From: Phaeacidiphilus oryzae TH49
GTDB taxonomy: Bacteria; Actinomycetota; Actinomycetes; Streptomycetales; Streptomycetaceae
DNA length: 64,000 nucleotides
Direction of reading: 5' to 3'
Assembly (NCBI RefSeq): GCF_000744815.1
Contig: NZ_JQMQ01000004.1
Location: 248,001 to 312,000, forward strand
Shown: piece after piece, positions 1 to 64,000 of the stretch
How the letters are laid out: each line of letters begins with the position of its first letter
Numbering within the stretch: position 1 is the first letter of the stretch
Made by a program: the position numbers and the translations under genes
Notes under the pieces: generated by a model
Database searches by the model: none
The model's input: only the letters and a program-made list of their open reading frames with translations
Told to the model about the DNA's origin: nothing

Positions 1-1753
1 CGGCCGGCGGGCGGCGGATCCCACTCGCGCGGACCGCCCGCTCGACCCGGGCGGTCCAGGCCAGGAAGCGGTCCCGCAGCGGCGACTCGGCCAGCCCGTC
101 CAGATACTCGCGGACCACGCCGAGCGCCTCGCTGCGGCCGAGCGGGAGGGAGTCCAGCGCGCTGGTGACCGCCGTCGCGGTCAACTCGGCGGCGAGGTCG
201 CGTAGTTCGTCCCGCTCGTGCTCCTGCTGTGCGGCCCGGCGCTGCTCGGCCCGGTCCCCGGCCAGCCGGGTGTCCAGCTGGCCGACGCCGGGCGGGGGGT
301 CGGCGTAGGGGGCGGTCTCCTGGCGGAGGACGGCGTCCGAGGCCGGCTCCTGCGGGGCCGGGGGGCGGTTGGTGATGCTCTCCGGCAGCTGGTCGTACGC
401 CGTCGGGTCGGCGGCCCGGGCGGCGAGGAGGCCCAGCCGATGGGCGAGCAGCAGCTCGGCCGGGGCGGCGCCGTCCCGGCCGTGGTCGGGGGCCGGCTCC
501 GTCTCGTGGATCTCCAGCACCATCTGGGCCAGGACGGCGGGCCGGGGCGCGCGGGGGGCGAAGCGGGCGATGACCGAGCGGTAGAACGCGGACTCGCCCT
601 CGGCCTGGAGCTCCTTGCGCAGGGAGACCGTGTAGTGGGCGCGGGCCTGGCGGGCGAGGAGCCCGCCGACGGCCGGCGGCGCGGCCAGTCCCACGAAGAC
701 CACCAGGACCAGGGCGATCCGGGTCACGGTGAGGCCGCGGTGGAGGGCGTTGACCGCGGGGGTGACCCGTCGGGTGCGGCGGCCGGTCAGGGCGCGCAGG
801 GCCGCGCGGCCGAGTGCCCGGCCCGGCAGCAGAAGGGCCGTCAGATATCCGGCGGCCAGCAGGGCGTAGCAGAGCGCCCAGGCCCACCAGGGCAGGTCGG
901 CCAGCGCCGCCGCGTGCTCGGCGACCCCGTGCACCAGGGTCATCTCGGCGGGGGCGAGGTCCAGCAGGTTGCCGAGCCAGACCAGCAGCAGCACCAGCAC
1001 CGCGCCGAGCAGCAGGGCCAGCACCACGTCCGCGGCGGCGGAGAGGGCCGCCCGCTCCGAGGCGGCGAGTCGGCGCCAGAGCGCGACGCTGTACCAGACC
1101 ATCAGCAGGAAGAGCGGCGCCTCCCAGACGCCGCCGAGGATCTGGCCGGCGAAGAGGAGGAACGCCGGGAAGGCCACCGCGGGGAGTTCGATGGTGGCGC
1201 GGGCGCGTACCGCGAGAGCCTGCGGGGAGGCGGCGGCCAGGCGGTCGATGCGGGTGCGCAGCCCGTGGGCGGTGCCGATGGCGAAGACCAGGGCGGCGGC
1301 CGTCCCGCCCAGCCAGTGGAGGGCACCGCCGAGGTTCTGGGCCAGCCGGTCGGGGGTGTCCCGACCGAGCTGGATCAGCAGGATCAGCCAGACGGCCGCC
1401 GGTATCGCGCCCGCCACGTGGGCCACGGCGAAGACGCTGGTGCGGCTGGGGATCAGCAGGATCAGGAACCACACGCACAGTACGACCAGCGCACCGCTGG
1501 TCAGCCGCTGCCCGACGTCGCCGGTGCGGGGGAGGAGGAGCAGCAGCAGAGCGGCCGTCAGATATCCGGCGGGGACGGCGGCCAGGACCCAGGCGATCCG
1601 GCGGCGGCCGGCCGCGCGGACGGCCTCTCGGTCGGCCTCTCGGGCGGCCTCTTGAACAGGCCTCTGAGCTGCTCCTTGTGCGGCTTGTGCAGATTGTGCG
1701 GCCCCTTGACGGACTCCTCGGCCGGGCCCTGGGCCCGCCGCCGGATCGGCCAC
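1..1753 (-). CDS. Multi-pass membrane protein, C-terminal part (cut by window edge)
   Basis: This leftward frame stays open from about 1753 to the window edge and encodes at least five long hydrophobic segments. Examples lie around 1590-1550, 1500-1440 and 1440-1380, the last with the readable stretch VFAVAHVAGAIPAAVWLILL. They are followed by a soluble tail with Glu/Arg-rich segments at roughly 620-1. It looks like the downstream part of the gene starting at 2289, but lies in another frame, so a frameshift in the linker near 1600-1680 probably separates them. A GTG at 1753 is the first usable start if it is really separate. I do not recognise the family with certainty; large hydrophobic proteins of this kind are common and uncharacterised in Streptomyces. 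No catalytic motif was seen. Confidence 0.55.
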   Translation of the reverse strand, partial: MADPAAGPGPGRGVRQGAAQSAQAAQGAAQRPVQEAAREADREAVRAAGRRRIAWVLAAVPAGYLTAALLLLLLPRTGDVGQRLTSGALVVLCVWFLILLIPSRTSVFAVAHVAGAIPAAVWLILLIQLGRDTPDRLAQNLGGALHWLGGTAAALVFAIGTAHGLRTRIDRLAAASPQALAVRARATIELPAVAFPAFLLFAGQILGGVWEAPLFLLMVWYSVALWRRLAASERAALSAAADVVLALLLGAVLVLLLVWLGNLLDLAPAEMTLVHGVAEHAAALADLPWWAWALCYALLAAGYLTALLLPGRALGRAALRALTGRRTRRVTPAVNALHRGLTVTRIALVLVVFVGLAAPPAVGGLLARQARAHYTVSLRKELQAEGESAFYRSVIARFAPRAPRPAVLAQMVLEIHETEPAPDHGRDGAAPAELLLAHRLGLLAARAADPTAYDQLPESITNRPPAPQEPASDAVLRQETAPYADPPPGVGQLDTRLAGDRAEQRRAAQQEHERDELRDLAAELTATAVTSALDSLPLGRSEALGVVREYLDGLAESPLRDRFLAWTARVERAVRASGIRRPPA

Positions 1754-2289
1754 AGGGTTCGGCCCCAGGCCGGCGCCACCCCCGGCCCGGCGGTTGCGCC
1801 GGCCGCGCAGGCGGGCCCCGCCCGGCGGCGCCGGGGGCGGCCGAGGAGCTCGGGCCAGAGGGCCGCCAGCACCGGCACCCAGGCCGCGGCTATGGCGGCC
1901 AGGCTGCGCAGCACCCAGCCGGCCCCGGTCGCGGCCGCCGAGCCGGGCCAGTTGTCCAGCGCGACCCAGCAGGCCAGCACCAGTATCAGCAGGCCGGTCA
2001 GGACGGGAACCGCGATCCGGGCCGAGCGCCGGACGCGAGCTCGCCCGAACCGCTGCCACCAGGCCCGGAGTCGCGGTGCCAGCAGCATGGCCAGCCCCGC
2101 GGCGCCGGCCGCGAGGAGGCCGCCCACCGCGGTGAGCAGCAGGGTGAGCAGGGGCAGCGCGACCGGGCCCCGTGCGGGGAGCCGCCAGAGGAGCGCGGGC
2201 AGCAGGCCCGCCGCGCAGCCGAGCCCGGCCAGGCCCGGCCATCCGAATCTCGTCGCGACCGCCCGCGACACCGTCCCCCGTCGCCCCAT
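1558..2289 (-). CDS. Multi-pass membrane protein, N-terminal part (apparent frameshift)
   Basis: A 243-residue leftward reading frame starts at ATG 2289. It has three or four clear membrane segments: LPLLTLLLTAVGGLLAAG near residues 45-62, IAVPVLTGLLILVLACWVAL near 92-111, and a segment near 128-145. It then turns into a basic, Pro-rich tail with strong G/C third-position bias until a stop at 1558. Hydrophobic coding resumes in a different frame from about 1610 onward. The most economical reading is one long membrane protein gene running from 2289 past the left edge, broken by a one- or two-base shift in the repetitive linker at 1600-1680. This could be a real pseudogene or a sequence error. 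Function is unknown. Confidence 0.5.
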   Translation of the reverse strand: MGRRGTVSRAVATRFGWPGLAGLGCAAGLLPALLWRLPARGPVALPLLTLLLTAVGGLLAAGAAGLAMLLAPRLRAWWQRFGRARVRRSARIAVPVLTGLLILVLACWVALDNWPGSAAATGAGWVLRSLAAIAAAWVPVLAALWPELLGRPRRRRAGPACAAGATAGPGVAPAWGRTLWPIRRRAQGPAEESVKGPHNLHKPHKEQLRGLFKRPPERPTERPSARPAAAGSPGSWPPSPPDI

Positions 2290-2338
2290 GCGGCAACTCT
2301 AGCGAGGGGGTACGACAGGCCGGGGCCTCTTGCGTCCG

Positions 2339-2593
2339 CTAACCGGCCTGCCGCGCGCGGGCGGTGAGCCCGTACTCCAGCTCCGCGTCGTCGACGGTGA
2401 CCGCCTCCACCGCGCCGGTCGCGGGGTCGATGTCGGCGACCACGCCGTGGCCGGCGTAGCGCGGGTAGCCGGAGGCGCCCAGTCGGCCGGTGTCCTCCAC
2501 CGTGGCGGTGCGGATCGGGGTGGGGACGTCGCCGTCGGTGTACTCGGGCAGCAGCTCGACGAGATAGCGGGTCGGATGCGCGAGGGTGCTCAT
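2339..2593 (-). CDS. Small conserved-looking hypothetical protein (84 aa)
   Basis: This short leftward frame starts at ATG 2593 and is divergent from the TetR gene at 2709. A longer in-frame extension to 2833 exists, but it runs over the TetR coding region and is unlikely to be used. The product is acidic and soluble, with no signal peptide or membrane segment. It is rich in beta-forming stretches (RYLVELLPEYTDGD; VVADIDPATGAVEAVTVDD). I do not recognise a family. Its start lies about 60 bp from the palindrome at 2654-2671, so it may be controlled by the same TetR regulator. Confidence 0.55.
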   Translation of the reverse strand: MSTLAHPTRYLVELLPEYTDGDVPTPIRTATVEDTGRLGASGYPRYAGHGVVADIDPATGAVEAVTVDDAELEYGLTARARQAG

Positions 2594-2653
2594 GCGCCCC
2601 ACGGTAGGCGGGGTCCGGAGGCCCCGCCCCCCTTGTCGATGCATTCGTGTATC

Positions 2654-2671
2654 CGATACGTTCGCGTATCG
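2654..2671. promoter_or_regulatory. Candidate TetR operator palindrome
   Basis: CGATACG-TTCG-CGTATCG is a perfect 7-bp inverted repeat with a 4-bp spacer. It sits in the 115-bp divergent region between the small leftward gene (start 2593) and the TetR gene (start 2709). Its AT content is higher than the surroundings, and position and size fit a TetR-family operator serving both directions. Autoregulation is inferred from position only. Confidence 0.6.
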
Positions 2672-2708
2672 AACGCCGGTCCGTCGGAGCCCGAGGGAGG
2701 TGCGAGCG

Positions 2709-3395
2709 ATGACGCTCACCGCGCGGCGCGCCCGCACGCGCCGCCTGCTGCTCGACGCCGCGCTGCACGTCTTCGCCGAGGAGGGCTTCGGCCGCTCCAC
2801 CGTCGAGCAGGTCTGCGAGCGGGCCGGCTTCACCCGCGGCGCCTTCTACTCCAACTTCACCTCCCTGGAGGAGCTCTTCCTGGAGATGTGGGCCGAGCGT
2901 TCCCGGCACATGGTCCAGGAGCTGCGCGCGCGACTGTCCGAACTCCCGGACTCCGCCGAGCCGTTGGAGGTGCTCCGGGCCGCCCTGCGGGCCACCCCGG
3001 TGGACGGCCCCTGGTACCGGGTCACCGCCGAGTTCACCGCCCACGCGCTGCGGCAGCCCGACCTGCGCGAGGTGGTCGCCGCCCGTGAGGAGTCCATCGC
3101 CAACGCGCTGATGCCGCTGGTCGTCGGCGCGCTGCGGCGGGTCGGGCGGACCGTCCCGGACCGGCAGGCGCTCGGCCAGGCGCTGGTCGCCGTGCACGAC
3201 GGCACGATGGGCCAGGTGCTGCTGGCGCCGGACGGGCCCGACGGGCCGGCGGCGCGACTCGCCGAGCAGCGCCGCGAGCAGCTCTTCCTCCACGTCCTCT
3301 ACGCCTACAGCCGCGGCGGCGACGACGGCGGCGGCGGTGGCGGCGCCCTCTTCGAAACCGACCCGAACCCGAGTGAGGACACAGCGGATGTCTGA
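2709..3395 (+). CDS. TetR/AcrR family transcriptional regulator
   Basis: A 228-residue protein has the TetR N-terminal helix-turn-helix at about residues 8-55: LLLDAALHVFAEEGFGRSTV, then CERAGFTRGAFYSNF, the standard recognition-helix signature. A variable ligand domain follows, and a Gly-rich and acidic tail at about 205-228. It is expected to be a dimeric repressor released by a small ligand. ATG 2709 was chosen because a weak purine-rich site precedes it and upstream in-frame starts would run through the promoter. Its stop overlaps the start of the FAD dehydrogenase by 8 nt, so the two are probably translationally coupled. The regulator may sense a substrate of the downstream FAD dehydrogenase and SDR. 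The palindrome at 2654-2671 is the likely operator. Confidence 0.9.
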   Translation: MTLTARRARTRRLLLDAALHVFAEEGFGRSTVEQVCERAGFTRGAFYSNFTSLEELFLEMWAERSRHMVQELRARLSELPDSAEPLEVLRAALRATPVDGPWYRVTAEFTAHALRQPDLREVVAAREESIANALMPLVVGALRRVGRTVPDRQALGQALVAVHDGTMGQVLLAPDGPDGPAARLAEQRREQLFLHVLYAYSRGGDDGGGGGGALFETDPNPSEDTADV

Positions 3396-5052
3396 CACGG
3401 CCGATGTCATCGTGGTGGGGGCCGGCCTGGCCGGCCTGGTCGCCACCTACGAACTCACCCGCGCCGGACGGCGGGTGCTGGTCCTCGACCAGGAGAACGA
3501 GGCCAACCTCGGCGGCCAGGCCTTCTGGTCGCTCGGCGGGCTGTTCATGGTCGACACCCCCGAGCAGCGCCGGGTCGGCATCCGCGACTCCTACGAGCTC
3601 GCCCTCGACGACTGGCTCTCCTCGGCCGGCTTCGACCGGGAGCGCGAGGACCACTGGCCGCGCCGCTGGGCGGAGGCGTACGTGGCCTTCGCCGCGGGCG
3701 AGAAGCGCGCGTACCTCCACGAGCTGGGGCTCCGGGTGACCCCGCAGGTCGGCTGGGCCGAGCGGGGCGCGGGGGTGGCCGGCGGGCACGGCAACTCGGT
3801 GCCGCGCTTCCACATCACCTGGGGGACCGGTCCCGAGGTGGTGCGGGTCTTCCGGGAGCCGGTGCTGGCCGCGGCCGAGCGCGGCCTGGTGGAGTTCCGG
3901 CACCGGCACCGGGTGGACGGCGTCATCGTGGAGAACGGCGCCGCGGTCGGCGTGCGGGGCACGGTCCTCGAGCCCTCGGACGCCGCCCGCGGAGTGGCCT
4001 CCTCGCGCGGCGAGGCGGGGGAGTTCGAGCTCCGGGCCCAGGCGGTGGTGGTGACCAGCGGCGGCATCGGCGGCAACCCCGAGCTGGTGCGGAAGAACTG
4101 GCCGGCCGACCGGCTCGGCCCGGCGCCCCGCTCGATGATCACCGGTGTGCCGGCGCACGTCGACGGCCGGATGCTCGGCATCGCCGAGGAGGCGGGCGCC
4201 TCCGTGGTCAACCGCGACCGGATGTGGCACTACACAGAGGGCATCAAGAACTGGGACCCGATCTGGCCGGACCACGCCATCCGGATCATCCCGGGCCCGT
4301 CCTCGCTCTGGCTGGACGCCGAGGGGCGGCGGCTGCCCGCCCCGTACTTCCCCGGGCACGACACCCTCGGCACCCTCAGGCACATCATCGGGACCGGGCA
4401 CGACCACACCTGGTTCCTCCTCACCAGGACCATCGTGGAGAAGGAGTTCGCGCTCTCCGGCTCCGAGCAGAACCCGGACGTCACCGGGAAGGACCTGCGG
4501 CAGGTGCTCTCCCGGGTGAAGAAGGGCGCGCCCGGCCCGATCCAGGCCTTCCTCGACCACGGCGAGGACTTCGTGGTCCGCCCGACGCTGCGTCAGCTCG
4601 TGGACGGGATGAACGCGCTCACCCCGGACGGGCCCGAGCTCTCCTACCAGCGGATCGAGCGCGAGGTCACCGCGCGGGACCGGCAGGTGGACCACGGCTA
4701 CGGCAAGGACCTCCAGTTGATGTCGATCCGCAACGCGCGGGCGTACTGGCCGGACCGGATCACCCGGGTGGTCAAACCGCACCGGCTGCTCGACCCGGCG
4801 CACGGGCCGCTGATCGCGGTGCGGCTGCATCTGCTGACCCGCAAGACCCTGGGCGGACTCGAGACCACCCTGGACTCGCAGGTGGTGCGGCCGGACGGGA
4901 GCGTCTTCGAGGGGCTCTACGCGGCCGGCGAGGTCGCCGGGTTCGGCGGCGGCGGGGTGCACGGGTACAACGCGCTGGAGGGGACGTTCCTCGGCGGCTG
5001 CATCTTCTCCGGGCGGGCGGCCGGCCGCGCGCTGGCGGGGAGGCTGTCGTGA
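3388..5052 (+). CDS. FAD-binding dehydrogenase (3-ketosteroid dehydrogenase / fumarate reductase-like)
   Basis: A 554-residue flavoprotein opens with a Rossmann FAD-binding fold (DVIVVGAGLAGLVA at about residues 6-19). The GGQAFWSLGGLF segment and the C-terminal GEVAGFGGGGVHGYNALEG FAD-binding block at about 518-536 also match. The layout is that of the FAD-dependent dehydrogenase group (COG3573-type, FAD_binding_2). It has about the usual length of that group, and no signal peptide or haem motif. Such enzymes remove or add hydrogen across activated C-C bonds; the substrate cannot be read from the sequence. ATG 3388 is used rather than an upstream in-frame start at 3337 because it begins just before the conserved fold and overlaps the TetR stop. 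The SDR gene follows with a 4-nt overlap. Confidence 0.85.
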   Translation: MSDTADVIVVGAGLAGLVATYELTRAGRRVLVLDQENEANLGGQAFWSLGGLFMVDTPEQRRVGIRDSYELALDDWLSSAGFDREREDHWPRRWAEAYVAFAAGEKRAYLHELGLRVTPQVGWAERGAGVAGGHGNSVPRFHITWGTGPEVVRVFREPVLAAAERGLVEFRHRHRVDGVIVENGAAVGVRGTVLEPSDAARGVASSRGEAGEFELRAQAVVVTSGGIGGNPELVRKNWPADRLGPAPRSMITGVPAHVDGRMLGIAEEAGASVVNRDRMWHYTEGIKNWDPIWPDHAIRIIPGPSSLWLDAEGRRLPAPYFPGHDTLGTLRHIIGTGHDHTWFLLTRTIVEKEFALSGSEQNPDVTGKDLRQVLSRVKKGAPGPIQAFLDHGEDFVVRPTLRQLVDGMNALTPDGPELSYQRIEREVTARDRQVDHGYGKDLQLMSIRNARAYWPDRITRVVKPHRLLDPAHGPLIAVRLHLLTRKTLGGLETTLDSQVVRPDGSVFEGLYAAGEVAGFGGGGVHGYNALEGTFLGGCIFSGRAAGRALAGRLS

Positions 5053-5906
5053 CGGGGACGGGGACGGGAACGGGGACGGCGGCGGAGCCGGGGGCGGCCG
5101 ACGCGGCCGCGGCCGGCCGCGGGCGGGCGCTGGTGACGGGGGCCTCCTCGGGGATCGGGGCGGCCACCGCGCGGGCGCTGCTGGAGCGCGGGTACGAGGT
5201 GCTGGGCACCAGCCGGAGTCCGGAGCGGGTGGCCGACCCGATCCCCGGAGTCCGCTACCTGGCGCTCGACCTGACGGACGATCGGTCGATCGAGCGCTGC
5301 GCGGCCGCGGCCGGGGACGTCGACGTGCTGGTCAACAACGCCGGGGAGAGCCAGAGCGGGCCGCTGGAGGAGCTGCCGGCGGAGGCGCTGCGGCGGCTCT
5401 TCCAGACCAACGTGCTGGGCGCCGTCCGGCTCACCCAGCTGCTGACGCCGGGGATGCGGGAGCGGCGCCGGGGCCGGGTGGTGATGGTCGGGTCGATGCT
5501 GGCCAGCTTCCCGCTGGCGTACCGGTCCTCGTACGTCGCCTCGAAGGCGGCGGTGAAGGGGTTCGCGGACGCGGCGCGGCGCGAACTCTCGCCCTGGGGC
5601 GTGTGGTTGACCACGGTCGAGCCGGGGTCGATCGCCACCGGGATCAGTGAGCGGCGGACCGAGTACCTGGCGGAGGGATCGCCGTTCGCCGAGGAGTACG
5701 GGCGGATGCTGCGGGCCCTGAACGCCAACGAGGCGGCGGGGGTGTCCGCGGAGCGGGTGGCCTCGACGATCCTGCGGGCGGTGGAGGCGGCACGGCCGCG
5801 CCCGCTGTACGCGGTGGGCAGCAACGCGCGGTTGGTGTTCCCGTTGCGGCGGATGCTGCCGCGGGCGGCGGTGCTGCGGGTGGTCGCACGCAAGCACGGG
5901 CTCTGA
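5049..5906 (+). CDS. Short-chain dehydrogenase/reductase (SDR)
   Basis: A 285-residue classical SDR. It has the NAD(P)-binding TGASSGIG motif at about residues 30-37, NNAG at about 97-100, and the catalytic Tyr-Lys pair in SYVASK at about 156-161 with the upstream Ser in MVGSML. It is expected to oxidise or reduce a hydroxy/keto group using NAD(P)(H). The GTG start overlaps the stop of the FAD dehydrogenase by 4 nt, so both likely form one operon with the TetR gene. The first about 10 residues are a Gly-Thr repeat encoded by a GGGACG-type simple repeat and precede the fold. It lacks the internal insertion known from mycofactocin-dependent SDRs, so it should not be linked to the mft locus on sequence grounds. 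Confidence 0.85.
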   Translation: MTGTGTGTGTAAEPGAADAAAAGRGRALVTGASSGIGAATARALLERGYEVLGTSRSPERVADPIPGVRYLALDLTDDRSIERCAAAAGDVDVLVNNAGESQSGPLEELPAEALRRLFQTNVLGAVRLTQLLTPGMRERRRGRVVMVGSMLASFPLAYRSSYVASKAAVKGFADAARRELSPWGVWLTTVEPGSIATGISERRTEYLAEGSPFAEEYGRMLRALNANEAAGVSAERVASTILRAVEAARPRPLYAVGSNARLVFPLRRMLPRAAVLRVVARKHGL

Positions 5907-6145
5907 GGGGGCGCGAGGGAACGGCCCGGACAACCGCCGGCGGGGCGCGGGCGGCGGGGTCTCCGGGCCACCGCAGGCCGGCCGCCGCCGGGCGGGGGCG
6001 TCGCGGATGGCCGGGGGCGCGGGACACCGCACCGCCGGGGCGTCCTCGCGGGGCCGCTTCGGGAGGCGCGCGGGTTGCTCCGGGCGCCCGGGATGAGCGC
6101 TGCGCGCTGCGTCGAGTGACGTGGCGGCGACCTATCCTGGCGCGC

Positions 6146-6670
6146 ATGAGACGGACCTCCTTCGCGCATTGGCCCTGCTCGATCGCGCGCACCATCGATC
6201 TGCTCGGCGATCCGTGGTCCCCGCTGGTGCTGCGGGAGGCCTTCTACGGGATCACCCGGTTCGACGGGTTCCAGGAGTCGCTGGGCATCGCCCGCAACAC
6301 CCTGGCGGACCGGCTCGCCCGGCTGGTGGAGCAGGGGCTGCTGGAGCGGAGCCCGTACCAGACCGATCCGGTGCGGCACGACTACCTCCTCACCGAGAAG
6401 GGCCGGGACTTCTATCCGGTGCTGCTGGCGATGAGCGGGTGGGGCGATCGCTGGCTGAGCGGGGAGCAGGGGCCGCCGATCGTCCACTATCACGCCGCCT
6501 GCGGGCAGGAGGCCGAGGCCGCCGTGGTCTGCGGCCACTGCGGCAAGCCGATGACGGCGGAGAACACCGTCTCCCGGATGGGCCCCGGCTACCCGCCGCG
6601 GTTGGCGGAGCGTCCCGAGGTCCGGGCGCGGTTCGCGGAGGAAGCGCGGGAGGGATCTCTTGACGGCTAA
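6146..6670 (+). CDS. HxlR-type winged-helix transcriptional regulator
   Basis: A 174-residue protein starts with CSIARTIDLLGDPWSPLVLREAFYG, the typical HxlR opening in which a conserved Cys precedes the DNA-binding winged helix. It continues with NTLADRLARLVEQGLLER and the wing YQTDPVRHDYLLTEKGRDFYPVL. The C-terminal part carries an H-x-C and a CGHC pair, as seen in the longer HxlR proteins (about 160-170 aa) and possibly binding metal. ATG 6146 is preferred to a GTG at 6116 because it directly precedes the conserved region. It lies 25 bp before the SRPBCC gene and probably regulates that gene and the LLM oxidoreductase. Confidence 0.88.
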   Translation: MRRTSFAHWPCSIARTIDLLGDPWSPLVLREAFYGITRFDGFQESLGIARNTLADRLARLVEQGLLERSPYQTDPVRHDYLLTEKGRDFYPVLLAMSGWGDRWLSGEQGPPIVHYHAACGQEAEAAVVCGHCGKPMTAENTVSRMGPGYPPRLAERPEVRARFAEEAREGSLDG

Positions 6671-6695
6671 GTCCTAATACGAAACTCTGCTGGTC

Positions 6696-7214
6696 ATGGA
6701 ATGGACTGGTGCTCGTTACGCGGACTGTCCCACCGTTCAGGCGGCCGTCGTGGTCGACGCCCCGCCGGGCCGGGTCTGGCGGCTGGTCTCCGATCCGACG
6801 GCGATGCCCCGCTGGTCCGCGGAGCTGCGCGCGGTGCGCTGGCTGGACGGGGCGCGGGAGGCCGCGCCGGGCGCCCGCTTCGAGGGGAGCAGCGCCCATC
6901 CGGCCCTGGGGGAGTGGTCCACCGTCTCCCGGGTGGAGAGCTGCGAGCCCGAGCACTGCTTCGCCTGGGCGGTGCAGCGGGACGGTGAAGAGCCCGGCGC
7001 CCGCTGGCGGTTCACCCTCCGGCCGACCGGGGACGGGGGCACCGAGCTCGTCCAGTGGGCCCAGCTCGGGCCCGGTCGCTCGGGCCTCTCGCTCGCCATC
7101 GAGCGGATGCCGGAGAAGGAGCAGAAGATCGTCTTCGTTCGGCTGCGGGAGTTCGAGGAGTCCATCAACCGCACCCTGGCCCTCATCAAGCGGGAAGCGG
7201 AGGAGGGGCGTTGA
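6696..7214 (+). CDS. SRPBCC (START-like) family protein
   Basis: A 172-residue protein with the polyketide cyclase/START-like pattern: VQAAVVVDAPPGRVWRLVSDPTAMPRWS at the N terminus, a central beta sheet and a long C-terminal helix (EFEESINRTLALIKREAE). Such proteins form a hydrophobic cavity for small lipophilic ligands; no enzymatic residues can be assigned. Its stop overlaps the TTG start of the LLM oxidoreductase (TTGA), so the two are translationally coupled. Together with the HxlR gene they form a small operon possibly acting on one hydrophobic substrate. Confidence 0.8.
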   Translation: MEWTGARYADCPTVQAAVVVDAPPGRVWRLVSDPTAMPRWSAELRAVRWLDGAREAAPGARFEGSSAHPALGEWSTVSRVESCEPEHCFAWAVQRDGEEPGARWRFTLRPTGDGGTELVQWAQLGPGRSGLSLAIERMPEKEQKIVFVRLREFEESINRTLALIKREAEEGR

Positions 7215-8302
7215 CGGCCCGTCAGCCGGGACGGCTGCGCACCTCCACCACCGTCGAGGCCTCCGGCGGTGACTGGCGGGAGACCGCCGACTTCGTCCTG
7301 GAGGCCGAGCGGCTCGGCCTGGACGTCTGCTGGGTGGCCGAGGCCTGGGGCTCCGACGCGGTCTCGCCGCTCGGCTACCTGGCCGCCCGCACCGAGCGGA
7401 TCCTCCTCGGCTCCGCCGCGATCCAGCTCGCCACCCGCACCCCGGTCGCCCTCGCGCAGGCCGCGATCACCCTCTCCGCGATGAGCGGCGGGCGGTTCCT
7501 GCTGGGCCTCGGGCCCTCCGGTCCGCAGGTGATCGAGGGCCTCCACGGGGTCCCCTTCGACCGGCCGCTGACCCGGATGCGGGAGACCGTGGAGATCGTC
7601 CGGCTGGCCGCCTCGGGAGAGCGGATCGACTACCGGGGACGGGAGTTCACCATCCCCCGCCCGGGCGGGGAGGGCCGTCCGATGCGGCTCTCCGCCCGCG
7701 CCGAGCAGCCGATCCCGGTCTACCTGGCCGCCCTCTCGCCGAGGATGCTCCGGCTCACCGGTGAGGTGGCCGACGGCTGGCTCGGCACCAGCTTCGTGCC
7801 GGAAGGCTCCCGCGCCGCCTACTTCGACCACCTCGACGCGGGCCTCGCCGCCGCCGGCCGCAAGCGCGCCGAGCTGGACGTCTGCCAGGGCGCCGAGGTC
7901 GCCTTCGCCGAGGACGAGGAGGCGCTGTCGGCGATGGTCGCCGGCCGCAGAAGGGAACTGGCCTTCAGTCTCGGCGGGATGGGCTCGGCCCGGACCAACT
8001 TCTACAACGCGGCCTACAGCCGCCAGGGCTGGGCCGAGGTGGCCGCCGAGGTCCGCGAGCGCTGGCAGGCCGGCGACCGGGACGGCGCCGCCGCGCTGGT
8101 CACCGACGAGATGGTGCTGGCCACCACGCTGATCGGGACCGAGCGGATGGTCCGCGAACGGCTCCGGGTGTGGCGGGACGCCGGGGTCGACACCGTCCGC
8201 TTCTATCCGGCGGGCGACAGCCTGGCGCAGCGGCTGGACACGCTGGGACGCGCCGTCGAGCTCGCCCGGGAGATCGACGGGGAGATCGATCACGGGGGAT
8301 AG
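7211..8302 (+). CDS. LLM-class (luciferase-like) oxidoreductase, probably F420-dependent
   Basis: A 363-residue TIM-barrel protein of the bacterial luciferase superfamily. Typical segments are DFVLEAERLGLDVCWVAEAWGSD near residue 25, the ERILLGSAAIQLATRTP strand near 66, and MSGGRFLLGLGPSGPQV near 93. The pattern of VAEAW followed by GPSGPQV resembles F420-dependent members rather than FMN monooxygenases, but that is an inference. The start is a TTG at 7211 overlapping the SRPBCC stop; a longer in-frame extension to 7055 would lie inside the SRPBCC gene and is rejected. The substrate is unknown; the neighbouring SRPBCC and HxlR genes suggest a hydrophobic or aromatic compound. Confidence 0.85.
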   Translation: MTARQPGRLRTSTTVEASGGDWRETADFVLEAERLGLDVCWVAEAWGSDAVSPLGYLAARTERILLGSAAIQLATRTPVALAQAAITLSAMSGGRFLLGLGPSGPQVIEGLHGVPFDRPLTRMRETVEIVRLAASGERIDYRGREFTIPRPGGEGRPMRLSARAEQPIPVYLAALSPRMLRLTGEVADGWLGTSFVPEGSRAAYFDHLDAGLAAAGRKRAELDVCQGAEVAFAEDEEALSAMVAGRRRELAFSLGGMGSARTNFYNAAYSRQGWAEVAAEVRERWQAGDRDGAAALVTDEMVLATTLIGTERMVRERLRVWRDAGVDTVRFYPAGDSLAQRLDTLGRAVELAREIDGEIDHGG

Positions 8303-8359
8303 ACTTCGGCGCGGCAGCGCACGCCGCACCCGCGGTGCCGGCCACCCGGCGATACCGCG

Positions 8360-8399
8360 ACACGGCAACACGGCAACACGGCAACACGGCAACACGGCA
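8360..8399. repeat. Five tandem copies of ACACGGCA
   Basis: A perfect 8-bp unit is repeated five times between the LLM gene and the TRIC-type channel gene, about 30 bp before the channel start region. The tract is variable-number-like and sits in the likely leader or promoter of the channel gene. It is too short and has no spacer structure, so it is not a CRISPR. Confidence 0.8.
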
Positions 8400-8428
8400 A
8401 GGCACGGCAGTGGAGGAGCCCGACCCCG

Positions 8429-9103
8429 GTGATGGAGCTCGCCACCGACACGATCACCACTGCCCAGAAGGTGGTCGACCACATCGCCACCTTCGCCTTC
8501 GCGGTCTCCGGCGCGCTGCTGGCGGTGCGCAAGAACTACGACGTCTTCGGCCTGGCCGTGCTCGCCTGCGCGGCCGCCGTCGGCGGCGGGGTGATCCGGG
8601 ACCTGATCATCGCCCAGGGGCCGCCGATCGCCTTCGTGGACCAGAGCTACTTCTGGATCTCGGTGGCCGCGGCGGCCCTGATCTTCGTCTGGCATCCGCC
8701 CACCCGGCTCACCGGCTGGCCGCTGGACATCACCGACGCGGTCGGCCTAGGCCTCTTCTGTGTGACCGGCACGGTGAAGGCGTACCACAGCGGGCTGGGC
8801 GCGGTGCCCTCCGCGCTGCTCGGGATGGTCACCGCGATCGGCGGCGGGGTGATCCGCGACATGCTCGCCGGGGAGCAGCCCGGGGTGCTGCGCTGGGACC
8901 GCGACCTGTACGCGGTGCCGGCGCTGGTCGGGGCCTCGCTGACGGCGCTGATGCTGCACTTCGGCTGGTACCGGGTGGAGCTGAGCTTCTTCGCGGCCGC
9001 GGCCGCGCTGGTCGTCCGGCTGCTCGCGCTGCACTACCACTGGCACGCGCCGCGCGCCCGGGGCCCGTCCAAGCAGCGGGTGGACCCGGGTGAGGCGCCG
9101 TGA
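8429..9103 (+). CDS. TRIC-family (UPF0126) cation channel / glycine-rich membrane protein
   Basis: A 224-residue integral membrane protein with about seven membrane helices and two copies of the glycine-rich signature GGGVIRD, at residues 52-58 and 138-144. This internal duplication is the hallmark of the bacterial TRIC channel family (UPF0126, YadS-like), which forms homotrimeric monovalent cation channels. The length is standard. The site GGAGGA at 8412-8417 precedes a GTG (8429) directly followed by ATG (8432); either could be the start. It is downstream of, but probably transcribed separately from, the LLM gene, since the 126-bp gap contains a tandem repeat tract. Confidence 0.9.
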   Translation: MMELATDTITTAQKVVDHIATFAFAVSGALLAVRKNYDVFGLAVLACAAAVGGGVIRDLIIAQGPPIAFVDQSYFWISVAAAALIFVWHPPTRLTGWPLDITDAVGLGLFCVTGTVKAYHSGLGAVPSALLGMVTAIGGGVIRDMLAGEQPGVLRWDRDLYAVPALVGASLTALMLHFGWYRVELSFFAAAAALVVRLLALHYHWHAPRARGPSKQRVDPGEAP

Positions 9104-9218
9104 CCGGGCCGCGAAAAACTCGTGAAAGAAATCGCGGTGTGGGGGGTGTGTAAACGTTCCGCGTGGGCAGGCGAGGCCTGACGGTATGGGGACATGCGGC
9201 ACGAGAGGTGATCGGGAC

Positions 9219-9368
9219 GTGGCAGGCGTGGAGGTCGTGTCGCGGGGGGACTTGATAGCGCTGGCGGTGCTCACCGCGATAGCCGTGGCGGCCGTCATCT
9301 ACGCGGTGATCGGCTCCAGTCTGATGTCCCGCCGGCCACCGGAGGCGGAGCAGTTCGAGGAGCGCTGA
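9219..9368 (+). CDS. Small single-span membrane protein (49 aa)
   Basis: A short frame encodes one membrane helix (LIALAVLTAIAVAAVIYAVIG) followed by a basic then acidic tail (SRRPPEAEQFEER). GTG 9219 is preferred because GAGAGG lies about 10 nt upstream; an in-frame ATG at 9186 would add an unconvincing Cys/Arg-rich leader. It is located 48 bp before the IclR gene on the same strand. Function is unknown; small tail-anchored or N-in proteins like this are common in Streptomyces. Confidence 0.55.
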   Translation: MAGVEVVSRGDLIALAVLTAIAVAAVIYAVIGSSLMSRRPPEAEQFEER

Positions 9369-9415
9369 CCGGCCGGTCGGCCGGAAACCGATCACGTTGT
9401 GCATACCCTCGGGCC

Positions 9416-10186
9416 ATGACCACCGTTCCGGCCGCCGCCCAGGTGCTGGCCATCCTGCGTTATCTGGCCCGCCAGGCCGCCCCGGTGCCGGCGGCGGCGA
9501 TCAGCCGGGACGTCGGGCTGCCCCGCTCGACCACGTACCACCTCCTCAACACGCTGGCCGAGGACGGCTTCGTGGTCCACCTGCCCGAGGAGCGGCGGTA
9601 CGGGCTCGGCGTGAGCGCCTTCGAGCTCGGCTCCGGCTACGCCCGGCAGGCCCCCTTCCAGCGGCTGGCCCGCGGGCCGCTGACCCGGCTGGTCGACCGC
9701 ACCGGCCACAACGCCCATCTCACCGTGCTGCACGGGCGCGAGGTGCTCTACGTCATCGAGGAGCGCGCCCCCGGCCGGCCCTCCCTGGTGACCGAGGTCG
9801 GCGTGCGGCTGCCCGCCCATCTGCCGGCCAGCGGCCGGGCGATGCTGGCGCTGCTGCCCGGGCCGCAGCTGCGGGCGCTGTATCCGCACCCCTCCGCCTT
9901 CGTGGCCCGCACCGAGGCCGCCGGGCCGCGCTCGCTGACCGCGCTGCGCGGCGATCTGGTCGCCACCCGGCGGCGCGGCTACGCCCTGGAGGAGGGCGAG
10001 GTGACCCTCGGCTTCTCCTCCGTCGCCGCCGCGGCCCGCGACCACCACGGGCTGCCGGCCGCGGGGATCGCCGTCACCTACGAGACCGGCCGGCTCAGCG
10101 CCGACGAGCAGACCCGGCTGGCCGACGAAGTGGTGCGCACCGCACGGGAGTTGACCCGCCGGATCGCCGGTTCCGAGCGGTCCTGA
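9416..10186 (+). CDS. IclR-family transcriptional regulator
   Basis: A 256-residue protein. The N-terminal winged helix (AQVLAILRYLARQAAPVPAAAISRDVG, then TTYHLLNTLAEDGFV) is at about residues 7-60, and the IclR effector-binding domain at about 75-250 includes LPAHLPASGRAMLALL. It is encoded directly upstream of and codirectional with histidine ammonia-lyase, with two matching palindromes in the 117-bp gap. This suggests it controls hutH, with a histidine-pathway compound such as urocanate as a plausible effector; that is inference. In the IclR family both activation and repression occur. Confidence 0.88.
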   Translation: MTTVPAAAQVLAILRYLARQAAPVPAAAISRDVGLPRSTTYHLLNTLAEDGFVVHLPEERRYGLGVSAFELGSGYARQAPFQRLARGPLTRLVDRTGHNAHLTVLHGREVLYVIEERAPGRPSLVTEVGVRLPAHLPASGRAMLALLPGPQLRALYPHPSAFVARTEAAGPRSLTALRGDLVATRRRGYALEEGEVTLGFSSVAAAARDHHGLPAAGIAVTYETGRLSADEQTRLADEVVRTARELTRRIAGSERS

Positions 10187-10202
10187 GCGCCGGCCGGCCG
10201 TA

Positions 10203-10218
10203 GTCTGGGATACCGGAC
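10203..10218. promoter_or_regulatory. Imperfect palindrome, upstream copy of candidate IclR site
   Basis: GTCTGGGATACCGGAC differs at only two positions from the perfect palindrome at 10234-10249. The centres of the two sites are 31 bp apart, close to three helical turns, so bound dimers would lie on the same DNA face. Confidence 0.6.
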
Positions 10219-10233
10219 GGGGGCCGGGGAAAC

Positions 10234-10249
10234 GTCTGGGATCCCAGAC
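10234..10249. promoter_or_regulatory. Perfect palindrome, candidate IclR operator upstream of hutH
   Basis: GTCTGGGATCCCAGAC is a perfect 16-bp dyad, 55 bp upstream of the hutH ATG and 48 bp downstream of the IclR gene stop. Paired with the near-copy at 10203-10218 it forms a tandem operator array typical of IclR proteins. The hutH start itself has no strong ribosome-binding site. Confidence 0.65.
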
Positions 10250-10303
10250 AGATGATCGTCGGGATGCGAAAGAAACAGCTTTGACCAGGTGTTCCATAGA
10301 GCC

Positions 10304-11845
10304 ATGAGCGAAATTTCGATTTCTGTCGGCCCGCTCGCCCCGGCCGATGTGGTCGCTGTCGCCCGGGAGGGCGCGAAGGTGGCGCTGGCGCCCGAGGCGC
10401 TGGAGGAGATCTCCCGCGGGCGGAAGGTCATCGAGGACCTGGCCGGCGACGTGCAGCCGCACTACGGCGTGTCCACCGGCTTCGGCGCGCTGGCCACCCG
10501 GCACATCCCCACCGAGCTCCGGGCCCAGCTGCAGCGCAGCCTGGTCCGCTCGCACGCGGCCGGCTCGGGACCGGAGGTCGAGCGCGAGGTGGTCCGCGCC
10601 CTCATGCTCCTCCGGCTCTCCACCCTGGCCACCGGCCGCACCGGTGTCCGCCCCGAGGTCGCCCAGGCCTACGCGGACGTGCTGAACGCCGGCATCACCC
10701 CGGTCGTCCACGAGTACGGCTCGCTCGGCTGCTCCGGCGACCTGGCCCCGCTGGCGCACTGCGCGCTGGCCGTCATGGGCGAGGGGACCGTGCGGGACGC
10801 CGACGGCGTCGCGAAGCCGGCCGCCGAGGCGCTCGCCGCCGCCGGGATCACCCCGGTCGAGCTGCGCGAGAAGGAGGGCCTCGCGCTGATCAACGGCACC
10901 GACGGGATGCTCGGCATGCTGCTGCTGGCGCTGGACGACCTCCGCCGGCTGCTCCGCACCGCGGACATCAGCGCGGCGATGAGCGTCGAGGCCCAGCTCG
11001 GCACCGACCGGGTCTTCGCCGAGCACCTGCAGGCCCTGCGCCCGCACCCGGGCCAGGCCGACAGCGCTGCCAACCTCCGCGCGCTGCTCGCCGACTCGCC
11101 GATCGTGGCCAGCCACCGCGGTCCGGACTGCACCCGCGTCCAGGACGCCTACTCGCTGCGCTGCTCCCCGCAGGTGCACGGCGCCGCGCGGGACACCGCC
11201 GGGCATGCCGCCACCGTCGCCGAGCGCGAGCTGGCCAGCGCCATCGACAACCCGGTGGTCACGCTGGACGGCACGGTGGAGAGCAACGGCAACTTCCACG
11301 GCGCCCCGGTCGCCGCGGTGCTGGACTTCCTGGCGATCTCGGTGGCCGACGTGGCCTCCATCGCCGAGCGGCGCACCGACCGGATGCTGGACACCGCGCG
11401 CAGCCACGGGCTGAACGCCTTCCTCGCCGACGACCCCGGGGTGGACTCCGGCCACATGATCGCCCAGTACACCCAGGCGGCGATCGTCTCCGAGCTGAAG
11501 CGGCTGGCCGCCCCGGCGTCGGTGGACTCCATCCCGTCCAGCGCGATGCAGGAGGACCACGTCTCGATGGGCTGGTCCGCGGCCCGCAAGCTGCGCCGGG
11601 CGCTGGACGGGCTGACCCGCGTGGTCGCGGTCGAACTCCTCACCGCCGCCCGGGCCCTGGACCTGCGGGCTCCGCTGGAGCCCTCGCCGGCCACCGGCGC
11701 GGTGGTCGCCGGACTGCGGGCGGCGGGCGTGGCCGGCCCCGGCACCGACCGCTTCCTGGCGCCGGAGATCGAGGCGGCCGTCCAGTACGTGGCGAGCGGA
11801 CGGGCGCTGGCCGCGGCCGAGGCGGTCACCGGGCCGCTGGCCTGA
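10304..11845 (+). CDS. hutH: Histidine ammonia-lyase
   Basis: The enzyme deaminates L-histidine to trans-urocanate and ammonia, the first step of histidine use, in the cytoplasm. It is 513 residues, the normal length. The MIO prosthetic-group site reads GSLGCSGDLAPL with the tripeptide Cys143-Ser144-Gly145, where the usual triad is Ala-Ser-Gly. Further family blocks are YGVSTGFGAL near 54, VQDAYSLRCSPQVHGAARDT near 284-303 and SNGNFHGAP near 330. ATG 10304 begins the usual N terminus; a GTG at 10289 is an alternative. No hutU, hutI or other histidine genes are nearby, so the rest of the pathway is encoded elsewhere. Control by the upstream IclR protein is likely. Confidence 0.95.
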   Translation: MSEISISVGPLAPADVVAVAREGAKVALAPEALEEISRGRKVIEDLAGDVQPHYGVSTGFGALATRHIPTELRAQLQRSLVRSHAAGSGPEVEREVVRALMLLRLSTLATGRTGVRPEVAQAYADVLNAGITPVVHEYGSLGCSGDLAPLAHCALAVMGEGTVRDADGVAKPAAEALAAAGITPVELREKEGLALINGTDGMLGMLLLALDDLRRLLRTADISAAMSVEAQLGTDRVFAEHLQALRPHPGQADSAANLRALLADSPIVASHRGPDCTRVQDAYSLRCSPQVHGAARDTAGHAATVAERELASAIDNPVVTLDGTVESNGNFHGAPVAAVLDFLAISVADVASIAERRTDRMLDTARSHGLNAFLADDPGVDSGHMIAQYTQAAIVSELKRLAAPASVDSIPSSAMQEDHVSMGWSAARKLRRALDGLTRVVAVELLTAARALDLRAPLEPSPATGAVVAGLRAAGVAGPGTDRFLAPEIEAAVQYVASGRALAAAEAVTGPLA

Positions 11846-11859
11846 GGCTGGGCGGCGGA

Positions 11860-11881
11860 GTCCGGGCCCGCGGGCCCGGAC
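11860..11881. terminator. Hairpin after hutH
   Basis: A perfect 22-bp palindrome begins 15 bp after the hutH stop. As RNA it gives a 9-bp GC stem (GTCCGGGCC) with a CGCG loop and no U-tract, as is common for actinobacterial terminators. Confidence 0.6.
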
Positions 11882-11885
11882 GGTG

Positions 11886-11930
11886 CGCCGGCGGGCGGTC
11901 GAGCGCGGGGGACTCGGCCGCCCGCCGGCG
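11886..11930. terminator. Second long hairpin between convergent hutH and MarR genes
   Basis: CGCCGGCGGGCGG and its exact complement CCGCCCGCCGGCG form a 13-bp stem around a 19-nt loop. It ends 16 bp before the stop of the leftward MarR gene. Placed between convergent genes, it can serve both directions. Confidence 0.6.
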
Positions 11931-11945
11931 TATCCGCGCGGGTGT

Positions 11946-12404
11946 TCAGGCGCGGCCGCGGAGCGCCGCCAGCGCCGCCGCCAGCCGGTCCAGGGCGGGG
12001 GCCGCCTCGGCCAGGATCCGCGCGTCCGCCTCCGGGAGCTGGGCCAGCGCCTCCCGGACGACCCGGGCCCAGCCCTCCTCGACCCGGCGGAGGTTGACCT
12101 CGGCCTGCTCGGTGGGGAAGAGCTGGACGGCCCTGCCGTCGGCCGGGTCGGAGCGGCGGAGCAGCAGGCCCCGCGCCTCCAGGGCGCGGACCGCCGCGCT
12201 GACGTTGCTCGGCTTCATGGTGAGCTCGCGGGCGACCCGGCCGGCGCCGACGCCGGGCTCCTGGATGGCGAGCTTCAGCACGTCCCGCTCTCCGGGCGGG
12301 AGGTGCTGGACCCCGGGGAACGTGGGGGCGACCCGGTGCAGCGCGCGCGAGGCGGCCTGGACGGCCGGGGCGAGCCCGGCCAGCCCCTCGGAGTTGTGCG
12401 GCAT
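11946..12404 (-). CDS. MarR-family transcriptional regulator
   Basis: A 152-residue protein with the MarR winged helix: LPPGERDVLKLAIQEPGVGAGRVARELTMKPSNVSAAVRALEARGLLLRRSDPADGR is a typical helix-turn-helix plus wing. N- and C-terminal helices form the dimer interface. It is divergent from the MFS efflux gene with an AT-rich palindrome between the two, which is the classical repressor/drug-pump arrangement. Lipophilic or phenolic compounds are usual MarR ligands; the actual inducer is unknown. Confidence 0.88.
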   Translation of the reverse strand: MPHNSEGLAGLAPAVQAASRALHRVAPTFPGVQHLPPGERDVLKLAIQEPGVGAGRVARELTMKPSNVSAAVRALEARGLLLRRSDPADGRAVQLFPTEQAEVNLRRVEEGWARVVREALAQLPEADARILAEAAPALDRLAAALAALRGRA

Positions 12405-12420
12405 GCGGCCATGCTAACTT

Positions 12421-12438
12421 ATTTATGATCCCATAAAT
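12421..12438. promoter_or_regulatory. AT-rich palindrome, candidate MarR operator
   Basis: ATTTATG-ATCC-CATAAAT is a perfect 7-bp inverted repeat starting 17 bp upstream of the MarR start codon, in the divergent region shared with the MFS gene. An AT-rich dyad stands out strongly in DNA of this GC content, which supports a binding role. Confidence 0.7.
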
Positions 12439-12508
12439 GAATGGCGATCAATGGCGATGAAGGGCCCGGGCCGCGGCGCCGCGGCCCAGAGCGGGAGAGC
12501 AGGTCACC

Positions 12509-13780
12509 ATGTCGGACACCCGGAGCCGGGGCGGACTGGGCGCCGCGGAGGGCGCCGAGGGCGCCGGCCGCGCCGGTCGCGTGGACGCCGGCGGCGAGGG
12601 CCGGATCAGCCTGCTGCTGCTCAGCGTGCTGGCGCTGCTCTCCGCGGTGGCACCCTTCGCCACGGACATGTACCTGCCCTCGTTCACGGCGATGGCGCAC
12701 GACTTCCGTACCTCCGCGGCCGACGTCCAGCTGACCCTGACGGCCTTTCTGATCGGGCTGGCCGCCGGCCAGTTGGTGATCGGGCCGGTCTCGGACCGGC
12801 TCGGGCGGCGGCGGCCGCTGCTCCTCTTCTCCGCCCTCGCGGTGGCGGCCGCGGTGCTCTGCGCGCTGGCGCCCTCGGTGTGGTTCCTGATCGGGTTCCG
12901 TTTCGTGCAGGGGTTCGCGGGGGCCGCCGGGGTGGTCATCGGGCGGGCGGTGGTGGCCGACCGGGCCCGCGGTCGGGCGGCGGCCCGGGCGATGAGCGTG
13001 CTGATGAGCATCAACGGAGTGGCCCCGGTGGTCGCACCGCTGATCGGCGGGGCGCTGGCCGGCTCGGTCGGCTGGCGCGGGGTGATGTGGGTGCTCACCG
13101 GGATATCGGCCCTGATGTTCCTGGGCTCGCTGCTGGTGGTCGGCGAGTCGCTGCCGCCGGAGCGGCGGCACGGCGGGGGACTGGCGGCGACCGGGCGGCA
13201 CCTCGGCACGCTGGTCGGCAACCGGGCGTACGTCGGCTACGGGCTGGCCTTCGCCCTCACCTTCGGCTGCCTGATGGCGTACATCTCGGCCTCGCCGTGG
13301 GTCTTCCAGAACGTGATCGGGCTCTCCACCGGGGCGTACTCGGTCACCTTCGCGGTGAACTCCTGCGTGCTGATCCTGGCCAGTGTGGTCAACCACCGGC
13401 TGGTGTCGCGGTTCGAGCCGGGGTCCGTGGAGGTGGTCGCGCAGGGGGTGGTGCTGGTCGCCGCCGCCGCGCTGGCGGTGCTGGTGCTGAGCGGCGCCGT
13501 GACGCTGTGGACCGTCGAGGGCACCCTGGTGGTGATGCTCTTCGGGGTCGGGCTGGTGATGAGCAACGCCAGCGCGCTCGCGGTGGGCGAGGCCCGGCGG
13601 ATCGCCGGCACGGCCTCGGCGCTGATGGGCGCCGCCCAGTTCGGTCTGGGCGCGCTGGTCTCCCCGCTGGTCGGCCTGGGCGGGGCGGCGACCGCGGTGC
13701 CGATGGCGGTGGTGGTGCTGGTCTCCGCGGTGCTCGCGGCGGCGGGGACGGCGCTCGCCCGGAGGGCGCATCGGCGCTGA
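12509..13780 (+). CDS. MFS multidrug efflux transporter, Bcr/CflA subfamily
   Basis: A 423-residue protein with about 12 membrane helices. After a hydrophilic 30-residue leader it shows FATDMYLPSF in helix 1, the mark of the Bcr/CflA drug:H+ antiporter group. The loop 2-3 motif GPVSDRLGRRRPLL follows, and RFVQGFAGAAGVVIGRAVVAD in helices 4-5. It is expected to export toxic compounds across the cytoplasmic membrane using the proton gradient. The divergent MarR gene and the palindrome at 12421-12438 suggest substrate-induced derepression. The ATG was chosen because a purine-rich AGCAGG precedes it. Confidence 0.9.
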   Translation: MSDTRSRGGLGAAEGAEGAGRAGRVDAGGEGRISLLLLSVLALLSAVAPFATDMYLPSFTAMAHDFRTSAADVQLTLTAFLIGLAAGQLVIGPVSDRLGRRRPLLLFSALAVAAAVLCALAPSVWFLIGFRFVQGFAGAAGVVIGRAVVADRARGRAAARAMSVLMSINGVAPVVAPLIGGALAGSVGWRGVMWVLTGISALMFLGSLLVVGESLPPERRHGGGLAATGRHLGTLVGNRAYVGYGLAFALTFGCLMAYISASPWVFQNVIGLSTGAYSVTFAVNSCVLILASVVNHRLVSRFEPGSVEVVAQGVVLVAAAALAVLVLSGAVTLWTVEGTLVVMLFGVGLVMSNASALAVGEARRIAGTASALMGAAQFGLGALVSPLVGLGGAATAVPMAVVVLVSAVLAAAGTALARRAHRR

Positions 13781-13803
13781 CGGCTCTGCCCGGGCGCGGC
13801 CTG

Positions 13804-13833
13804 CGCCGGGCGGGCGCTCGCCTCCGCCCGGCG
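13804..13833. terminator. Hairpin between convergent MFS and mftR genes
   Basis: CGCCGGGCGG pairs with CCGCCCGGCG, and the 10-nt loop can extend the stem by four more pairs (GGCG/CGCC). It sits 23 bp after the MFS stop and 50 bp before the mftR stop, so it can act on both. Confidence 0.6.
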
Positions 13834-13883
13834 GATGTCCGCCTGCGCCTGCCTGCGCCCGCCTGAGCCCGCCTGCGCCAGGT

Positions 13884-14513
13884 CTACGCGCGGTCGAGGT
13901 CCGGGAAGGCGGGGGCCAGGCGGGCGAGGGCGGTGTGGAGGAGGTCGGCCAGTTCGGAGCCCGGGGTGCTCAGCCAGTGCTCGTAGGCGGCCATGGCGGC
14001 GCCCAGCGCGGCGTTGCCGACGAGGCGGGGCAGGAGGCTGTCCACCGGCAGGCCTGCCCGGCGGGCGGCGAACTCGGCGACCACGGCGCGCCAGGAGGCG
14101 TAGCGGAGGGTGGCGTCGGCCTGCAGCGTGGGGACGTTGAGGATCAGGTCCATCCGCTGGCGGTGCCAGGGGACGTCGGCGTCGTCGAAGCGGTTGAACT
14201 CGACGACCGCGGTACGCAGCGCGTCCATCGCCGGCACCTCGGCGGGGGCGCCCTCCAACAGCTCGCGGAGGCGGGAGAGCTGGGCCTCGAAGTCACCCCA
14301 GACCAGGTCGGCCTTGGAGGCGAAGTAGCGGAAGAAGGTGCGGCGGGCGATGCCGGCCGCGCGGGCGATGTCCTCCACCGTGGTCTGCTCGAAGCCCTGC
14401 TCGGCGAAGCGGGCGAAGCCGATCCGCTCCAGCTCGGCCCGGGTGGTCGCGCGCGGGCGGCCGGTTCGGGGGGCGGCGATCCGGGGGGTGGTGATCCGGG
14501 CGGCGGTCGGCAC
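13884..14513 (-). CDS. mftR: Mycofactocin system TetR-family regulator
   Basis: A 209-residue TetR protein. The DNA-binding domain is at about residues 25-75 (FARFAEQGFEQTTVEDIARAAGIARRTFFRYFASKADLVWGDF), followed by a ligand domain with FNRFDDADVPWHRQRMDLIL, resembling the MftR family. It begins 9 bp after mftG on the same strand, so mftG-mftR form a leftward operon divergent from mftABCDEF. In mycobacteria MftR represses mft genes and responds to acyl-CoA; a similar role is inferred. A candidate operator overlaps the mftG start (16113-16129). The N-terminal about 20 residues are an Arg/Pro-rich extension. Confidence 0.85.
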   Translation of the reverse strand: MPTAARITTPRIAAPRTGRPRATTRAELERIGFARFAEQGFEQTTVEDIARAAGIARRTFFRYFASKADLVWGDFEAQLSRLRELLEGAPAEVPAMDALRTAVVEFNRFDDADVPWHRQRMDLILNVPTLQADATLRYASWRAVVAEFAARRAGLPVDSLLPRLVGNAALGAAMAAYEHWLSTPGSELADLLHTALARLAPAFPDLDRA

Positions 14514-14522
14514 GGCCCAACT

Positions 14523-16124
14523 CTACGTTCCGGGGGCTGAGCGGGTGCCGGCCCGGATGGCCTCCGCGATGAGCTCGCCGATCAGCACGGCGGTGGCGGC
14601 GGGGCCGCGGGCGGGCACGTCCGGGAGGATCGAGGTGTCGGCGACGCGCAGGCCGCGCAGGCCGTGGACGCGGCCGTACTGGTCGACCGCCGGGCCGATC
14701 GGAACGGTGCCGCAGGTGTGCTGGGCGGTGGAGAGGTGCGCGGCGATCCAGCGGTCGAGCAGTCCGTCGTCGGCCAGGACCTCAGGGCCCGGGGTGCCGG
14801 GGGCCTGGGCGTTCGGGCCCGGGGCGTTCGGCGCCGGGGCGGGCGGTGGGCCGAGCTTGCCGAGGACCTCGGCGGCGGCGCGGACGCCGTACCGGAGGAG
14901 GCGGCGCTGCCTGGGGTGGGCGAGGTAGCCGTAGCGGACGCGCGGCGGGACGTCCGGGTCGGCGGAGACGGCGGCCAGGCCGCCGCTCGGCGGGATGGCC
15001 GCGGAGGCGGAGAGGAGGTAGGGGAGCGGTCCCGAGCCGCCGGGCGGGACCCGTCCGGACATCAGGGCGTCCATCGGCAGCAGCGACTGGAGGAGTTCCA
15101 CCTCCCCGTCCGGGGCGGCCAGATGGAGGCAGCCGCCGAGCCAGCCGGCGGCCGGCGGCGGGCAGCCGGCCGGGGCGGGCGGGCCGGGGAGGACGAGCTG
15201 CGGATGGTCGGCCAGCCGGGCGCCGACGGCGGGGGAGTGGAGCAGCACCGGGATGCCGAGGGGCTCAAGCACCTCGCGCGGGCCGATCCCGGAGAGCTGG
15301 AGGAGGTGGGGGGTGGCGAGGGCGCCGGCGCTGAGGACGACCTCCCCCGCGGGGATCCGCAGACCGCCGCTCCGCGGACCGGCGCCGGTGCTCTGCCGCC
15401 GGACCTCGACGCCGCGGGCGATGCCGTGGGCGACGAGCACCCGCACCACCCGGTGGCCGGTCAGCACGGTGAGGTTGGGGCGGGACAGGACCTCCGGGGT
15501 GAGGTAGCTCAGCGCGGCGTCGCGCCGGACGCCGTCGGCCGTGTTGGTGGGGACCGGGCCGATGCCGGGCGGGGCCTCGGGGTCGTTCTTGTCCGGGTCC
15601 GGCGGGTGTCCTGCGGCCAGGGCGGCGTCGCGGAAGGCGGCGGAGGAGGGGTGGGCGTCCAGGTCGGTCCGGCGGACCGTCATGGGGCCGTGGCCGCCGT
15701 GGAGTGGGGACGGGCCCAGGTCCTGGTCGTGCTCCAGCCCGCGGAGGAGGGGGAGCACCGACGGATACGCCCAGGCCGGGTTGCCGGCCGCCGACCAGCG
15801 GTCGAAGTCGGCCCGGCGGGCGCGGACGAAGTAGCCGCCGTTGACGGCGGTGGACCCGCCGAGCGCCCGGCCGCGCGGTACGGACCAGGGGCGGGAGGCG
15901 GTCAGCGCCACCGGGAACCAGGCCACCGCCGGGCTGTCCGGCCGGGCGCCGGGCACCAGCCGGGCGTCCAGCAGGTCGGGACGGCCGGCGGGCCTCGCCG
16001 GCCCGGCCTCCAGCAGGAGCACCCGGATGCCGGGGTCCTCGCTCAGCCGGGCCGCGAGCGCGCATCCGGCCGCTCCGGCGCCGACGACGAGGACGTCCGG
16101 GACCCTTTCATTTTGGCACTCCAT
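14523..16124 (-). CDS. mftG: Mycofactocin-associated GMC family oxidoreductase
   Basis: A 533-residue FAD protein of the glucose-methanol-choline family: VLVVGAGAAGCALAARL at about residues 11-27, the second FAD block WSVPRGRALGGSTAVNGGYFVRA near 80-102, AGALATPHLLQLSGIGP near 270, and a C-terminal AQHTCGTVPIG where the active-site His is expected. In mycobacteria MftG links mycofactocinol oxidation to the respiratory chain; that role is inferred here from context. A Pro/Ala-rich insertion (PAPAPNAPGPNAQAPGTPGPE near residue 430) is unusual. The ATG at 16124 lies inside a palindrome and has no leader room for a ribosome site, so the transcript may be leaderless. Confidence 0.88.
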   Translation of the reverse strand: MECQNERVPDVLVVGAGAAGCALAARLSEDPGIRVLLLEAGPARPAGRPDLLDARLVPGARPDSPAVAWFPVALTASRPWSVPRGRALGGSTAVNGGYFVRARRADFDRWSAAGNPAWAYPSVLPLLRGLEHDQDLGPSPLHGGHGPMTVRRTDLDAHPSSAAFRDAALAAGHPPDPDKNDPEAPPGIGPVPTNTADGVRRDAALSYLTPEVLSRPNLTVLTGHRVVRVLVAHGIARGVEVRRQSTGAGPRSGGLRIPAGEVVLSAGALATPHLLQLSGIGPREVLEPLGIPVLLHSPAVGARLADHPQLVLPGPPAPAGCPPPAAGWLGGCLHLAAPDGEVELLQSLLPMDALMSGRVPPGGSGPLPYLLSASAAIPPSGGLAAVSADPDVPPRVRYGYLAHPRQRRLLRYGVRAAAEVLGKLGPPPAPAPNAPGPNAQAPGTPGPEVLADDGLLDRWIAAHLSTAQHTCGTVPIGPAVDQYGRVHGLRGLRVADTSILPDVPARGPAATAVLIGELIAEAIRAGTRSAPGT

Positions 16125-16129
16125 GCCAA
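16113..16129. promoter_or_regulatory. Candidate MftR operator in the divergent mft promoter
   Basis: TTGGCA-CTCCA-TGCCAA is a perfect 6-bp inverted repeat with a 5-bp spacer. It overlaps the mftG start codon and lies 48 bp upstream of the mftA start. TAGTCT at 16130-16135 is a possible -10 for mftA, and its complement direction gives a -10-like ACTAT for mftG a few bases before ATG 16124. One bound repressor could block both. Confidence 0.6.
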
Positions 16130-16176
16130 TAGTCTGCCCCTGCGCCCAGCCGAGCGCGAGAAGGAGGAACGTGCCG

Positions 16177-16323
16177 ATGAACGACTCCGCGACTCTGACG
16201 GCCGCTCAGGTACCGCAGTCCGAGGCCGAGTTGGAGCAACAGGACGCCCCCGTCGCCGACCTCGTCGAATCGGACGACCTCGTCGAGGAGGTCTCCATCG
16301 ACGGCATGTGCGGCGTCTACTAG
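16177..16323 (+). CDS. mftA: Mycofactocin precursor peptide
   Basis: A 48-residue acidic peptide ending in VSIDGMCGVY. The C-terminal Val-Tyr dipeptide is the part decarboxylated and cross-linked by MftC and then released by MftE to give the redox cofactor mycofactocin; the IDGMCGVY ending is the family signature. ATG 16177 is selected because AAGGAGG (16161-16167) lies 9 nt before it. In-frame GTG 16171 is too close to that site. The following mftB starts 19 bp later. Confidence 0.96.
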   Translation: MNDSATLTAAQVPQSEAELEQQDAPVADLVESDDLVEEVSIDGMCGVY

Positions 16324-16342
16324 GCCGGCGGCCCCGCAGACC

Positions 16343-16645
16343 ATGCCGGCAGTGACCGCGTTCGACCTGGACCGCGCCTGGGACCTGCACCCGCGGGTCT
16401 CGGTGCGGCCGGAGCCCTTCGGCGCACTGCTCTACCACTTCGGCACCCGGCGGCTGTCCTTCCTCAAGGACCGGACGCTGCTGTCGGTGGTGGAGGGGCT
16501 GGCCGAAGCCCCGACGGCACGGGCGGCGTGCGCCGCCGCCGGTGTCACCGAAGCCGAACTCCCGCGCTATGCACGGGCGTTGGCGACCCTGGCCGACTCC
16601 GACATGCTCAACCGGAGGGCCGTCGAAAGGACCTCGGCACCGTGA
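16343..16645 (+). CDS. mftB: Mycofactocin peptide chaperone
   Basis: A 100-residue protein of the RRE (PqqD-like) type. It contains WDLHPRVSVRPEPFGALLYHFGTRRLSFLKDRTLLSVVEGL, the family pattern of strands followed by helices. MftB binds MftA and presents it to the radical SAM enzyme MftC. It overlaps mftC by 4 nt (GTGA), so the two proteins are made together. Confidence 0.93.
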   Translation: MPAVTAFDLDRAWDLHPRVSVRPEPFGALLYHFGTRRLSFLKDRTLLSVVEGLAEAPTARAACAAAGVTEAELPRYARALATLADSDMLNRRAVERTSAP

Positions 16646-17919
16646 CCGCAAGCACCGTGACCGCCGGCACCGGGACGGCCTCCGCCACCCGCCTGGTGGA
16701 CCTCTTCGAGCGCGGACTGAACTCCCCGATCTGCCTCACCTGGGAGCTCACCTACGCCTGCAACCTCTCCTGCTCCCACTGCCTCTCCAGCTCCGGACGG
16801 CGCGATCCGCGCGAGCTGTCCACCGCCGAGGCCAAGGCCGTCATCGACGAGCTGGAGGCGATGCAGGTCTTCTATGTGAACATCGGCGGTGGCGAGCCCA
16901 CCGTCCGCCCCGACTTCTGGGAGCTGCTGGACTACGCCACCGGCCACCACGTCGGGGTGAAGTTCTCCACCAACGGCGTGCGGATCACCGAGGAGGCCGC
17001 CCGCCGGCTGGCCGCCAACGACTACCTGGACGTCCAGATCTCCCTGGACGGCGCCACCCGCGAGGTCAACGACGCGGTCCGGGGGGCCGGTTCGTACGAC
17101 ACCGCGCTGCGCGCGCTGCGGCGGCTCTCGGACGCCGGGATGCGGAACTTCAAGATCTCCGTGGTCTGCACCCGGCACAACATCCCGCAGATGGACGAGT
17201 TCAAGGCGCTGGCCGACCGCTACGGCGCCCAGCTGCGGCTCACCCGGCTGCGCCCGTCCGGCCGCGGGGCGGACGTCTGGGACGAGCTCCACCCCACCGC
17301 CGAACAGCAGCGGCAGCTCTACGACTGGCTGCTGGCCCACGGCGAGGAGGTGCTGACCGGGGACTCGTTCTTCCACCTCTCCGGTTACGGGCAGAGCCTG
17401 CCGGGGCTGAACCTGTGCGGCGCCGGGCGGGTGGTCTGCCTGATCGACCCGGTGGGCGAGGTCTACGCCTGCCCGTTCGCGATCCACCAGGAGTTCCTGG
17501 CCGGGAACGTCCGGGACCCGGGCGGCTTCGCGCGGGTGTGGCGGGAGTCGCCGCTGTTCGAGCGGCTGCGCGCGCCGCAGACCGGCGGGGCCTGCGCCTC
17601 CTGCGGCCACTACGACAGCTGCAAGGGCGGCTGCATGGCGGCGAAGTTCTTCACCGGGCTGCCGCTGGACGGGCCCGACCCGGAGTGCGTCCAGGGCCAC
17701 GGGGAGCGCGCGCTGGCCGGCCGCGCCGATGTGGTGGTCCCGCGTCCCGCGGTGGACCACTCGCACCGGGGCGGCCCGGCCGGCGGCCCGGTGCCGGTCG
17801 CGCTGACCCGACGGCCGCCGGAGCCGGAGCCGGCCCGGCCACCGGTGTCGGACTGCGACGAGAGCCCGCTGGCCGGCTTCACCCCACCGATCCCCGCATC
17901 GAACACCCCCACGAGGTGA
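16642..17919 (+). CDS. mftC: Mycofactocin radical SAM maturase
   Basis: A 425-residue radical SAM/SPASM enzyme. The SAM-cluster cysteines are C40, C44 and C47 (CNLSCSHC). The GGGEP SAM-binding motif follows near 94, and a C-terminal SPASM region holds further cysteines (CGHYDSCKGGC and others). It catalyses oxidative decarboxylation of the terminal Tyr of MftA and then forms the Val-Tyr carbon-carbon bond. The GTG start overlaps the mftB stop; the longer open frame to 16528 lies inside mftB and is rejected. The last about 60 residues are Pro-rich and low-complexity, beyond the family core. The gene overlaps mftD by 4 nt. Confidence 0.95.
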   Translation: MTASTVTAGTGTASATRLVDLFERGLNSPICLTWELTYACNLSCSHCLSSSGRRDPRELSTAEAKAVIDELEAMQVFYVNIGGGEPTVRPDFWELLDYATGHHVGVKFSTNGVRITEEAARRLAANDYLDVQISLDGATREVNDAVRGAGSYDTALRALRRLSDAGMRNFKISVVCTRHNIPQMDEFKALADRYGAQLRLTRLRPSGRGADVWDELHPTAEQQRQLYDWLLAHGEEVLTGDSFFHLSGYGQSLPGLNLCGAGRVVCLIDPVGEVYACPFAIHQEFLAGNVRDPGGFARVWRESPLFERLRAPQTGGACASCGHYDSCKGGCMAAKFFTGLPLDGPDPECVQGHGERALAGRADVVVPRPAVDHSHRGGPAGGPVPVALTRRPPEPEPARPPVSDCDESPLAGFTPPIPASNTPTR

Positions 17920-19115
17920 CCGTGCTGCTGCAGAAGCGCAATCCCTGGTTCGAGACGGTCGCCGAGGCCCAGCGGCGGGCCAGGCGCCGCCTCCCCGGCT
18001 CGGTCTACGGCGCCCTGGTGGCCGGGTCCGAGCGGGGCCGGACCGTCTCGGACAACCAACAGGCCTTCGCCGAACTCGGCTTCGCGCCCAGGGTGGTGGG
18101 CCACCACGCCCAGCGCGAGCTGTCCACCACGGTCCTCGGCGTGGACTGCGCGATGCCGGTGGTGATCTCGCCGACCGGCGTGCAGGCCGTCCACCCGGAC
18201 GGCGAGGTGGCCGTGGCCAGGGCGGCGGCCAACCGGGGGATCCCGATGGGACTCAGCTCCTTCGCCTCCAAACCGGTGGAGGAGGTGGTGGAGGCCAACG
18301 GGAACACCTTCTTCCAGATGTACTGGAGCGGCAGCCGCGAGCAGATGGTCCAGCGGATGGCGCGGGCCCGGGAGGCCGGGGCCAAGGCGCTGATCGCCAC
18401 GCTGGACTGGTCCTTCTCCAACGGCCGGGACTGGGGCAGCCCGCCCATCCCGGAGCGGCTCGACCTGCGGACCGCCGTCCGCTTCGCCCCGGACGTGCTG
18501 CCGCACCCGCGCTGGCTCTGGGCCTTCGCCAAGGACCGGCGGCTGCCCGACCTCACGGTGCCCAACCTCGCCCCGGAGCGGGGAGCCGCCGGACCGACCT
18601 TCTTCGGCGCCTACGGGGAGTGGATGCAGACCCCGCCGCCCAGCTGGGAGGACGTCAAGTGGCTGCGCGAGGAGTGGGGCGGCCCCTTCCTCCTCAAGGG
18701 CGTCACCCGGATCGACGACGCCAGGCGGGCGGTGGACGCCGGGGTGGACGCCGTCTCGGTCTCCAACCACGGCGGCAACAACCTGGACACCACCCCCGCC
18801 ACCATCCGGGTGCTGCCGGGCATCGCGGAGGCCGTCGGGGACCAGATCGAGGTGCTGCTCGACGGCGGGGTCCGGCGCGGCGGCGACGTGGCCAAGGCGG
18901 TCGCGCTGGGCGCCCGGGCGGTGCTGATCGGCCGGGCGTACCTCTGGGGGCTGGCGGCCAACGGCCAGGCGGGGGTCGAGAACGTGCTGGACATCCTGCG
19001 CGGCGGGCTGGACTCCGCGGTCCTCGGCCTCGGCCACTCCTCGGTGCACGAGCTCGGCCCGGAGGACCTGTACGTCCCCGAGGGGTTCGCGCGCCGGCTG
19101 GGCGCGGACGGCTGA
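17916..19115 (+). CDS. mftD: Mycofactocin FMN-dependent dehydrogenase
   Basis: A 399-residue alpha-hydroxy-acid-oxidase-like FMN enzyme, a TIM barrel with PVVISPTGVQAVHPDGEVAVARAA near residue 80, the active-site segment VSVSNHGGNNLDTTP near 284-298 and LDGGVRRGGDVAKAVALGARAVLIGRAY near 310-340. MftD oxidatively deaminates the AHDP intermediate to premycofactocin, giving the redox-active form. GTG 17916 overlaps the mftC stop; GTG 17922 is an alternative two codons later. The much longer open frame upstream runs antiparallel to nothing but overlaps mftC and is not coding. Confidence 0.93.
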   Translation: MTVLLQKRNPWFETVAEAQRRARRRLPGSVYGALVAGSERGRTVSDNQQAFAELGFAPRVVGHHAQRELSTTVLGVDCAMPVVISPTGVQAVHPDGEVAVARAAANRGIPMGLSSFASKPVEEVVEANGNTFFQMYWSGSREQMVQRMARAREAGAKALIATLDWSFSNGRDWGSPPIPERLDLRTAVRFAPDVLPHPRWLWAFAKDRRLPDLTVPNLAPERGAAGPTFFGAYGEWMQTPPPSWEDVKWLREEWGGPFLLKGVTRIDDARRAVDAGVDAVSVSNHGGNNLDTTPATIRVLPGIAEAVGDQIEVLLDGGVRRGGDVAKAVALGARAVLIGRAYLWGLAANGQAGVENVLDILRGGLDSAVLGLGHSSVHELGPEDLYVPEGFARRLGADG

Positions 19116-19129
19116 GCGGCCAGGCCGTG

Positions 19130-19882
19130 GTGACGGGACGTCAGGGTCCGCGCGCTGGAGCGGAGTTGAGTGAGAGGGCCTGGCCGGAGGTGCCCGGGGC
19201 GGGGGCCCTCGTCCTGGTTCCGGTCGGGTCCACCGAGCAGCACGGGCCGCATCTGCCCCTCCACACCGACACGGTGGTGGCGGAGGCGGTCGCGCGGCTG
19301 GCCGCCCGCCGGCTGGCCGAGCGGGAGCCTGGGGTGGAGGTGCTGGTCGCCCCCGCCGTCCCCTTCGGGGCGAGCGGGGAGCACGCCGGGTTCCCCGGCA
19401 CCGTCTCCATCGGCCACGAGGCGCTCGCCGCGGTACTGGTGGAGCTGGTCCGCTCGCTGGCGCTGTGGGCCGGCGGGGTGCTCTTCGTCAACGGCCACGG
19501 CGGCAACACCGGGACCCTCGCGGCCGTGGTGCGCCGGATGCGCGGGGAGGGCCACGCCGTGGACTGGGCCGGCTGCGAACTGCCGGGCGCGGACGCGCAT
19601 GCCGGCCGTACCGAGACCTCGCTGATGCTCCATCTGGCACCCGAACTGGTCCGCACCGAGGCGGCGGAGGCGGGGGACACCCGGCCGATAGGCGAACTGC
19701 TGCCGCTGCTGCGGGCCCAGGGGGTGCGCGCGGTCACCGCCAACGGGGTGCTGGGCGATCCGGCGGGGGCCGGGGCGGAGGAGGGCCGGGCGGTCCTGGC
19801 GGCGATGGCCGAGCGGGTGGCGGAGCGGGTGGCGGAACGGGTTGCGGAAGGCGCCGGGCGCCGGGCGGGGGCGCAGCGGTGA
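19130..19882 (+). CDS. mftE: Mycofactocin peptidase (creatininase family)
   Basis: A 250-residue protein with the creatininase-fold metal site: VPVGSTEQHGPHLPLHTDT near residue 25-43, giving Glu, His and Asp ligands, plus VNGHGGNTG near 120. MftE cleaves the modified MftA to release the C-terminal AHDP moiety. Tandem GTGs at 19127 and 19130 are both possible starts; it is the only junction of the operon without an overlap (14-nt gap). The C terminus carries a repeated VAERVAERVAE helix. It overlaps mftF by 4 nt. Confidence 0.92.
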   Translation: MTGRQGPRAGAELSERAWPEVPGAGALVLVPVGSTEQHGPHLPLHTDTVVAEAVARLAARRLAEREPGVEVLVAPAVPFGASGEHAGFPGTVSIGHEALAAVLVELVRSLALWAGGVLFVNGHGGNTGTLAAVVRRMRGEGHAVDWAGCELPGADAHAGRTETSLMLHLAPELVRTEAAEAGDTRPIGELLPLLRAQGVRAVTANGVLGDPAGAGAEEGRAVLAAMAERVAERVAERVAEGAGRRAGAQR

Positions 19883-21369
19883 GTCCTGTCCGCCGGTCCC
19901 GCGGTCTGCCCGCCGGCCTGCCCCCGGGCTTCACCGTCGCCCTCGACCGGTCCACCCGGTTCGTCGACGGCGGCCGCGCGCTGCTCGGGGGGCGGCCCAC
20001 CAGGCTGCTCCGGCTGCGGCCGCGGGCGCGGAGGCTGCTCGGGCCGGGCAGCCGGACGCTGCGGGTCGCGGACGCCGCCGGGGCCGCGCTCGCCGAGCAC
20101 CTCCTCGCCTCCGGGCTGGCCAACCCGGAGGTGTGCGGGGCCGGCGCGGCCGTGGACGCGCCGGGGCCGGAGGAGTGCACCGTGGTCGTCCCGGTCCGCG
20201 ACCGGTCGCGCTCCCTCGAACGGCTGCTCGGCTCGCTGCCGCCCGGGGCGCCGGCGATCGTGGTGGACGACGACTCCGAGCGTCCCGAACTCCTCGCCGC
20301 GGTGGCCGAGAAGCACGGGGCGCGGCTGCTCAGGCTGCCGGCCAACCTCGGCCCTGCGGGCGCCCGCAACGCCGGGCTGCGCGAGGTGGCCACGCCGTAC
20401 GCGGCCTTCGTCGACTCGGACGTGGTGCTCGATCCCGCCGCCGTGGGCATTCTGCTGCGGCACTTCGCCGACCCGAAGGTGGTGCTCGCGGCCCCCCGGA
20501 TCGTCGGGCTGGACGAACTGATGCCACATCGGAAAGCCGCTTACAGCGGCTGGTTGGTGCGGTACGAGTCGGCCCGCTCCTCGCTCGACCTGGGGCCGCG
20601 CGCGGCCGCCGTGCGGCCGGGCACCCCCGTCTCCTGGGTGCCGAGCGCCTGCCTGGTGGCGCGGGTGGAGGCGCTGCGCGGGCTCGGCGGCTTCGCGGCC
20701 GAGATGCGGGTGGGCGAGGACGTCGACCTGTGCTGGCGGGTGGACGCCGCCGGCGGCCGGATCCGCTACGAGCCGGCCGCGCGGGCCGGGCACGACCACC
20801 GGGCCGCCCTCTCCGCCTGGTTCGCCCGCAAGGCCTACTACGGGACCGGCGCCCAGCCGCTGGGCGCCCGGCACGGCGGGCATATCGCCCCGGCCGCCAT
20901 GTCGCCCTGGACGGCCGGGCTGGTGCTGGCCCTCTTCGCCCAGCGGCGCTGGTCCGCCCCGGCCGCGGCCGGCCTGTGGGCGGTGGCCACCTGGCGGATC
21001 GCCCGGCGGCTGCGCCCGCTCGACCACCCCGTACGGGAGGCCGTCCGGCTCTCCACGGCCGGGACGGTGTCCGCCCTCGCCCAGGGCGGAGCCCTGCTGA
21101 CCAGGCACTGGTGGCCGGCCACCGCCGTCGGCTGCGCCCTCGGTTCGCGCCGGGTGCGGCGGGCGGCGGCGCTCGCCGCGGTCGCCGACGTGGCCCTCGA
21201 GTACCGGCCGGGCCGGATGCGCGGCCTCGACCCGGTCCGCTACGCGGTGGCCCGCCGGCTGGACGACATCGCCTACGGCGGCGGGGTCTGGCTCTCCGTC
21301 CTGCGCGGGCGGGACCTCACGGCGCTGCGGCCGAGAGTGGTCGTCAACGGCGCGGAGAAACGGAGTTGA
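19879..21369 (+). CDS. mftF: Mycofactocin glycosyltransferase
   Basis: A 496-residue family-2 glycosyltransferase. The GT-A core begins at ECTVVVPVRDRSRSLERLLGSL near residue 95, with VDSDVVLDP as the D-x-D-like metal/nucleotide-sugar site and GEDVDLCWRV near 280 as the ED base region. Hydrophobic segments near 345-375 suggest membrane association. MftF adds beta-1,4-linked glucose units to premycofactocin to make mycofactocins. The GTG start overlaps the mftE stop. It is the last gene of mftABCDEF and converges on zwf 45 bp away. Confidence 0.92.
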   Translation: MSPVRRSRGLPAGLPPGFTVALDRSTRFVDGGRALLGGRPTRLLRLRPRARRLLGPGSRTLRVADAAGAALAEHLLASGLANPEVCGAGAAVDAPGPEECTVVVPVRDRSRSLERLLGSLPPGAPAIVVDDDSERPELLAAVAEKHGARLLRLPANLGPAGARNAGLREVATPYAAFVDSDVVLDPAAVGILLRHFADPKVVLAAPRIVGLDELMPHRKAAYSGWLVRYESARSSLDLGPRAAAVRPGTPVSWVPSACLVARVEALRGLGGFAAEMRVGEDVDLCWRVDAAGGRIRYEPAARAGHDHRAALSAWFARKAYYGTGAQPLGARHGGHIAPAAMSPWTAGLVLALFAQRRWSAPAAAGLWAVATWRIARRLRPLDHPVREAVRLSTAGTVSALAQGGALLTRHWWPATAVGCALGSRRVRRAAALAAVADVALEYRPGRMRGLDPVRYAVARRLDDIAYGGGVWLSVLRGRDLTALRPRVVVNGAEKRS

Positions 21370-21414
21370 CGCCGAATCAGGCAGGGCGAACGGCGGTGGC
21401 TCGGTGGTGGGGCC

Positions 21415-22821
21415 TCAGCGCGGCTCGGGCGGGGTGAGGGCCAGCCACCGGCCGTCCGGCGTCAGGGCATCCGCCTGCTCCGGCCCCCAGCCGCCGCGCG
21501 GGTAGGGCAGCGGCCGGTCGCCGGGGTCGAGGATGTCGCCGACGATGCGCCAGCACTCCTCCACCACGTCCATCCGGGAGAACCGGCGCGGATCCCCGCT
21601 CACCGCGTCGGCCAGGATGTGCTCGTAGGCGACCACGTCGTCCCCGCTCAGCTCGGTGAAGTCGAGGGTGGCCGCGAGCTGCCGCACGGCGGTCGGGTCG
21701 CCGCTGCGCTGGGCGAGGAGGTCGAAGGTGAGGCCGGCCTGCGGGCTGATCCGCAGCCGGATCAGGTCCGGGCAGGCCGCCTGGGCGCACTGGGTGTGGA
21801 AGTAGCCGGGGGCCGGCCGCTCCAGCTCCACGATGATCTCGGTGGCGGTCGCCGCCAGGCACTTGCCCGCCCGGATGGTGAACGGCACCCCGTTCCAGCG
21901 GTCGGTGTCCACATAGGTGCGCAGAGCCGAGTAGGTCTCGGTGCGGGAGTCCGGCTTGACCCCCTGGGTGTCCGGGTAGCCGGCGAACTGGCCTCGGACG
22001 TAGTCCTCCTGACGCACCGTGCGGACCGCGCGCAGGGCCCGGACCTTCTCGTTCAGGAGGTCCTCGGCGCTGCCGCCGCGCGGGGCCTCCATGATCAGGT
22101 AGGCGAGGGTCTGCAGCAGATGGTTCTGCACCACGTCGCGGAGGCAGCCGGTGGCGTCGTAGAAGCCGCCGCGGTCGGCGACGTCGAAGTCCTCGGCGAG
22201 GGTGATCTGCACGCTGCGGACGTACGGGCGGTGGAGGATGCCGTCCAGCAGGGTGTTGGCGCTGCGGACGGTGAGGAGGTTCTCGATGACGTCCTTGCCG
22301 AGGAAGTGGTCGACCCGGCGCAGCCGGTCCTCGGGGAAGCTCGCGAGGAGTTCGTCCTGAAGGGCACGGGCCGAGCGCAGGTCGTCGCCGAACGGCTTCT
22401 CCACCACCAGCCGGGCGTCCCGGTTCAGCCCCGCCTGGGCCAGCCGCCGGGCGGTGGTGGCGTAGCGGACCGGGGGGATGGCCAGGTAGTGGGCGAGGTA
22501 GCCGCAGCCATCGGTGGCCTCGGCGATGGAGCGGAAGCTGTCCGGGTCCTCGTAGTCGACGGTGGCCAGCCGGAGGAGGTCGACGAAGCGGGCGAAGGCC
22601 TCCTCGTCCACCGGGCCGCGGGCGGCGACCGCGTCGTGGGCGTGCTGGAGGAGCTGGTCCAGGGTCCAGCCGCCGCGGGTCACGCCCACCACTCTGGCCG
22701 TCGACTCGCCGCGCAGCACCAGCCGGTAGAGGGCGGGGAGGAGGCTCTTGCGGGCGAGGTCGCCGGTGATCCCGAAGAGCACCAGCGCGTCCGCGCGCGG
22801 CGGGGTGTCGGCCTGGGGCAT
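21415..22821 (-). CDS. zwf: Glucose-6-phosphate 1-dehydrogenase
   Basis: A 468-residue enzyme that oxidises glucose 6-phosphate to 6-phosphogluconolactone with NADP+. It shows the dinucleotide motif LVLFGITGDLARKSLLPALY near residues 13-32, the substrate site RVDHFLGKD near 170-178 containing the catalytic His, and VEKPFG near 145. Length is slightly below the usual about 500 aa. It stands alone in the leftward direction, with no tal, opcA or pgl neighbours, so it looks like an additional zwf copy rather than the pentose-phosphate cluster enzyme. The ATG is confirmed by conservation of the N terminus. Confidence 0.93.
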   Translation of the reverse strand: MPQADTPPRADALVLFGITGDLARKSLLPALYRLVLRGESTARVVGVTRGGWTLDQLLQHAHDAVAARGPVDEEAFARFVDLLRLATVDYEDPDSFRSIAEATDGCGYLAHYLAIPPVRYATTARRLAQAGLNRDARLVVEKPFGDDLRSARALQDELLASFPEDRLRRVDHFLGKDVIENLLTVRSANTLLDGILHRPYVRSVQITLAEDFDVADRGGFYDATGCLRDVVQNHLLQTLAYLIMEAPRGGSAEDLLNEKVRALRAVRTVRQEDYVRGQFAGYPDTQGVKPDSRTETYSALRTYVDTDRWNGVPFTIRAGKCLAATATEIIVELERPAPGYFHTQCAQAACPDLIRLRISPQAGLTFDLLAQRSGDPTAVRQLAATLDFTELSGDDVVAYEHILADAVSGDPRRFSRMDVVEECWRIVGDILDPGDRPLPYPRGGWGPEQADALTPDGRWLALTPPEPR

Positions 22822-23090
22822 CTGGCTGGGGAGTCCTCTCGCGGTGCAATGCGATTCGGTGCGATTGGGTGCGGTGGGCCTGCGCCGGGCGGGGCGGGGC
22901 GTGGCGGGGCATCAGTACACCCCGGAGGCCCGGGCGGGGCCTGGCGGCACGCGCCGCGGGAGTGGCGGGATGACCCGAACGGCTCAGGAGGGCCGGGTAG
23001 GAGGCGGATGAAACGCGGGTACCGCCCGGGCGGTCGGGGGTACCGTCTCCCCGTCGAGTCACTTCTCGGACAGGCAGTGGGGGGCGGAAC

Positions 23091-24086
23091 ATGCGTTTCA
23101 GGGGGCGTGCGGGCGTGCGCGGTCGGCTGCTGGGGGCGGCGGTGGCCACCGCGGTCTGCGCCACTGCGCTGGGCGCGGTGGGTGCGGCGGGGCCGGCGTC
23201 GGCGGCGGGCGCGGCCGGCGCGGCGGATGCAGCGGCCACGGCGGGAGGGGCGGGCGACGGCGGGATCCTCGCGGCGCCCACCCGGGTCGCGCAGACCGCG
23301 GACGGCGCGGTCGGCTATCGCGAGATCGGCAGCGGCAGCCCGATCCTGCTGATCATGGGGCACAACGGGACGATGGACGAATGGCCGCCGGACTTCGTGG
23401 ACGCCCTCGCCGTCCACCACCGGGTGGTCGTCTTCGACAACGCCGGGATCGGGCAGACCAGCGCGCTGCCCGCGCCGCTCACCGTCCCCGCGATGGCGGA
23501 CCAGACCGCGGCCCTGGTCGGCGCGCTGCGCCTGCACCGGCCGACCGTCCTGGGCTGGTCCCTGGGCGGGATGGTCGCCCAGGCGCTGGCGGTCCGTCAT
23601 CCGGCGGACGTCGGACGGCTGGTGCTGGCCGCCACGCAGTCCGGGGACGGCCGGGCGCTGCCGATCCCGCCGGGCGCGGCGGCCGCGCTGGAGAGCGGAA
23701 ACCCGGCGGAGGTGCTCTCCGTCCTCTTCCCGGCCGACCAGACCGCCGCCATGAAGGCCTTCGTGGCGGAGCTCTCCCAGTACCCGGCCCCCTACCAGGT
23801 GCCCGCGGAGGTCAGGACGGAGCAGTCCGCCGCCATCGCGGAGTGGATGGCCGGCCAGGACGCCGCCGGCCGGGAACTCGGGCGGGTCCAGGTCCCCGCG
23901 CTGGTGGCGGACGGCGCCGAGGACGCGCTGAACCCCTCGGCCAACGCCGCCGACCTCGGGCGGGACCTGCGCAGGTCGCGGGTCGAGCTCTACCCGGACG
24001 CCGGGCACGCGTTCCTCTTCCAGGACTCCCCGCGCTTCACCGCCGAGGTCGACCGCCTCGCCGACGGCCTCGCCGGCCGGCGGTAG
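23091..24086 (+). CDS. Secreted alpha/beta hydrolase
   Basis: A 331-residue protein. A Sec-type signal peptide (basic start, then LLGAAVATAVCATALGAVGAAG, cleavage near AASA at about 37-40) is followed by an Ala/Gly-rich linker and an alpha/beta-hydrolase domain from about residue 60. The nucleophile elbow is GWSLGG near 155, with candidate acid Asp in VADGAEDALNP near 275 and catalytic His in DAGHAFLF near 308. The GHN segment after LLIMG forms the oxyanion region. It is likely an exported esterase or lipase-like hydrolase; the substrate is unknown. No operon partner is evident. Confidence 0.85.
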   Translation: MRFRGRAGVRGRLLGAAVATAVCATALGAVGAAGPASAAGAAGAADAAATAGGAGDGGILAAPTRVAQTADGAVGYREIGSGSPILLIMGHNGTMDEWPPDFVDALAVHHRVVVFDNAGIGQTSALPAPLTVPAMADQTAALVGALRLHRPTVLGWSLGGMVAQALAVRHPADVGRLVLAATQSGDGRALPIPPGAAAALESGNPAEVLSVLFPADQTAAMKAFVAELSQYPAPYQVPAEVRTEQSAAIAEWMAGQDAAGRELGRVQVPALVADGAEDALNPSANAADLGRDLRRSRVELYPDAGHAFLFQDSPRFTAEVDRLADGLAGRR

Positions 24087-24181
24087 CAGCCGGCCGCCTC
24101 TACCGCATCCAACAACGGACCTGCGAGGGGGGCGGGGCGTGCCCTCTGGTCGGTGGGGCGGGGTTGTGGTGTGCTGGGGCG

Positions 24182-24982
24182 GTGCTATTCGAGGACTACA
24201 AGCAGTTGGCCTTCGAGCGGCGGGGCAACGGGGTTCTGCTGATCACCCTCGATCGGCCGGAGAAGTACAACGCGGCCGACGAGGAGATGCACGGCGAGCT
24301 GGCCCGGGTCTGGCGGGACGTCCACGCCGATCCCGACACCCGGGTGGCCGTGGTGACCGGCGCGGGCAAGGCCTTCAGCGCCGGCGGCGACCTCGCCATG
24401 GTCGAGCGGATGGCCGGCGACTACGACCGGGTCCAGCACATGCTCCGCGAGATGAGCGAGCTGGTCTACCACATGGTCGACTGCGAGAAGCCGATCGTCT
24501 CCGCGATCAACGGCGTGGCGGTCGGCGCCGGCACGGTCGTCGCGCTGCTGGCGGACATCGCGATCGCCGCCCGGGACGCCCGGATCGGTGACGGCCACGT
24601 CCGGCTCGGGGTGGCCGCCGGCGACCACGCGGCGCTGGTCTGGCCGCTGCTGGCGGGGATGGCGAAGGCCCGCTACCACCTCCTCACCGGCGAGATGATC
24701 ACCGGCGAGGAGGCCGAGCGGATCGGCATGGTGGCCAAGGCCCTGCCCCGGGACGAGGTGCTGCCGGAGGCGCTGCGGATCGCGGACGCGCTGGCCACCG
24801 GCGCCCAGCCGGCCATCCGCCTCACCAAGCGGGCGCTCAGCAACTGGCTGCGCCAGGCCGGCCCGGTCTTCGATCAGTCCGCGGCCTACGAGATGCTCAC
24901 CTTCCTCGGCCCGGACGTGGTCGAGGGGTACACCGCGCTGCGCGAGAAGCGCCCCCCGGAGTTCCCCTCCGCACGCGGCTGA
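24182..24982 (+). CDS. Enoyl-CoA hydratase/isomerase family protein
   Basis: A 266-residue crotonase-fold protein. Landmarks are [18 protein letters not shown] near residue 17, the oxyanion-hole segment [14 protein letters not shown] near 61-74, and [22 protein letters not shown] near 110-131. The second Glu of typical hydratases is not evident (the region reads [18 protein letters not shown]), so hydratase activity is uncertain and isomerase or other chemistry is possible. The GTG start is assigned from the conserved N terminus [24 protein letters not shown]. It converges on the ABC binding-protein gene 15 bp downstream. Confidence 0.85.
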
Positions 24983-24997
24983 GCGGCGCCGGCCGGC

Positions 24998-25984
24998 TCA
25001 CCTGTCATCCAGGGGCAGCCCGGGCGGGTTGATCCGCGAGGCGGTCACGGCCTCGTCGCTCAGCCCCCAGCGCTTGAGGATCTCGCCGTAGACGCCGGTC
25101 CTGATCAGCTCGTTGAGGGCGTCGCCGAGCGGCTTCACCAGGCCGTCGCCCTTCTTGGTGGTGGCCGCGATCAGCCCCTGGAGCCGGGCGCCCGCACCGG
25201 AGAGGGTGCCCACCACCTTGGTCTGCCCGGAGGTCGAGACGTGGTAGGCGGCGGTCGGATTGGGCTGCAGATAGGCGTCGATCTGGCCGGACTGCAGGGC
25301 CAGGTAGACCGCCGAATTGTCCTGGTAGTACTTGATGTCGACCGGCTTGAGCCCCGCCTTGACGTCCTCGGCGCTCCACTCCACCAGCAGCTTCTCCTGG
25401 TTGGTGCCGCTGTCGACGGCAATGGTCCTGCCCGCCACGTCCTTCGGCCCGCGCACCCGCCAGGTGGCGGTCCGCAGCGCCTCGAAGGCGATGTCGTCCT
25501 TGCGGTAGGTGGCGAAGTCGTACTTCTGCTTGCGCAGTTCGGTGTCCGTGATGTTGGAGAAGCCGACGTCGTACTTCCCGCTGTCCAGACCGACGAAGAT
25601 CTGCGCCCAGGCCACCGGGTGGTAGACGGGCTTGAGGCCGAGGACGCCGGCCACCGCGTAGGCGATGTCCGGCTCGACGCCGATCACGGTCCTGTCGTCG
25701 GTGGCGTAGAAGTCCAGCGGGGCCGCGCTGCCGGAGGAGTCGACGATGTCGAGGGTTCCCTTGGCACGGATGGCGGCCGGTACCTCGGAGGCTATCGAGG
25801 CCACTTCGGGCGACGTGTATCTGTGCTGGTCCGGGCTGGTGTTGAAGCGGACCGTGTCGGCGGCCGGGGCGGCCTGGCCGGCGTTCTTCGCGGCCGAGGC
25901 GCAGCCGGCCAGGGGGAGGGCCACCGCCGCTGCGGCGGCGAGGGCGAGAAGAGGGCGGTGGGCGCGGGCGGTGGGGCGTGGCAT
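24998..25984 (-). CDS. ABC transporter substrate-binding lipoprotein (polar amino acid / cystine type)
   Basis: A 328-residue solute-binding protein. It has a lipoprotein signal (LLALAAAAAVALPLAGC, lipidated Cys near 28), then a family-3 binding fold: IRAKGTLDIVDSSGSAAPLDFYATDD, GVEPDIAYAVAGVLGLKPVYHP and VGFSNITDTELRKQKYDFATY. It captures an amino-acid-like substrate outside the cell for the permease and ATPase encoded just upstream (26023-27782). ATG 25984 precedes the signal peptide. A second related binding protein (27794-28741) belongs to the same cluster. The paired binding proteins recall the TcyJ/TcyK pair of B. subtilis. Confidence 0.9.
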   Translation of the reverse strand: MPRPTARAHRPLLALAAAAAVALPLAGCASAAKNAGQAAPAADTVRFNTSPDQHRYTSPEVASIASEVPAAIRAKGTLDIVDSSGSAAPLDFYATDDRTVIGVEPDIAYAVAGVLGLKPVYHPVAWAQIFVGLDSGKYDVGFSNITDTELRKQKYDFATYRKDDIAFEALRTATWRVRGPKDVAGRTIAVDSGTNQEKLLVEWSAEDVKAGLKPVDIKYYQDNSAVYLALQSGQIDAYLQPNPTAAYHVSTSGQTKVVGTLSGAGARLQGLIAATTKKGDGLVKPLGDALNELIRTGVYGEILKRWGLSDEAVTASRINPPGLPLDDR

Positions 25985-26022
25985 CGGGGTGCCGCCTTTC
26001 GGGGGTTGGGGGTCGGCGGAGG

Positions 26023-26796
26023 TCAGAGGACCTTGGAGAGGAAGGCGCGGGTGCGTGGGTGGGCGGGACGGTCCAGGACGTCCGCGGGGCTGCCCTGTTC
26101 GACGATGCGTCCCTCGTCCATGAAGACGACGGTGTCCGCCACCTCGCGGGCGAAGCCGATCTCGTGGGTGACGACGATCATCGTGCGGCCGGACCTGGCC
26201 AGGTCCTTGAGCACCGCCAGCACCTCGCCCACCAACTCGGGGTCGAGCGCCGAGGTCGGCTCGTCGAAGAGGAGCACCTCCGGCTCCAGGGCGAGGGCCC
26301 GGGCGATCGCGATCCGCTGCTGCTGCCCGCCGGAAAGCTGCCGAGGGTACGCGTCCGCCTTCTCCCGCAGCCCGACCCGGTCGAGCAGCCGAAGCGCCGG
26401 CTCGCGCGCCGCCTCCCGGCTGCGGCCGAGGGCGTGGACCGGGGCCTCGGTGATGTTCTCCAGGACCGTGAGGTGCGGGAAGAGGTTGAAGTTCTGGAAG
26501 ACGAAGCCGATGTGGGTGCGCTGCCTGAGCACCTCGCGCTCGCGCAGCTCGTGCAGCCGGTCGCCGCGGCGGCGGTAGCCGATCAGCTCGCCGCCGATGG
26601 TCACGGTGCCCCGGTCCAGCTTCTCCAGGTGGTTGATGCAGCGGAGCAGTGTGGACTTGCCGGAGCCGGACGGGCCGAGGACCACGGTCACCTCTCCGGC
26701 GCGGACGTCCAGGTCGACGCCCTTGAGCACCTCGTTCCGGCCGAAGCTCTTGTGGAGTCCGCGGACCTCCACTGCGGCGGTCGTGGCGGTGGTCAA
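26023..26796 (-). CDS. Polar amino acid-type ABC transporter ATPase
   Basis: A 257-residue ABC ATPase with Walker [11 protein letters not shown] near residues 40-49, Q-loop [14 protein letters not shown] near 98, signature LSGGQQQR near 157, Walker [13 protein letters not shown] near 177, and the switch His in VVTHEIGFA near 209. It is closest in pattern to the GlnQ/HisP/TcyN group and should energise both permeases of this locus, since only one ATPase gene is present. The start is a TTG at 26796 that overlaps the permease stop (TTGA). Confidence 0.92.
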
Positions 26797-27782
26797 CGTT
26801 GCTCACCCTTTCGGAAGTGACGCTCTACGTAGTGCTGGAGGACCGACAGCAGGGTGGTCAGCAGCACGTACCAGGCGGTGGCGACGAGGAGCATCGGGAC
26901 CACGCGGGAGGTGCGGCCGTAGATGACCTGGACGGTGTAGAAGAGCTCCATGATCGCCATCACGGAGACGATCGAGGTGTTCTTGAAGAGGCCGATCAGC
27001 TGGTTGGCCGCGTTGGGTGCGATCGTCCGCATGGCCTGCGGCAGCAGGATCCGCCGGATCTGACGCCCCCTCGGTATGCCGAGCGAGGCCGCCGCCTCCA
27101 ACTGCCCGCGGTCCACCGCCTCCACCCCCGCCCGGAAGATCTCCGAGGCGAAGGCGGCCTCGTGGACGGAGAGGGCGATCACCGCGGCGCTCATCGAGCT
27201 CAGCAGGTCCCTGGTCGGGAAGGAGAAGAACGCGGGGCCGAACGGGACGCCGATGCTCAGCCGCTGGTAGAGGTAGGAGATGTTGAACCAGAACAGCACC
27301 TGCACCAGCAGCGGCACCGAGCGGACCACCCAGACGTAGCCGTACGCCACCGCCCGCAGCGGCGGGCTGCCGGAGAGCCGCATCCCGGCGAGCAGCAGTC
27401 CGCCGGCGCCGCCGGCGACGGCGGCGAGGAGGGTGAGCTGGACCGTCACCCACAGGCCGTGCAGCACACTCGGATCGAAGACGTACTGGCCGAAGGTGGC
27501 CCAGTCCAGCCCGGGGTTGGTGGCCAGTGCGTGCGCCAACTGCGCGACCAGCACGAGTGCGACGGCCACAGCCACCCATCGTCCACGATGCCGGACGGGC
27601 ACGGCCTTCGGCCCGGCGGCGTCGCCGGTTATCGGGGCGGCCGGCGGTGCCGGGGGCTGCGGCGCCGCGGCCCGGGGTGGAGGCGTCGGTGGGGTGGTGG
27701 CCCGAGGTGCGGGCGTGGGGAGGCCCGGTTGTCCGGGGGGCGCGTGGCCGCGTCTCGCGGCGTCGTCGGCGGCGATGCTCAT
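26793..27782 (-). CDS. Amino acid ABC transporter permease
   Basis: A 329-residue permease. An unusual Pro/Ala-rich cytoplasmic leader of about 75 residues is followed by about six membrane segments and the inner-membrane coupling motif [28 protein letters not shown] near 250-277, typical of HisM/GlnP permeases. [20 protein letters not shown] marks the start of the family domain. ATG 27782 is used; the much longer in-frame extension upstream overlaps the binding-protein gene. A paralogous permease with a similar Pro-rich leader is encoded divergently at 31143. Confidence 0.9.
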
Positions 27783-27793
27783 CGGCGGGGTCC

Positions 27794-28741
27794 TCAGTCG
27801 GTGAGTTCGGGTGGGCTGATCCGGGAGCGGGTGATCGCGGAGGCGGTGGTGCCCCACTTCCGGAGGATTCTCTGGTAGGTGCCGTCCTTGATCAGTTCGT
27901 TGACGGCCGCCTGGAAGGCGCGGGTCAGCGGGGAGCCCTTGGCGAAGGCGAAGCCGACGTCCAGCCGGTGGAACCCGTTGAGGAACCGCACCGCTCCGCC
28001 GGTCGCCTGCTGCTGGTAACGCAGTCCGTTGATGGTGCTGAAGAGGACGTCGAACCGGCCCTGCTGGAGGCCGAGGAGCACGGCGGCCGTGTCGGAGTAG
28101 ACCTTCACCTGGAACGGTTTCCGGCCCGCCTTCGCGCAGACGTCCGCGTTCTGCTCCAGGGTGGCCTGGAACGTGGTGCCCTGGCCGGTGCCCACGGTCA
28201 GGCCGCAGAGGTCGGTCAGCTTGGTGATCTTCTTGATCGGGCTGCCGCCGGCCACCGCGAAGCCCTGGCCGTCGTCGATGTAGGTGACGAAGTCGACGGT
28301 CTTCTCGCGGGTCTCGGTGACCCCGAAGTTGCCCGTGCCCACCTGCCACTTGCCGCTCTGGAGGCCGGGCAGCACGGTGTCGAAGGCGCCTTCCTGCCGC
28401 TGCACCCGCAGCCCGAGCACGGCGGCGACGGCGTTGCCGAAGTCGATGTCCTGGCCTGCCACCGTCCCGCTGTCGCCGTTCGGGTAGTAGGCGGAAGGCG
28501 GTGCGCCGACCGAGGAGACCAGGTCGAGGACGCCGGAGGAGCGCACCGAGGCGGGCAGCAGGGCCGCCACCGAGGGCACTTCGTGGACGCTCGCGATCGG
28601 GTTCGCGGCGGCGGGCGGGCCGCCACCGGCCCGCGGGCCGGAGCCGCAGCCGGTCAGTGCCAGGGCGAGCAGCGGCAGTGCCGCGCCGAGTGCGGCGGTA
28701 CGGCGGCCGGCTCTGCGGAGCGGGCCGGGGAGGATGTGCAC
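27794..28741 (-). CDS. ABC transporter substrate-binding lipoprotein (second copy)
   Basis: A 315-residue lipoprotein. Its signal ends in LLALALTGC, a good lipobox with Cys near 32, followed by a family-3 solute-binding domain: VRSSGVLDLVSSVGAPPSAYYPNGD, DIDFGNAVAAVLGLRVQRQ and VGTGNFGVTETREKTVDFVTY. It is related to, but clearly diverged from, the protein at 24998-25984. The start is a GTG at 28741. It lies 5 bp after the GNAT gene and 11 bp before the permease gene in one leftward operon. Confidence 0.9.
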   Translation of the reverse strand: MHILPGPLRRAGRRTAALGAALPLLALALTGCGSGPRAGGGPPAAANPIASVHEVPSVAALLPASVRSSGVLDLVSSVGAPPSAYYPNGDSGTVAGQDIDFGNAVAAVLGLRVQRQEGAFDTVLPGLQSGKWQVGTGNFGVTETREKTVDFVTYIDDGQGFAVAGGSPIKKITKLTDLCGLTVGTGQGTTFQATLEQNADVCAKAGRKPFQVKVYSDTAAVLLGLQQGRFDVLFSTINGLRYQQQATGGAVRFLNGFHRLDVGFAFAKGSPLTRAFQAAVNELIKDGTYQRILRKWGTTASAITRSRISPPELTD

Positions 28742-28746
28742 GGTGA

Positions 28747-29253
28747 TCAGCCTTTGCGGACGGTGGTGGTGAGGGACTTGCCGAAGGGCAGCGGGCCGAT
28801 GGTCTCCGGGTCGGCCGCCAGGTCGAAGAGCGCGGTGTAGCCGGCGGCCAGGTAGAGCGCCCGGGCCTCCGGCTGGCGCGGACCGGTGGTGAGGTGGATC
28901 CGGGTGTAGCCGCGCCGCGCGGCGGACGCCTCCAGCTCGCCGACGATCCTGCGGGCCAGGCCGCGGCGGCGGTGGGCGGAGTGCGTCCAGATCCGCTTGA
29001 GCTCGGCGGTGTGGGCGTCATAGCGGCGGTAGGCGCCGCCGGCCACCGGCTCGCCGTGCTCCAGAAGCAGCAGGAGAGCGCCGTGCGGGGGCGCGAACTC
29101 CTCGGCGGGGTAGCGGTCCAGCTCGTTCACGCCGGCTCGGCGGAGCTCCGGGTAGCGGGTGCGGTACTCGGTCGCGAGCTCGTCGAGCAGCGGGCGTACC
29201 AGCGGGTCGGAGAGGTGGATCTCGCGGAGTTCGAGGCCGGGGGCGGTGGTCAT
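28747..29253 (-). CDS. GNAT family N-acetyltransferase (SnaA-like by context)
   Basis: A 168-residue GNAT. The acetyl-CoA motif A is ELKRIWTHSAHRRRGLARRIVGELEASAARRGYTRIHLTTG near 85-125, with R-R-G-L-A as the pyrophosphate loop. QPEARALYLAAGYTAL near 130 is motif B. It lies between a binding protein and an SsuD-like monooxygenase in an amino-acid transport operon. In the B. subtilis ytmI operon a GNAT (SnaA) acetylates S-substituted cysteines before oxygenases act; the same job is inferred here. The start ATG 29253 is 4 bp downstream of the preceding stop. Confidence 0.8.
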   Translation of the reverse strand: MTTAPGLELREIHLSDPLVRPLLDELATEYRTRYPELRRAGVNELDRYPAEEFAPPHGALLLLLEHGEPVAGGAYRRYDAHTAELKRIWTHSAHRRRGLARRIVGELEASAARRGYTRIHLTTGPRQPEARALYLAAGYTALFDLAADPETIGPLPFGKSLTTTVRKG

Positions 29254-29257
29254 CGGC

Positions 29258-30451
29258 TCAGACCGCCTCGGCGGGGGCGGCCGGCCGCCCTTCCGCCCCC
29301 GTCCGTGCGAGAGCGCGCCGGCGCGCCTCGGCGGTGGCCGCCTCGCGGGCCTCCGGAGTCGGATGGCGGTCGTCGCGCTCCGCCACCCCGGCGCGGACCA
29401 GCGGAATGACGTGCCGGCCGAAGTCGACGGCGTCGCCGAGGAGGTCGTAGCCGCGGGCGGAGAGGATGTCCACGCCGAGGTCGTAGTAGTCGAGGAGGGC
29501 CTCGGCGACGGTCTCGGGGGTGCCGACCAGGGCGGTGGAGTTGCCCGCCCCACCGGTGGCGGCGGCGGTCGGCGTCCACAGCGCGCGGTCGTAGCGCTCG
29601 CCCGCCTCGGCGACCGCGATCAGCCGCTGGGAGCCGGCGTTCTGCGGGGCGCCGGTGGTGCGCCGCCGGGTCCACGCCCCCGCCGCCACCCGGGCGCGGA
29701 TGGCCTCCACCGTGCGGTGGGCCTTCTCCCAGGCGAGGTCCTCCCTGGGGGCGATGATCGGGCGGAAGGCCACCTGGATCCGGGGGTGGTCGCGGCGCCC
29801 GGCGGCGCGGGCCGCCGCCCGTACCGACTCGATCTGGGCCGCGGTCTGCGCCAGCGGCTCGCCCCACAGCGCGTAGATGTCGGCCACCGCGCCGCCGGCG
29901 GCGTAGGCGGCGGGGGAGGAGCCGCCGAAGGAGACGTTCGGACGCGGCCGCTGGACCGGGCGGACGTCGGAGACGAAGTCCTCGAAGCGGTAGTGGGCGC
30001 CCTGGTGGTCGAAGGGGCGCTCCTCGGTCCAGGCCCGCTTGACGATCTCGATGTACTCCCGGGTGCGCGCGTAGCGCTCGTCCTTGGGCAGCCGGTCGCC
30101 CTCGCGGGCCTGCTCGCGGTCGTCGCCGCCGGTGATGAAGTGGACGGCGAGGCGGCCGTCGCTGATCTGGTCCAGGGTGGCGAACTCCTTGGCCGCGAAG
30201 GTCGGGTAGGAGACGTTCGGCCGGTGGGCGAGGAGGAGCCCCAGCGTGGAGGTGTGGGCGGCGACGTACGCGGCGGCGGTGCCGGGCTCGGGCGAGCCGG
30301 AGCCGTAGGCGAAGAGGATCCGGTCCCAGCCGAAGTCCTCGTGGGCCCGGGCGAGGCGGAGGGTGTACTCCTTGTCGAACGCCGGGCCGGTTCGGGGGGT
30401 GGTCTCTGAGCCGTTGTGGGTGGCGGCGATGCCGAGGAACTCGACGGGCAT
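29258..30451 (-). CDS. SsuD-like FMNH2-dependent monooxygenase (LLM class)
   Basis: A 397-residue luciferase-fold monooxygenase. Its N terminus (MPVEFLGIAATHNGSETTP), FAKEFATLDQISDGRL-like core (residues about 86-102) and HFITGGDDREQAREGD segment match the alkanesulfonate monooxygenase SsuD/MsuD group, which uses FMNH2 and O2 to cleave C-S bonds. Length is typical. It is the first gene of the leftward operon with GNAT, binding proteins, permease and ATPase; GAGAGGG sits about 11 nt before the start. An oxygenase acting on an imported organosulfur compound is the best reading, but the exact substrate is not evident. Confidence 0.87.
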   Translation of the reverse strand: MPVEFLGIAATHNGSETTPRTGPAFDKEYTLRLARAHEDFGWDRILFAYGSGSPEPGTAAAYVAAHTSTLGLLLAHRPNVSYPTFAAKEFATLDQISDGRLAVHFITGGDDREQAREGDRLPKDERYARTREYIEIVKRAWTEERPFDHQGAHYRFEDFVSDVRPVQRPRPNVSFGGSSPAAYAAGGAVADIYALWGEPLAQTAAQIESVRAAARAAGRRDHPRIQVAFRPIIAPREDLAWEKAHRTVEAIRARVAAGAWTRRRTTGAPQNAGSQRLIAVAEAGERYDRALWTPTAAATGGAGNSTALVGTPETVAEALLDYYDLGVDILSARGYDLLGDAVDFGRHVIPLVRAGVAERDDRHPTPEAREAATAEARRRALARTGAEGRPAAPAEAV

Positions 30452-30867
30452 GATGGCTGACGCCCTCTCTTGGGTGAGTGCGGCCGGGGCGCACGCGGGC
30501 AGGCCGGACCGCCCGGCGGCGGATCGGCGGTGCGGAATGCGCTGCGGGACGCGGGACGCGGGACGCGGGGTGCGGGCTGCGGAACGCAGGGTGCGGGAAG
30601 CGGGCCCGGCGGACCGACGGCGTAGCGGTCAGGCGCCGACGCCGACGCCGGTCAGGCGGATGGCACGGATGCGGGGAACGGCAGCGAGCGACCCAGGGCG
30701 TCCGGCCCGCGACGGGCCGCGGACGGAGAGTGGGGCCGAGGGAGGGAGGGGCCGGACAGAGCGGCCCGCCACCGAGTCAGCTGGGGTCAGCGGCAACACG
30801 CCGCGGACCACACCCGACCGAAGTCGATGTGGCCCCGGATCACCAGAGGCTGCTCGGTATTCACGAG

Positions 30868-30905
30868 CACAGTTGAGCAGCGGGCACGCCGGTTCGTCAA
30901 CTGTG
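30868..30905. promoter_or_regulatory. Inverted repeat CACAGTTGA-N20-TCAACTGTG
   Basis: Two exact 9-bp arms separated by 20 bp. A further half-site-like CAACTG follows at about 30909. The wide spacing places the arms about 29 bp centre to centre, near three helical turns, as for a regulator binding as a dimer of dimers. It lies just upstream of the promoter-like sequence at 30939. Confidence 0.5.
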
Positions 30906-30938
30906 TCCAACTGCTGGGACGTTGCCCGGGACGCCTGC

Positions 30939-30969
30939 TTGACGCGGGGCACCTGCGGGAACGTACGAT
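30939..30969 (+). promoter_or_regulatory. Possible promoter for the rightward permease operon
   Basis: TTGACG and TACGAT are separated by 19 bp, close to housekeeping sigma-factor consensus boxes with a slightly long spacer. The predicted transcript would have a leader of about 165 nt before the permease ATG at 31143. Confidence 0.35.
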
Positions 30970-31142
30970 CGGACGACCGCCGTGTTGAGGGACGTGGCGG
31001 ACGGATGGATGGCACGACCGGCCCCCCGTGGGCCCGCGACCGGCTCGCCGCCGGAATTCTTTCCCGCCTTCGCGCGCTGTGCGGTCGACCGACGCGATCG
31101 ACGAGACCGACCCCGTGCCGCGCCTCCCGTCCTGGAGCCCCC

Positions 31143-32168
31143 ATGGCCCCCGTCCCTCCCGAACTGGTCCCCGTCACCCCCGTCTCGGACGGTGTCCCGG
31201 CACACGCCCTGCCCTCCGCCGCGGCGGCGTCAGCACCGCCCCCACCGCCGTCGCGGGTGTATCCGCGCCGGCACCCCTGGCGGTGGGCGACCGCTGTGCT
31301 CGCACTGCTGGCGCTGGCCTGGGTGGTGCGGTCGGTGGCGGTCAACCCGCGCTTCCAGTGGGGCATCGTCTCGCGGTACTTCGGCAGTGCCGGGGTGCTC
31401 GACGGGCTCGGGCTGACCGTCTGGCTGACGTTGCTGGTGACCGCGCTGAGCCTGGTGCTGGGCACGGTGCTGGCCGCCGCCCGGCTGTCGCCGAACCCGG
31501 TGCTGCGCACCCTCGCCTGGGGATACGTCTGGATCTTCCGCTCGACACCGCTGCTGGTGCAGCTGCTGCTCTGGTACAACATCGGGCTGCTCTACCCGAC
31601 GCTCAGCCTCGGCGTGCCGTTCGGGCCCGCGTTCGTCTCGGTCCGGACGGTCGACCTGCTGGGCGGCACCGCGACCGCGGTGATCGGTCTGACCCTCCAC
31701 GAGGCGGCGTTCGCGGCCGAGATCGTGCGCGGCGGGATCCTCTCCGTGGACGCCGGGCAGAGCGAGGCGGCGGGGGCGCTCGGGCTCGGCCGCCGGCGGA
31801 CGCTGCTGCGGATCGTCCTGCCGCAGGCCATGCGGACCATCGTGCCGGCCGCCGGGAACATGCTGATCGGCACGCTGAAGGGCACCTCGATCGTGAGCGT
31901 CCTGGCGGTCGTCGACCTCCTCTACTCGGTGGAGATCGTCTACAACCGCACCTACCAGGTGATTCCGCTGCTGCTGGTCGCCACCCTCTGGTACGTGGCG
32001 GTGACCAGCGTGCTGACGGCGGGTCAGTACTACGTCGAGCGGTACTACGCCCGCGGCTCGCAGCGCGAGCTGCCGCCGACGCCGCCGCAGCGGGCGCGCG
32101 CCCTGCTGCGCGCTGCGGCGGCGGCCGCCTCCTCGGCGGCCGCCTCCGCCAGGGGGGCCGCCCGATGA
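31143..32168 (+). CDS. Amino acid ABC transporter permease (second copy)
   Basis: A 341-residue permease. A Pro/Ala-rich leader of about 40 residues is followed by membrane segments and the coupling motif [34 protein letters not shown] near 205-238. LGLTVWLTLLVTALSLVLGTVLAAARLS begins the HisM/GlnP domain. It is paralogous to the permease at 26793-27782, and no ATPase is next to it, so the two probably form a heteromeric channel with the single ATPase at 26023. ATG 31143 is chosen over longer extensions that run into the control region. Its stop overlaps the next start (ATGA). Confidence 0.88.
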   Translation: MAPVPPELVPVTPVSDGVPAHALPSAAAASAPPPPPSRVYPRRHPWRWATAVLALLALAWVVRSVAVNPRFQWGIVSRYFGSAGVLDGLGLTVWLTLLVTALSLVLGTVLAAARLSPNPVLRTLAWGYVWIFRSTPLLVQLLLWYNIGLLYPTLSLGVPFGPAFVSVRTVDLLGGTATAVIGLTLHEAAFAAEIVRGGILSVDAGQSEAAGALGLGRRRTLLRIVLPQAMRTIVPAAGNMLIGTLKGTSIVSVLAVVDLLYSVEIVYNRTYQVIPLLLVATLWYVAVTSVLTAGQYYVERYYARGSQRELPPTPPQRARALLRAAAAAASSAAASARGAAR

Positions 32169-35100
32169 CCGCCGCACTGGTGATCGTCGGCGCCGGGCCG
32201 CGGGGTACCGGGCTGCTGGAGCGGATCGCCGCCAACGCGCCCGAACTGCTGCCGCCACAGGCCGAGTTGACGATCCATCTGGTGGACCCGTATCCGCCGG
32301 GCGGCGGCCGGGTCTGGCGGGAGCGGCAGTCGCCGCTGCTGCGGATGAACTCGATGGCCGAGGACGTCACCGTCTTCACCGACGAGTCCTCGACCGTGGC
32401 GGGCCCCGTCCGCACCGGCCCCTCGCTGGCCGACTGGGCGGCCGGGATCAGGGACGGCGTCCGGGCCGCGCCGGACGGCCTCGACCCGGCGGTGCTCGCC
32501 GAGATCCGCGCCCTGGGGCCCACCGACTTCGCCACCCGGCGGGTCCAGAGCGCCTACCTCGCCTGGGCCTTCGACCGCGCCCGGGCGGCGCTCCCGCCCG
32601 GCGTGCGGCTGCTGGTGCACGCCGACACCGCCGTCTCCCTCACCGGGCCGGCGGACGGCCCGCAGCGGGTCGGCCTCGCCTCCGGCCGCACCCTCAGCGC
32701 CGACCTGGTCGTGCTGGCCCTCGGCCATCTGGATGCCGAGCCCGAGCCCGAACAGGCGGAACTGGCCCGGTTCGCCGGAGAGCACGGGCTGCGCTACCTC
32801 CCGCCGGCCTACTCCGCGGACCTGGACGCCGAGTTGGCGCTCATCGCCCCCAGCGAGGACGTGCTGCTGCGCGGCTTCGGTCTGGCCTTCGTCGACCTGA
32901 TGGCGATGCTCACCGAGGGCCGGGGAGGCCGCTTCAGCAGCCGGCCGGACGGGAGCCTCCGCTATCTCCCCTCCGGGCGCGAGCCCGTGCTCCACGTCGG
33001 GTCCCGGCGCGGGGTGCCGTACCACGCCAAGACCGGCTACCGGCTGCGCGGGCCGGTGCCGCCGCTGCCGCGGTTCTTCGGGCCGGAGGAGATCGACGGC
33101 CTCCTCGCCTCCCCGTCGCCGCACGCCCGACCGCTCGACTTCCGCGCCGACGTCTGGCCGCTGGTCGCCAAGGAGGTCGGCTACGGCCACTACCACGAGC
33201 TCTTCCACGGGCACCCCGAGCGCACCGCGCTGCCCTGGGCCGAGTTCCTCGCCGAGTACGCCCGATGGCCGTGGGGCGACCCGCGGTCCGAGGCGGTGAT
33301 CGCCCGGGCCGTGCCCGATCCGGCCGACCGGATCGACTTCGAGGCGCTGGACCGCCCGCTGGCCGGACTCGTCTTCGACGGCCCGGACGCCCTCCGCGAC
33401 CACCTCCGCCGGCACATCCGCGCGGACCTGGACCGCCGGGCCGCGGCCGACTCACCGCACACCGCCGACCTGGGCGCCTTCTACGCCCTCCTCTCCGTCT
33501 ACGGCCAGCTGCCGCGGCTGGCCGCCGCCGGCCGGCTGAGCGCCCGCTCGCTCGCCCGGGACCTGGACGGCTGGTGGCGCGGTTTCTTCTCCTTCCTGGC
33601 CAGCGGCCCGCCCGGGCGCCGGCTGCGCGAACTCCTGGCGCTCTCCGAGGCGGGGCTGGTCCGCTTCGTGGGGCCGAACATATCCGTGGGCACTGACATC
33701 GCGCCCGACGGCGGCGGCCGCTTCCTCGCTTCCAGCCCCGCCGTCCCCGGCGCGGTCACCGCCGCGACCACCCTGATCGAGGCCCGGCTGCCCGGCGCGA
33801 CCCTGGTCCGCACCGGCTCCCCGCTGCTCCGCGCCCTCCACGCGGAGGGGGAGTTGACCGAGGAGGTGCGGGCGGACGCCTTCGCCGGACTGCCCCCGTA
33901 CCTCCACCGGTCCGGGCTGCTGCGCACCCGCCCCGGTGACGGGGCGGTGCTCGGCCCGGACGGCGAGCCCCATCCGCGCCGCTTCGCGCTCGGCGCGCCC
34001 ACCGACTCGCGCGCGGTGGCGGCCTTCGCCCGCCCCCGGACCTACGCCCCGGCGTTCCGGCAGAACGACGCCGCTGCCCGGACCCTGCTCACCGAACTGG
34101 CCGCAGCCGCCGCCGGCTTCCGCCGGCCCCGCCACCGCGGCGCCCGCACACCCGCTCCCACGGAGAGACCGCTACCGATGACCGAACCGCTGCACCTCGC
34201 CGTCGCCCTGGACGGCACCGGCTGGCACCCCGCCTCCTGGCGGGAGCCCGGTTCCCGCGCCGACCAGCTGCTCACCGCCGGCTACTGGGCCGACCAGGTG
34301 GCCGAGGCCGAGCGCGGACTGCTGGACTTCGTCACCCTGGAGGACGGCCTGTCCCTGCAGTCCGAGTCCGAGTCTGAGTCCGGCCCGGGGCCGGGCGGCG
34401 GAAAAGGCGGAACAGCCGACCGCACCGACCGGGTACGCGGCCGGCTGGACGCGGTGCTCACCGCCTCCCGGATCGCCCCGCTGACCCGGCGCATCGGCCT
34501 GGTGCCGACCGTCGTGGCCACCCACACCGAGCCCTTCCACCTCTCCAAGGCCATCGCCACCCTGGACTACGTGAGCTCGGGCCGGGCCGGGGTCCGGATC
34601 CGGATCTCCAACTCCCCGCAGGAGGCGGCGCACTTCGGCCGCCGCACGCTGCCGGCCGACCCCACCGAACTCCTCGACGAGGCCGCCGACTACATCGAGG
34701 TGCTGCGCCGGCTCTGGGACAGCTGGGAGGACGACGCGGAGATCCGCGACGCCGCCACCGGGCGCTTCGTCGACCGGGAGAAGCTCCACTACATCGACTT
34801 CGAGGGCCGCTTCTTCAAGGTCCGCGGCCCGTCCATCACCCCCCGCCCGCCGCAGGGGCAGCCACTGGTCACCGCCCTGGCCCACACCGTCGACCCGTTC
34901 TGGCTGGTCGCCCGCTCGGCCGACGTCGGCTATCTGACCCCGCACGACGCCGACCAGGCGCGCGCACTGGTCACCACCGTCCGCTCGCTCCGCGAGCAGG
35001 CCGCCCCGCCGGACGCACCGGCCGAGCCGCTGCACCTCTTCGGCGAGCTGGTCGTCCTGCTGGACGAGACCCCGGGCGCGGCGGCCGACCGGCTGGCCCG

Positions 35101-35386
35101 GCTGGACGAGACGGCCGGCGAGGCGTACCGCAGCGACGCCCGCGTCTTCACCGGGACACCGGTCCAACTGGCCGACCTCCTCCTGGAGTGGGGCGAGGCC
35201 GGACTCAGCGGCTTCCGGCTGCGCCCGGCCGCGCTGGCGCAGGACCTGCCCGCGATCACCCGGGGCCTGGTCCCCGAGCTGCAGCGGAGGGGCGCCTTCC
35301 GCCGCCGGTACGAGGCGGACACCCTGCGCGGGCTGCTCGGCCTGCCGCGCCCGGCCGACCGCTACGCCGTCGAGGCCTCCGCGTGA
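32165..35386 (+). CDS. Fusion: FAD/NAD(P)-binding flavoprotein plus LLM-class monooxygenase
   Basis: One uninterrupted frame of 1073 residues. Residues 1 to about 650 form a flavoprotein of the NAD_binding_9 type: AALVIVGAGPRGTGLLERIA at the start, then VDPYPPGGGRVW, LVVLALGHLDAE and LLRGFGLAFVDLM. Residues about 672-1073 form a luciferase-like FMN monooxygenase (MTEPLHLAVALDGTGWHP; LTRRIGLVPTVVATHTEPFHLSKAIATLDYVSSGRAGV). The Arg/Pro linker RRPRHRGARTPAPTERPLP joins them with no stop codon. An ATG at 34178 with GGAGAG 10 nt upstream may also give a free monooxygenase. A Ser-Glu/Gly microrepeat near residues 735-755 is probably a surface loop. Related genes are usually separate neighbours, to my knowledge. 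A self-contained flavin-supplied oxygenase is one possible meaning. Confidence 0.8.
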   Translation: MTAALVIVGAGPRGTGLLERIAANAPELLPPQAELTIHLVDPYPPGGGRVWRERQSPLLRMNSMAEDVTVFTDESSTVAGPVRTGPSLADWAAGIRDGVRAAPDGLDPAVLAEIRALGPTDFATRRVQSAYLAWAFDRARAALPPGVRLLVHADTAVSLTGPADGPQRVGLASGRTLSADLVVLALGHLDAEPEPEQAELARFAGEHGLRYLPPAYSADLDAELALIAPSEDVLLRGFGLAFVDLMAMLTEGRGGRFSSRPDGSLRYLPSGREPVLHVGSRRGVPYHAKTGYRLRGPVPPLPRFFGPEEIDGLLASPSPHARPLDFRADVWPLVAKEVGYGHYHELFHGHPERTALPWAEFLAEYARWPWGDPRSEAVIARAVPDPADRIDFEALDRPLAGLVFDGPDALRDHLRRHIRADLDRRAAADSPHTADLGAFYALLSVYGQLPRLAAAGRLSARSLARDLDGWWRGFFSFLASGPPGRRLRELLALSEAGLVRFVGPNISVGTDIAPDGGGRFLASSPAVPGAVTAATTLIEARLPGATLVRTGSPLLRALHAEGELTEEVRADAFAGLPPYLHRSGLLRTRPGDGAVLGPDGEPHPRRFALGAPTDSRAVAAFARPRTYAPAFRQNDAAARTLLTELAAAAAGFRRPRHRGARTPAPTERPLPMTEPLHLAVALDGTGWHPASWREPGSRADQLLTAGYWADQVAEAERGLLDFVTLEDGLSLQSESESESGPGPGGGKGGTADRTDRVRGRLDAVLTASRIAPLTRRIGLVPTVVATHTEPFHLSKAIATLDYVSSGRAGVRIRISNSPQEAAHFGRRTLPADPTELLDEAADYIEVLRRLWDSWEDDAEIRDAATGRFVDREKLHYIDFEGRFFKVRGPSITPRPPQGQPLVTALAHTVDPFWLVARSADVGYLTPHDADQARALVTTVRSLREQAAPPDAPAEPLHLFGELVVLLDETPGAAADRLARLDETAGEAYRSDARVFTGTPVQLADLLLEWGEAGLSGFRLRPAALAQDLPAITRGLVPELQRRGAFRRRYEADTLRGLLGLPRPADRYAVEASA
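34162..34180 (+). promoter_or_regulatory. Internal ribosome-binding site and start of the LLM domain
   Basis: GGAGAG at 34162-34167 lies 10 nt before ATG 34178 within the fused frame. The codons after this ATG encode the canonical N terminus of an LLM monooxygenase. The separate protein (34178-35386, 402 aa) may be made in addition to the fusion, or the fusion may have arisen by loss of a stop codon. Confidence 0.45.
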
Positions 35387-35456
35387 CCACCGCCCCCGCC
35401 CCCGCCCCTCAGCAGATCCACGAACCTCCGACCTCCGGATGGGGAGTCCAGCAGCC

Positions 35457-36875
35457 ATGACCGACCGAACCGGCAAGCCCCGCAAGCAGATCCATCTCGC
35501 GGCGCACTTCCCAGGGGTGAACAACACCACCGTCTGGAGCGATCCGCGGGCCGGCAGCCATATCGAGTTCGCCTCCTTCGCCCACTTCGCCCGCGCCGCC
35601 GAGCGCGCCAGGTTCGACTTCCTCTTCCTCGCCGAGGGCCTGCGGCTGCGCGAACAGGGCGGCCGGATCTACGACCTGGACGTGGTCGGCCGTCCGGACA
35701 CCTTCGGCATCCTGGCCGCGCTGGCCGCCGTCACCGACCGGCTCGGCCTGGCCGGAACCATCAACTCCACCTTCAACGAGCCCTACGAGGTGGCCCGGCA
35801 GTTCGCCAGCCTCGACCACCTCTCGGCCGGCCGGGCCGCCTGGAACGTGGTCACCTCCTGGGACGCCTTCACCGGCGAGAACTTCCGCCGCGGCGGCTTC
35901 CTCCCGGAGTCCCAGCGCTACTCCCGCGCCAAGGAGTTCCTCGCCACCGCCAACGAGCTCTTCGACTCCTGGCGCGGCGACGAGATCGCCGCCGACCCCG
36001 CCTCCGGCGTCTTCCTGCGGGACGCCCGGGCCGGCGCGTTCGTCCACCGCGGCGAGCAGTTCGACATCGCCGGGCGGTTCGACGTCCCGCGCAGCCCGCA
36101 GGGCCGGCCGGTGATCTTCCAGGCCGGGGACTCGGAGGAGGGCCGGGAGTTCGCCGCCTCCTCGGCCGACGCCATCTTCAGCCGGCACGGCACGCTGGAG
36201 ACCGGCCGCCCGTTCTACGCCGACGTCAAACGGCGCCTGGCCCGCTACGGCCGCCGCCCGGACCAGCTGCTGATCCTCCCCGCGGCCACCTTCGTCCTGG
36301 GCGGCACCGACGCCGAGGCCGGGGAGATCGCCCGCGAGGTCCGGCGGCAGCAGGTCAGCGGGCAGACCGCGATCCGCTTCCTGGAGCAGGTGTGGAACCG
36401 CGACCTCTCCGCCTACGACCCGGACGGTCCGCTGCCGGAGGTCGAGCCGGCCGAGGGCGCGCCGGCCATCTCCCAGGGCCGCGCCGCCGACCGGGCGCAC
36501 CGGGACCGGGCGGCCACCGTCCGCGCCTGGCGGGAGCGGGCCGAGGCGGAGAAGCTGACGATCCGTGAGCTGGTGATCGCGATGACCGCGCGGCAGACCT
36601 TCGTCGGCTCGGCGGCGACCGTCGCCGACGCCATCGACGAGCTCGTCCAGGCGGACGCCGCCGACGGGTTCATCCTGGTCCCGCACATCACCCCCGGCGG
36701 TCTGGACGAGTTCGCGGACACCGTGGTCCCGATCCTCCAGGAGCGCGGGGTCTTCCGCACCGAGTACGAGGGCACGACCCTCCGCGACCACCTCGGGCTG
36801 GCGACGCCTGCCGCCTCCTCCGCCTCCTCCGCCGCATCCGCCGAGGTCCCCGCGGGGGCGGGCGCGGGCGCCTAG
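35457..36875 (+). CDS. NtaA/SnaA/DszA (CmoJ-like) family flavin monooxygenase
   Basis: A 472-residue LLM enzyme of the NtaA/DszA group. Signature parts are QIHLAAHFPGVNNTTVWSDP at the N terminus, ARFDFLFLAEGLRLREQGG near 60, RPDTFGILAALAAVTDRLGLAGTINSTFNEPYEVARQFASLDHLSAGRAAWNVVTS near 80-135, and QAGDSEEGREFAA near 222. These two-component oxygenases use reduced FMN from a partner and attack C-S or C-N bonds; CmoJ of B. subtilis acts on N-acetylated S-alkylcysteines. The low-complexity Ala/Ser tail is not conserved. ATG 35457 is used instead of a GTG six codons earlier. Confidence 0.87.
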   Translation: MTDRTGKPRKQIHLAAHFPGVNNTTVWSDPRAGSHIEFASFAHFARAAERARFDFLFLAEGLRLREQGGRIYDLDVVGRPDTFGILAALAAVTDRLGLAGTINSTFNEPYEVARQFASLDHLSAGRAAWNVVTSWDAFTGENFRRGGFLPESQRYSRAKEFLATANELFDSWRGDEIAADPASGVFLRDARAGAFVHRGEQFDIAGRFDVPRSPQGRPVIFQAGDSEEGREFAASSADAIFSRHGTLETGRPFYADVKRRLARYGRRPDQLLILPAATFVLGGTDAEAGEIAREVRRQQVSGQTAIRFLEQVWNRDLSAYDPDGPLPEVEPAEGAPAISQGRAADRAHRDRAATVRAWRERAEAEKLTIRELVIAMTARQTFVGSAATVADAIDELVQADAADGFILVPHITPGGLDEFADTVVPILQERGVFRTEYEGTTLRDHLGLATPAASSASSAASAEVPAGAGAGA

Positions 36876-36895
36876 CCGCAGCGGGCGCGGCAGGC

Positions 36896-37264
36896 TCAGG
36901 CGCCCCTGACCGAACCGTCGATCGCCCGGGACAGGGCCGGGAGCGCCGTCTCGACCGCACGGCGCTCCTCCGGGCCGAGGCGGTCCAGCAGCCGGTAGAG
37001 CTCGGCCACCCGCTCGGCGCGCCGGGCGTGGAAGACCTCGAGGCCGGCCTCGGTGGGCTCGACCTCGACGCCGCGGCCGTCCGCCCGGCAGGCCCGGCGC
37101 CTGACCAGTCCGTCCCGCTCCATGCGGGCGATCAGCTGGGTCATCCCCGGCTGGGTGGACTGCTCGGCCCGGGCCAGCTCGGTGATCCGCAGCGGGCCCT
37201 CGCGGCTCAGCCGGCTGAGCGCGGCGGAGGCCGGGGCGCTCAGGCCGCCGGCGGTGGCGATCAC
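36896..37264 (-). CDS. MarR-family regulator, N terminus possibly frameshifted
   Basis: The 122-residue frame from GTG 37264 contains the MarR winged helix (GPLRITELARAEQSTQPGMTQLIARMERDGLVRRRACRADGRGVEVEPTEAG) but lacks the first dimerisation helix. The missing helix can be read in the same frame just upstream (EDLVLALECLVRYVRV), without a start codon before a TAA. In another frame GTG-CAC-GAG-CCC at about 37340 would provide a start if one base of the G-run at 37315-37324 were removed. So the true gene probably starts near 37340 and carries a homopolymer indel, real or from sequencing. It converges on the CmoJ-like gene and may regulate the locus. Confidence 0.75.
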   Translation of the reverse strand: MIATAGGLSAPASAALSRLSREGPLRITELARAEQSTQPGMTQLIARMERDGLVRRRACRADGRGVEVEPTEAGLEVFHARRAERVAELYRLLDRLGPEERRAVETALPALSRAIDGSVRGA

Positions 37265-37387
37265 CCTGACGTACCGGACCAGGCACTCCAGGGCGAGGAC
37301 GAGGTCCTCGCCGGTGGGGGGTGGGGCGTCTCGGGCTCGTGCACACGCGGATTATGGGGCACCGGTGCCTCGGCGGGCGAATCCGGG

Positions 37388-37645
37388 TCAGCCGCGGTGC
37401 GCCGGGCGGCGTTCGGCCAGCAGGGTCGCCGCCGAGTCCACGGTGGCCAGCTTCGGATAGTCGTCCTCGTCCAGGCGGACGCCGGTCCGCTCGGAGAGGA
37501 GCTCGACGATGCCGAGGAAGTCCAGCGAGTCCAGATCGAGGGCCTCGCGGTACGGGGCGTCCGGGGCGAGGGAGTCCAGGTCCGCGTCCGGGGCCACCCG
37601 GAGGATCGCGGACCGGACGGCGGCGGTTGCCTCTTCACGGGTCAT
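37388..37645 (-). CDS. Acyl carrier protein
   Basis: An 85-residue acidic four-helix protein with the phosphopantetheine site LDLDSLDFLGIVELL (Ser40). It is the last gene of a leftward operon encoding an AMP-forming CoA ligase and pyruvate-dehydrogenase-like E1 alpha, E1 beta and E2 subunits. An ACP next to a 2-oxoacid dehydrogenase is unusual. It might accept the acyl group formed by the ligase or E2, but this is speculation. AGGAG lies 7 nt before the ATG. No ketosynthase or other fatty-acid gene is nearby, so it is not the housekeeping ACP. Confidence 0.88.
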   Translation of the reverse strand: MTREEATAAVRSAILRVAPDADLDSLAPDAPYREALDLDSLDFLGIVELLSERTGVRLDEDDYPKLATVDSAATLLAERRPAHRG

Positions 37646-37670
37646 GGCCGGCTCCTGTCTCTCTGCCGCT

Positions 37671-37709
37671 CTCTCTGCGTTGTCTCTCTGCGTTGTCTCT
37701 CTGCGTTGG
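37671..37709. repeat. Three tandem 13-bp repeats between the E2 and ACP genes
   Basis: CTCTCTGCGTTGT occurs three times in direct succession (the last copy ends in G), with degenerate copies on both sides. The tract fills the 128-bp gap between the E2 stop and the ACP start, where the other junctions of the operon overlap or are 3 bp apart. It may set ACP expression or be a slippage-prone tract. Confidence 0.75.
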
Positions 37710-37773
37710 CACTCTGCCGCTCGCTGTGCTGCTGTGCCTCGGTCGTCTCCGCGCCGGAGCGGGCGCCCCGTGC

Positions 37774-39132
37774 TCAGAGCTGCTCGGGATGCTGGAGCAG
37801 TTCCGCGAGGCGGGTCAGGTAGCGGGCGCCGATGGCGCCGTCGCTGGCGCGGTGGTCGGCGGCGAGCGAGGCGGTCACCGCGGGGTGGGCGAAGACCTGC
37901 CCGTCCGCGGCGAGCGCCCGTTCGCCGATGGTGCCGAAGCCGACCAGGGCGACCTGGGGCGGATGGATGATGCCGAGGACGGTCTCCACGCCGTTGTCGC
38001 CGAGGTTGGTCACGGTGATCGAGGCGCCGGCGGACTCGCTGCCGCGCAGCCGGCCGCGCCGGGCCCGCTCCACGACCCCGCGCAGCGCCTCCATCAGCTG
38101 ATCGAGGGGCAGCCGGTCGGCGTCCCGGATGACGGGGGCCAGGAGGCCGCCGCCGCGCAGCGAGACGATGACCCCGAGGTCCACCCGCGGGGCGGGGGAG
38201 AACCGGTCCTCGATCCAGTGCCCGTTGAGCTCGGGCACCTCGCGGGCGGCCCGCGCCGCGGCCTTGAGCAGCAGCGCTGCGGGCAGCATCCGCCGGCTCA
38301 CCGGCAGTTCGCGGTTGCGGCGGTGCAGCCAGTCCAGTGCGCCGGCCAGGTCGACGGTGGTGGCGAGGTGGTAGTGGGGGATCTGGTGCCAGGAGTGGGT
38401 CATCAGCTCGGCCACGGCGCGCCTGGGGTCCCGGCGCGGCGGGGCGGGACGGGCGCCTGGGGGCCGCGGGCGGCCGGGCGGGCTCGGCGGGGGCCGCCGC
38501 AGGCGGGCACCGACCGAGCGGCGGACGTCCGTGGCCCGGACCGGCAGCCCGGGACCGGCGGGCGCGACCGCCTCCGGCGGCACCCCGAGCTCGGCGGCCA
38601 GCCGGCGGGCGTACGGCGTGATCCGCGGGCGCGGAAGCCCCTCCCGTTCTGAGGTGAACTCCCCGACCCCGGCGGCGCGTTCGACGTCCTGCGCGGTCAC
38701 CGGAGAGCCGTCCGCGCCCAGCGCGGAGAGGTCGACCCCGTACTGCTCGGCCAGCCGCCGCACCAGCGGTGAGTAGTACCGCCGCTGCCCGTCCCCCGAC
38801 GGCGGGTGGGGGACCGGCGGTTCCTGCGGAGGGACCGGGGCGGGCGGGGGCGTGGGCGTCTCCGAAGGAGGCGCCGGGGCCCCCGCGTCCGCCGGGGCCG
38901 GTTCGGTGATCAGGGCCAGGGGCGTGCCCACGGGGACGCGGGTGCCCTCCGGGATGAGGATCCGGGTGAGGACGCCGGTGGTGAAGCACTCGACCTCGAT
39001 GGTGGACTTGTCGGTGTCGACCACCGCGATCACGTCGCCGCGGGTGACGCGCTCGCCGGGGCGGGCCAGCCACTCGGTGACCATCCCCTCGGTCATGTCC
39101 GCGCCCAGCGCCGGCATGCGGAACTCGGCCAT
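37774..39132 (-). CDS. Dihydrolipoamide acyltransferase (E2) of a 2-oxoacid dehydrogenase complex
   Basis: A 452-residue E2. The lipoyl domain is at residues 1-77 with lipoyl-lysine K42 in [10 protein letters not shown] Pro/Ala linker follows, then two successive peripheral-subunit (E3/E1) binding motifs, [20 protein letters not shown] near 119 and [20 protein letters not shown] near 169. The catalytic domain starts near 230 and carries the active-site ADHRASDG near 425. It transfers an acyl group from lipoate to CoA. Two binding domains in tandem are uncommon in E2 proteins. No E3 gene is present here. ATG 39132 is 3 bp after the E1 beta stop. Confidence 0.92.
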
Positions 39133-39135
39133 CGC

Positions 39136-40125
39136 TCAGCCCACCGTCCGCCGCGCCGCCGCGACGATGTCCGCGGCCTGGGGAAGCGCGGCCTCCTCCA
39201 GACCGCGGGCGTAGGGGATCGGCACCTCGGCCGTGCAGACCCGCTCGATCGGCGCGTCCAGCTCGTAGAAGGCGGACTCCGCGATCCGCGCCGCCACCTC
39301 CGCCGAGAGTCCGACGCTGCGCCAGCCCTCGTCGACCACCACCACCCGGTGGGTGCGCCCGACGGTGGCGGTCAGCGCCGGCTGGTCCAGCGGGCGCAGA
39401 GTGCGCAGGTCCAGCACCTCCGCCGAGATCCCGTCGGCGGCCAGCCGCTCCGCCGCCTCCAGTGCCTTGGGCAGCGAGCCGCCGTAGGCGACCAGTGAGA
39501 CGTCCGTGCCGGGGCGGCGCACGGCCGCGTGGGTGATGTCGGCTGCGGCGGAGTCGGCGGGCGAGCCCGGGTCGAGGGCGCCGGCCGTGTTGTAGAGCGA
39601 GCCGTGCTCGAAGACGATGACCGGATCGGGGTCGGCCAGCGCGGCGGCCAGCATGTGCCGCGCGTCGGGCAGCGTCGCCGGCGCCAGCACCCGCAGCCCG
39701 GGGATGTGGGCGTACCACCCCTCCAGGCTGTGCGAGTGCTGGGCCGCGAGCTGGCGGCCGGCTCCGGTGGTCATCCGGATCACCAGCGGCACCTGGATCT
39801 GGCCGCCGGACATGTGCTGGAGAGTGGCCGCGTTGTTGAGGATCTGGTCCAGCGCGAGAAGGCTGAAGTTGACCGTCATGATCTCGACGATCGGCCGCAG
39901 GCCGTTGATCGCCGCGCCGATCCCCGCGCCGACGAAGGCCGACTCGGAGAGCGGGGTGTCCCGGATCCGCTCGGGGCCGAACTCCTCCAGCAGCCCGAGG
40001 CTGACGCCGAAGCAGCCGCCGTAGCGGCCGACGTCCTCGCCCATCAGGAAGACCCGCTCGTCCGCGCGGAGCGCCTCGCGCATCGCCTCGCGCATGGCCT
40101 CGCGGTAGGTGCACTCGACGGTCAT
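39136..40125 (-). CDS. 2-oxoacid (pyruvate/acetoin-type) dehydrogenase E1 component, beta subunit
   Basis: A 329-residue E1 beta. It shows the transketolase-like thiamine diphosphate fold: [26 protein letters not shown] near 8-33, the phenolic-binding region [29 protein letters not shown] near 80-108, and a C-terminal domain with [18 protein letters not shown] and [10 protein letters not shown]. With E1 alpha it decarboxylates a 2-oxoacid (or cleaves acetoin) and loads lipoate on E2. The stretch GEDVG with [12 protein letters not shown] is typical of PDH/acetoin dehydrogenase rather than branched-chain enzymes. The start overlaps the E1 alpha stop (ATGA). Confidence 0.92.
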
Positions 40126-41212
40126 CCGGAGGCCCCTTCCCCCGCTCCGTTCGACGGCGTGGTGACGAACCGCAGCAGGTCGCCGACCGGCTCCGCGGGC
40201 GCCTCCCGGGCGGCCGCCACCGCCGCGTCCAGCTCGGCGGCGACGGCCCGTTCGAGGTCCGTCCAGCCCTCGTCGGTCAGTCGGCCGTCGGCGCGCAGCC
40301 GGCCGGCCAGCAGGTCGATCGGATCGCGCTCCTTCCAGCGGGCGATCTCCTCCTTGCTGCGGTAGCGGTCCGGGTCGTACATCGAGTGGGCCCGGAAGCG
40401 GTACGTACGGAGTTCGAGGAAGTGCGGGCCGGAGCCGGCCCGGATGGACTCGGCCGCCATCCGGGCGGCGTGCTCGACGGCGAGGACGTCCATGCCGTCG
40501 GCGCTCCAGGCGGCCATGCCGTAGCCGGAGGCGCGCAGCGCGAGGTCGGTCTCGGCCTGGGCGCGGTCCAGGGCGGTGCCCATGGCGTAGAGGTTGTTCT
40601 CGCAGACGAGGAGGAGCGGCAGCTCCCACAGCGCGGCCAGGTTGGCCGTCTCGTGGAACTCGCCCTCCGCCACGGCACCGTCGCCGAAGAAGCAGCAGGT
40701 CACCCGCGGCCGGCCGGTCATCCGGTCGGCGAGGGCCAGGCCGGCCGCGAGCGGCAGGCCGCCGCCGACGATGGCGTTGCCCCCGTAGAAGCGGCGGGAG
40801 GTGTCGAAGAGGTGCATCGAGCCGCCCCGGCCCCGGCTGCAGCCGGTGGCCCTGCCGTACATCTCGGCCATCACCGACTCGGCGGGGGTGCCGCGGGCCA
40901 GGGCGTGGCCGTGGTCGCGGTAGGTGGAGACGATCGCGTCGTCCTCGGTGAGCGCCTGGGCGACGCCCACCGCGACGGCCTCCTCGCCGATGCAGAGGTG
41001 GACGAACCCGCGGATCTCGGCCGCGCTGTAGAGCTCCACGCAGCGCTCCTCGAACCGGCGGATCCGCAGCATCTCGTGGAGCAGCAGCATCCGGTGCTTG
41101 CCCGCCTCGCCGCCTCCGGGCTGCGCTGCGGACGCCTTCGCCTCGTGGCTCTGGTCCGTACGCCCGCGCCCCTTCCGGGGCGGCGGGGAGCCGGCTGACT
41201 TCCGGGTCGGGG

Positions 41213-41216
<4 letters not shown>
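40122..41216 (-). CDS. 2-oxoacid (pyruvate/acetoin-type) dehydrogenase E1 component, alpha subunit
   Basis: A 364-residue E1 alpha. A basic leader of about 40 residues is followed by [36 protein letters not shown], the conserved RGHG-equivalent [13 protein letters not shown], and the thiamine-diphosphate motif [31 protein letters not shown] near 200-230. The phosphorylation-loop region [15 protein letters not shown] follows. The ATG at 41216 overlaps the ligase stop (ATGA). The very long frame upstream is a shadow of the ligase gene. The substrate is likely pyruvate or acetoin; this cannot be decided from sequence. Confidence 0.92.
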
Positions 41217-43060
<1,844 letters not shown>

Positions 43061-43154
43061 GGCGGTTCCTCAACGTCCTTGTCGGGAGCGCTCTGCGGGC
43101 GCGGCGGGGACGCGTCCGCCTCCCACCCTGCGCGAGTGCCCCAACCCCCGCCAT

Positions 43155-43168
43155 GGGCCTACCGGACC
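43155..43168. promoter_or_regulatory. Dormancy-type box, copy 1 (GGGCC-N3-CGGACC)
   Basis: GGGCCTACCGGACC, preceded by GCCAT, lies between the kinase gene end and the CoA-ligase start (43060). The same motif occurs at 46990 and, inverted, at 49329. Its GGGxC...GxCC architecture resembles DosR/OsdR operators. It is a candidate control site for the CoA ligase-E1-E2-ACP operon. Confidence 0.6.
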
Positions 43169-43196
43169 GCTCGTGGGCCGGGTGGCCCACCCGGCC

Positions 43197-44948
43197 TCAG
43201 CCCTTGCCGTCGAGCGGAACCCGCCAGTCCAGCCGGGTGCCCTCGCCGTTCTGTCCCGCGGTGAGGTCGAGCCGGCCGCCGAGGTGCTCCGCGCGGTCGG
43301 TGAGGTTGCGCAGGCCGCTGCGGCGGGCCTGGTCGCCCAGGCCGATCCCGTTGTCGGTGACGGTCAGCCGCAGCTGCTCCCCGCCGGCGGTGAGCGCCAC
43401 CTGGGCGCCGGAGGCCCGGGCGTGCCGCGCGATGTTGGTCAGCGCCTCGCCCAGCGCCGCCAGCGCCTCCTCCGCGATCTCCGCGGGCACCTCGCTGTCC
43501 AGCAGCCCCTCCAGACGCAGCGCCGGGGTGAACCCCAGCGCCGGGACCATCCGCTCGACGGTCTGCACGGCCCGGGTGCGCAGGCCCGGCCGGCGGCCGG
43601 TGGCCTCGTGGGCGCGCAGCCCGAAGATGGTGGTGCGGATGATCCGCACGGTCTCGTCCAGATCGTCGATGACCTGCTGGAGGCGCTCCGAGGCGCCCGG
43701 GTTGCCGACCAGCCGGGCCATCCCCTGGAGGGTCATCCCGGAGGCGAAGATCCGCTGGATCGCGAGGTCGTGGAGGTCCCGGGCGATCCGGTCGCGCTCC
43801 TCCAGCAGCGTGATCTGCTCGCCCTCGCGGCGCCGCTCGGCCAGTTCGAGCGCCAGCGCGGCCTGGCCGGCGTAGCCGACCAGCGGCTCCACCTCCTCGG
43901 CCGTGAACTCCGCGCCGCCCCGGCGGCGGGCCAGCAGCAGCACCCCGCGCGGCTCGTCCTCCTCCTCCGCCCCCCGGCTGCCGAGCGGCACCGCCACCCC
44001 CGGGCCCAGCCCCTCGAATCGGGGCGGGCCGGCCGTGATCCGCTCGTCGTTCATCAGATCGCCGCTGATGATCGCCCGGCGGGCGCGGATCGCGGCGCCG
44101 CTGAGCGATCCCTCGAAGGGCAGTACCAGCCCGCGGTGGGTGTCGGCCTGGACGCCCTGGGCTCCGGCGACGGTCAACTCGTCGCCGTCCGGAAGCCGCA
44201 GTGCGACCACGGCGAGATCGGCGGAGGTGATCACCCGGCCGCGTTCCAGGATCATGGTGAGCACCTCTGCCTCGTCCCGCCCGGAGAGGAGGGCCGCGGT
44301 GACCTCCGCGCCGGCCCGCAGCCAGCGCTCGCGCAGCCGGGCCGCCGCGTAGAGGCGGGCGTTGTCCACCGCGATGCCCGCGGCCACGGCCAGGGTGGAG
44401 ACCACCGCCTCGTCCTCCGCGTCGAACTCGGCGCCGCCGTGCTTGTCGGTGAGGTAGAGGTTGCCGAAGACCTGGTCGCGGACCCGGATCGGGACGCCGA
44501 GGAAGGTCTTCATCGGGGGGTGGTTGGCCGGGAAGCCGTAGGAGGCCGGGTGCTGGGCGATCTCCGGTATCCGCAGCGGCTGCGGGTTGCGGATCAGCTC
44601 GCCGAGGAGGCCGTGGCCGGTGGGGAGCGGGCCGATCCGCTCGATCTCGGCCTCGCTCACCCCGACGGTGAGGAACTGGGCCAGCCGCTTGCCGTCCTCG
44701 CCGATCACCCCGAGCGCCCCGTACTCGGCGTCCACCAGGCTGACCGCGGCCTCGACGATATGCCGCAGCACCTCGCCGAGTTCGAGGTCGCGACCGATCC
44801 CGAGCACCGCCTCCAGCAGGGTGTGCACCCGGTCGCGGGTCTCCCGCACCATCGTCAGCCGGTCCTGGAGCTCCATCAGAAGCTCGTCCAGACGGAGCTG
44901 TGACGGTCCGCCGGACGGTGCCAGCGGTACTTCGCCTTCGCTTCCCAT
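43197..44948 (-). CDS. GAF-GAF sensor histidine kinase, DosS/DevS/OsdK-like
   Basis: A 583-residue soluble kinase. GAF domain 1 is at about 55-200, GAF domain 2 at about 220-370, then a HisKA_3 phosphoacceptor (ERDRIARDLHDLAIQRIF, His393) and an HATPase domain with TDNGIGL near 535 and the G2 box. In GAF 1 the block NHPPMKTFLGVPIRVRDQVFGNLYLTDK contains His143, at the position of the haem-ligating histidine of DosS/DosT, so it may sense O2, NO or redox. ATG 44948 is preferred because GGGGGA lies 7 nt upstream; an upstream in-frame start adds 16 unlikely residues. No response regulator gene is in the window. It is expected to control the surrounding stress/dormancy genes. Confidence 0.9.
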   Translation of the reverse strand: MGSEGEVPLAPSGGPSQLRLDELLMELQDRLTMVRETRDRVHTLLEAVLGIGRDLELGEVLRHIVEAAVSLVDAEYGALGVIGEDGKRLAQFLTVGVSEAEIERIGPLPTGHGLLGELIRNPQPLRIPEIAQHPASYGFPANHPPMKTFLGVPIRVRDQVFGNLYLTDKHGGAEFDAEDEAVVSTLAVAAGIAVDNARLYAAARLRERWLRAGAEVTAALLSGRDEAEVLTMILERGRVITSADLAVVALRLPDGDELTVAGAQGVQADTHRGLVLPFEGSLSGAAIRARRAIISGDLMNDERITAGPPRFEGLGPGVAVPLGSRGAEEEDEPRGVLLLARRRGGAEFTAEEVEPLVGYAGQAALALELAERRREGEQITLLEERDRIARDLHDLAIQRIFASGMTLQGMARLVGNPGASERLQQVIDDLDETVRIIRTTIFGLRAHEATGRRPGLRTRAVQTVERMVPALGFTPALRLEGLLDSEVPAEIAEEALAALGEALTNIARHARASGAQVALTAGGEQLRLTVTDNGIGLGDQARRSGLRNLTDRAEHLGGRLDLTAGQNGEGTRLDWRVPLDGKG

Positions 44949-45132
44949 CGAGAATCCCCCACAGGATCCACACGCAGCTGACATTCGTCCCGACACACGC
45001 TAGCCGGTTTCGCACGGCCAGTCAGGAGCGGCCCCATCAGGGCCCTTCGGCCCGCCGCGGGACCCCGCACGGCACCTCATCGGACCGGGTGGCCATGTCC
45101 AGCATGGGACCGGGAAGGGAGGCACCACCATC

Positions 45133-45909
45133 ATGCCTGAAGCCGCCGATCGCCCCAGAGACCGGAACCGCCAGTCCCGTCGGAGCGCCCACCACCGGGG
45201 TGCCCACCACCGGAGCGGCGCCCAGCCGCGCCGCCCCGGGCTCCGCCTGCCCGGCCGCAAGGGCCGCGGCCGGTCCTCGCCGCGGATGCCGCGCTCCCGC
45301 CCCGGTCCCGTGCGGACCCTGCGCCGGTTCGCCGGCGCCGAGCACAACCCGCTGCTGCGCACCTTCGACCGCAGGCGCAGCGCGCTGGCGCTGCTGACCG
45401 CCGTACTGCTGTGCGGCGCGGTGGCCGCGGGGGTGCTCGCCGGGCTGATCGGCTCCCGTCTGGAGCAGGGGCTGGCGGACCGCCAGGTGGCTCAGCGGCA
45501 GCGCACCACCGCGCTTGTCACCTCGGTGAGCAGTGCCGGGCACAACTCCGGTACCGAGATCTCCGACGGGGGCAATGCCGGGAGCCAGAACACCACGACG
45601 GCGTACGGGGTCTGGACCGGCCCCGACGGACGCCGGCACTCCGGGCGGATCACGGTGCCCTCCGGCACCGCCGCGGGCAGCCGGCTGACCGTCTGGACCG
45701 ACCGGCGGGGCGTCGCCGTACCGGCCCCCACCAGCGCCTCCACCGTGGTCGCCGACGGGACGCTGACCGGCTTCGTGACCTTCGCGATCACCGGCTCCGC
45801 GGTGCTGGGCGGGGCGGCCCTGGCCGGCCTCCGCATCGATCGCCGCGCCGCGGACGCCTGGGCCCGCGAGTGGTCCCGCGTCGAGCCGACCTGGACCCGC
45901 CGCCGCTGA
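45133..45909 (+). CDS. Rv1733c-like transmembrane protein
   Basis: A 258-residue protein. A long Arg-rich cytoplasmic N terminus (residues 1 to about 80) is followed by a first membrane helix (ALALLTAVLLCGAVAAGVLAGLIG), an extracytoplasmic domain with YGVWTGPDGRRHSGRITVPSGTAAGSRLTVWTDRRG, a second helix near 212-232, and a short tail with WAREWSRVEPTW. This two-helix layout and the GPDG-R-x-G-x-V pattern match the Rv1733c family of the mycobacterial DosR regulon. Its function is unknown, perhaps envelope adaptation. AGGGAGG precedes the ATG. It is divergent from the sensor kinase, fitting a shared regulon. Confidence 0.82.
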   Translation: MPEAADRPRDRNRQSRRSAHHRGAHHRSGAQPRRPGLRLPGRKGRGRSSPRMPRSRPGPVRTLRRFAGAEHNPLLRTFDRRRSALALLTAVLLCGAVAAGVLAGLIGSRLEQGLADRQVAQRQRTTALVTSVSSAGHNSGTEISDGGNAGSQNTTTAYGVWTGPDGRRHSGRITVPSGTAAGSRLTVWTDRRGVAVPAPTSASTVVADGTLTGFVTFAITGSAVLGGAALAGLRIDRRAADAWAREWSRVEPTWTRRR

Positions 45910-45917
45910 ACCGCCGT

Positions 45918-45938
45918 CCGGCCCGCGGATCGGGCCGG
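45918..45938. terminator. Hairpin between convergent Rv1733c-like and universal-stress genes
   Basis: CCGGCCC and GGGCCGG form a 7-bp stem around a 7-nt loop, 8 bp after one stop and 25 bp before the other. No U-tract is seen. Confidence 0.5.
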
Positions 45939-45963
45939 GCCACCGGTCAGGCGCGCCGGAGGG

Positions 45964-46863
45964 TCAGGCCGCGCCGGACGAGGGTCGGCTCAGAGGCTGC
46001 CAGGGGCCGGGCACCCGGACGGGCAGCGGGGCCGGCTCCGGGACCACGGCCACCGTCGTGCGGGAGTAGCGCAGGACGGCGCGGACCACCGGGCCGAGCT
46101 CGGACGGGGAGCAGGGCGCCGCCCGGCGGCCGACGACCAGCAGGCCGGCCCGGGTGGCGGCGGCGACCAGCGCCCGCCCCGGACGGTCCGAGCGCACCTC
46201 CTTGACCACCCGCACCTCCGGATAGCGCTTGCGGAGCAGCGCCAGCGGCCCGGCCAGCGGATCGTCCTCCGGGTCCGCCGAGGCCGGCCGGGCGTCCACC
46301 GCGCGCAGCGTCCCCTGCCGGCGGGCGGCCGCCGCGAAGGCGTACTCCAGTGCCGCCTCGGCGGGGGCGCGGGAGTCCACGCCGACCACGATCTCCGGCA
46401 CCGGCGGCCCGGCCCCGTCGTCCTTCAGCAGGGCGGGAGCCGGCGGAAGCGGCCGGACCAGCAGGACGGGGCTGTAGGCACGGGCGACGGTGTGGAGGCC
46501 GACCCGTCCGGGCAGCAGTCCCGGCGGCGCGGAGGCCCGCACGGAGCTGCCGACGACCACCAGCTCCGCCTCCTCGCTGGCCGCCACCAGCGCGCTGCCG
46601 GCGGTGTCCACCACCTCCACGCCGCTCACCTCCAGGCCGCGGTGCCGGCGGACGAGCTCGCTCACCACCTCGTGGAGGCCTCGGCCCCGCTCCCCCTCCT
46701 CCCGGCGGAAGGCGGAGGCCGGCAGCAGATGGGGCAGCAGCGGCCGGGCGTGGAGGAGGCGCAGCGGAGTGCCGCGCTCCAGGGCCTCGCGGGCCGCCCG
46801 TTCGGCGGCCGCGAGGCTCTCCGGAGACCCGTCGAAGCCGGCGACCACCGGTGCCGAACGCAT
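45964..46863 (-). CDS. Universal stress protein, two tandem UspA domains
   Basis: A 299-residue protein made of two Usp folds: domain 1 from VVAGFDGSPESLAAAERAAREAL (residue 5) to SPVLLVRPLP near 150, and domain 2 from IVVGVDSRAPAEAALEYAFAAA near 168 to TTVAVVPEPAP near 280. The ATP-loop G-x2-G-x9-GS pattern is degraded in both (VVGSSVRASAPPGLLPGR; VVGRRAAPCSPSELG). Tandem Usp proteins are typical DosR/OsdR-regulon members linked to hypoxic survival. ATG 46863 has GAGGAGG 9 nt upstream; ATG 46869 is too close to that site. It is divergent from the CBS-Hsp20 operon with a shared box at 46990. Confidence 0.87.
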   Translation of the reverse strand: MRSAPVVAGFDGSPESLAAAERAAREALERGTPLRLLHARPLLPHLLPASAFRREEGERGRGLHEVVSELVRRHRGLEVSGVEVVDTAGSALVAASEEAELVVVGSSVRASAPPGLLPGRVGLHTVARAYSPVLLVRPLPPAPALLKDDGAGPPVPEIVVGVDSRAPAEAALEYAFAAAARRQGTLRAVDARPASADPEDDPLAGPLALLRKRYPEVRVVKEVRSDRPGRALVAAATRAGLLVVGRRAAPCSPSELGPVVRAVLRYSRTTVAVVPEPAPLPVRVPGPWQPLSRPSSGAA

Positions 46864-46989
46864 GACCATCGACCTCCTCGTGGCGCTGTGCGGTGCTCCG
46901 CGTGCGCTCTGGGGCGCTCTGGGGCGCCCTGCCGTGCTCCGCGGTTCCCCCTCCAGCCACCGTGCGCAGACCACCCGGCCGGCGGCCAT

Positions 46990-47004
46990 GGGCCGGTCGG
47001 ACCC
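46990..47004. promoter_or_regulatory. Dormancy-type box, copy 2 (GGGCC-N3-CGGACC)
   Basis: GGGCCGGTCGGACCC, preceded by GCCAT exactly as in copy 1, is centred between the divergent Usp (start 46863) and CBS (start 47115) genes. Over 19 positions the two copies differ only in three central bases. One site could serve both promoters. Confidence 0.65.
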
Positions 47005-47114
47005 GCGAGGTGCCCCCCGGCCCCTGCCCCGGGCCGGGTGCGCTGGCCAAGCTGGCACTGAGCCCGAGGACCGGCAGCGGGCCACCCCCGGAGGGGGGCA
47101 GCGATGGACACCGA

Positions 47115-47615
47115 GTGGGGGCCGACCGGGGGGAGTGGCGGGACGCCGTCCCGCCGGAGGTGCCGCGGGTGCGCGAGGTGATGCGCCCGGACGCCCACCC
47201 GGTGCTGGAGAGCACCACCACGGCGGCGGTCCTGCGGATCATGATCCAGCACCGGCTGCAGCACGTCCCGGTGGTGGACGGGCGCGGGCGGGTGCTCGGC
47301 ACGGCCCACGTCGTCGAGGTGCTGTCCCAGGCGCTGGCCGCCCCCGGGCAGCCCGTCGGCGCCGTCATGACCCGCCCCGCCGTCACCGTCCGGCCCGGGA
47401 CCGCGGTCCCGGTCGCCGCCCGGGTGGCGGCCAGGCACGGGCTGGCGCTGCTGTACGTCACCGGACCGGACGGCGAGCTGCTGGGCACCTTCCGCCCGGC
47501 GGACGCCCGCAGGATCGGCGCCAGTACCGGCGCCAGGACCGGCGCCCCGCGCCGGCCCGACCCCAGTGGAACCGAGAAGAAGGACAAGGAGCGAGAGCCA
47601 TGGCCGATTCGCTGA
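47115..47615 (+). CDS. CBS-domain protein
   Basis: A 166-residue protein with two CBS motifs: VREVMRPDAHPVLESTTTAAVLRIMIQHRLQHVPVVDGRGRVLGTAHVVEVL and VGAVMTRPAVTVRPGTAVPVAARVAARHGLALLYVTGPDGELLGTFRPADARR. The pair forms a Bateman module that usually binds adenine nucleotides. GTG 47115 is the best start; the region before it is not conserved in character. The tail is Arg/Thr-rich and its end overlaps the Hsp20 start by 16 nt. Similar proteins belong to the DosR regulon in mycobacteria. Confidence 0.75.
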   Translation: MGADRGEWRDAVPPEVPRVREVMRPDAHPVLESTTTAAVLRIMIQHRLQHVPVVDGRGRVLGTAHVVEVLSQALAAPGQPVGAVMTRPAVTVRPGTAVPVAARVAARHGLALLYVTGPDGELLGTFRPADARRIGASTGARTGAPRRPDPSGTEKKDKEREPWPIR

Positions 47616-48049
47616 TCCCGCGCCACCGGACGCTCTTCCCCGACCTGATGCAGTGGCTGGAGACCGGGTTCCCCGGCTTCCCGACCCTGCCGGTGACGGG
47701 CGGCGGCGCCGAGGCGCACGCCATCCCGATCGAGGTCGACGAGGACGAGAAGGCGGGCGCCTTCGTGGTCCGCGCCGAGCTCCCCGGGCTGGACCCGCAG
47801 CACGACATAGAGATCACGGTGGACGGCGACCTGCTGGCGATACGGGCCACCCACACCGACAGCCGCACCGAGAAGGGCCGCTCCGAGTTCCGCTACGGCT
47901 CCTTCCAGCGGGTGCTCAGGCTTCCCGCGCAGATCCCCGAGAAGGGCGTCAAGGCCGAGTACCGGGCGGGCATCCTCACCCTCACCGTGCCGATGCCGGT
48001 GAAGCCGAAGGAGGCCGCCCGCACGATCAAGGTCGAGCACCTGGACTGA
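47600..48049 (+). CDS. Hsp20/alpha-crystallin small heat-shock protein
   Basis: A 149-residue chaperone. The alpha-crystallin domain is at about 45-135: IPIEVDEDEKAGAFVVRAELPGLDPQHDIEITVDGDLLAIRATH, then SEFRYGSFQRVLRLPAQIPEKGVKAEYRAGILTLTVPMP. The N terminus (LFPDLMQWLETGFPGFP) is the oligomerisation arm. It prevents aggregation of unfolded proteins without ATP. The Acr/HspX protein is a hallmark of the DosR regulon, fitting the neighbours. AAGGAG lies 8 nt before the ATG, inside the end of the CBS gene. Confidence 0.93.
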   Translation: MADSLIPRHRTLFPDLMQWLETGFPGFPTLPVTGGGAEAHAIPIEVDEDEKAGAFVVRAELPGLDPQHDIEITVDGDLLAIRATHTDSRTEKGRSEFRYGSFQRVLRLPAQIPEKGVKAEYRAGILTLTVPMPVKPKEAARTIKVEHLD

Positions 48050-48090
48050 ACCGGGAGCGATCCGTTCGAAGCAGGAGGAGGTGACCCCGG

Positions 48091-48441
48091 ATGCCGGGGA
48101 CCGCCCGAACGATTCGGCCGCGGCCGCGGCCGCTGGTGCCACGGCAGGCACCGGCGCCGGCGCCCGCGCCCACCCCGCTCTCCGCCGTGCTCAGCGCGGC
48201 GCCGGAGCGGATGCGCACCCGGGCCGGCCGCGAGCTCGGCGTCGGGCACGTCCCCGGCGACCCCGAGGGCGGCATCCCCGGGGGAGTGCTCCTCGACGTG
48301 GTCCTGGCACTCGACGAGCACGGCGGAGTGCTGCGGGCCGGCCTCACCCCCGGTGAGGCCCGCCGGCTCGCCCGCGCGCTGCTCGTCCAGGCGGACCACG
48401 CCGAGGCGGCGGGCGCCGGCCGGGTGCTCGCCCGCGGGTGA
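48091..48441 (+). CDS. Small hypothetical protein (116 aa) after hsp20
   Basis: AGGAGGAGG lies 7-8 nt before the ATG, a very strong ribosome site. The N terminus (about 30 residues) is Pro/Ala/Arg-rich and probably disordered. The rest forms a compact alpha/beta pattern (GGVLLDVVLALDEHGGVLRAGLTPGEARRLARALLVQADHAEAAG). I do not recognise the family. It is the third gene of the CBS-Hsp20 operon, 41 bp after Hsp20, and ends before a strong terminator, so it likely belongs to the same stress response. Confidence 0.65.
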   Translation: MPGTARTIRPRPRPLVPRQAPAPAPAPTPLSAVLSAAPERMRTRAGRELGVGHVPGDPEGGIPGGVLLDVVLALDEHGGVLRAGLTPGEARRLARALLVQADHAEAAGAGRVLARG

Positions 48442-48457
48442 CCGCCGCAGAACGGCC

Positions 48458-48492
48458 GGAGGCCGGGCCCCGACGACCGGGGCCCGGCCTCC
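48458..48492. terminator. Strong bidirectional hairpin after the CBS-Hsp20 operon
   Basis: GGAGGCCGGGCCCC and its exact complement form a 14-bp stem with a 7-nt loop, between convergent genes ending at 48441 and 48540. Confidence 0.8.
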
Positions 48493-48516
48493 GCCGGTTC
48501 CGCTCCAACCTCCGGA

Positions 48517-48535
48517 CCCTCCGGCTTCCGGAGGG
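48517..48535. terminator. Second hairpin, facing the leftward CBS-BON gene
   Basis: CCCTCCGG and CCGGAGGG form an 8-bp stem with a 3-nt loop directly after the stop of the leftward gene (48540). Confidence 0.6.
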
Positions 48536-48539
48536 AGCT

Positions 48540-49235
48540 TCAGAACTGCGGGCCGACCTGCGGCGGTTGCGGCGCCCCCGGCCGGTCCGGGGCGGAGAGG
48601 TGGTCGACGACCGAGACCACCCCGTCCACCCCGCGGGCCAGCCGGGTGGCGATGGCCGCCGTGGCGGCGTCCGGCGCGCGCCCGTCCAGGACGGCCATCC
48701 CCTGCTCGACGCTGACCTCGATCTCGCCCTCCCGCAGCACCGGCAGGTGCTCGGCCAGCTCGGCCTCGATCGCGGCGGCGATGTCCTCGTCCGAGCGCAG
48801 GAAGGCGGTCAGCAGGTCGCTGCGGCTGACGATCCCGATCGGCCGCCCGGACCTGGCCACCACCGGCAGCCGCTTGACGTGGTGACGGAGCATCAGCCGG
48901 GCCGCCTCGCTGAGCGAGGCCTCCGGGCCGACGGTGACCGCGGGTGCGGTCATCAGCTCGCCGACCGTGCTGCCCGCCGACTTCTCGATCTCGGCCAGCG
49001 CCTCCGGATGGAGCATCAGCCGCCGCAGCTTCGGGGGCCGGCCCTGGTACGCCTCCTTGGGCACCAGGTCGGCCGTCGAGACCACGCCGATCACCCGGCC
49101 CTCGCCGTCCAGCACCGGGGCGGCGCTGATCCGGCGGCCGGCGAGCAGCGTCACCGCCTGCTTGAAGGTGGTGCCGCGGAACACCGTGACGACCTCCGTG
49201 GTCATCACGTCTCGCACGGTCAGGAATGCGGTCAT
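48540..49235 (-). CDS. CBS-BON domain protein
   Basis: A 231-residue protein. Two CBS motifs are at about 6-60 and 88-145 (VRDVMTTEVVTVFRGTTFKQAVTLLAGRRISAAPVLDGEGRVIGVVSTADLV; VGELMTAPAVTVGPEASLSEAARLMLRHHVKRLPVV), followed by a BON domain at about 155-215 (EDIAAAIEAELAEHLP...VLDGRAPDAATAAIATRLARGVDGVVSVVDHL). CBS pairs bind nucleotides; BON domains bind phospholipids or partner proteins, so a membrane-linked energy sensor is possible. AGGAGG lies 8 nt before ATG 49235. The in-frame extension far upstream is a shadow of the opposite gene. A paralogue is encoded at 52334. Confidence 0.88.
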   Translation of the reverse strand: MTAFLTVRDVMTTEVVTVFRGTTFKQAVTLLAGRRISAAPVLDGEGRVIGVVSTADLVPKEAYQGRPPKLRRLMLHPEALAEIEKSAGSTVGELMTAPAVTVGPEASLSEAARLMLRHHVKRLPVVARSGRPIGIVSRSDLLTAFLRSDEDIAAAIEAELAEHLPVLREGEIEVSVEQGMAVLDGRAPDAATAAIATRLARGVDGVVSVVDHLSAPDRPGAPQPPQVGPQF

Positions 49236-49328
49236 GGGTCGGTCCTCCTGCGGGTCTCTGCTTGCGCTGTCGCCATGCTGGGCCCGCGCGGGGGCCCGGC
49301 AGCAGGGGCCGCCCCGCCCCGGAACGGG

Positions 49329-49342
49329 GGTCCGATAGGCCC
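49329..49342. promoter_or_regulatory. Dormancy-type box, copy 3 (inverted)
   Basis: GGTCCGATAGGCCC is the reverse complement of GGGCCTATCGGACC, which differs from copy 1 at one base. It lies between the divergent CBS-BON gene (start 49235) and the Pat-type/hydrogenase series (start 49485). Confidence 0.65.
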
Positions 49343-49484
49343 TGTGCCGGAGCAGGGGCAGCGGGGAGATTGGGCATGGAGGGCCGGGCCCGTCGAAGCC
49401 GGGCGCCCCGTGTTCCCGGCTGGCCGTCCCCGCCCGGGCCGGGCCCTCTTCCCGGCATACGCAGTGTGAGGAGTGTGCGTGTCC

Positions 49485-52325
49485 ATGTCTTCGGCGCCCC
49501 CTGTACCCGAGGCACCCAGGCCTGTCGAGGCGTTGCTCGCCGACGGCTCCACCGCGCTGATCCGCCCGCTGGCCTCCGGCGACCGCGAGGCCGTCCGGGA
49601 GCTGCACTCCGTCCACATGTCCGAGGAGAGCCGGCGGCTCCGGTTCTTCGGCGCCAGCCGGCGCGCCCCCGAGGAGGCCGCCCGCCGGCTGTGCGCGCCG
49701 CCGCGCCCCGGCTTCCTGGCGCTGGGCGCCTGGGTGGGCGAGGAACTGGTGGGGGTCGTCGAGTACTCGGTGTACGACGGGCAGGCGGCGCCGCTGCGTC
49801 CCGGCGAGACCCCCGGCACGGCCGCCGAACTGGCCGTCGCGGTGGCCGAGGAGTGGCACCACCGGGGCGTCGGCACGCTGCTGATCGAGCATCTGCTGCA
49901 CGCCGCCCGGGAGCGCGGGCTGCGGGTCATCGAGGCCGAGGCGCTGGCCGACAACCACGCCGTCCACAAGGTCTTCGCCGACCTCGGCTTGCACGTCCAC
50001 CGCCGCTGGGAGCACGGGCAGGTGCGGATCAGCGTCGACCTGGAGGAGCAGCAGGACGAGGACTACCGGCGGGCCGTGGACGAGCGCGGCCGGACGGCCG
50101 ACGTGGCCAGCCTGATGCCGCTGCTGCGCCCGCGCTCGGTGGCGGTGGTGGGGGCCTCGCGGCGGCCGGGCTCGGTGGGGCAGAGCGTGCTGCGGCGGAT
50201 CCGGGACGGCGGCTTCGCCGGCGCGCTGTACGCGGTCAACCCCTACGCGGAGCGGATCGCGGACACCGACACCTACCCGTCGGTGGGCACCCTGCCGGTG
50301 GTCTGCGACCTCGCACTGCTGGCCGTCCCGCCGGTCGTGGTGCCCAGCGCCGCCGAGGAGTGCGGGCGCGCCGGGACCAGGGCACTGGTGGTGCTGACCG
50401 CCGGGCTCGAGGACGCGCAGGCGCGGCGGCTGCTGCAGATCTGCCGCCGTTACAGCATGCGGCTGGTCGGCCCGAACTGCCTGGGCATCGCGCAGACCGA
50501 TCCGGAGGTCAGGCTCGCCGCGAACTTCGCCGGTACCTATCCGGCGGCCGGCGAGGCGGGGATCGCGGTGCAGTCCGGAGGGGTGGGGATCGCCCTCCTC
50601 CAGCTGCTCTCCCGGCTCGGCGTCGGCGTCTCCAGCTTCGTCTCGCTCGGCGACAAGTACGACGTCTCCGGCAACGACCTCCTCCAGTGGTGGGAGAGCG
50701 ACGGGCGGACCAAGCTGGCCCTGCTCCACCTGGAGTCCTTCGGCAACCCGCGGGCCTTCTCCCGTACCGCCCGCCGGGTCTCCCGCAGGATGCCCGTGCT
50801 GACCGTGGACGCCGGGCGCTCGAACGCCGGGCGGCGGGCCGCCGCCTCGCACAGCGCGGCCGCCGCCACCGCGACCGTCACCCGCCGGGCGCTGTTCACC
50901 CAGGCCGGGATCACCGCCACCGACTCGATCGCCGAACTGGTCGAGACCGCGGCCCTGTTCGCCAGCCAGCCGCTGCCCGCCGGCTCCGGCCGGGTGGCCG
51001 TCGTGAGCAACGCCGGCGGAGTGGCCGTGCTGGCCGCCGACGCCTGCGCGGAGGCCGGACTGACCGTCCCCGAGCTGCCCCCGGACCTGGTCGGCGAACT
51101 CCTCGCGGTGCTGCCCGAGGGCGCCCACGCGGCCAACCCGGTGGACATCACCGCGGAGGCGGACGCCGCCGAACTGGACGCGGCGCTCGCCGTGCTGAAC
51201 CGCAGCCCGCTGATCGACTCGGTGCTGGTCTGCCTGGCCCCCACCGCCCTCGGCGGGGCCCCCGGGCGGGCGCTGCGCTCCGGACCGGCCCGGCGGCGGC
51301 ATCCGGTGGCCGCCGTGGTGCTCGGGCAGAGCGAGTCCGTCGAGCTGCTGCCCACCGACGACGGCGGCCACGTCCCGGTGTACGCCGATCCGCAGCAGGC
51401 CGCCCGGGCGCTGGCGCACGCCGCCGCCCGGGCCCGGCACCTGGCCGAACCCGAGGGCGTGGAGCCCGAGCTGCCGGACGTCCAGCCCGGACGGGCGGCG
51501 GCCGAGGCGAGCGCCTTCCTGGCCGCCCACCCGGAGGGCGGCCTCCTCGACCCGGCGGCCACCGCCTCCCTGCTGGGCTGCTACGGCATCCCGACCGGGC
51601 CCTCGGTCTGGCTGCGGGCCGACGAGCTCGGCGAGGCCGAGGACGGCGCGGTGCTCGGCGGCGCCCTCGCCGACGCGGTCGCCCGGCTCACGCCGCTGGC
51701 CCACCGCGGGCGGCTGGTGGCCAAGGCGTACTGGCCGGGCCAGGTGCACAAGAGCGAGTTCGGTGCGGTCCGCACCGACCTCGAAGGGATCGCCCAGGTC
51801 CGGGCCGCGGTACGGGACTTCCGCACCCGCTTCGCCGGCCGGCTGGACGGGGTGGTGCTGCAGCCGACCGCCGCCCCCGGCATCGAGCTCTTCGCCGGCG
51901 TGGCCCAGGACCGGGTCTTCGGCCCGCTGGTGCTCTTCGGCCTCGGTGGCACCGCGGCCGACCTGCTGGACGACCGGGCCGCCCGGCTGGCCCCGCTCAC
52001 CGACACCGACGTCGACGCGATGCTCACCGGGGTGCACGCCACCCCGCTGCTCTTCGGCTACCGCGGCACCCCCAAGCCCGACCTGGCCGCCCTCGAACAT
52101 CTGCTGGCCCGGCTGTCCCGGCTGGCCACCGACCTCCCGCAGCTGGCGGAGGCCGACCTCAACCCGGTGATCGCCGGCCCCGACGGGGCGGTGTGCGTGG
52201 ACGCCCGGCTGCGGCTGCTGCCGGTCCGGCCCTTCGACCCCTATCTGCGCCGGCTGCGGGAACTCCCCGAGCCGCCCGAAGAACCGACCCACTACGGCGC
52301 CCCGGACGGCGCCGGTCAGGAGTGA
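49485..52325 (+). CDS. GNAT plus NDP-forming acyl-CoA ligase-like protein (Pat-type protein acetyltransferase)
   Basis: A protein of about 946 residues. The N-terminal GNAT is at about 25-190 (TALIRPLASGDREAVRELHSVH; acetyl-CoA loop WHHRGVGTLLIEHLLHAARERG). A CoA-binding Rossmann domain (SVAVVGASRRPGSVGQSVLRRI near 220), a ligase-like region with SHSAAAATATV, and an ATP-grasp domain (VAKAYWPGQVHKSEFGAV near 750; ELFAGVAQDRVFGPLVLFGLGG near 805) follow. GNAT-first order is that of the Streptomyces PatA type, which acetylates acyl-CoA synthetases on lysine. The CoA ligase at 41213 has the matching SGK lysine. The start is ATG 49485 or GTG 49479; GAGGAG lies at 49468-49473. It opens the rightward series of the hydrogenase genes. 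Confidence 0.87.
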   Translation: MSSAPPVPEAPRPVEALLADGSTALIRPLASGDREAVRELHSVHMSEESRRLRFFGASRRAPEEAARRLCAPPRPGFLALGAWVGEELVGVVEYSVYDGQAAPLRPGETPGTAAELAVAVAEEWHHRGVGTLLIEHLLHAARERGLRVIEAEALADNHAVHKVFADLGLHVHRRWEHGQVRISVDLEEQQDEDYRRAVDERGRTADVASLMPLLRPRSVAVVGASRRPGSVGQSVLRRIRDGGFAGALYAVNPYAERIADTDTYPSVGTLPVVCDLALLAVPPVVVPSAAEECGRAGTRALVVLTAGLEDAQARRLLQICRRYSMRLVGPNCLGIAQTDPEVRLAANFAGTYPAAGEAGIAVQSGGVGIALLQLLSRLGVGVSSFVSLGDKYDVSGNDLLQWWESDGRTKLALLHLESFGNPRAFSRTARRVSRRMPVLTVDAGRSNAGRRAAASHSAAAATATVTRRALFTQAGITATDSIAELVETAALFASQPLPAGSGRVAVVSNAGGVAVLAADACAEAGLTVPELPPDLVGELLAVLPEGAHAANPVDITAEADAAELDAALAVLNRSPLIDSVLVCLAPTALGGAPGRALRSGPARRRHPVAAVVLGQSESVELLPTDDGGHVPVYADPQQAARALAHAAARARHLAEPEGVEPELPDVQPGRAAAEASAFLAAHPEGGLLDPAATASLLGCYGIPTGPSVWLRADELGEAEDGAVLGGALADAVARLTPLAHRGRLVAKAYWPGQVHKSEFGAVRTDLEGIAQVRAAVRDFRTRFAGRLDGVVLQPTAAPGIELFAGVAQDRVFGPLVLFGLGGTAADLLDDRAARLAPLTDTDVDAMLTGVHATPLLFGYRGTPKPDLAALEHLLARLSRLATDLPQLAEADLNPVIAGPDGAVCVDARLRLLPVRPFDPYLRRLRELPEPPEEPTHYGAPDGAGQE

Positions 52326-52333
52326 CGAGCGCC

Positions 52334-53071
52334 ATGACGCGACACCGCACCGTAGGCGACGTGATGACCCATGAGGTGGTCACCGCCCGCATCGACACCC
52401 CGTTCAAGGAGATCGCCGAGCTGCTCGCGCGCAACGACGTCTCCGCCGTCCCCGTGGTGGACGACCAGGGCCGGCCGGTGGGCCTGGTCTCCGAGGCCGA
52501 CCTGCTGCGCAAGGAGGTCGCCAAGGCGGACCCCGAGGGGCACCTCCCGCCGGTGCGGATGGCCGCCCATCTGCGCGCCCGCGCCGAGGGCGACGAGGCC
52601 GGCGAGGTGATGAGCCGGCCGGTCTTCACCGCCCGCCCCGAGTGGAACATCGTCCAGGCCACCAGGGAGCTGGTCCGCCGCGGCGTGAAGCGGCTGGTGG
52701 TGGTGGACGAGGCGGGCCGGATGGTCGGCGTCGTCTCCCGGGCCGACCTGCTGCGGATCTTCCTGCGCACCGACACCGGGATCCGCGAGGAGATCGTCCG
52801 CGAGGTGCTCGGCGAGACCCTCTTCCTCAGCCAGGAGCAGGTCGCGGTGCAGGTCGCGGAGGGCGTGGTGACGCTGCGCGGCGAGGTCCAGGAGAAGTCC
52901 ACGGTCGGCATCGTCGAGCGGCTGGTGCGGGCGGTGGACGGCGTGGTCGCCGTCCACAACCTGATCGAGTTCGAGTTCGACGATAGCAAGGCCGACCTCG
53001 GCCAGTCCGCGATCCACGGTGTGCTCGGCCACCAGCCCCGCGGGCACCGCACGGAGGAAGCGCAGTCATGA
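52334..53071 (+). CDS. CBS-BON domain protein
   Basis: A 245-residue protein. CBS motifs are at about 7-65 and 92-150 (VGDVMTHEVVTARIDTPFKEIAELLARNDVSAVPVVDDQGRPVGLVSEADLL; AGEVMSRPVFTARPEWNIVQATRELVRRGVKRLVVVDEAGRMVGVVSRADLL), then BON at about 155-220 (GIREEIVREVLGETL...VVTLRGEVQEKSTVGIVERLVRAVDGVVAVHNLI). It resembles the protein at 48540 in architecture. It starts 8 bp after the Pat-type gene and overlaps the first hydrogenase gene by 4 nt, so it is part of the hydrogenase operon. Confidence 0.88.
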   Translation: MTRHRTVGDVMTHEVVTARIDTPFKEIAELLARNDVSAVPVVDDQGRPVGLVSEADLLRKEVAKADPEGHLPPVRMAAHLRARAEGDEAGEVMSRPVFTARPEWNIVQATRELVRRGVKRLVVVDEAGRMVGVVSRADLLRIFLRTDTGIREEIVREVLGETLFLSQEQVAVQVAEGVVTLRGEVQEKSTVGIVERLVRAVDGVVAVHNLIEFEFDDSKADLGQSAIHGVLGHQPRGHRTEEAQS

Positions 53072-54267
53072 ACGACGCCCCGGTGGAGTTCGGACTCGAC
53101 GGGCTGCGGCAGCTGGTCGCCGCCCTGCGCGAGCGCGGGCTGACCGTGGTCGGGCCCACCGTCAGGGACGGGGCCGTCGTCCTCGGCGAGCTGGCCTCGG
53201 CCGACGAGCTGCCGTTCGGTACCGGGGTGGCGGTGGAGGCCGGGCGGTACCGGCTGCGGCCGCTGCCGGAGGGGGACCGGCGGGCCTTCGCCCACAGCGC
53301 GGGACCGCAGTCCTGGAAGAACTACCTCCACCCGGCCCGGGAGCGGTTGTGGAGCGCGGACCGGGCGGAGGACGGCGGGTTCACCGTCCGTCCGGACGAG
53401 GAGCCGGCCCCGCGGTACGCGTTCCTCGGCGTCCGCCCCTGCGATCTGCGGGCGATCGCCGTACTGGACCGGGTGCTGGTCGGCGGCCGGTACGAGCAGC
53501 CGTCCTACCGCGACCGCCGCTCGGGGGCGTTCGTGGTCGTCGTGGAGTGCGGCGAGCCCGGCGCGGTCTGCTTCTGCGCCTCCATGGGCACCGGCCCCGG
53601 TCTGCCCGGCGACGCCGCCGGATACGACCTGGCGCTGACCGAGATCGGCGGTCCGGACGGTGAGTTGACCTATCTGGCCCGGGCCGGCAGCGAGGAGGGC
53701 CAGGAGCTGCTGGACGAGATCGGCGAGCGGCGGGCCGCCGCCGAGGCCACCCTCACCGCAGCCGCCGAGACGGTGGACCGCGCGGCCGAGCGGATGGGCC
53801 GGGCGATGGAGACCGACGGGCTGCGCGGCCTGCTGGCCGGCTCGCTGGACTCGCCGCACTGGGACGAGGTCGCCTCCCGCTGCCTGGCCTGCGCCAACTG
53901 CACCCTGGTCTGCCCCACCTGCTTCTGCACCACCACCGAGGAGGTCACCGACCTCACCGGCGAGCACGCCGAGCGCTGGCAGCGCTGGGACTCCTGCTTC
54001 GACCTGGAGTCCACCCACCTGGCCGGCGCCGGACCGGTCCGGGGCTCCGTGCGCAGCCGGTACCGCCAGTGGCTGACCCACAAACTCGGCACCTGGCACG
54101 ACCAGTTCGGCTCCTCCGGCTGCGTCGGCTGCGGCCGCTGCATCGCCTGGTGCCCCGCCGGGATCGACCTCACCGCCGAGGTCGCGGCGCTGAGGGCGGA
54201 GCACGACCGACCGAGCGGGGAAGCGAGCAAGGAACCGAGCGAGGAGGACCCATGCCGTACGGCCTGA
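53068..54267 (+). CDS. Group 3b [NiFe] hydrogenase, iron-sulfur (beta) subunit
   Basis: A 399-residue subunit of a soluble NADP-linked hydrogenase (sulfhydrogenase type). It has an AsrA-like N-terminal part ([24 protein letters not shown] near 112-135, [22 protein letters not shown] near 150) and two C-terminal 4Fe-4S motifs, [16 protein letters not shown] near 270-285 and [16 protein letters not shown] near 352-367. It passes electrons between the small subunit and the flavin subunit. The start overlaps the CBS-BON stop (ATGA). The C-terminal about 25 residues are hydrophilic and overlap the next gene by 16 nt. Confidence 0.92.
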
Positions 54268-55160
54268 GCCAGGCCGCCACCCTCACCGCCGCACGCGGCC
54301 CCGCCGCACGCCCGGCGCTGGTGCCGGCGCCCTTCCAGGTGGTGGAGCGGCTGGAGGAGAACGCGGAGACGGTCACCCTGGGCGTGCAGCCGGCCGACGG
54401 CGAGCCGCTGCCCTTCCGGCCCGGCCAGTTCGCGATGCTCTACGCCTTCGGGGTCGGCGAGATCGCGATGTCCGTCAGCGGGCTTCCGGACCCGACCGAC
54501 GGCGGGCTCCAGCATCACACCGTGCGGGCGGTCGGCGCGGTCAGCCGGGCGCTCTGCGCCACCGGCCCCGGCTCGGTGGTCGGGGTGCGCGGCCCGTTCG
54601 GCAACGACTGGACGCTCGGCGCCACCGGTGCCGAGCGCACCCCGCTCGGCACCGAGCCCGGCGCCGACCTGCTGGTCGTCGCCGGGGGTCTGGGCCTGGC
54701 CCCGGTCCGCCCGGTGATCGAGGCCGCGCTCGCCGAGCCCGAGCACTACGGGCAGCTGGCGGTGCTCTTCGGGGCGCGCGACCCGGGGGGCCTCATCTAC
54801 CACGAGGAACTGCTGCGCTGGGGCACCGGGGCCGAGGTGCGGGTCACCGTCGACGAGGCGGGGGAGGAGTGGACCGGCCGGACCGGCCTGGTCACCACCC
54901 TCCTCGACACGGTGCGGCTGCGGCCCGACGCCACCACGGCCTTCGTCTGCGGCCCGGAGCCGATGATGCGCGGCACCGCCTCGGCGCTGCTGGAGCGCGG
55001 GATGGACGCCGGGCGGATCAGGGTCTCGCTGGAGCGCAACATGCGCTGCGGCACCGGCTGGTGCGGGCACTGCCAGCTCGGCGAGGTGCTGATCTGCCGG
55101 GACGGCCCGGTCTTCGACTGGCACGAGGCCGCAGGACTGCTCGCCGTACGGGAACGCTGA
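54252..55160 (+). CDS. Group 3b [NiFe] hydrogenase, FAD/NAD(P)-binding (gamma) subunit
   Basis: A 302-residue ferredoxin-NADP reductase-like subunit. The FAD domain contains [23 protein letters not shown] near 55-77. The NAD(P) domain contains [21 protein letters not shown] near 137-157 and [20 protein letters not shown] near 230. The C-terminal 2Fe-2S site is [21 protein letters not shown] near 260-280. It exchanges hydride with NADP(H). GAGGAGGA directly before the ATG is a strong ribosome site inside the end of the preceding gene. Confidence 0.92.
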
Positions 55161-55171
55161 GGAGCCGTCAG

Positions 55172-56094
55172 ATGACCACCAGCACCCCTGTCACCGCGCC
55201 CCGGCCGGAGCCGGACGCCGGACACCGCGCACCGCGGCTCGCCGTGTGGAAGTTCTCCTCCTGCGACGGCTGCCAGCTCACCCTGCTGGACGCCGAGGAC
55301 GAGCTGCTGCCGCTGGCCGGCCGGGTGGAGATCGCCTACTTCCTGGAGGCGAGCCGGCACCAGGAGCCGGGGCCCTACGACCTGTCGCTGGTCGAGGGGT
55401 CGATCGCGACGCCGGAGGACGAGGAGCGGATCCGCCGGGTCCGCGCCGACTCCCGGTACCTGGTGGTGATCGGCGCCTGCGCAACCGCCGGCGGCATCCA
55501 GGCGCTGCGCAACCTCGCCGACGTGAAGGAGTACGCGCGGACGGTGTACGCCCGGCCGGACTACATCCGCACCCTGGACCGCTCGCGTCCGGTCTCCGAC
55601 TACGTCCCGGTCGACTTCGAGCTGCGCGGCTGTCCGATCGACAAGGGCCAGCTCCTTGAGGTGGTCTGCGCGTTCCTCGCCGGACGGCGGCCGGACATCC
55701 CGGACCAGAGCGTCTGCTTCGCCTGCAAGGCGCGCGGCACGGTGTGCGTCACCACCGCCCACGGGATCCCCTGCCTCGGGCCGGTCACCCACGCCGGCTG
55801 CGGCGCCATCTGCCCGGCGTACGGGCGGGGCTGCTACGGCTGCTTCGGTCCGGTGACCGGCGCGCGTACCGACGCGCTGCTGCCGCTGCTGCGCCGGGAC
55901 GGGCTCGGCGAACGGGAGATCGTCCGGTTCTACCGCACCTTCAACGCCGAGGCCCCGGCCTTCGCCGCCGCGGCCCGCCGGGCCGGCGGTCAGGACGAGG
56001 CCGGCGAGCGGGACAGGGCCGGCGAGCGGGACAGGGCCGGCGAAGAAGACAGCGCATCGGAGCACGAGGAGAGCGAAGGGGAGGGCGGAGCCGC

Positions 56095-56098
<4 letters not shown>
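55172..56098 (+). CDS. Group 3b [NiFe] hydrogenase, small (delta) subunit
   Basis: A 308-residue subunit. Cluster ligands are [11 protein letters not shown] near 30-40, [16 protein letters not shown] near 100-115, [12 protein letters not shown] near 155, [11 protein letters not shown] near 180, and [18 protein letters not shown] near 212-230, giving the proximal and further 4Fe-4S clusters. There is no Tat signal, so the enzyme is cytoplasmic, as expected for group 3b. The C terminus (last about 40 residues) is a repeated, highly charged tail ([16 protein letters not shown]) not needed for the fold. It overlaps the large-subunit gene by 4 nt. Confidence 0.93.
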
Positions 56099-57395
<1,297 letters not shown>

Positions 57396-57399
<4 letters not shown>

Positions 57400-58010
57400 G
57401 CGGCGTGGCCGGGCCGGAGCGCGCGGAGGCGGTGCTGATCGGGATCGGCAGCGAGTTCCGCAGGGACGACGGGGTCGCGATGGCGGTACTGGCCGCGATC
57501 ACGGACGACGGCGAGCCGGGCGACCCGGCCTTCGACCGGGTGGTGCTCTGCGACGGCGAGCCGACCCGGGTGATCGAGGCCTGGCAGGACGCCGGACTCG
57601 CGGTCGTGGTCGACGCCGTCCACGCCCACCCCGGCGAGCCCGGCCGGATCCACCAGCTCGCCTTCACCCCCCAGCCGGGGGCGGAGAACGGCTGGGCCCC
57701 GGAGCAGGAGGGCGCGGCCTCGACGGGCGCGGCCTCGACCGGTGCGGCCTCGACCGGTGCGGCCGCAACCGGCGGTGCCAACGCGGCCGGCACCCACGGC
57801 CTCGGGCTGGGCGACGCCGCCGCCCTCGGTGCGGCCCTCGGGCTGATGCCCGAGCGACTGGTGGTGATCGGCGTCGAGGGCCAGGACTTCGACCTCGGCC
57901 CCGGCCTGAGCCCGCCGGTCGCCGCGGCCGTTCCGGCGGCCGCCGGCCGGATCCGCCGCCTCCTCCTCGACCATCACCGGGCCGGCCGGGCGGGGGGATC
58001 GGCGTCATGA
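57396..58010 (+). CDS. Hydrogenase maturation protease (HycI/HyaD/FrxA type)
   Basis: A 204-residue protease of the hydrogenase M52 family. It has VLIGIGSEFRRDDGVAMAVL near 13-32, whose Glu/Asp binds nickel, VVVDAVHAHPGEPG near 70-83 with the second Asp and a His, and HGLGLGDAAALG near 131-142. It removes the C-terminal extension of the large subunit once nickel is inserted. An Ala-Ser-Thr-Gly insertion encoded by 15-bp repeats (57714-57773) lengthens the central loop. The GTG start overlaps the large-subunit stop; GTG 57405 is an alternative. Confidence 0.9.
57714..57773. repeat. Four tandem 15-bp repeats inside the protease gene
   Basis: The unit GCGGCCTCGACCGGT occurs four times (two exact, two near-exact), encoding AASTG repeats. 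Because the unit is a multiple of three, copy-number change would keep the frame, so the loop length is expected to vary between strains. Confidence 0.85.
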
Positions 58011-60460
58011 CGAACCGTCGACCGCCCTCCCGGGAGGTCTCCCGCGAGGAGCGGGCGGTACGGCTGGTGGAGGTCTTCGGCACCGTGCAGGGCGTCGGCT
58101 ACCGCCCGTTCGTCCACAGGCTGGCCACCGAGCTCGGACTGGACGGCTGGGTGCGCAACGAGGACGGCCACCTGGTCGGCCTGGTGGCCGGTCCGCCGGA
58201 GGCCGTGCGGCGGTTCGCGGACGGGCTGCGCAGCCAGGCGCCGCCGCTGGCCCGGGTGGACCGGGTGCACTGCACCGAACCCGCCCGCGCGGGCTCCCGC
58301 TCCGGCGGCCGGTTCCCGATGCCCTCGACGGCCGGAGCGGGTTTCAGCGTGCTGCCCAGCGTCCCGCGCGCCGCACGCCCGCAGCCCGGCGGCGCCCCGG
58401 CGCTGCGGGAGATCCCGCCGGACACCGCGACCTGCCCGGACTGCCTCCGCGAACTCCTCGACCCGGCCGACCGGCGGTACCGCTACCCCTTCGTCAACTG
58501 CACCGCCTGCGGCCCCCGCGCCACCATCATCGACGACCTGCCCTACGACCGGGCGCGCACCGCCATGCACGGCTTCCCGCTCTGCGACGCCTGCGCCGCC
58601 GAGTACGCCGACCCGGCCGACCGCCGCTTCCACGCCGAGCCCGTCGCCTGCCCGGCCTGCGGCCCCCGCCTGGAGTGGCGGGCCGAGGGCGGCCCCTTCG
58701 CGCCCGCCGGACGGGCGTACCGGGAGGCCGCGCTGGCCGCCGCCGAGGACGCGATCGCGGCCGGGGCGATCGTCGCCCTCAAGGGCCTCGGCGGCTACCA
58801 GTTGGTCTGCGACGCCGGCCGGCCCGCGGCGGTGCGCCGGCTGCGGGCGCTCAAGCACCGGCCGGCCAAGCCGTTCGCGGTGATGGTCCGCGATCTGGAC
58901 GCGGCGTCCGCGCTCTCCGCCCTTCTCCCCCCGGAGGCGCGGACGCTGCTCGCCTCACCGGCGCGGCCGATCGTCCTGGTGCCCCGCCGGCCGGGCACCG
59001 CGCTGGCGGCGGGCGTCCACCCGGGGGTCTCCCGGGTCGGGCTGTTCCTCCCGGCCACCCCGCTGCACCACCTCCTCCTCCGCGACCTCGCCCGGCCGCT
59101 CGTGGTGACCAGCGGCAACCGCGCCGACGAGCCGATCGCGATCGACGACCAGGACGCCCTGGAGCGGCTCTCCGGAATCGCCGACGGCTTCCTCGGCCAC
59201 GACCGGCCGATCCGCGCCCGCTACGACGACTCGGTGGTCCAGCTGGCCGCCGGAGCGCCCGCGGTGCTCCGCCGGGCCCGCGGCTACGCCCCCGCCCCGC
59301 TGCCGCTCCCGGTGCCCGCGGCCGAACCGGTGCTGGCGATGGGCGCGCAGCTCAAGCACACCTTCGCGGTGGCCCACGGACCGGCCGCGGTGCTCTCCCC
59401 CCATCTGGGCGACCTCGCCGACGAGGACACCCGGGAGGCGTTCCGGCTGACCCGGCGTCGACTCGGCGCCCTCCTCGGCTGCCCGCCGCCGCGGATCGCC
59501 GCCCACGACCTCCACCCCGGCTACACCTCCACCTCGATCGCCGTCGCCGGCCGGCCGGCCTCGGCCCGCGTCCCCGTGCAGCACCACCACGCCCACCTCG
59601 CCGCCTGCGCCGCCGAGCACGGCCTGACCGGCCGCTTCATCGGCGTGGCCTACGACGGCCTGGGCTACGGGGACGACGGGACGCTCTGGGGCGGGGAGAT
59701 CCTCCTCGCCGACCTGGGCGGGTACCGGCGCCTCGGCCGGTTCGCCCGGGCGCCGCTGCCCGGCGGCGAGTCCGCGGTCCGGCGTCCGGGCCGGACCGCG
59801 CTGGGCCACCTCCTCGGCCTGGAACCGCTCGGCGGTCCGGCCCTGCTGCCGGAGGCACTCGCCGAGGCCGGCGCCCGGCTGCTGGACGGCGGGTCCGGAC
59901 CGGCCCTGATGCGGATGATCCGGCGGGGCGTCAACTGCCCCCAGGCCTCCAGCGCGGGCCGGCTCTTCGACACGGCCGCCGCCCTCCTCGGACTGGCCGG
60001 GGAGACCGTCGGCTACGAGGGCGAGGCGGCGATCGCCGTCGAGGAGGCCGCCCGCTCCCAGCCGGCCTCCGTCGCCGCGCTGCCCTGGCGGCTCAGCCGC
60101 ACCGGCCTGGCGCCGGACGGCAGACCGGACGGCCTGTGGGTGTACGACCCGGCCCCGACGCTGGCCGCCCTGCTGGACGGGGTCGCCACCGGGCGCCCGG
60201 CCGGGCCGCTGGCCGCGGCCTTCCACTCCGCGCTCGTCGAGGCCACCTGCGCCCTGGTCGGCGAGGCCGTGCGGGAGACCGGACTGGACACCGTCTGCCT
60301 CTCCGGCGGCTGCTTCGCCAACGGCCGCCTCCTCCAGGGCGTCTCGGACTCGCTCGCCCGGGAGGGCCTGCGCGTTCTGAGCCCCCGTCAGGTCCCCTGC
60401 GGGGACGGCGGAATCAGCTACGGCCAGGCGGCGGTGGCCGCGGCCAGGATGAAGGGATGA
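58007..60460 (+). CDS. hypF: Carbamoyltransferase HypF
   Basis: An 817-residue protein that makes the thiocarboxamide precursor of the hydrogenase CN ligands from carbamoyl phosphate and ATP. Domains: acylphosphatase-like at about 17-100 ([18 protein letters not shown]), two zinc fingers ([36 protein letters not shown]), YrdC-like at about 240-420 ([29 protein letters not shown]), and a Kae1-like transferase at about 440-817 with the metal motif [16 protein letters not shown] near 527. All parts look intact. An insertion in the acylphosphatase/zinc-finger linker ([19 protein letters not shown]) is unusual. The start overlaps the protease stop. Confidence 0.95.
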
Positions 60461-60465
60461 CCGCC

Positions 60466-60804
60466 ATGTGCCTGGGTGTACCGGGCTTGATCACCGAGAT
60501 CCACCAGGAGGCCGGACTGCCGGTCGGCACCGTCGACTTCGGCGGCCTGCGCCGTTCGGCCTGCCTCTCCTGCACCCCGGAGGCGGCGGTCGGCGACTAC
60601 GTCATCGTCCACGTCGGCTTCGCGATCACCATGGTCGACGAGGCCGAGGCCAGGCGGACGCTGGAGGTGCTGCGGGCCATCGACGCCACGGACGGCTCGC
60701 TGCGGACCGAGCTGGGCGAGGCGGCCGAACCGCCGGCCGAACCGCCGGCCGAACCGCCGCGCGAACCGCGGGACCTCGCGGACGCGGGAGGCGACGCGGC
60801 GTGA
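60466..60804 (+). CDS. hypC: Hydrogenase chaperone HypC
   Basis: A 112-residue HypC/HybG protein that carries the Fe(CN)2CO unit with HypD and delivers it to the large subunit. ATG 60466 is chosen over 60457 because the functional N terminus must read Met-Cys (MCLGVPGLI). The core ends near residue 85 ([17 protein letters not shown]). An extension follows with three EPPA-type repeats from a 12-bp repeat and an acidic tail, longer than the usual about 80-95 aa. AAGGGA lies about 10 nt upstream, within the hypF end. It overlaps hypD by 4 nt. Confidence 0.93.
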
Positions 60805-61898
60805 AGTACCTCGACGAGTACCGCGACCCACGGCTCGCCCGCCGCCTGCTGGCCGAGCTGACCGCGACCGCCACCCGCCCCTGGCGGATCATGGAGGTCT
60901 GCGGCGGCCAGACCCACACCCTGGTCCGCCAGGGCATCGACGACCTCCTGCCGGCCGGGATCCGGATGATCCACGGCCCGGGCTGCCCGGTCTGCGTCAC
61001 CCCGCTCGAGGTGCTGGACCGCGCCCACGCCATCGCGGCCCGCCCCGGCACCGTCCTCACCAGCTTCGGCGACATGCTGCGGGTGCCCGGCTCGCACACC
61101 GACCTCCTCGCCCTGCGGGCCCGGGGCGCCGACGTCCGCCCCGTCTACTCCCCGATGGACGCGGTGCGGATCGCCGCCGCCGAGCCGGACCGCCAGGTGG
61201 TCTTCCTCGCCGTCGGCTTCGAGACCACCGCCCCGGCCAACGCGCTGGCCGTCCAGCTCGCCGGCCGGCTGGGCCTGGAGAACTTCTCGGTGCTGGTCAG
61301 CCATGTGCTGGTGCCGCCCGCGATGACCGCGCTGCTCCAGGACCCGGACTGCGAGGTGCAGGGCTTCCTGGCCGCCGGGCACGTCTGCGCGGTGATGGGC
61401 TGGCGGGCCTACGAGCCGATCGCCGCCCGCTACCGGGTGCCGATCACGGTCACCGGCTTCGAACCGCTGGACCTGCTGGAGGGCATCCTGATGACGGTCC
61501 GTCAGCTGGAGGAGGGCCGCGCCGAGGTGGAGAACCAGTACACCCGGGCGGTCCGCAGGGACGGCAACACCGCGGCCCAGCGGGCGGTGGCCGAGGTCTT
61601 CCGGGTCGCCGACCGGCCCTGGCGCGGTCTCGGCCCGATCCCGGCCTCCGGGCTCGTCCTGGCCCCGGCGTACGCCCGGTTCGACGCCGCCGAGCGGTTC
61701 CAGGCGACCGAGACCGCGACCCGGGAGGACCCGGAGTGCATCGCCGGGCAGATCCTCACCGGCGCCCGCGTCCCCACCGACTGCCCCGCCTACGGCACCC
61801 GCTGCACCCCGCGCAGCCCGCTGGGGGCGCCGATGGTCTCCGGAGAGGGCACCTGCGCCGCCTACCACGCCGCCGGCAAGGAGAGGACCTCGCGATGA
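60801..61898 (+). CDS. hypD: Hydrogenase iron-ligand assembly protein HypD
   Basis: A 365-residue protein with the HypD signature blocks: [10 protein letters not shown] near 31-40, [10 protein letters not shown] near 63-72, [10 protein letters not shown]-like [13 protein letters not shown] near 135, and the 4Fe-4S cysteines in [25 protein letters not shown] near 330-355. It holds the Fe(CN)2CO cofactor with HypC. The GTG start overlaps the hypC stop (GTGA), and the gene overlaps hypE by 4 nt. Confidence 0.95.
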
Positions 61899-63055
61899 CC
61901 GACGGAGACACCCCGGGCCTGCTCGCCTCCGGCGCGCTCACCCCCGGCGCGCTCGCCCCCGGCGCGGGCCTCGCCTGCCCCGCGCCCGCCGACGCCCGCC
62001 GGGGCCTCGGCGAGGACGCCGTGGTGCTCCTCGGGCACGGCGCCGGCGGGCGGCTCAGCGAGGAGCTGCTGCGGGGCGTCCTGCTGCCCGCGATGGCGGA
62101 CGGCGGCGAGCCGGCGACCGCCGCCCCGATCCTGGAGGACGCCGCCGTGCTGCCCGGCGGGCCCGCCGAACTGGTCTTCAGCACCGACGCGTTCGTCGTC
62201 GACCCGCTCTTCTTCCCCGGCGGCGACATCGGTTCGCTCGCCGTCCACGGCACCGTCAACGACGTGGCGATGATGGGCGCCGAGCCGTTCGCGCTGGCGC
62301 TGGCACTGATCGTGGAGGAGGGGCTGCCGATCCCGGTGCTCGACCGGGTGGCCCGCTCCGTGGGCCGCGCGGCCCGGGCCGCCGGGGTGCGGGTGGTCAC
62401 CGGGGACACCAAGGTGGTCGGCCGCGGCTCCGCGGACGGCCTCTACCTCACCACCACCGGCCTGGGCCGACGGCTGCCCGGGATCCGGCCCTCGGCGGCC
62501 GCCGCCCGACCCGGGGACGAGGTGCTGATCTCCGGACCGATCGGGCTGCACGGCACCACCGTCCTCAGCACCCGCGAGGGCCTCGGCTTCGAGGCCGACA
62601 TCGCCTCCGACAGCCGCCCCCTCCACACCCTGGTCAAGGCCCTCGCGGAGGCCGTCCCAGACGCCGTCCGCACCCTCCGCGACCCCACCCGCGGGGGAGT
62701 AGCGGCCTCGCTCAACGAGATCGCCCGGGACTCGAGCGCCGCCGCCGGGCGGCCGGTCGGCATCGAACTCGACGAGTCCGCCCTGCCGGTGCCCGCCCCG
62801 GTCGCCGCCGCCTGCGAGATCCTCGGCCTGGACGTGCTCCACGTCGCCAACGAGGGCTGCCTGCTGGCCTTCGTCCGCCCGGACAGGGCGGCGGACGCCC
62901 TCGCCGCGCTCCGCTCCGCGCCCGGCGGCGCGGGTGCCGGCGCGGCCAGGATCGGCCGGGTCACCGACGCCGGGCGGGTGGTGCTGCACACCCTCCTCGG
63001 CTCCCGCCGCACGGTCGAGATGCCGACCGGCGAGCAGCTTCCCCGCATCTGCTGA
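61895..63055 (+). CDS. hypE: Carbamoyl dehydratase HypE
   Basis: A 386-residue PurM-like ATPase that dehydrates the carbamoyl group received from HypF to a thiocyanate on its C-terminal Cys. The end is LPRIC, with the essential terminal Cys in place. Family blocks are [15 protein letters not shown] near 49-63, DAAVLPGG...[39 protein letters not shown] near 90-135, and [15 protein letters not shown] near 265. An Ala/Gly-Pro leader of about 45 residues is extra. ATG 61895 overlaps the hypD stop. Confidence 0.95.
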
Positions 63056-63069
63056 CGATTGGTCAAGCC

Positions 63070-64000
63070 ATGTCCCACAGCACCCCGTACCAGGTACGCA
63101 CCGCCGTTCCGGGACCCCGCGCCGCCGGTCAGGGGACGAGCGCGGACGCCTTCCGCAAGGCGGCCGGGCTCGTCGACGCCAAGACCATCGGCCTGGACGA
63201 CGCCCTCCGCCGGGTCACCGGCGCCCAGCTGGGCGAGCTGCTGCTGCCCCGCTTCGGTCCGCCGGAGCCCGGGCGGGGGCGGCGGCCGCTGCTCACCCGG
63301 GGCGTCCCGGCCGCGCCCGGGGCGGCCACCGGCACCGCGGTCTTCGACCCGGTCGCCGCCGTCGACCAGGCCGCCGCCGGCGAGCGGGTGGTGCTGATCC
63401 GGGCCCGGACCACCGCGGCCGACCTGCCGGGCATCCTGGTCGCCGACGCCGTGGTCATCACCGGCGCCGACCGCCTGGCCGGCTCCGCCGCCGCCCTCGC
63501 CCGCGGCCTGGGCACCCCCTGCGTGGCCGGCGCCGCCGACCTGAGGATCGACCCGGCCGCCCGCCGGGCGCTGCTGCCGGACGGCCGGGTACTGGTGGAG
63601 GGCGACCAGGTGTCCGTGGACGGCGGAACGGGGGAGCTGCGGCTCGGCGCCGAACCGCTGGCGCCCTCCCCGGTCGCCCACTACCTGGCCACCGGCGAGA
63701 CCCACCCGGCCGACGTCCCGCTGGTCTCCGCGGTCAGCCAGCTGCTCACCCACGCGGACCGGGTGCGCCGGCTCGGCGTCCGCGCCGACGCCGACACCGC
63801 CGCCGAGGCCCGCCAGGCCCGGCTGCTCGGCGCCGACGGGGTCGGGCTCTGCCGTACCGAGCGGGCCTTCCGCGGCCCGGCCCGCACCCTGGTCGAGGAG
63901 GCCGTGCTGGCCGGCTCCGACGAGGCCCGCCGGCGCGCCCTGGCCGAGCTCCTCCCCGTGCAGCGGGCCCAACTCGCCGGTGTGCTCGGCGAGATGGACC
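63070..64000 (+). CDS. PPDK-like protein lacking the catalytic histidine (cut by window edge)
   Basis: The frame runs to the window end (310 residues seen). Residues about 74-180 match the central phosphohistidine domain of pyruvate phosphate dikinase/PEP synthase (LTRGVPAAPGAATGTAVFDP), and residues about 205-310 the start of the PEP/pyruvate barrel (HADRVRRLGVRADADTAAEARQARLLGADGVGLCRTERAF). In the usual GGMTSHAAVVAR motif the protein reads ADRLAGSAAALAR, so the phosphoryl-carrying His is Gly138. The ATP-grasp N-terminal half is absent too. It starts 14 bp after hypE and is probably cotranscribed. It may be a non-catalytic or regulatory relative, or act only in PEP/pyruvate binding. Confidence 0.8.
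   Translation, partial: MSHSTPYQVRTAVPGPRAAGQGTSADAFRKAAGLVDAKTIGLDDALRRVTGAQLGELLLPRFGPPEPGRGRRPLLTRGVPAAPGAATGTAVFDPVAAVDQAAAGERVVLIRARTTAADLPGILVADAVVITGADRLAGSAAALARGLGTPCVAGAADLRIDPAARRALLPDGRVLVEGDQVSVDGGTGELRLGAEPLAPSPVAHYLATGETHPADVPLVSAVSQLLTHADRVRRLGVRADADTAAEARQARLLGADGVGLCRTERAFRGPARTLVEEAVLAGSDEARRRALAELLPVQRAQLAGVLGEMD

Follow-up and report, generated by a model that had tools for sequence, protein, structure and literature searches.

The response regulator OsdR of Streptomyces coelicolor is described as the counterpart of mycobacterial DevR/DosR, and the consensus of its box, AGGGCCGATCGGCCCT, is accompanied by gel shifts on predicted sites, with the osdR gene itself carrying such a box at -81 (PMC5069765). 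In mycobacteria, DevR is reported to bind adjacent primary and secondary boxes cooperatively, and in M. smegmatis a NiFe hydrogenase that is induced at low oxygen adjoins the DosR-type cluster (PMC3029386, PMC2799521).

Within the 64-kb stretch of Phaeacidiphilus oryzae TH49 DNA analysed here (the window), an island of stress and hydrogenase genes carries a motif that matches the published S. coelicolor OsdR consensus, a 16-bp palindrome. Very probably, an OsdR (DevR/DosR-type) response regulator uses this motif as its operator, and hypoxia or NO would activate the island through it. The original prediction of a DosR/OsdR-type operator in this stress island is thus upheld by the consensus match, by boxes in all three divergent promoter regions, by the islands of relatives and by the presence of a regulator gene. 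The genes and sites concerned are as follows.

37774-41216, reverse strand: 2-oxoacid dehydrogenase genes, 3' of the acetate--CoA ligase gene
37774-39132, reverse strand: E2
39136-40125, reverse strand: E1 beta
40122-41216, reverse strand: E1 alpha (E1_dh, PF00676)
41213-43060, reverse strand: acetate--CoA ligase (AMP-forming; NCBIfam NF003313, 820.5 bits, cut-off 729)
43154-43169, no strand: weak box TGGGCCTACCGGACCG, about 100 bp 5' of the acetate-CoA ligase/dehydrogenase operon
43176-43196, reverse strand: palindrome seen in the sequence, its 10-bp arms perfect around a 1-bp centre, abutting the kinase stop codon
43197-44948, reverse strand: GAF-GAF-HisKA_3 sensor kinase of the DevS/DosT type (Pfam and PDB matches)
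45039-45054, no strand: strong predicted OsdR/DevR-type box AGGGCCCTTCGGCCCG, in the region from which the kinase and Rv1733c-like genes diverge
45133-45909, forward strand: Rv1733c family protein (NF050032, 124 bits, cut-off 80)
45964-46869, reverse strand: universal stress protein (usp) with two Usp domains (PF00582 twice; start ATG at 46869 or 46863)
46989-47004, no strand: predicted OsdR/DevR-type box TGGGCCGGTCGGACCC, between the divergent usp and CBS-hsp20 genes
47115-47615, forward strand: CBS-domain protein (PF00571 on the enclosing frame 46893-47615; start codon uncertain)
47600-48049, forward strand: Hsp20 small heat-shock protein (PF00011)
48540-49235, reverse strand: CBS-BON protein (PF00571, PF04972)
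49328-49343, no strand: strong predicted OsdR/DevR-type box GGGTCCGATAGGCCCT, between the divergent CBS-BON gene and Pat/hydrogenase series
49485-52325, forward strand: Pat-like fusion of GNAT and NDP-forming acyl-CoA ligase domains (Pfam)
52334-63055, forward strand: closely spaced series of a second CBS-BON-like gene, sulfhydrogenase-like NiFe hydrogenase subunits and maturation genes

The E1 beta, E2, second CBS-BON and maturation genes are named from sequence only. The Pat-like fusion falls below the cut-offs of both NCBIfam TIGR02717 and the Pat model; in the hydrogenase series PF01058 and PF00374 were found, with the ShyA/HydA and ShyB/HydB models below cut-off. Like the Rv1733c-family gene, an Acg/Rv3131-family gene outside the window is above its curated cut-off. 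The distances given here are approximate, because a simple codon-composition caller and tblastn extrapolation supplied the gene starts, and some genes were missed.

The island shares with the S. coelicolor regulon the same 16-bp palindrome at similar upstream distances, usp, pyruvate-phosphate-dikinase-type and nitroreductase genes in the cluster, and OsdR- and OsdK-like proteins (PMC5069765). It differs in that the kinase gene lies about 24 kb from osdR, whereas the two form a single operon in S. coelicolor, and in the addition of the NiFe hydrogenase series and the acetate-CoA ligase/dehydrogenase operon (PMC5069765); the main text of the S. coelicolor OsdR paper contains none of the words hydrogenase, acetyl-CoA, tandem and spacing. 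The gene content of the island is of the DosR-regulon type. The suggestion that all the promoters carrying the motif serve genes of the DosR/OsdR-controlled kind overreaches, because the acetate-CoA ligase operon is absent from the OsdR targets listed for S. coelicolor (PMC5069765). A DevR-like regulator and a DevS/DosT-type GAF kinase are also common to the mycobacterial DevR/DosR regulon (PMC3029386, PMC2799521). The predicted P. oryzae box has the GGGCC/GGNCC streptomycete form, unlike the mycobacterial one. Additionally, Rv1733c-family, Acg/Rv3131-family, usp, Hsp20 and CBS genes are common to both, the last three being of kinds that belong to the DosR regulon in mycobacteria.

The island also encodes an OsdR/DevR-like regulator, 4.6 kb past the right end of the window (C4:316613-317350). 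This protein shares 72% identity with the regulator encoded beside its kinase in S. coelicoflavus, and its best PDB match is DevR (3c3w, E 1.3e-74) in an alignment that spans the helix-turn-helix. The promoter of osdR itself is without a strong box, the best score being 5.5 at about 100 bp upstream. A DosS-like kinase gene had been placed among the island genes, and its product indeed carries a DevS-type GAF domain with an HPPM..FLGVP segment, the histidine of which is presumably the heme ligand, as well as HisKA_3 and ATPase domains. The best PDB matches of this GAF domain are 2vzw (E 6.5e-49), taken here to be DosT, and DevS 2y8h (E 7.4e-47), along with 2y79, 4ynr and 2w3d. A second DevR-like regulator is encoded elsewhere in the genome (C5:3489441, 67% identity), and S. 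coelicolor OsdK is described as having two cognate regulators, including the orphan SCO3818 (PMC5069765). In a variant of the main reading, with which its probability overlaps, the boxes would be read mainly by this paralogue or by both regulators; this is rather unlikely, as the island regulator is nearer to OsdR (72% against 67%) and is linked to the boxes.

Individual sites were scored with two matrices, the first derived from the published OsdR sites of S. coelicolor, 25 distinct predicted sequences that themselves score 11.2-18.1, and the refined one from 204 sites of relatives selected with the first matrix, leaving out the P. oryzae TH49 genome. The usual threshold for a match was a score of 11 or more. 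Three island sites match the matrix built on another organism's sites. The box at 45039 takes first place in the window under either matrix (14.6 first; 14.2 refined), and its centre lies about 98 bp upstream of the kinase gene and about 87 bp upstream of the Rv1733c-like gene. The box at 49328 scores 13.0 (rank 2) with the first matrix and 11.9 (rank 4) with the refined one. That at 46989 scores 11.0 (11.03, rank 5) with the first matrix, barely above the cut and slightly below the lowest of the matrix's own 25 sites, and 13.55 (rank 2) with the refined matrix. The site at 43154 falls below a match, with a score of 6.1 in the first matrix and a window rank of 16 in the refined one. The motif was originally proposed as a string, GGGCCN3CGGACC, shared by three promoters, and on checking the sequence the exact strings are found where they had been placed (43155-43168 and 46990-47003 on the forward strand, 49329-49342 on the reverse); as candidate operators, that at 49329 is strong, that at 46990 just reaches the cut of the first matrix and that at 43155 is weak. 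GCCAT does precede the first two, but it is absent from the logo of relatives, in which the two places before the core are T in 11% and A in 19%, and it was dropped as a part of the motif. A supposed degenerate relative spanning 45082-45118 fails to score (refined-matrix ranks of 484 at 45081 and 18793 at 45105) and was rejected; the actual box of the Rv1733c-like promoter is 45039-45054, the best in the window, which the original prediction overlooked. A further sequence at 40255, despite a score of 12.5, lies inside the E1-alpha gene and was discarded as an operator.

The string by itself was set aside as evidence. Zero-mismatch copies number five in the window, namely the three above, one at 41975 within the acetate-CoA ligase gene and one at 30602, outside the island in a stretch without clear coding signal and with an OsdR-matrix score of -0.4. 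With up to two mismatches, 220 copies were observed in the window against 216 expected from shuffling. Genome-wide, GGGCCN4GGACC occurs 203 times against 400 for the reversed-pattern control, and the near-perfect OsdR-like palindrome 35 times (both strands, self-complementary copies counted twice) against 64. The string alone is at or below chance, and thus it is placement, not the string, that constitutes the evidence: a genome scan for the motif finds no enrichment of the string, but its placement in the island promoters is above chance.

The same genome supplied the background, in the form of 16 stretches of 20 kb, and the counts by gene orientation cover regions 60-700 bp long. Boxes scoring at least 11 occupy three of the three divergent promoter regions in the island part, as compared with none of four in the rest of the window and none of 32 in the control stretches; other control regions hold them in 2 of 89 (same-direction) and 1 of 24 (convergent) cases. 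At a cut of 13, there is one divergent match in the island. In overall density of matches the window (five in 64 kb) exceeds the controls (15 in 318 kb) only a little. For four island regions (43061-43196, 44949-45132, 46867-47114 and 49236-49484), which were picked because of the finding itself, one of 20000 random four-region sets drawn from the 16 × 20 kb attained the summed best scores, as did one of 2000 permuted matrices.

Conservation was assessed in 100 loci of relatives, 20 of them hand-chosen by kinase homology and the other 80 being the best 80 of 156 by Pat homology. These loci are islands by design, because they were fetched by kinase or Pat homology, and their species are related and so are not independent samples. 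A kinase or DevR-like regulator lies within the fetched stretch at 34 of the 80 Pat loci and not at 46, some of which are short contigs. Boxes scoring at least 11 precede 58 of 78 pat genes (2 with a reversed matrix), 63 of 129 usp homologues (4), 14 of 46 kinase genes (0), 20 of 104 CBS-BON genes at 40% identity or more (1), 4 of 11 hsp20 genes (0), 8 of 23 hydB genes (0) and 3 of 8 Rv1733c-like genes (0); 20 of the 78 Pat and 32 of the 46 kinase promoters have no match. Chance would demand that GGGCC/GGACC strings, common at 75% G+C, had been picked where three fell near promoters. The unremarkable string counts and the exact copy at 30602 outside the island suit this explanation, but the counts of divergent regions, the random region sets and the conservation upstream of homologues tell against it for three sites, and it is extremely improbable. 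For the 43155 site alone, chance is possible.

The palindromes might instead be hairpin-forming terminators, or other G+C-rich structure, rather than protein sites. The 43176-43196 palindrome, at the kinase stop codon, folds as a hairpin with an energy ordinary for its composition (z -1.6) and is probably a terminator. Four of five near-perfect palindromes inspected elsewhere in the genome also lie just past predicted gene ends (L193, L197, L201 and L207, the last also 5' of the next gene), and such palindromes were rejected as a regulon list. However, the boxes at 45039, 46989 and 49328 stand between divergent gene starts, where a terminator is unexpected, the RNA folding of the four site stretches is ordinary (z -0.2 to -1.6), and matches in the islands of relatives occur in 68 of 114 divergent regions against 4 of 77 convergent ones. 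A terminator or hairpin origin was discarded for the divergent sites and is, as an account of the palindromes, highly improbable.

As OsdR operators, the boxes would act in a switch of a type that is already known. A drop in oxygen or a rise in NO would cause the putative heme-GAF kinase (43197-44948) to phosphorylate OsdR, whose gene belongs to the same island at a distance of about 24 kb. Dimers of phosphorylated OsdR would then bind the 16-bp palindrome some 85-150 bp 5' of start codons, in relatives often with a pair of dimers occupying boxes spaced by 20-22 bp, or two helical turns. The divergent units kinase/Rv1733c-like, usp/CBS-hsp20 and CBS-BON/Pat-hydrogenase would be activated in this manner, and the acetate-CoA ligase operon more weakly. 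Since the palindrome matches the site of a known low-oxygen regulator and stands before stress and hydrogen genes, the island genes are probably switched on jointly at low oxygen. Candidate boxes that are testable thereby link a known low-oxygen switch with an island of about 30 kb in a relative of the streptomycetes. Possibly new are the family-wide pairing of boxes 20-22 bp apart and the boxes before the acetate-CoA ligase gene and the Pat/NiFe-hydrogenase series.

In the relatives, a second box 20-22 bp from the first forms a family-wide spacing peak. Partners at 19-23 bp scoring at least 6 number 31 with the real matrix and 0-2 in eight permuted matrices; at a score of at least 4 there are 52, against 48 in one of another eight permutations, which may have been free to resemble the real matrix there, and 0-4 in the others. 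One of the two pairing runs had no permuted control. Together, these data suggest a widespread pairing of boxes at two helical turns in such promoters, and an OsdR regulon that includes acetate activation, protein acetylation and hydrogen metabolism. The wider proposal, that Streptomycetaceae and near relatives possess an OsdR regulon working via 20-22-bp phased double boxes and covering Pat, NiFe hydrogenase and acetate-CoA ligase/2-oxoacid dehydrogenase, has a little under an even chance of being correct; if true, the fermentation-like dormancy metabolism of soil actinobacteria would be governed by the same switch as in mycobacteria. Partners in the window are all weak (3.3-6.0): the window scan found none for the 45039 box, possible ones lie at 47009 (20 bp from the 46989 box, score 3.3) and 49305 (23 bp from the 49328 box, score 5.1), and another at 43174 overlaps the terminator-like 43176-43196 palindrome. 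The sole acetate-CoA ligase among the 100 island loci has no match; among the eight closest homologous loci of the P. oryzae ligase, four have none and the other four have a strong box, located between -52 and -98.

The stress and hydrogenase island carries what is, judged from its sequence, a real set of predicted OsdR/DevR-type operators in a dormancy-type gene cluster, a kind already known. OsdR is the Streptomyces coelicolor counterpart of mycobacterial DevR/DosR, and its box is a 16-bp palindrome. Sites were scored with a matrix made from the 25 distinct S. coelicolor OsdR sites of Table 1 in PMC5069765 (cut, 11) and with a refined matrix from 204 sites of relatives.

Matches to the OsdR matrix in the window (start; score and rank with the S. 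coelicolor matrix; refined-matrix rank or setting)
45039: AGGGCCCTTCGGCCCG; 14.6, top match of the whole 64 kb; refined rank first
49328: 13.0, second; refined rank fourth
40255: 12.5, third; inside the E1-alpha gene
41737: 11.1, fourth; inside the acetate-CoA ligase gene
46989: 11.0 (11.03), fifth, barely above the cut; refined rank second
43154: 6.1; refined rank sixteenth

The original prediction had named three operator-like sites, of which those at 46990 and 49329 hold, while that at 43155 is weak and the best site, 45039, had been overlooked; the degenerate relative it placed at 45082-45118 obtains no score with the refined matrix. Its string, GGGCC-N3-CGGACC, is present exactly at all three positions, yet on its own is not unusual at 75% G+C. 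Matches with up to two mismatches number 220 in the window against 216 expected, and across the genome GGGCCN4GGACC has 203 copies versus 400 for the reversed control. Exact copies in the window number five, the remaining two lying at 41975, within the acetate-CoA ligase gene, and at 30602-30615, outside the island in DNA without clear coding signal, where the OsdR matrix gives -0.4.

Counted over all DNA, the 64-kb window has five matches scoring at least 11 and the control stretches, which total 318 kb, have 15, so that the difference is one of location. Between 37000 and 64000, all three divergent intergenic regions contain a box, versus none of 32 in the controls (16 stretches of 20 kb from this genome) and none of four in window positions 1-37000; control regions between same-direction and convergent genes contain one in 2/89 and 1/24 cases, respectively. 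The odds of 3/3 versus 0/32 are 1 in 6545. When the best score of each of the four regions at the finding is added up, the total is reached by 1/20000 random region sets and 1/2000 permuted matrices, although the true surprise is below these figures because the regions were selected on account of the finding.

Relatives were represented by 100 loci, 20 found via the kinase and the best 80 of 156 via the Pat gene, and promoters were scanned at a cut of 11 over positions -300 to +15 relative to each predicted start. Boxes occur in promoters of pat (58/78, versus 2 with the reversed matrix), usp homologues (63/129 versus 4), the kinase (14/46 versus 0), CBS-BON of at least 40% identity (20/104 versus 1), hsp20 (4/11 versus 0), hydB (8/23 versus 0) and the Rv1733c-like gene (3/8 versus 0). 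By region, they lie in 68/114 divergent, 91/340 same-direction and 4/77 convergent cases. The pat box has a median position of -83; it stands at -148 in L082, the first-listed Pat relative, and at about -149 here. The sole acetate-CoA ligase and sole E2 gene found in the 100 loci have no box in their promoters. Of the acetate-CoA ligase homologues from 60 relatives, the eight closest divide evenly, four with a strong box (-52 to -98) and four without one, and the weak 43155 site is therefore plausibly a decayed or low-affinity version.

DevR of Mycobacterium tuberculosis is described in PMC3029386 as binding adjacent boxes cooperatively. When only the S. coelicolor matrix is used for scoring, 192 strong sites in relatives have 53 second boxes at 19-23 bp, versus 51 across the 57 distances of 24-80 bp, with peaks at 20 bp (19), 22 bp (17) and 21 bp (13). 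These pairs are spread over 44 loci, chiefly in usp (24) and pat (15) promoters. The refined matrix gave the same spacing pattern, with 31 pairs at the higher cut versus 0-2 in permuted controls, and 52 at the lower cut, where one of eight permuted controls came close at 48. Partners in the window are weak (43174, 6.0; 47009, 3.3; 49305, 5.1), and 45039 has none. The 43174 partner overlaps a palindrome abutting the kinase stop codon that looks like the terminator of that gene.

The island's gene content includes Rv1733c-family and, beyond the window, Acg/Rv3131-family members, both above curated cut-offs, as well as Usp, Hsp20, CBS, CBS-BON and sulfhydrogenase-like NiFe hydrogenase subunits. 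Further boxes lie on L173, the DNA continuing past the right end, about 100 bp ahead of a CBS-BON gene (L173:1884, 13.2), ahead of the Acg-family gene (L173:6393, 8.7) and ahead of one further gene (L173:17149, 11.8).

The proposed DosS-like kinase (GAF-GAF-HisKA_3) is borne out by its closest solved relatives, 2vzw and the DevS heme-GAF domains, the latter matching over the HPPM segment too; 2vzw, whose match title says only "probable histidine kinase", is taken to be DosT. The S. coelicoflavus regulator adjoining its kinase (L138) has a counterpart of 72% at C4:316628-317281, which lies 4.6 kb past the window's right end; the closest solved structure for this island protein is DevR, in an alignment spanning the helix-turn-helix. 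The island osdR promoter has no strong box (best score, 5.5). Within the fetched stretches of the best 80 of 156 Pat loci, the kinase occurs in 24, a DevR-like regulator in 28 and either in 34. Away from the island, the genome that contains the window has a second DevR-like regulator (67%, C5:3489441) and a second DevS-like kinase (42%, C5:3633488).

Additionally, within the dormancy island a single strand at 37388-43060 encodes acetate-CoA ligase and 2-oxoacid dehydrogenase E1 alpha, E1 beta and E2, with a small carrier-protein-like product (PF00550) encoded beyond a gap. The 581-aa pyruvate phosphate dikinase-like protein at 63070-64815 (L173:71-1816, extending beyond the window) covers profile positions 336-865 of 865 only, under the cut-off, and so seems to lack the N-terminal nucleotide-binding part. 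A purine-rich, ribosome-binding-like stretch (47091-47130) near a G run precedes ATG 47104, whose reading frame differs from that of the CBS gene; an uncertain start or a sequence error is possible. The 116-aa ORF 3' of hsp20 (48091-48441) has no Pfam or NCBIfam match at E 0.001. Elsewhere, near-perfect OsdR-like palindromes lie directly 3' of predicted gene ends (L193, L197, L201, L207), so that box scans of whole genomes this rich in G+C will pick up hairpins as well. Two OsdR-like palindromes 69 bp apart (L205/L206; C5:3216817, C5:3216886) were also seen, the first flanked by genes that, named from sequence alone, are flavohemoprotein-like and Rrf2-type-regulator-like.
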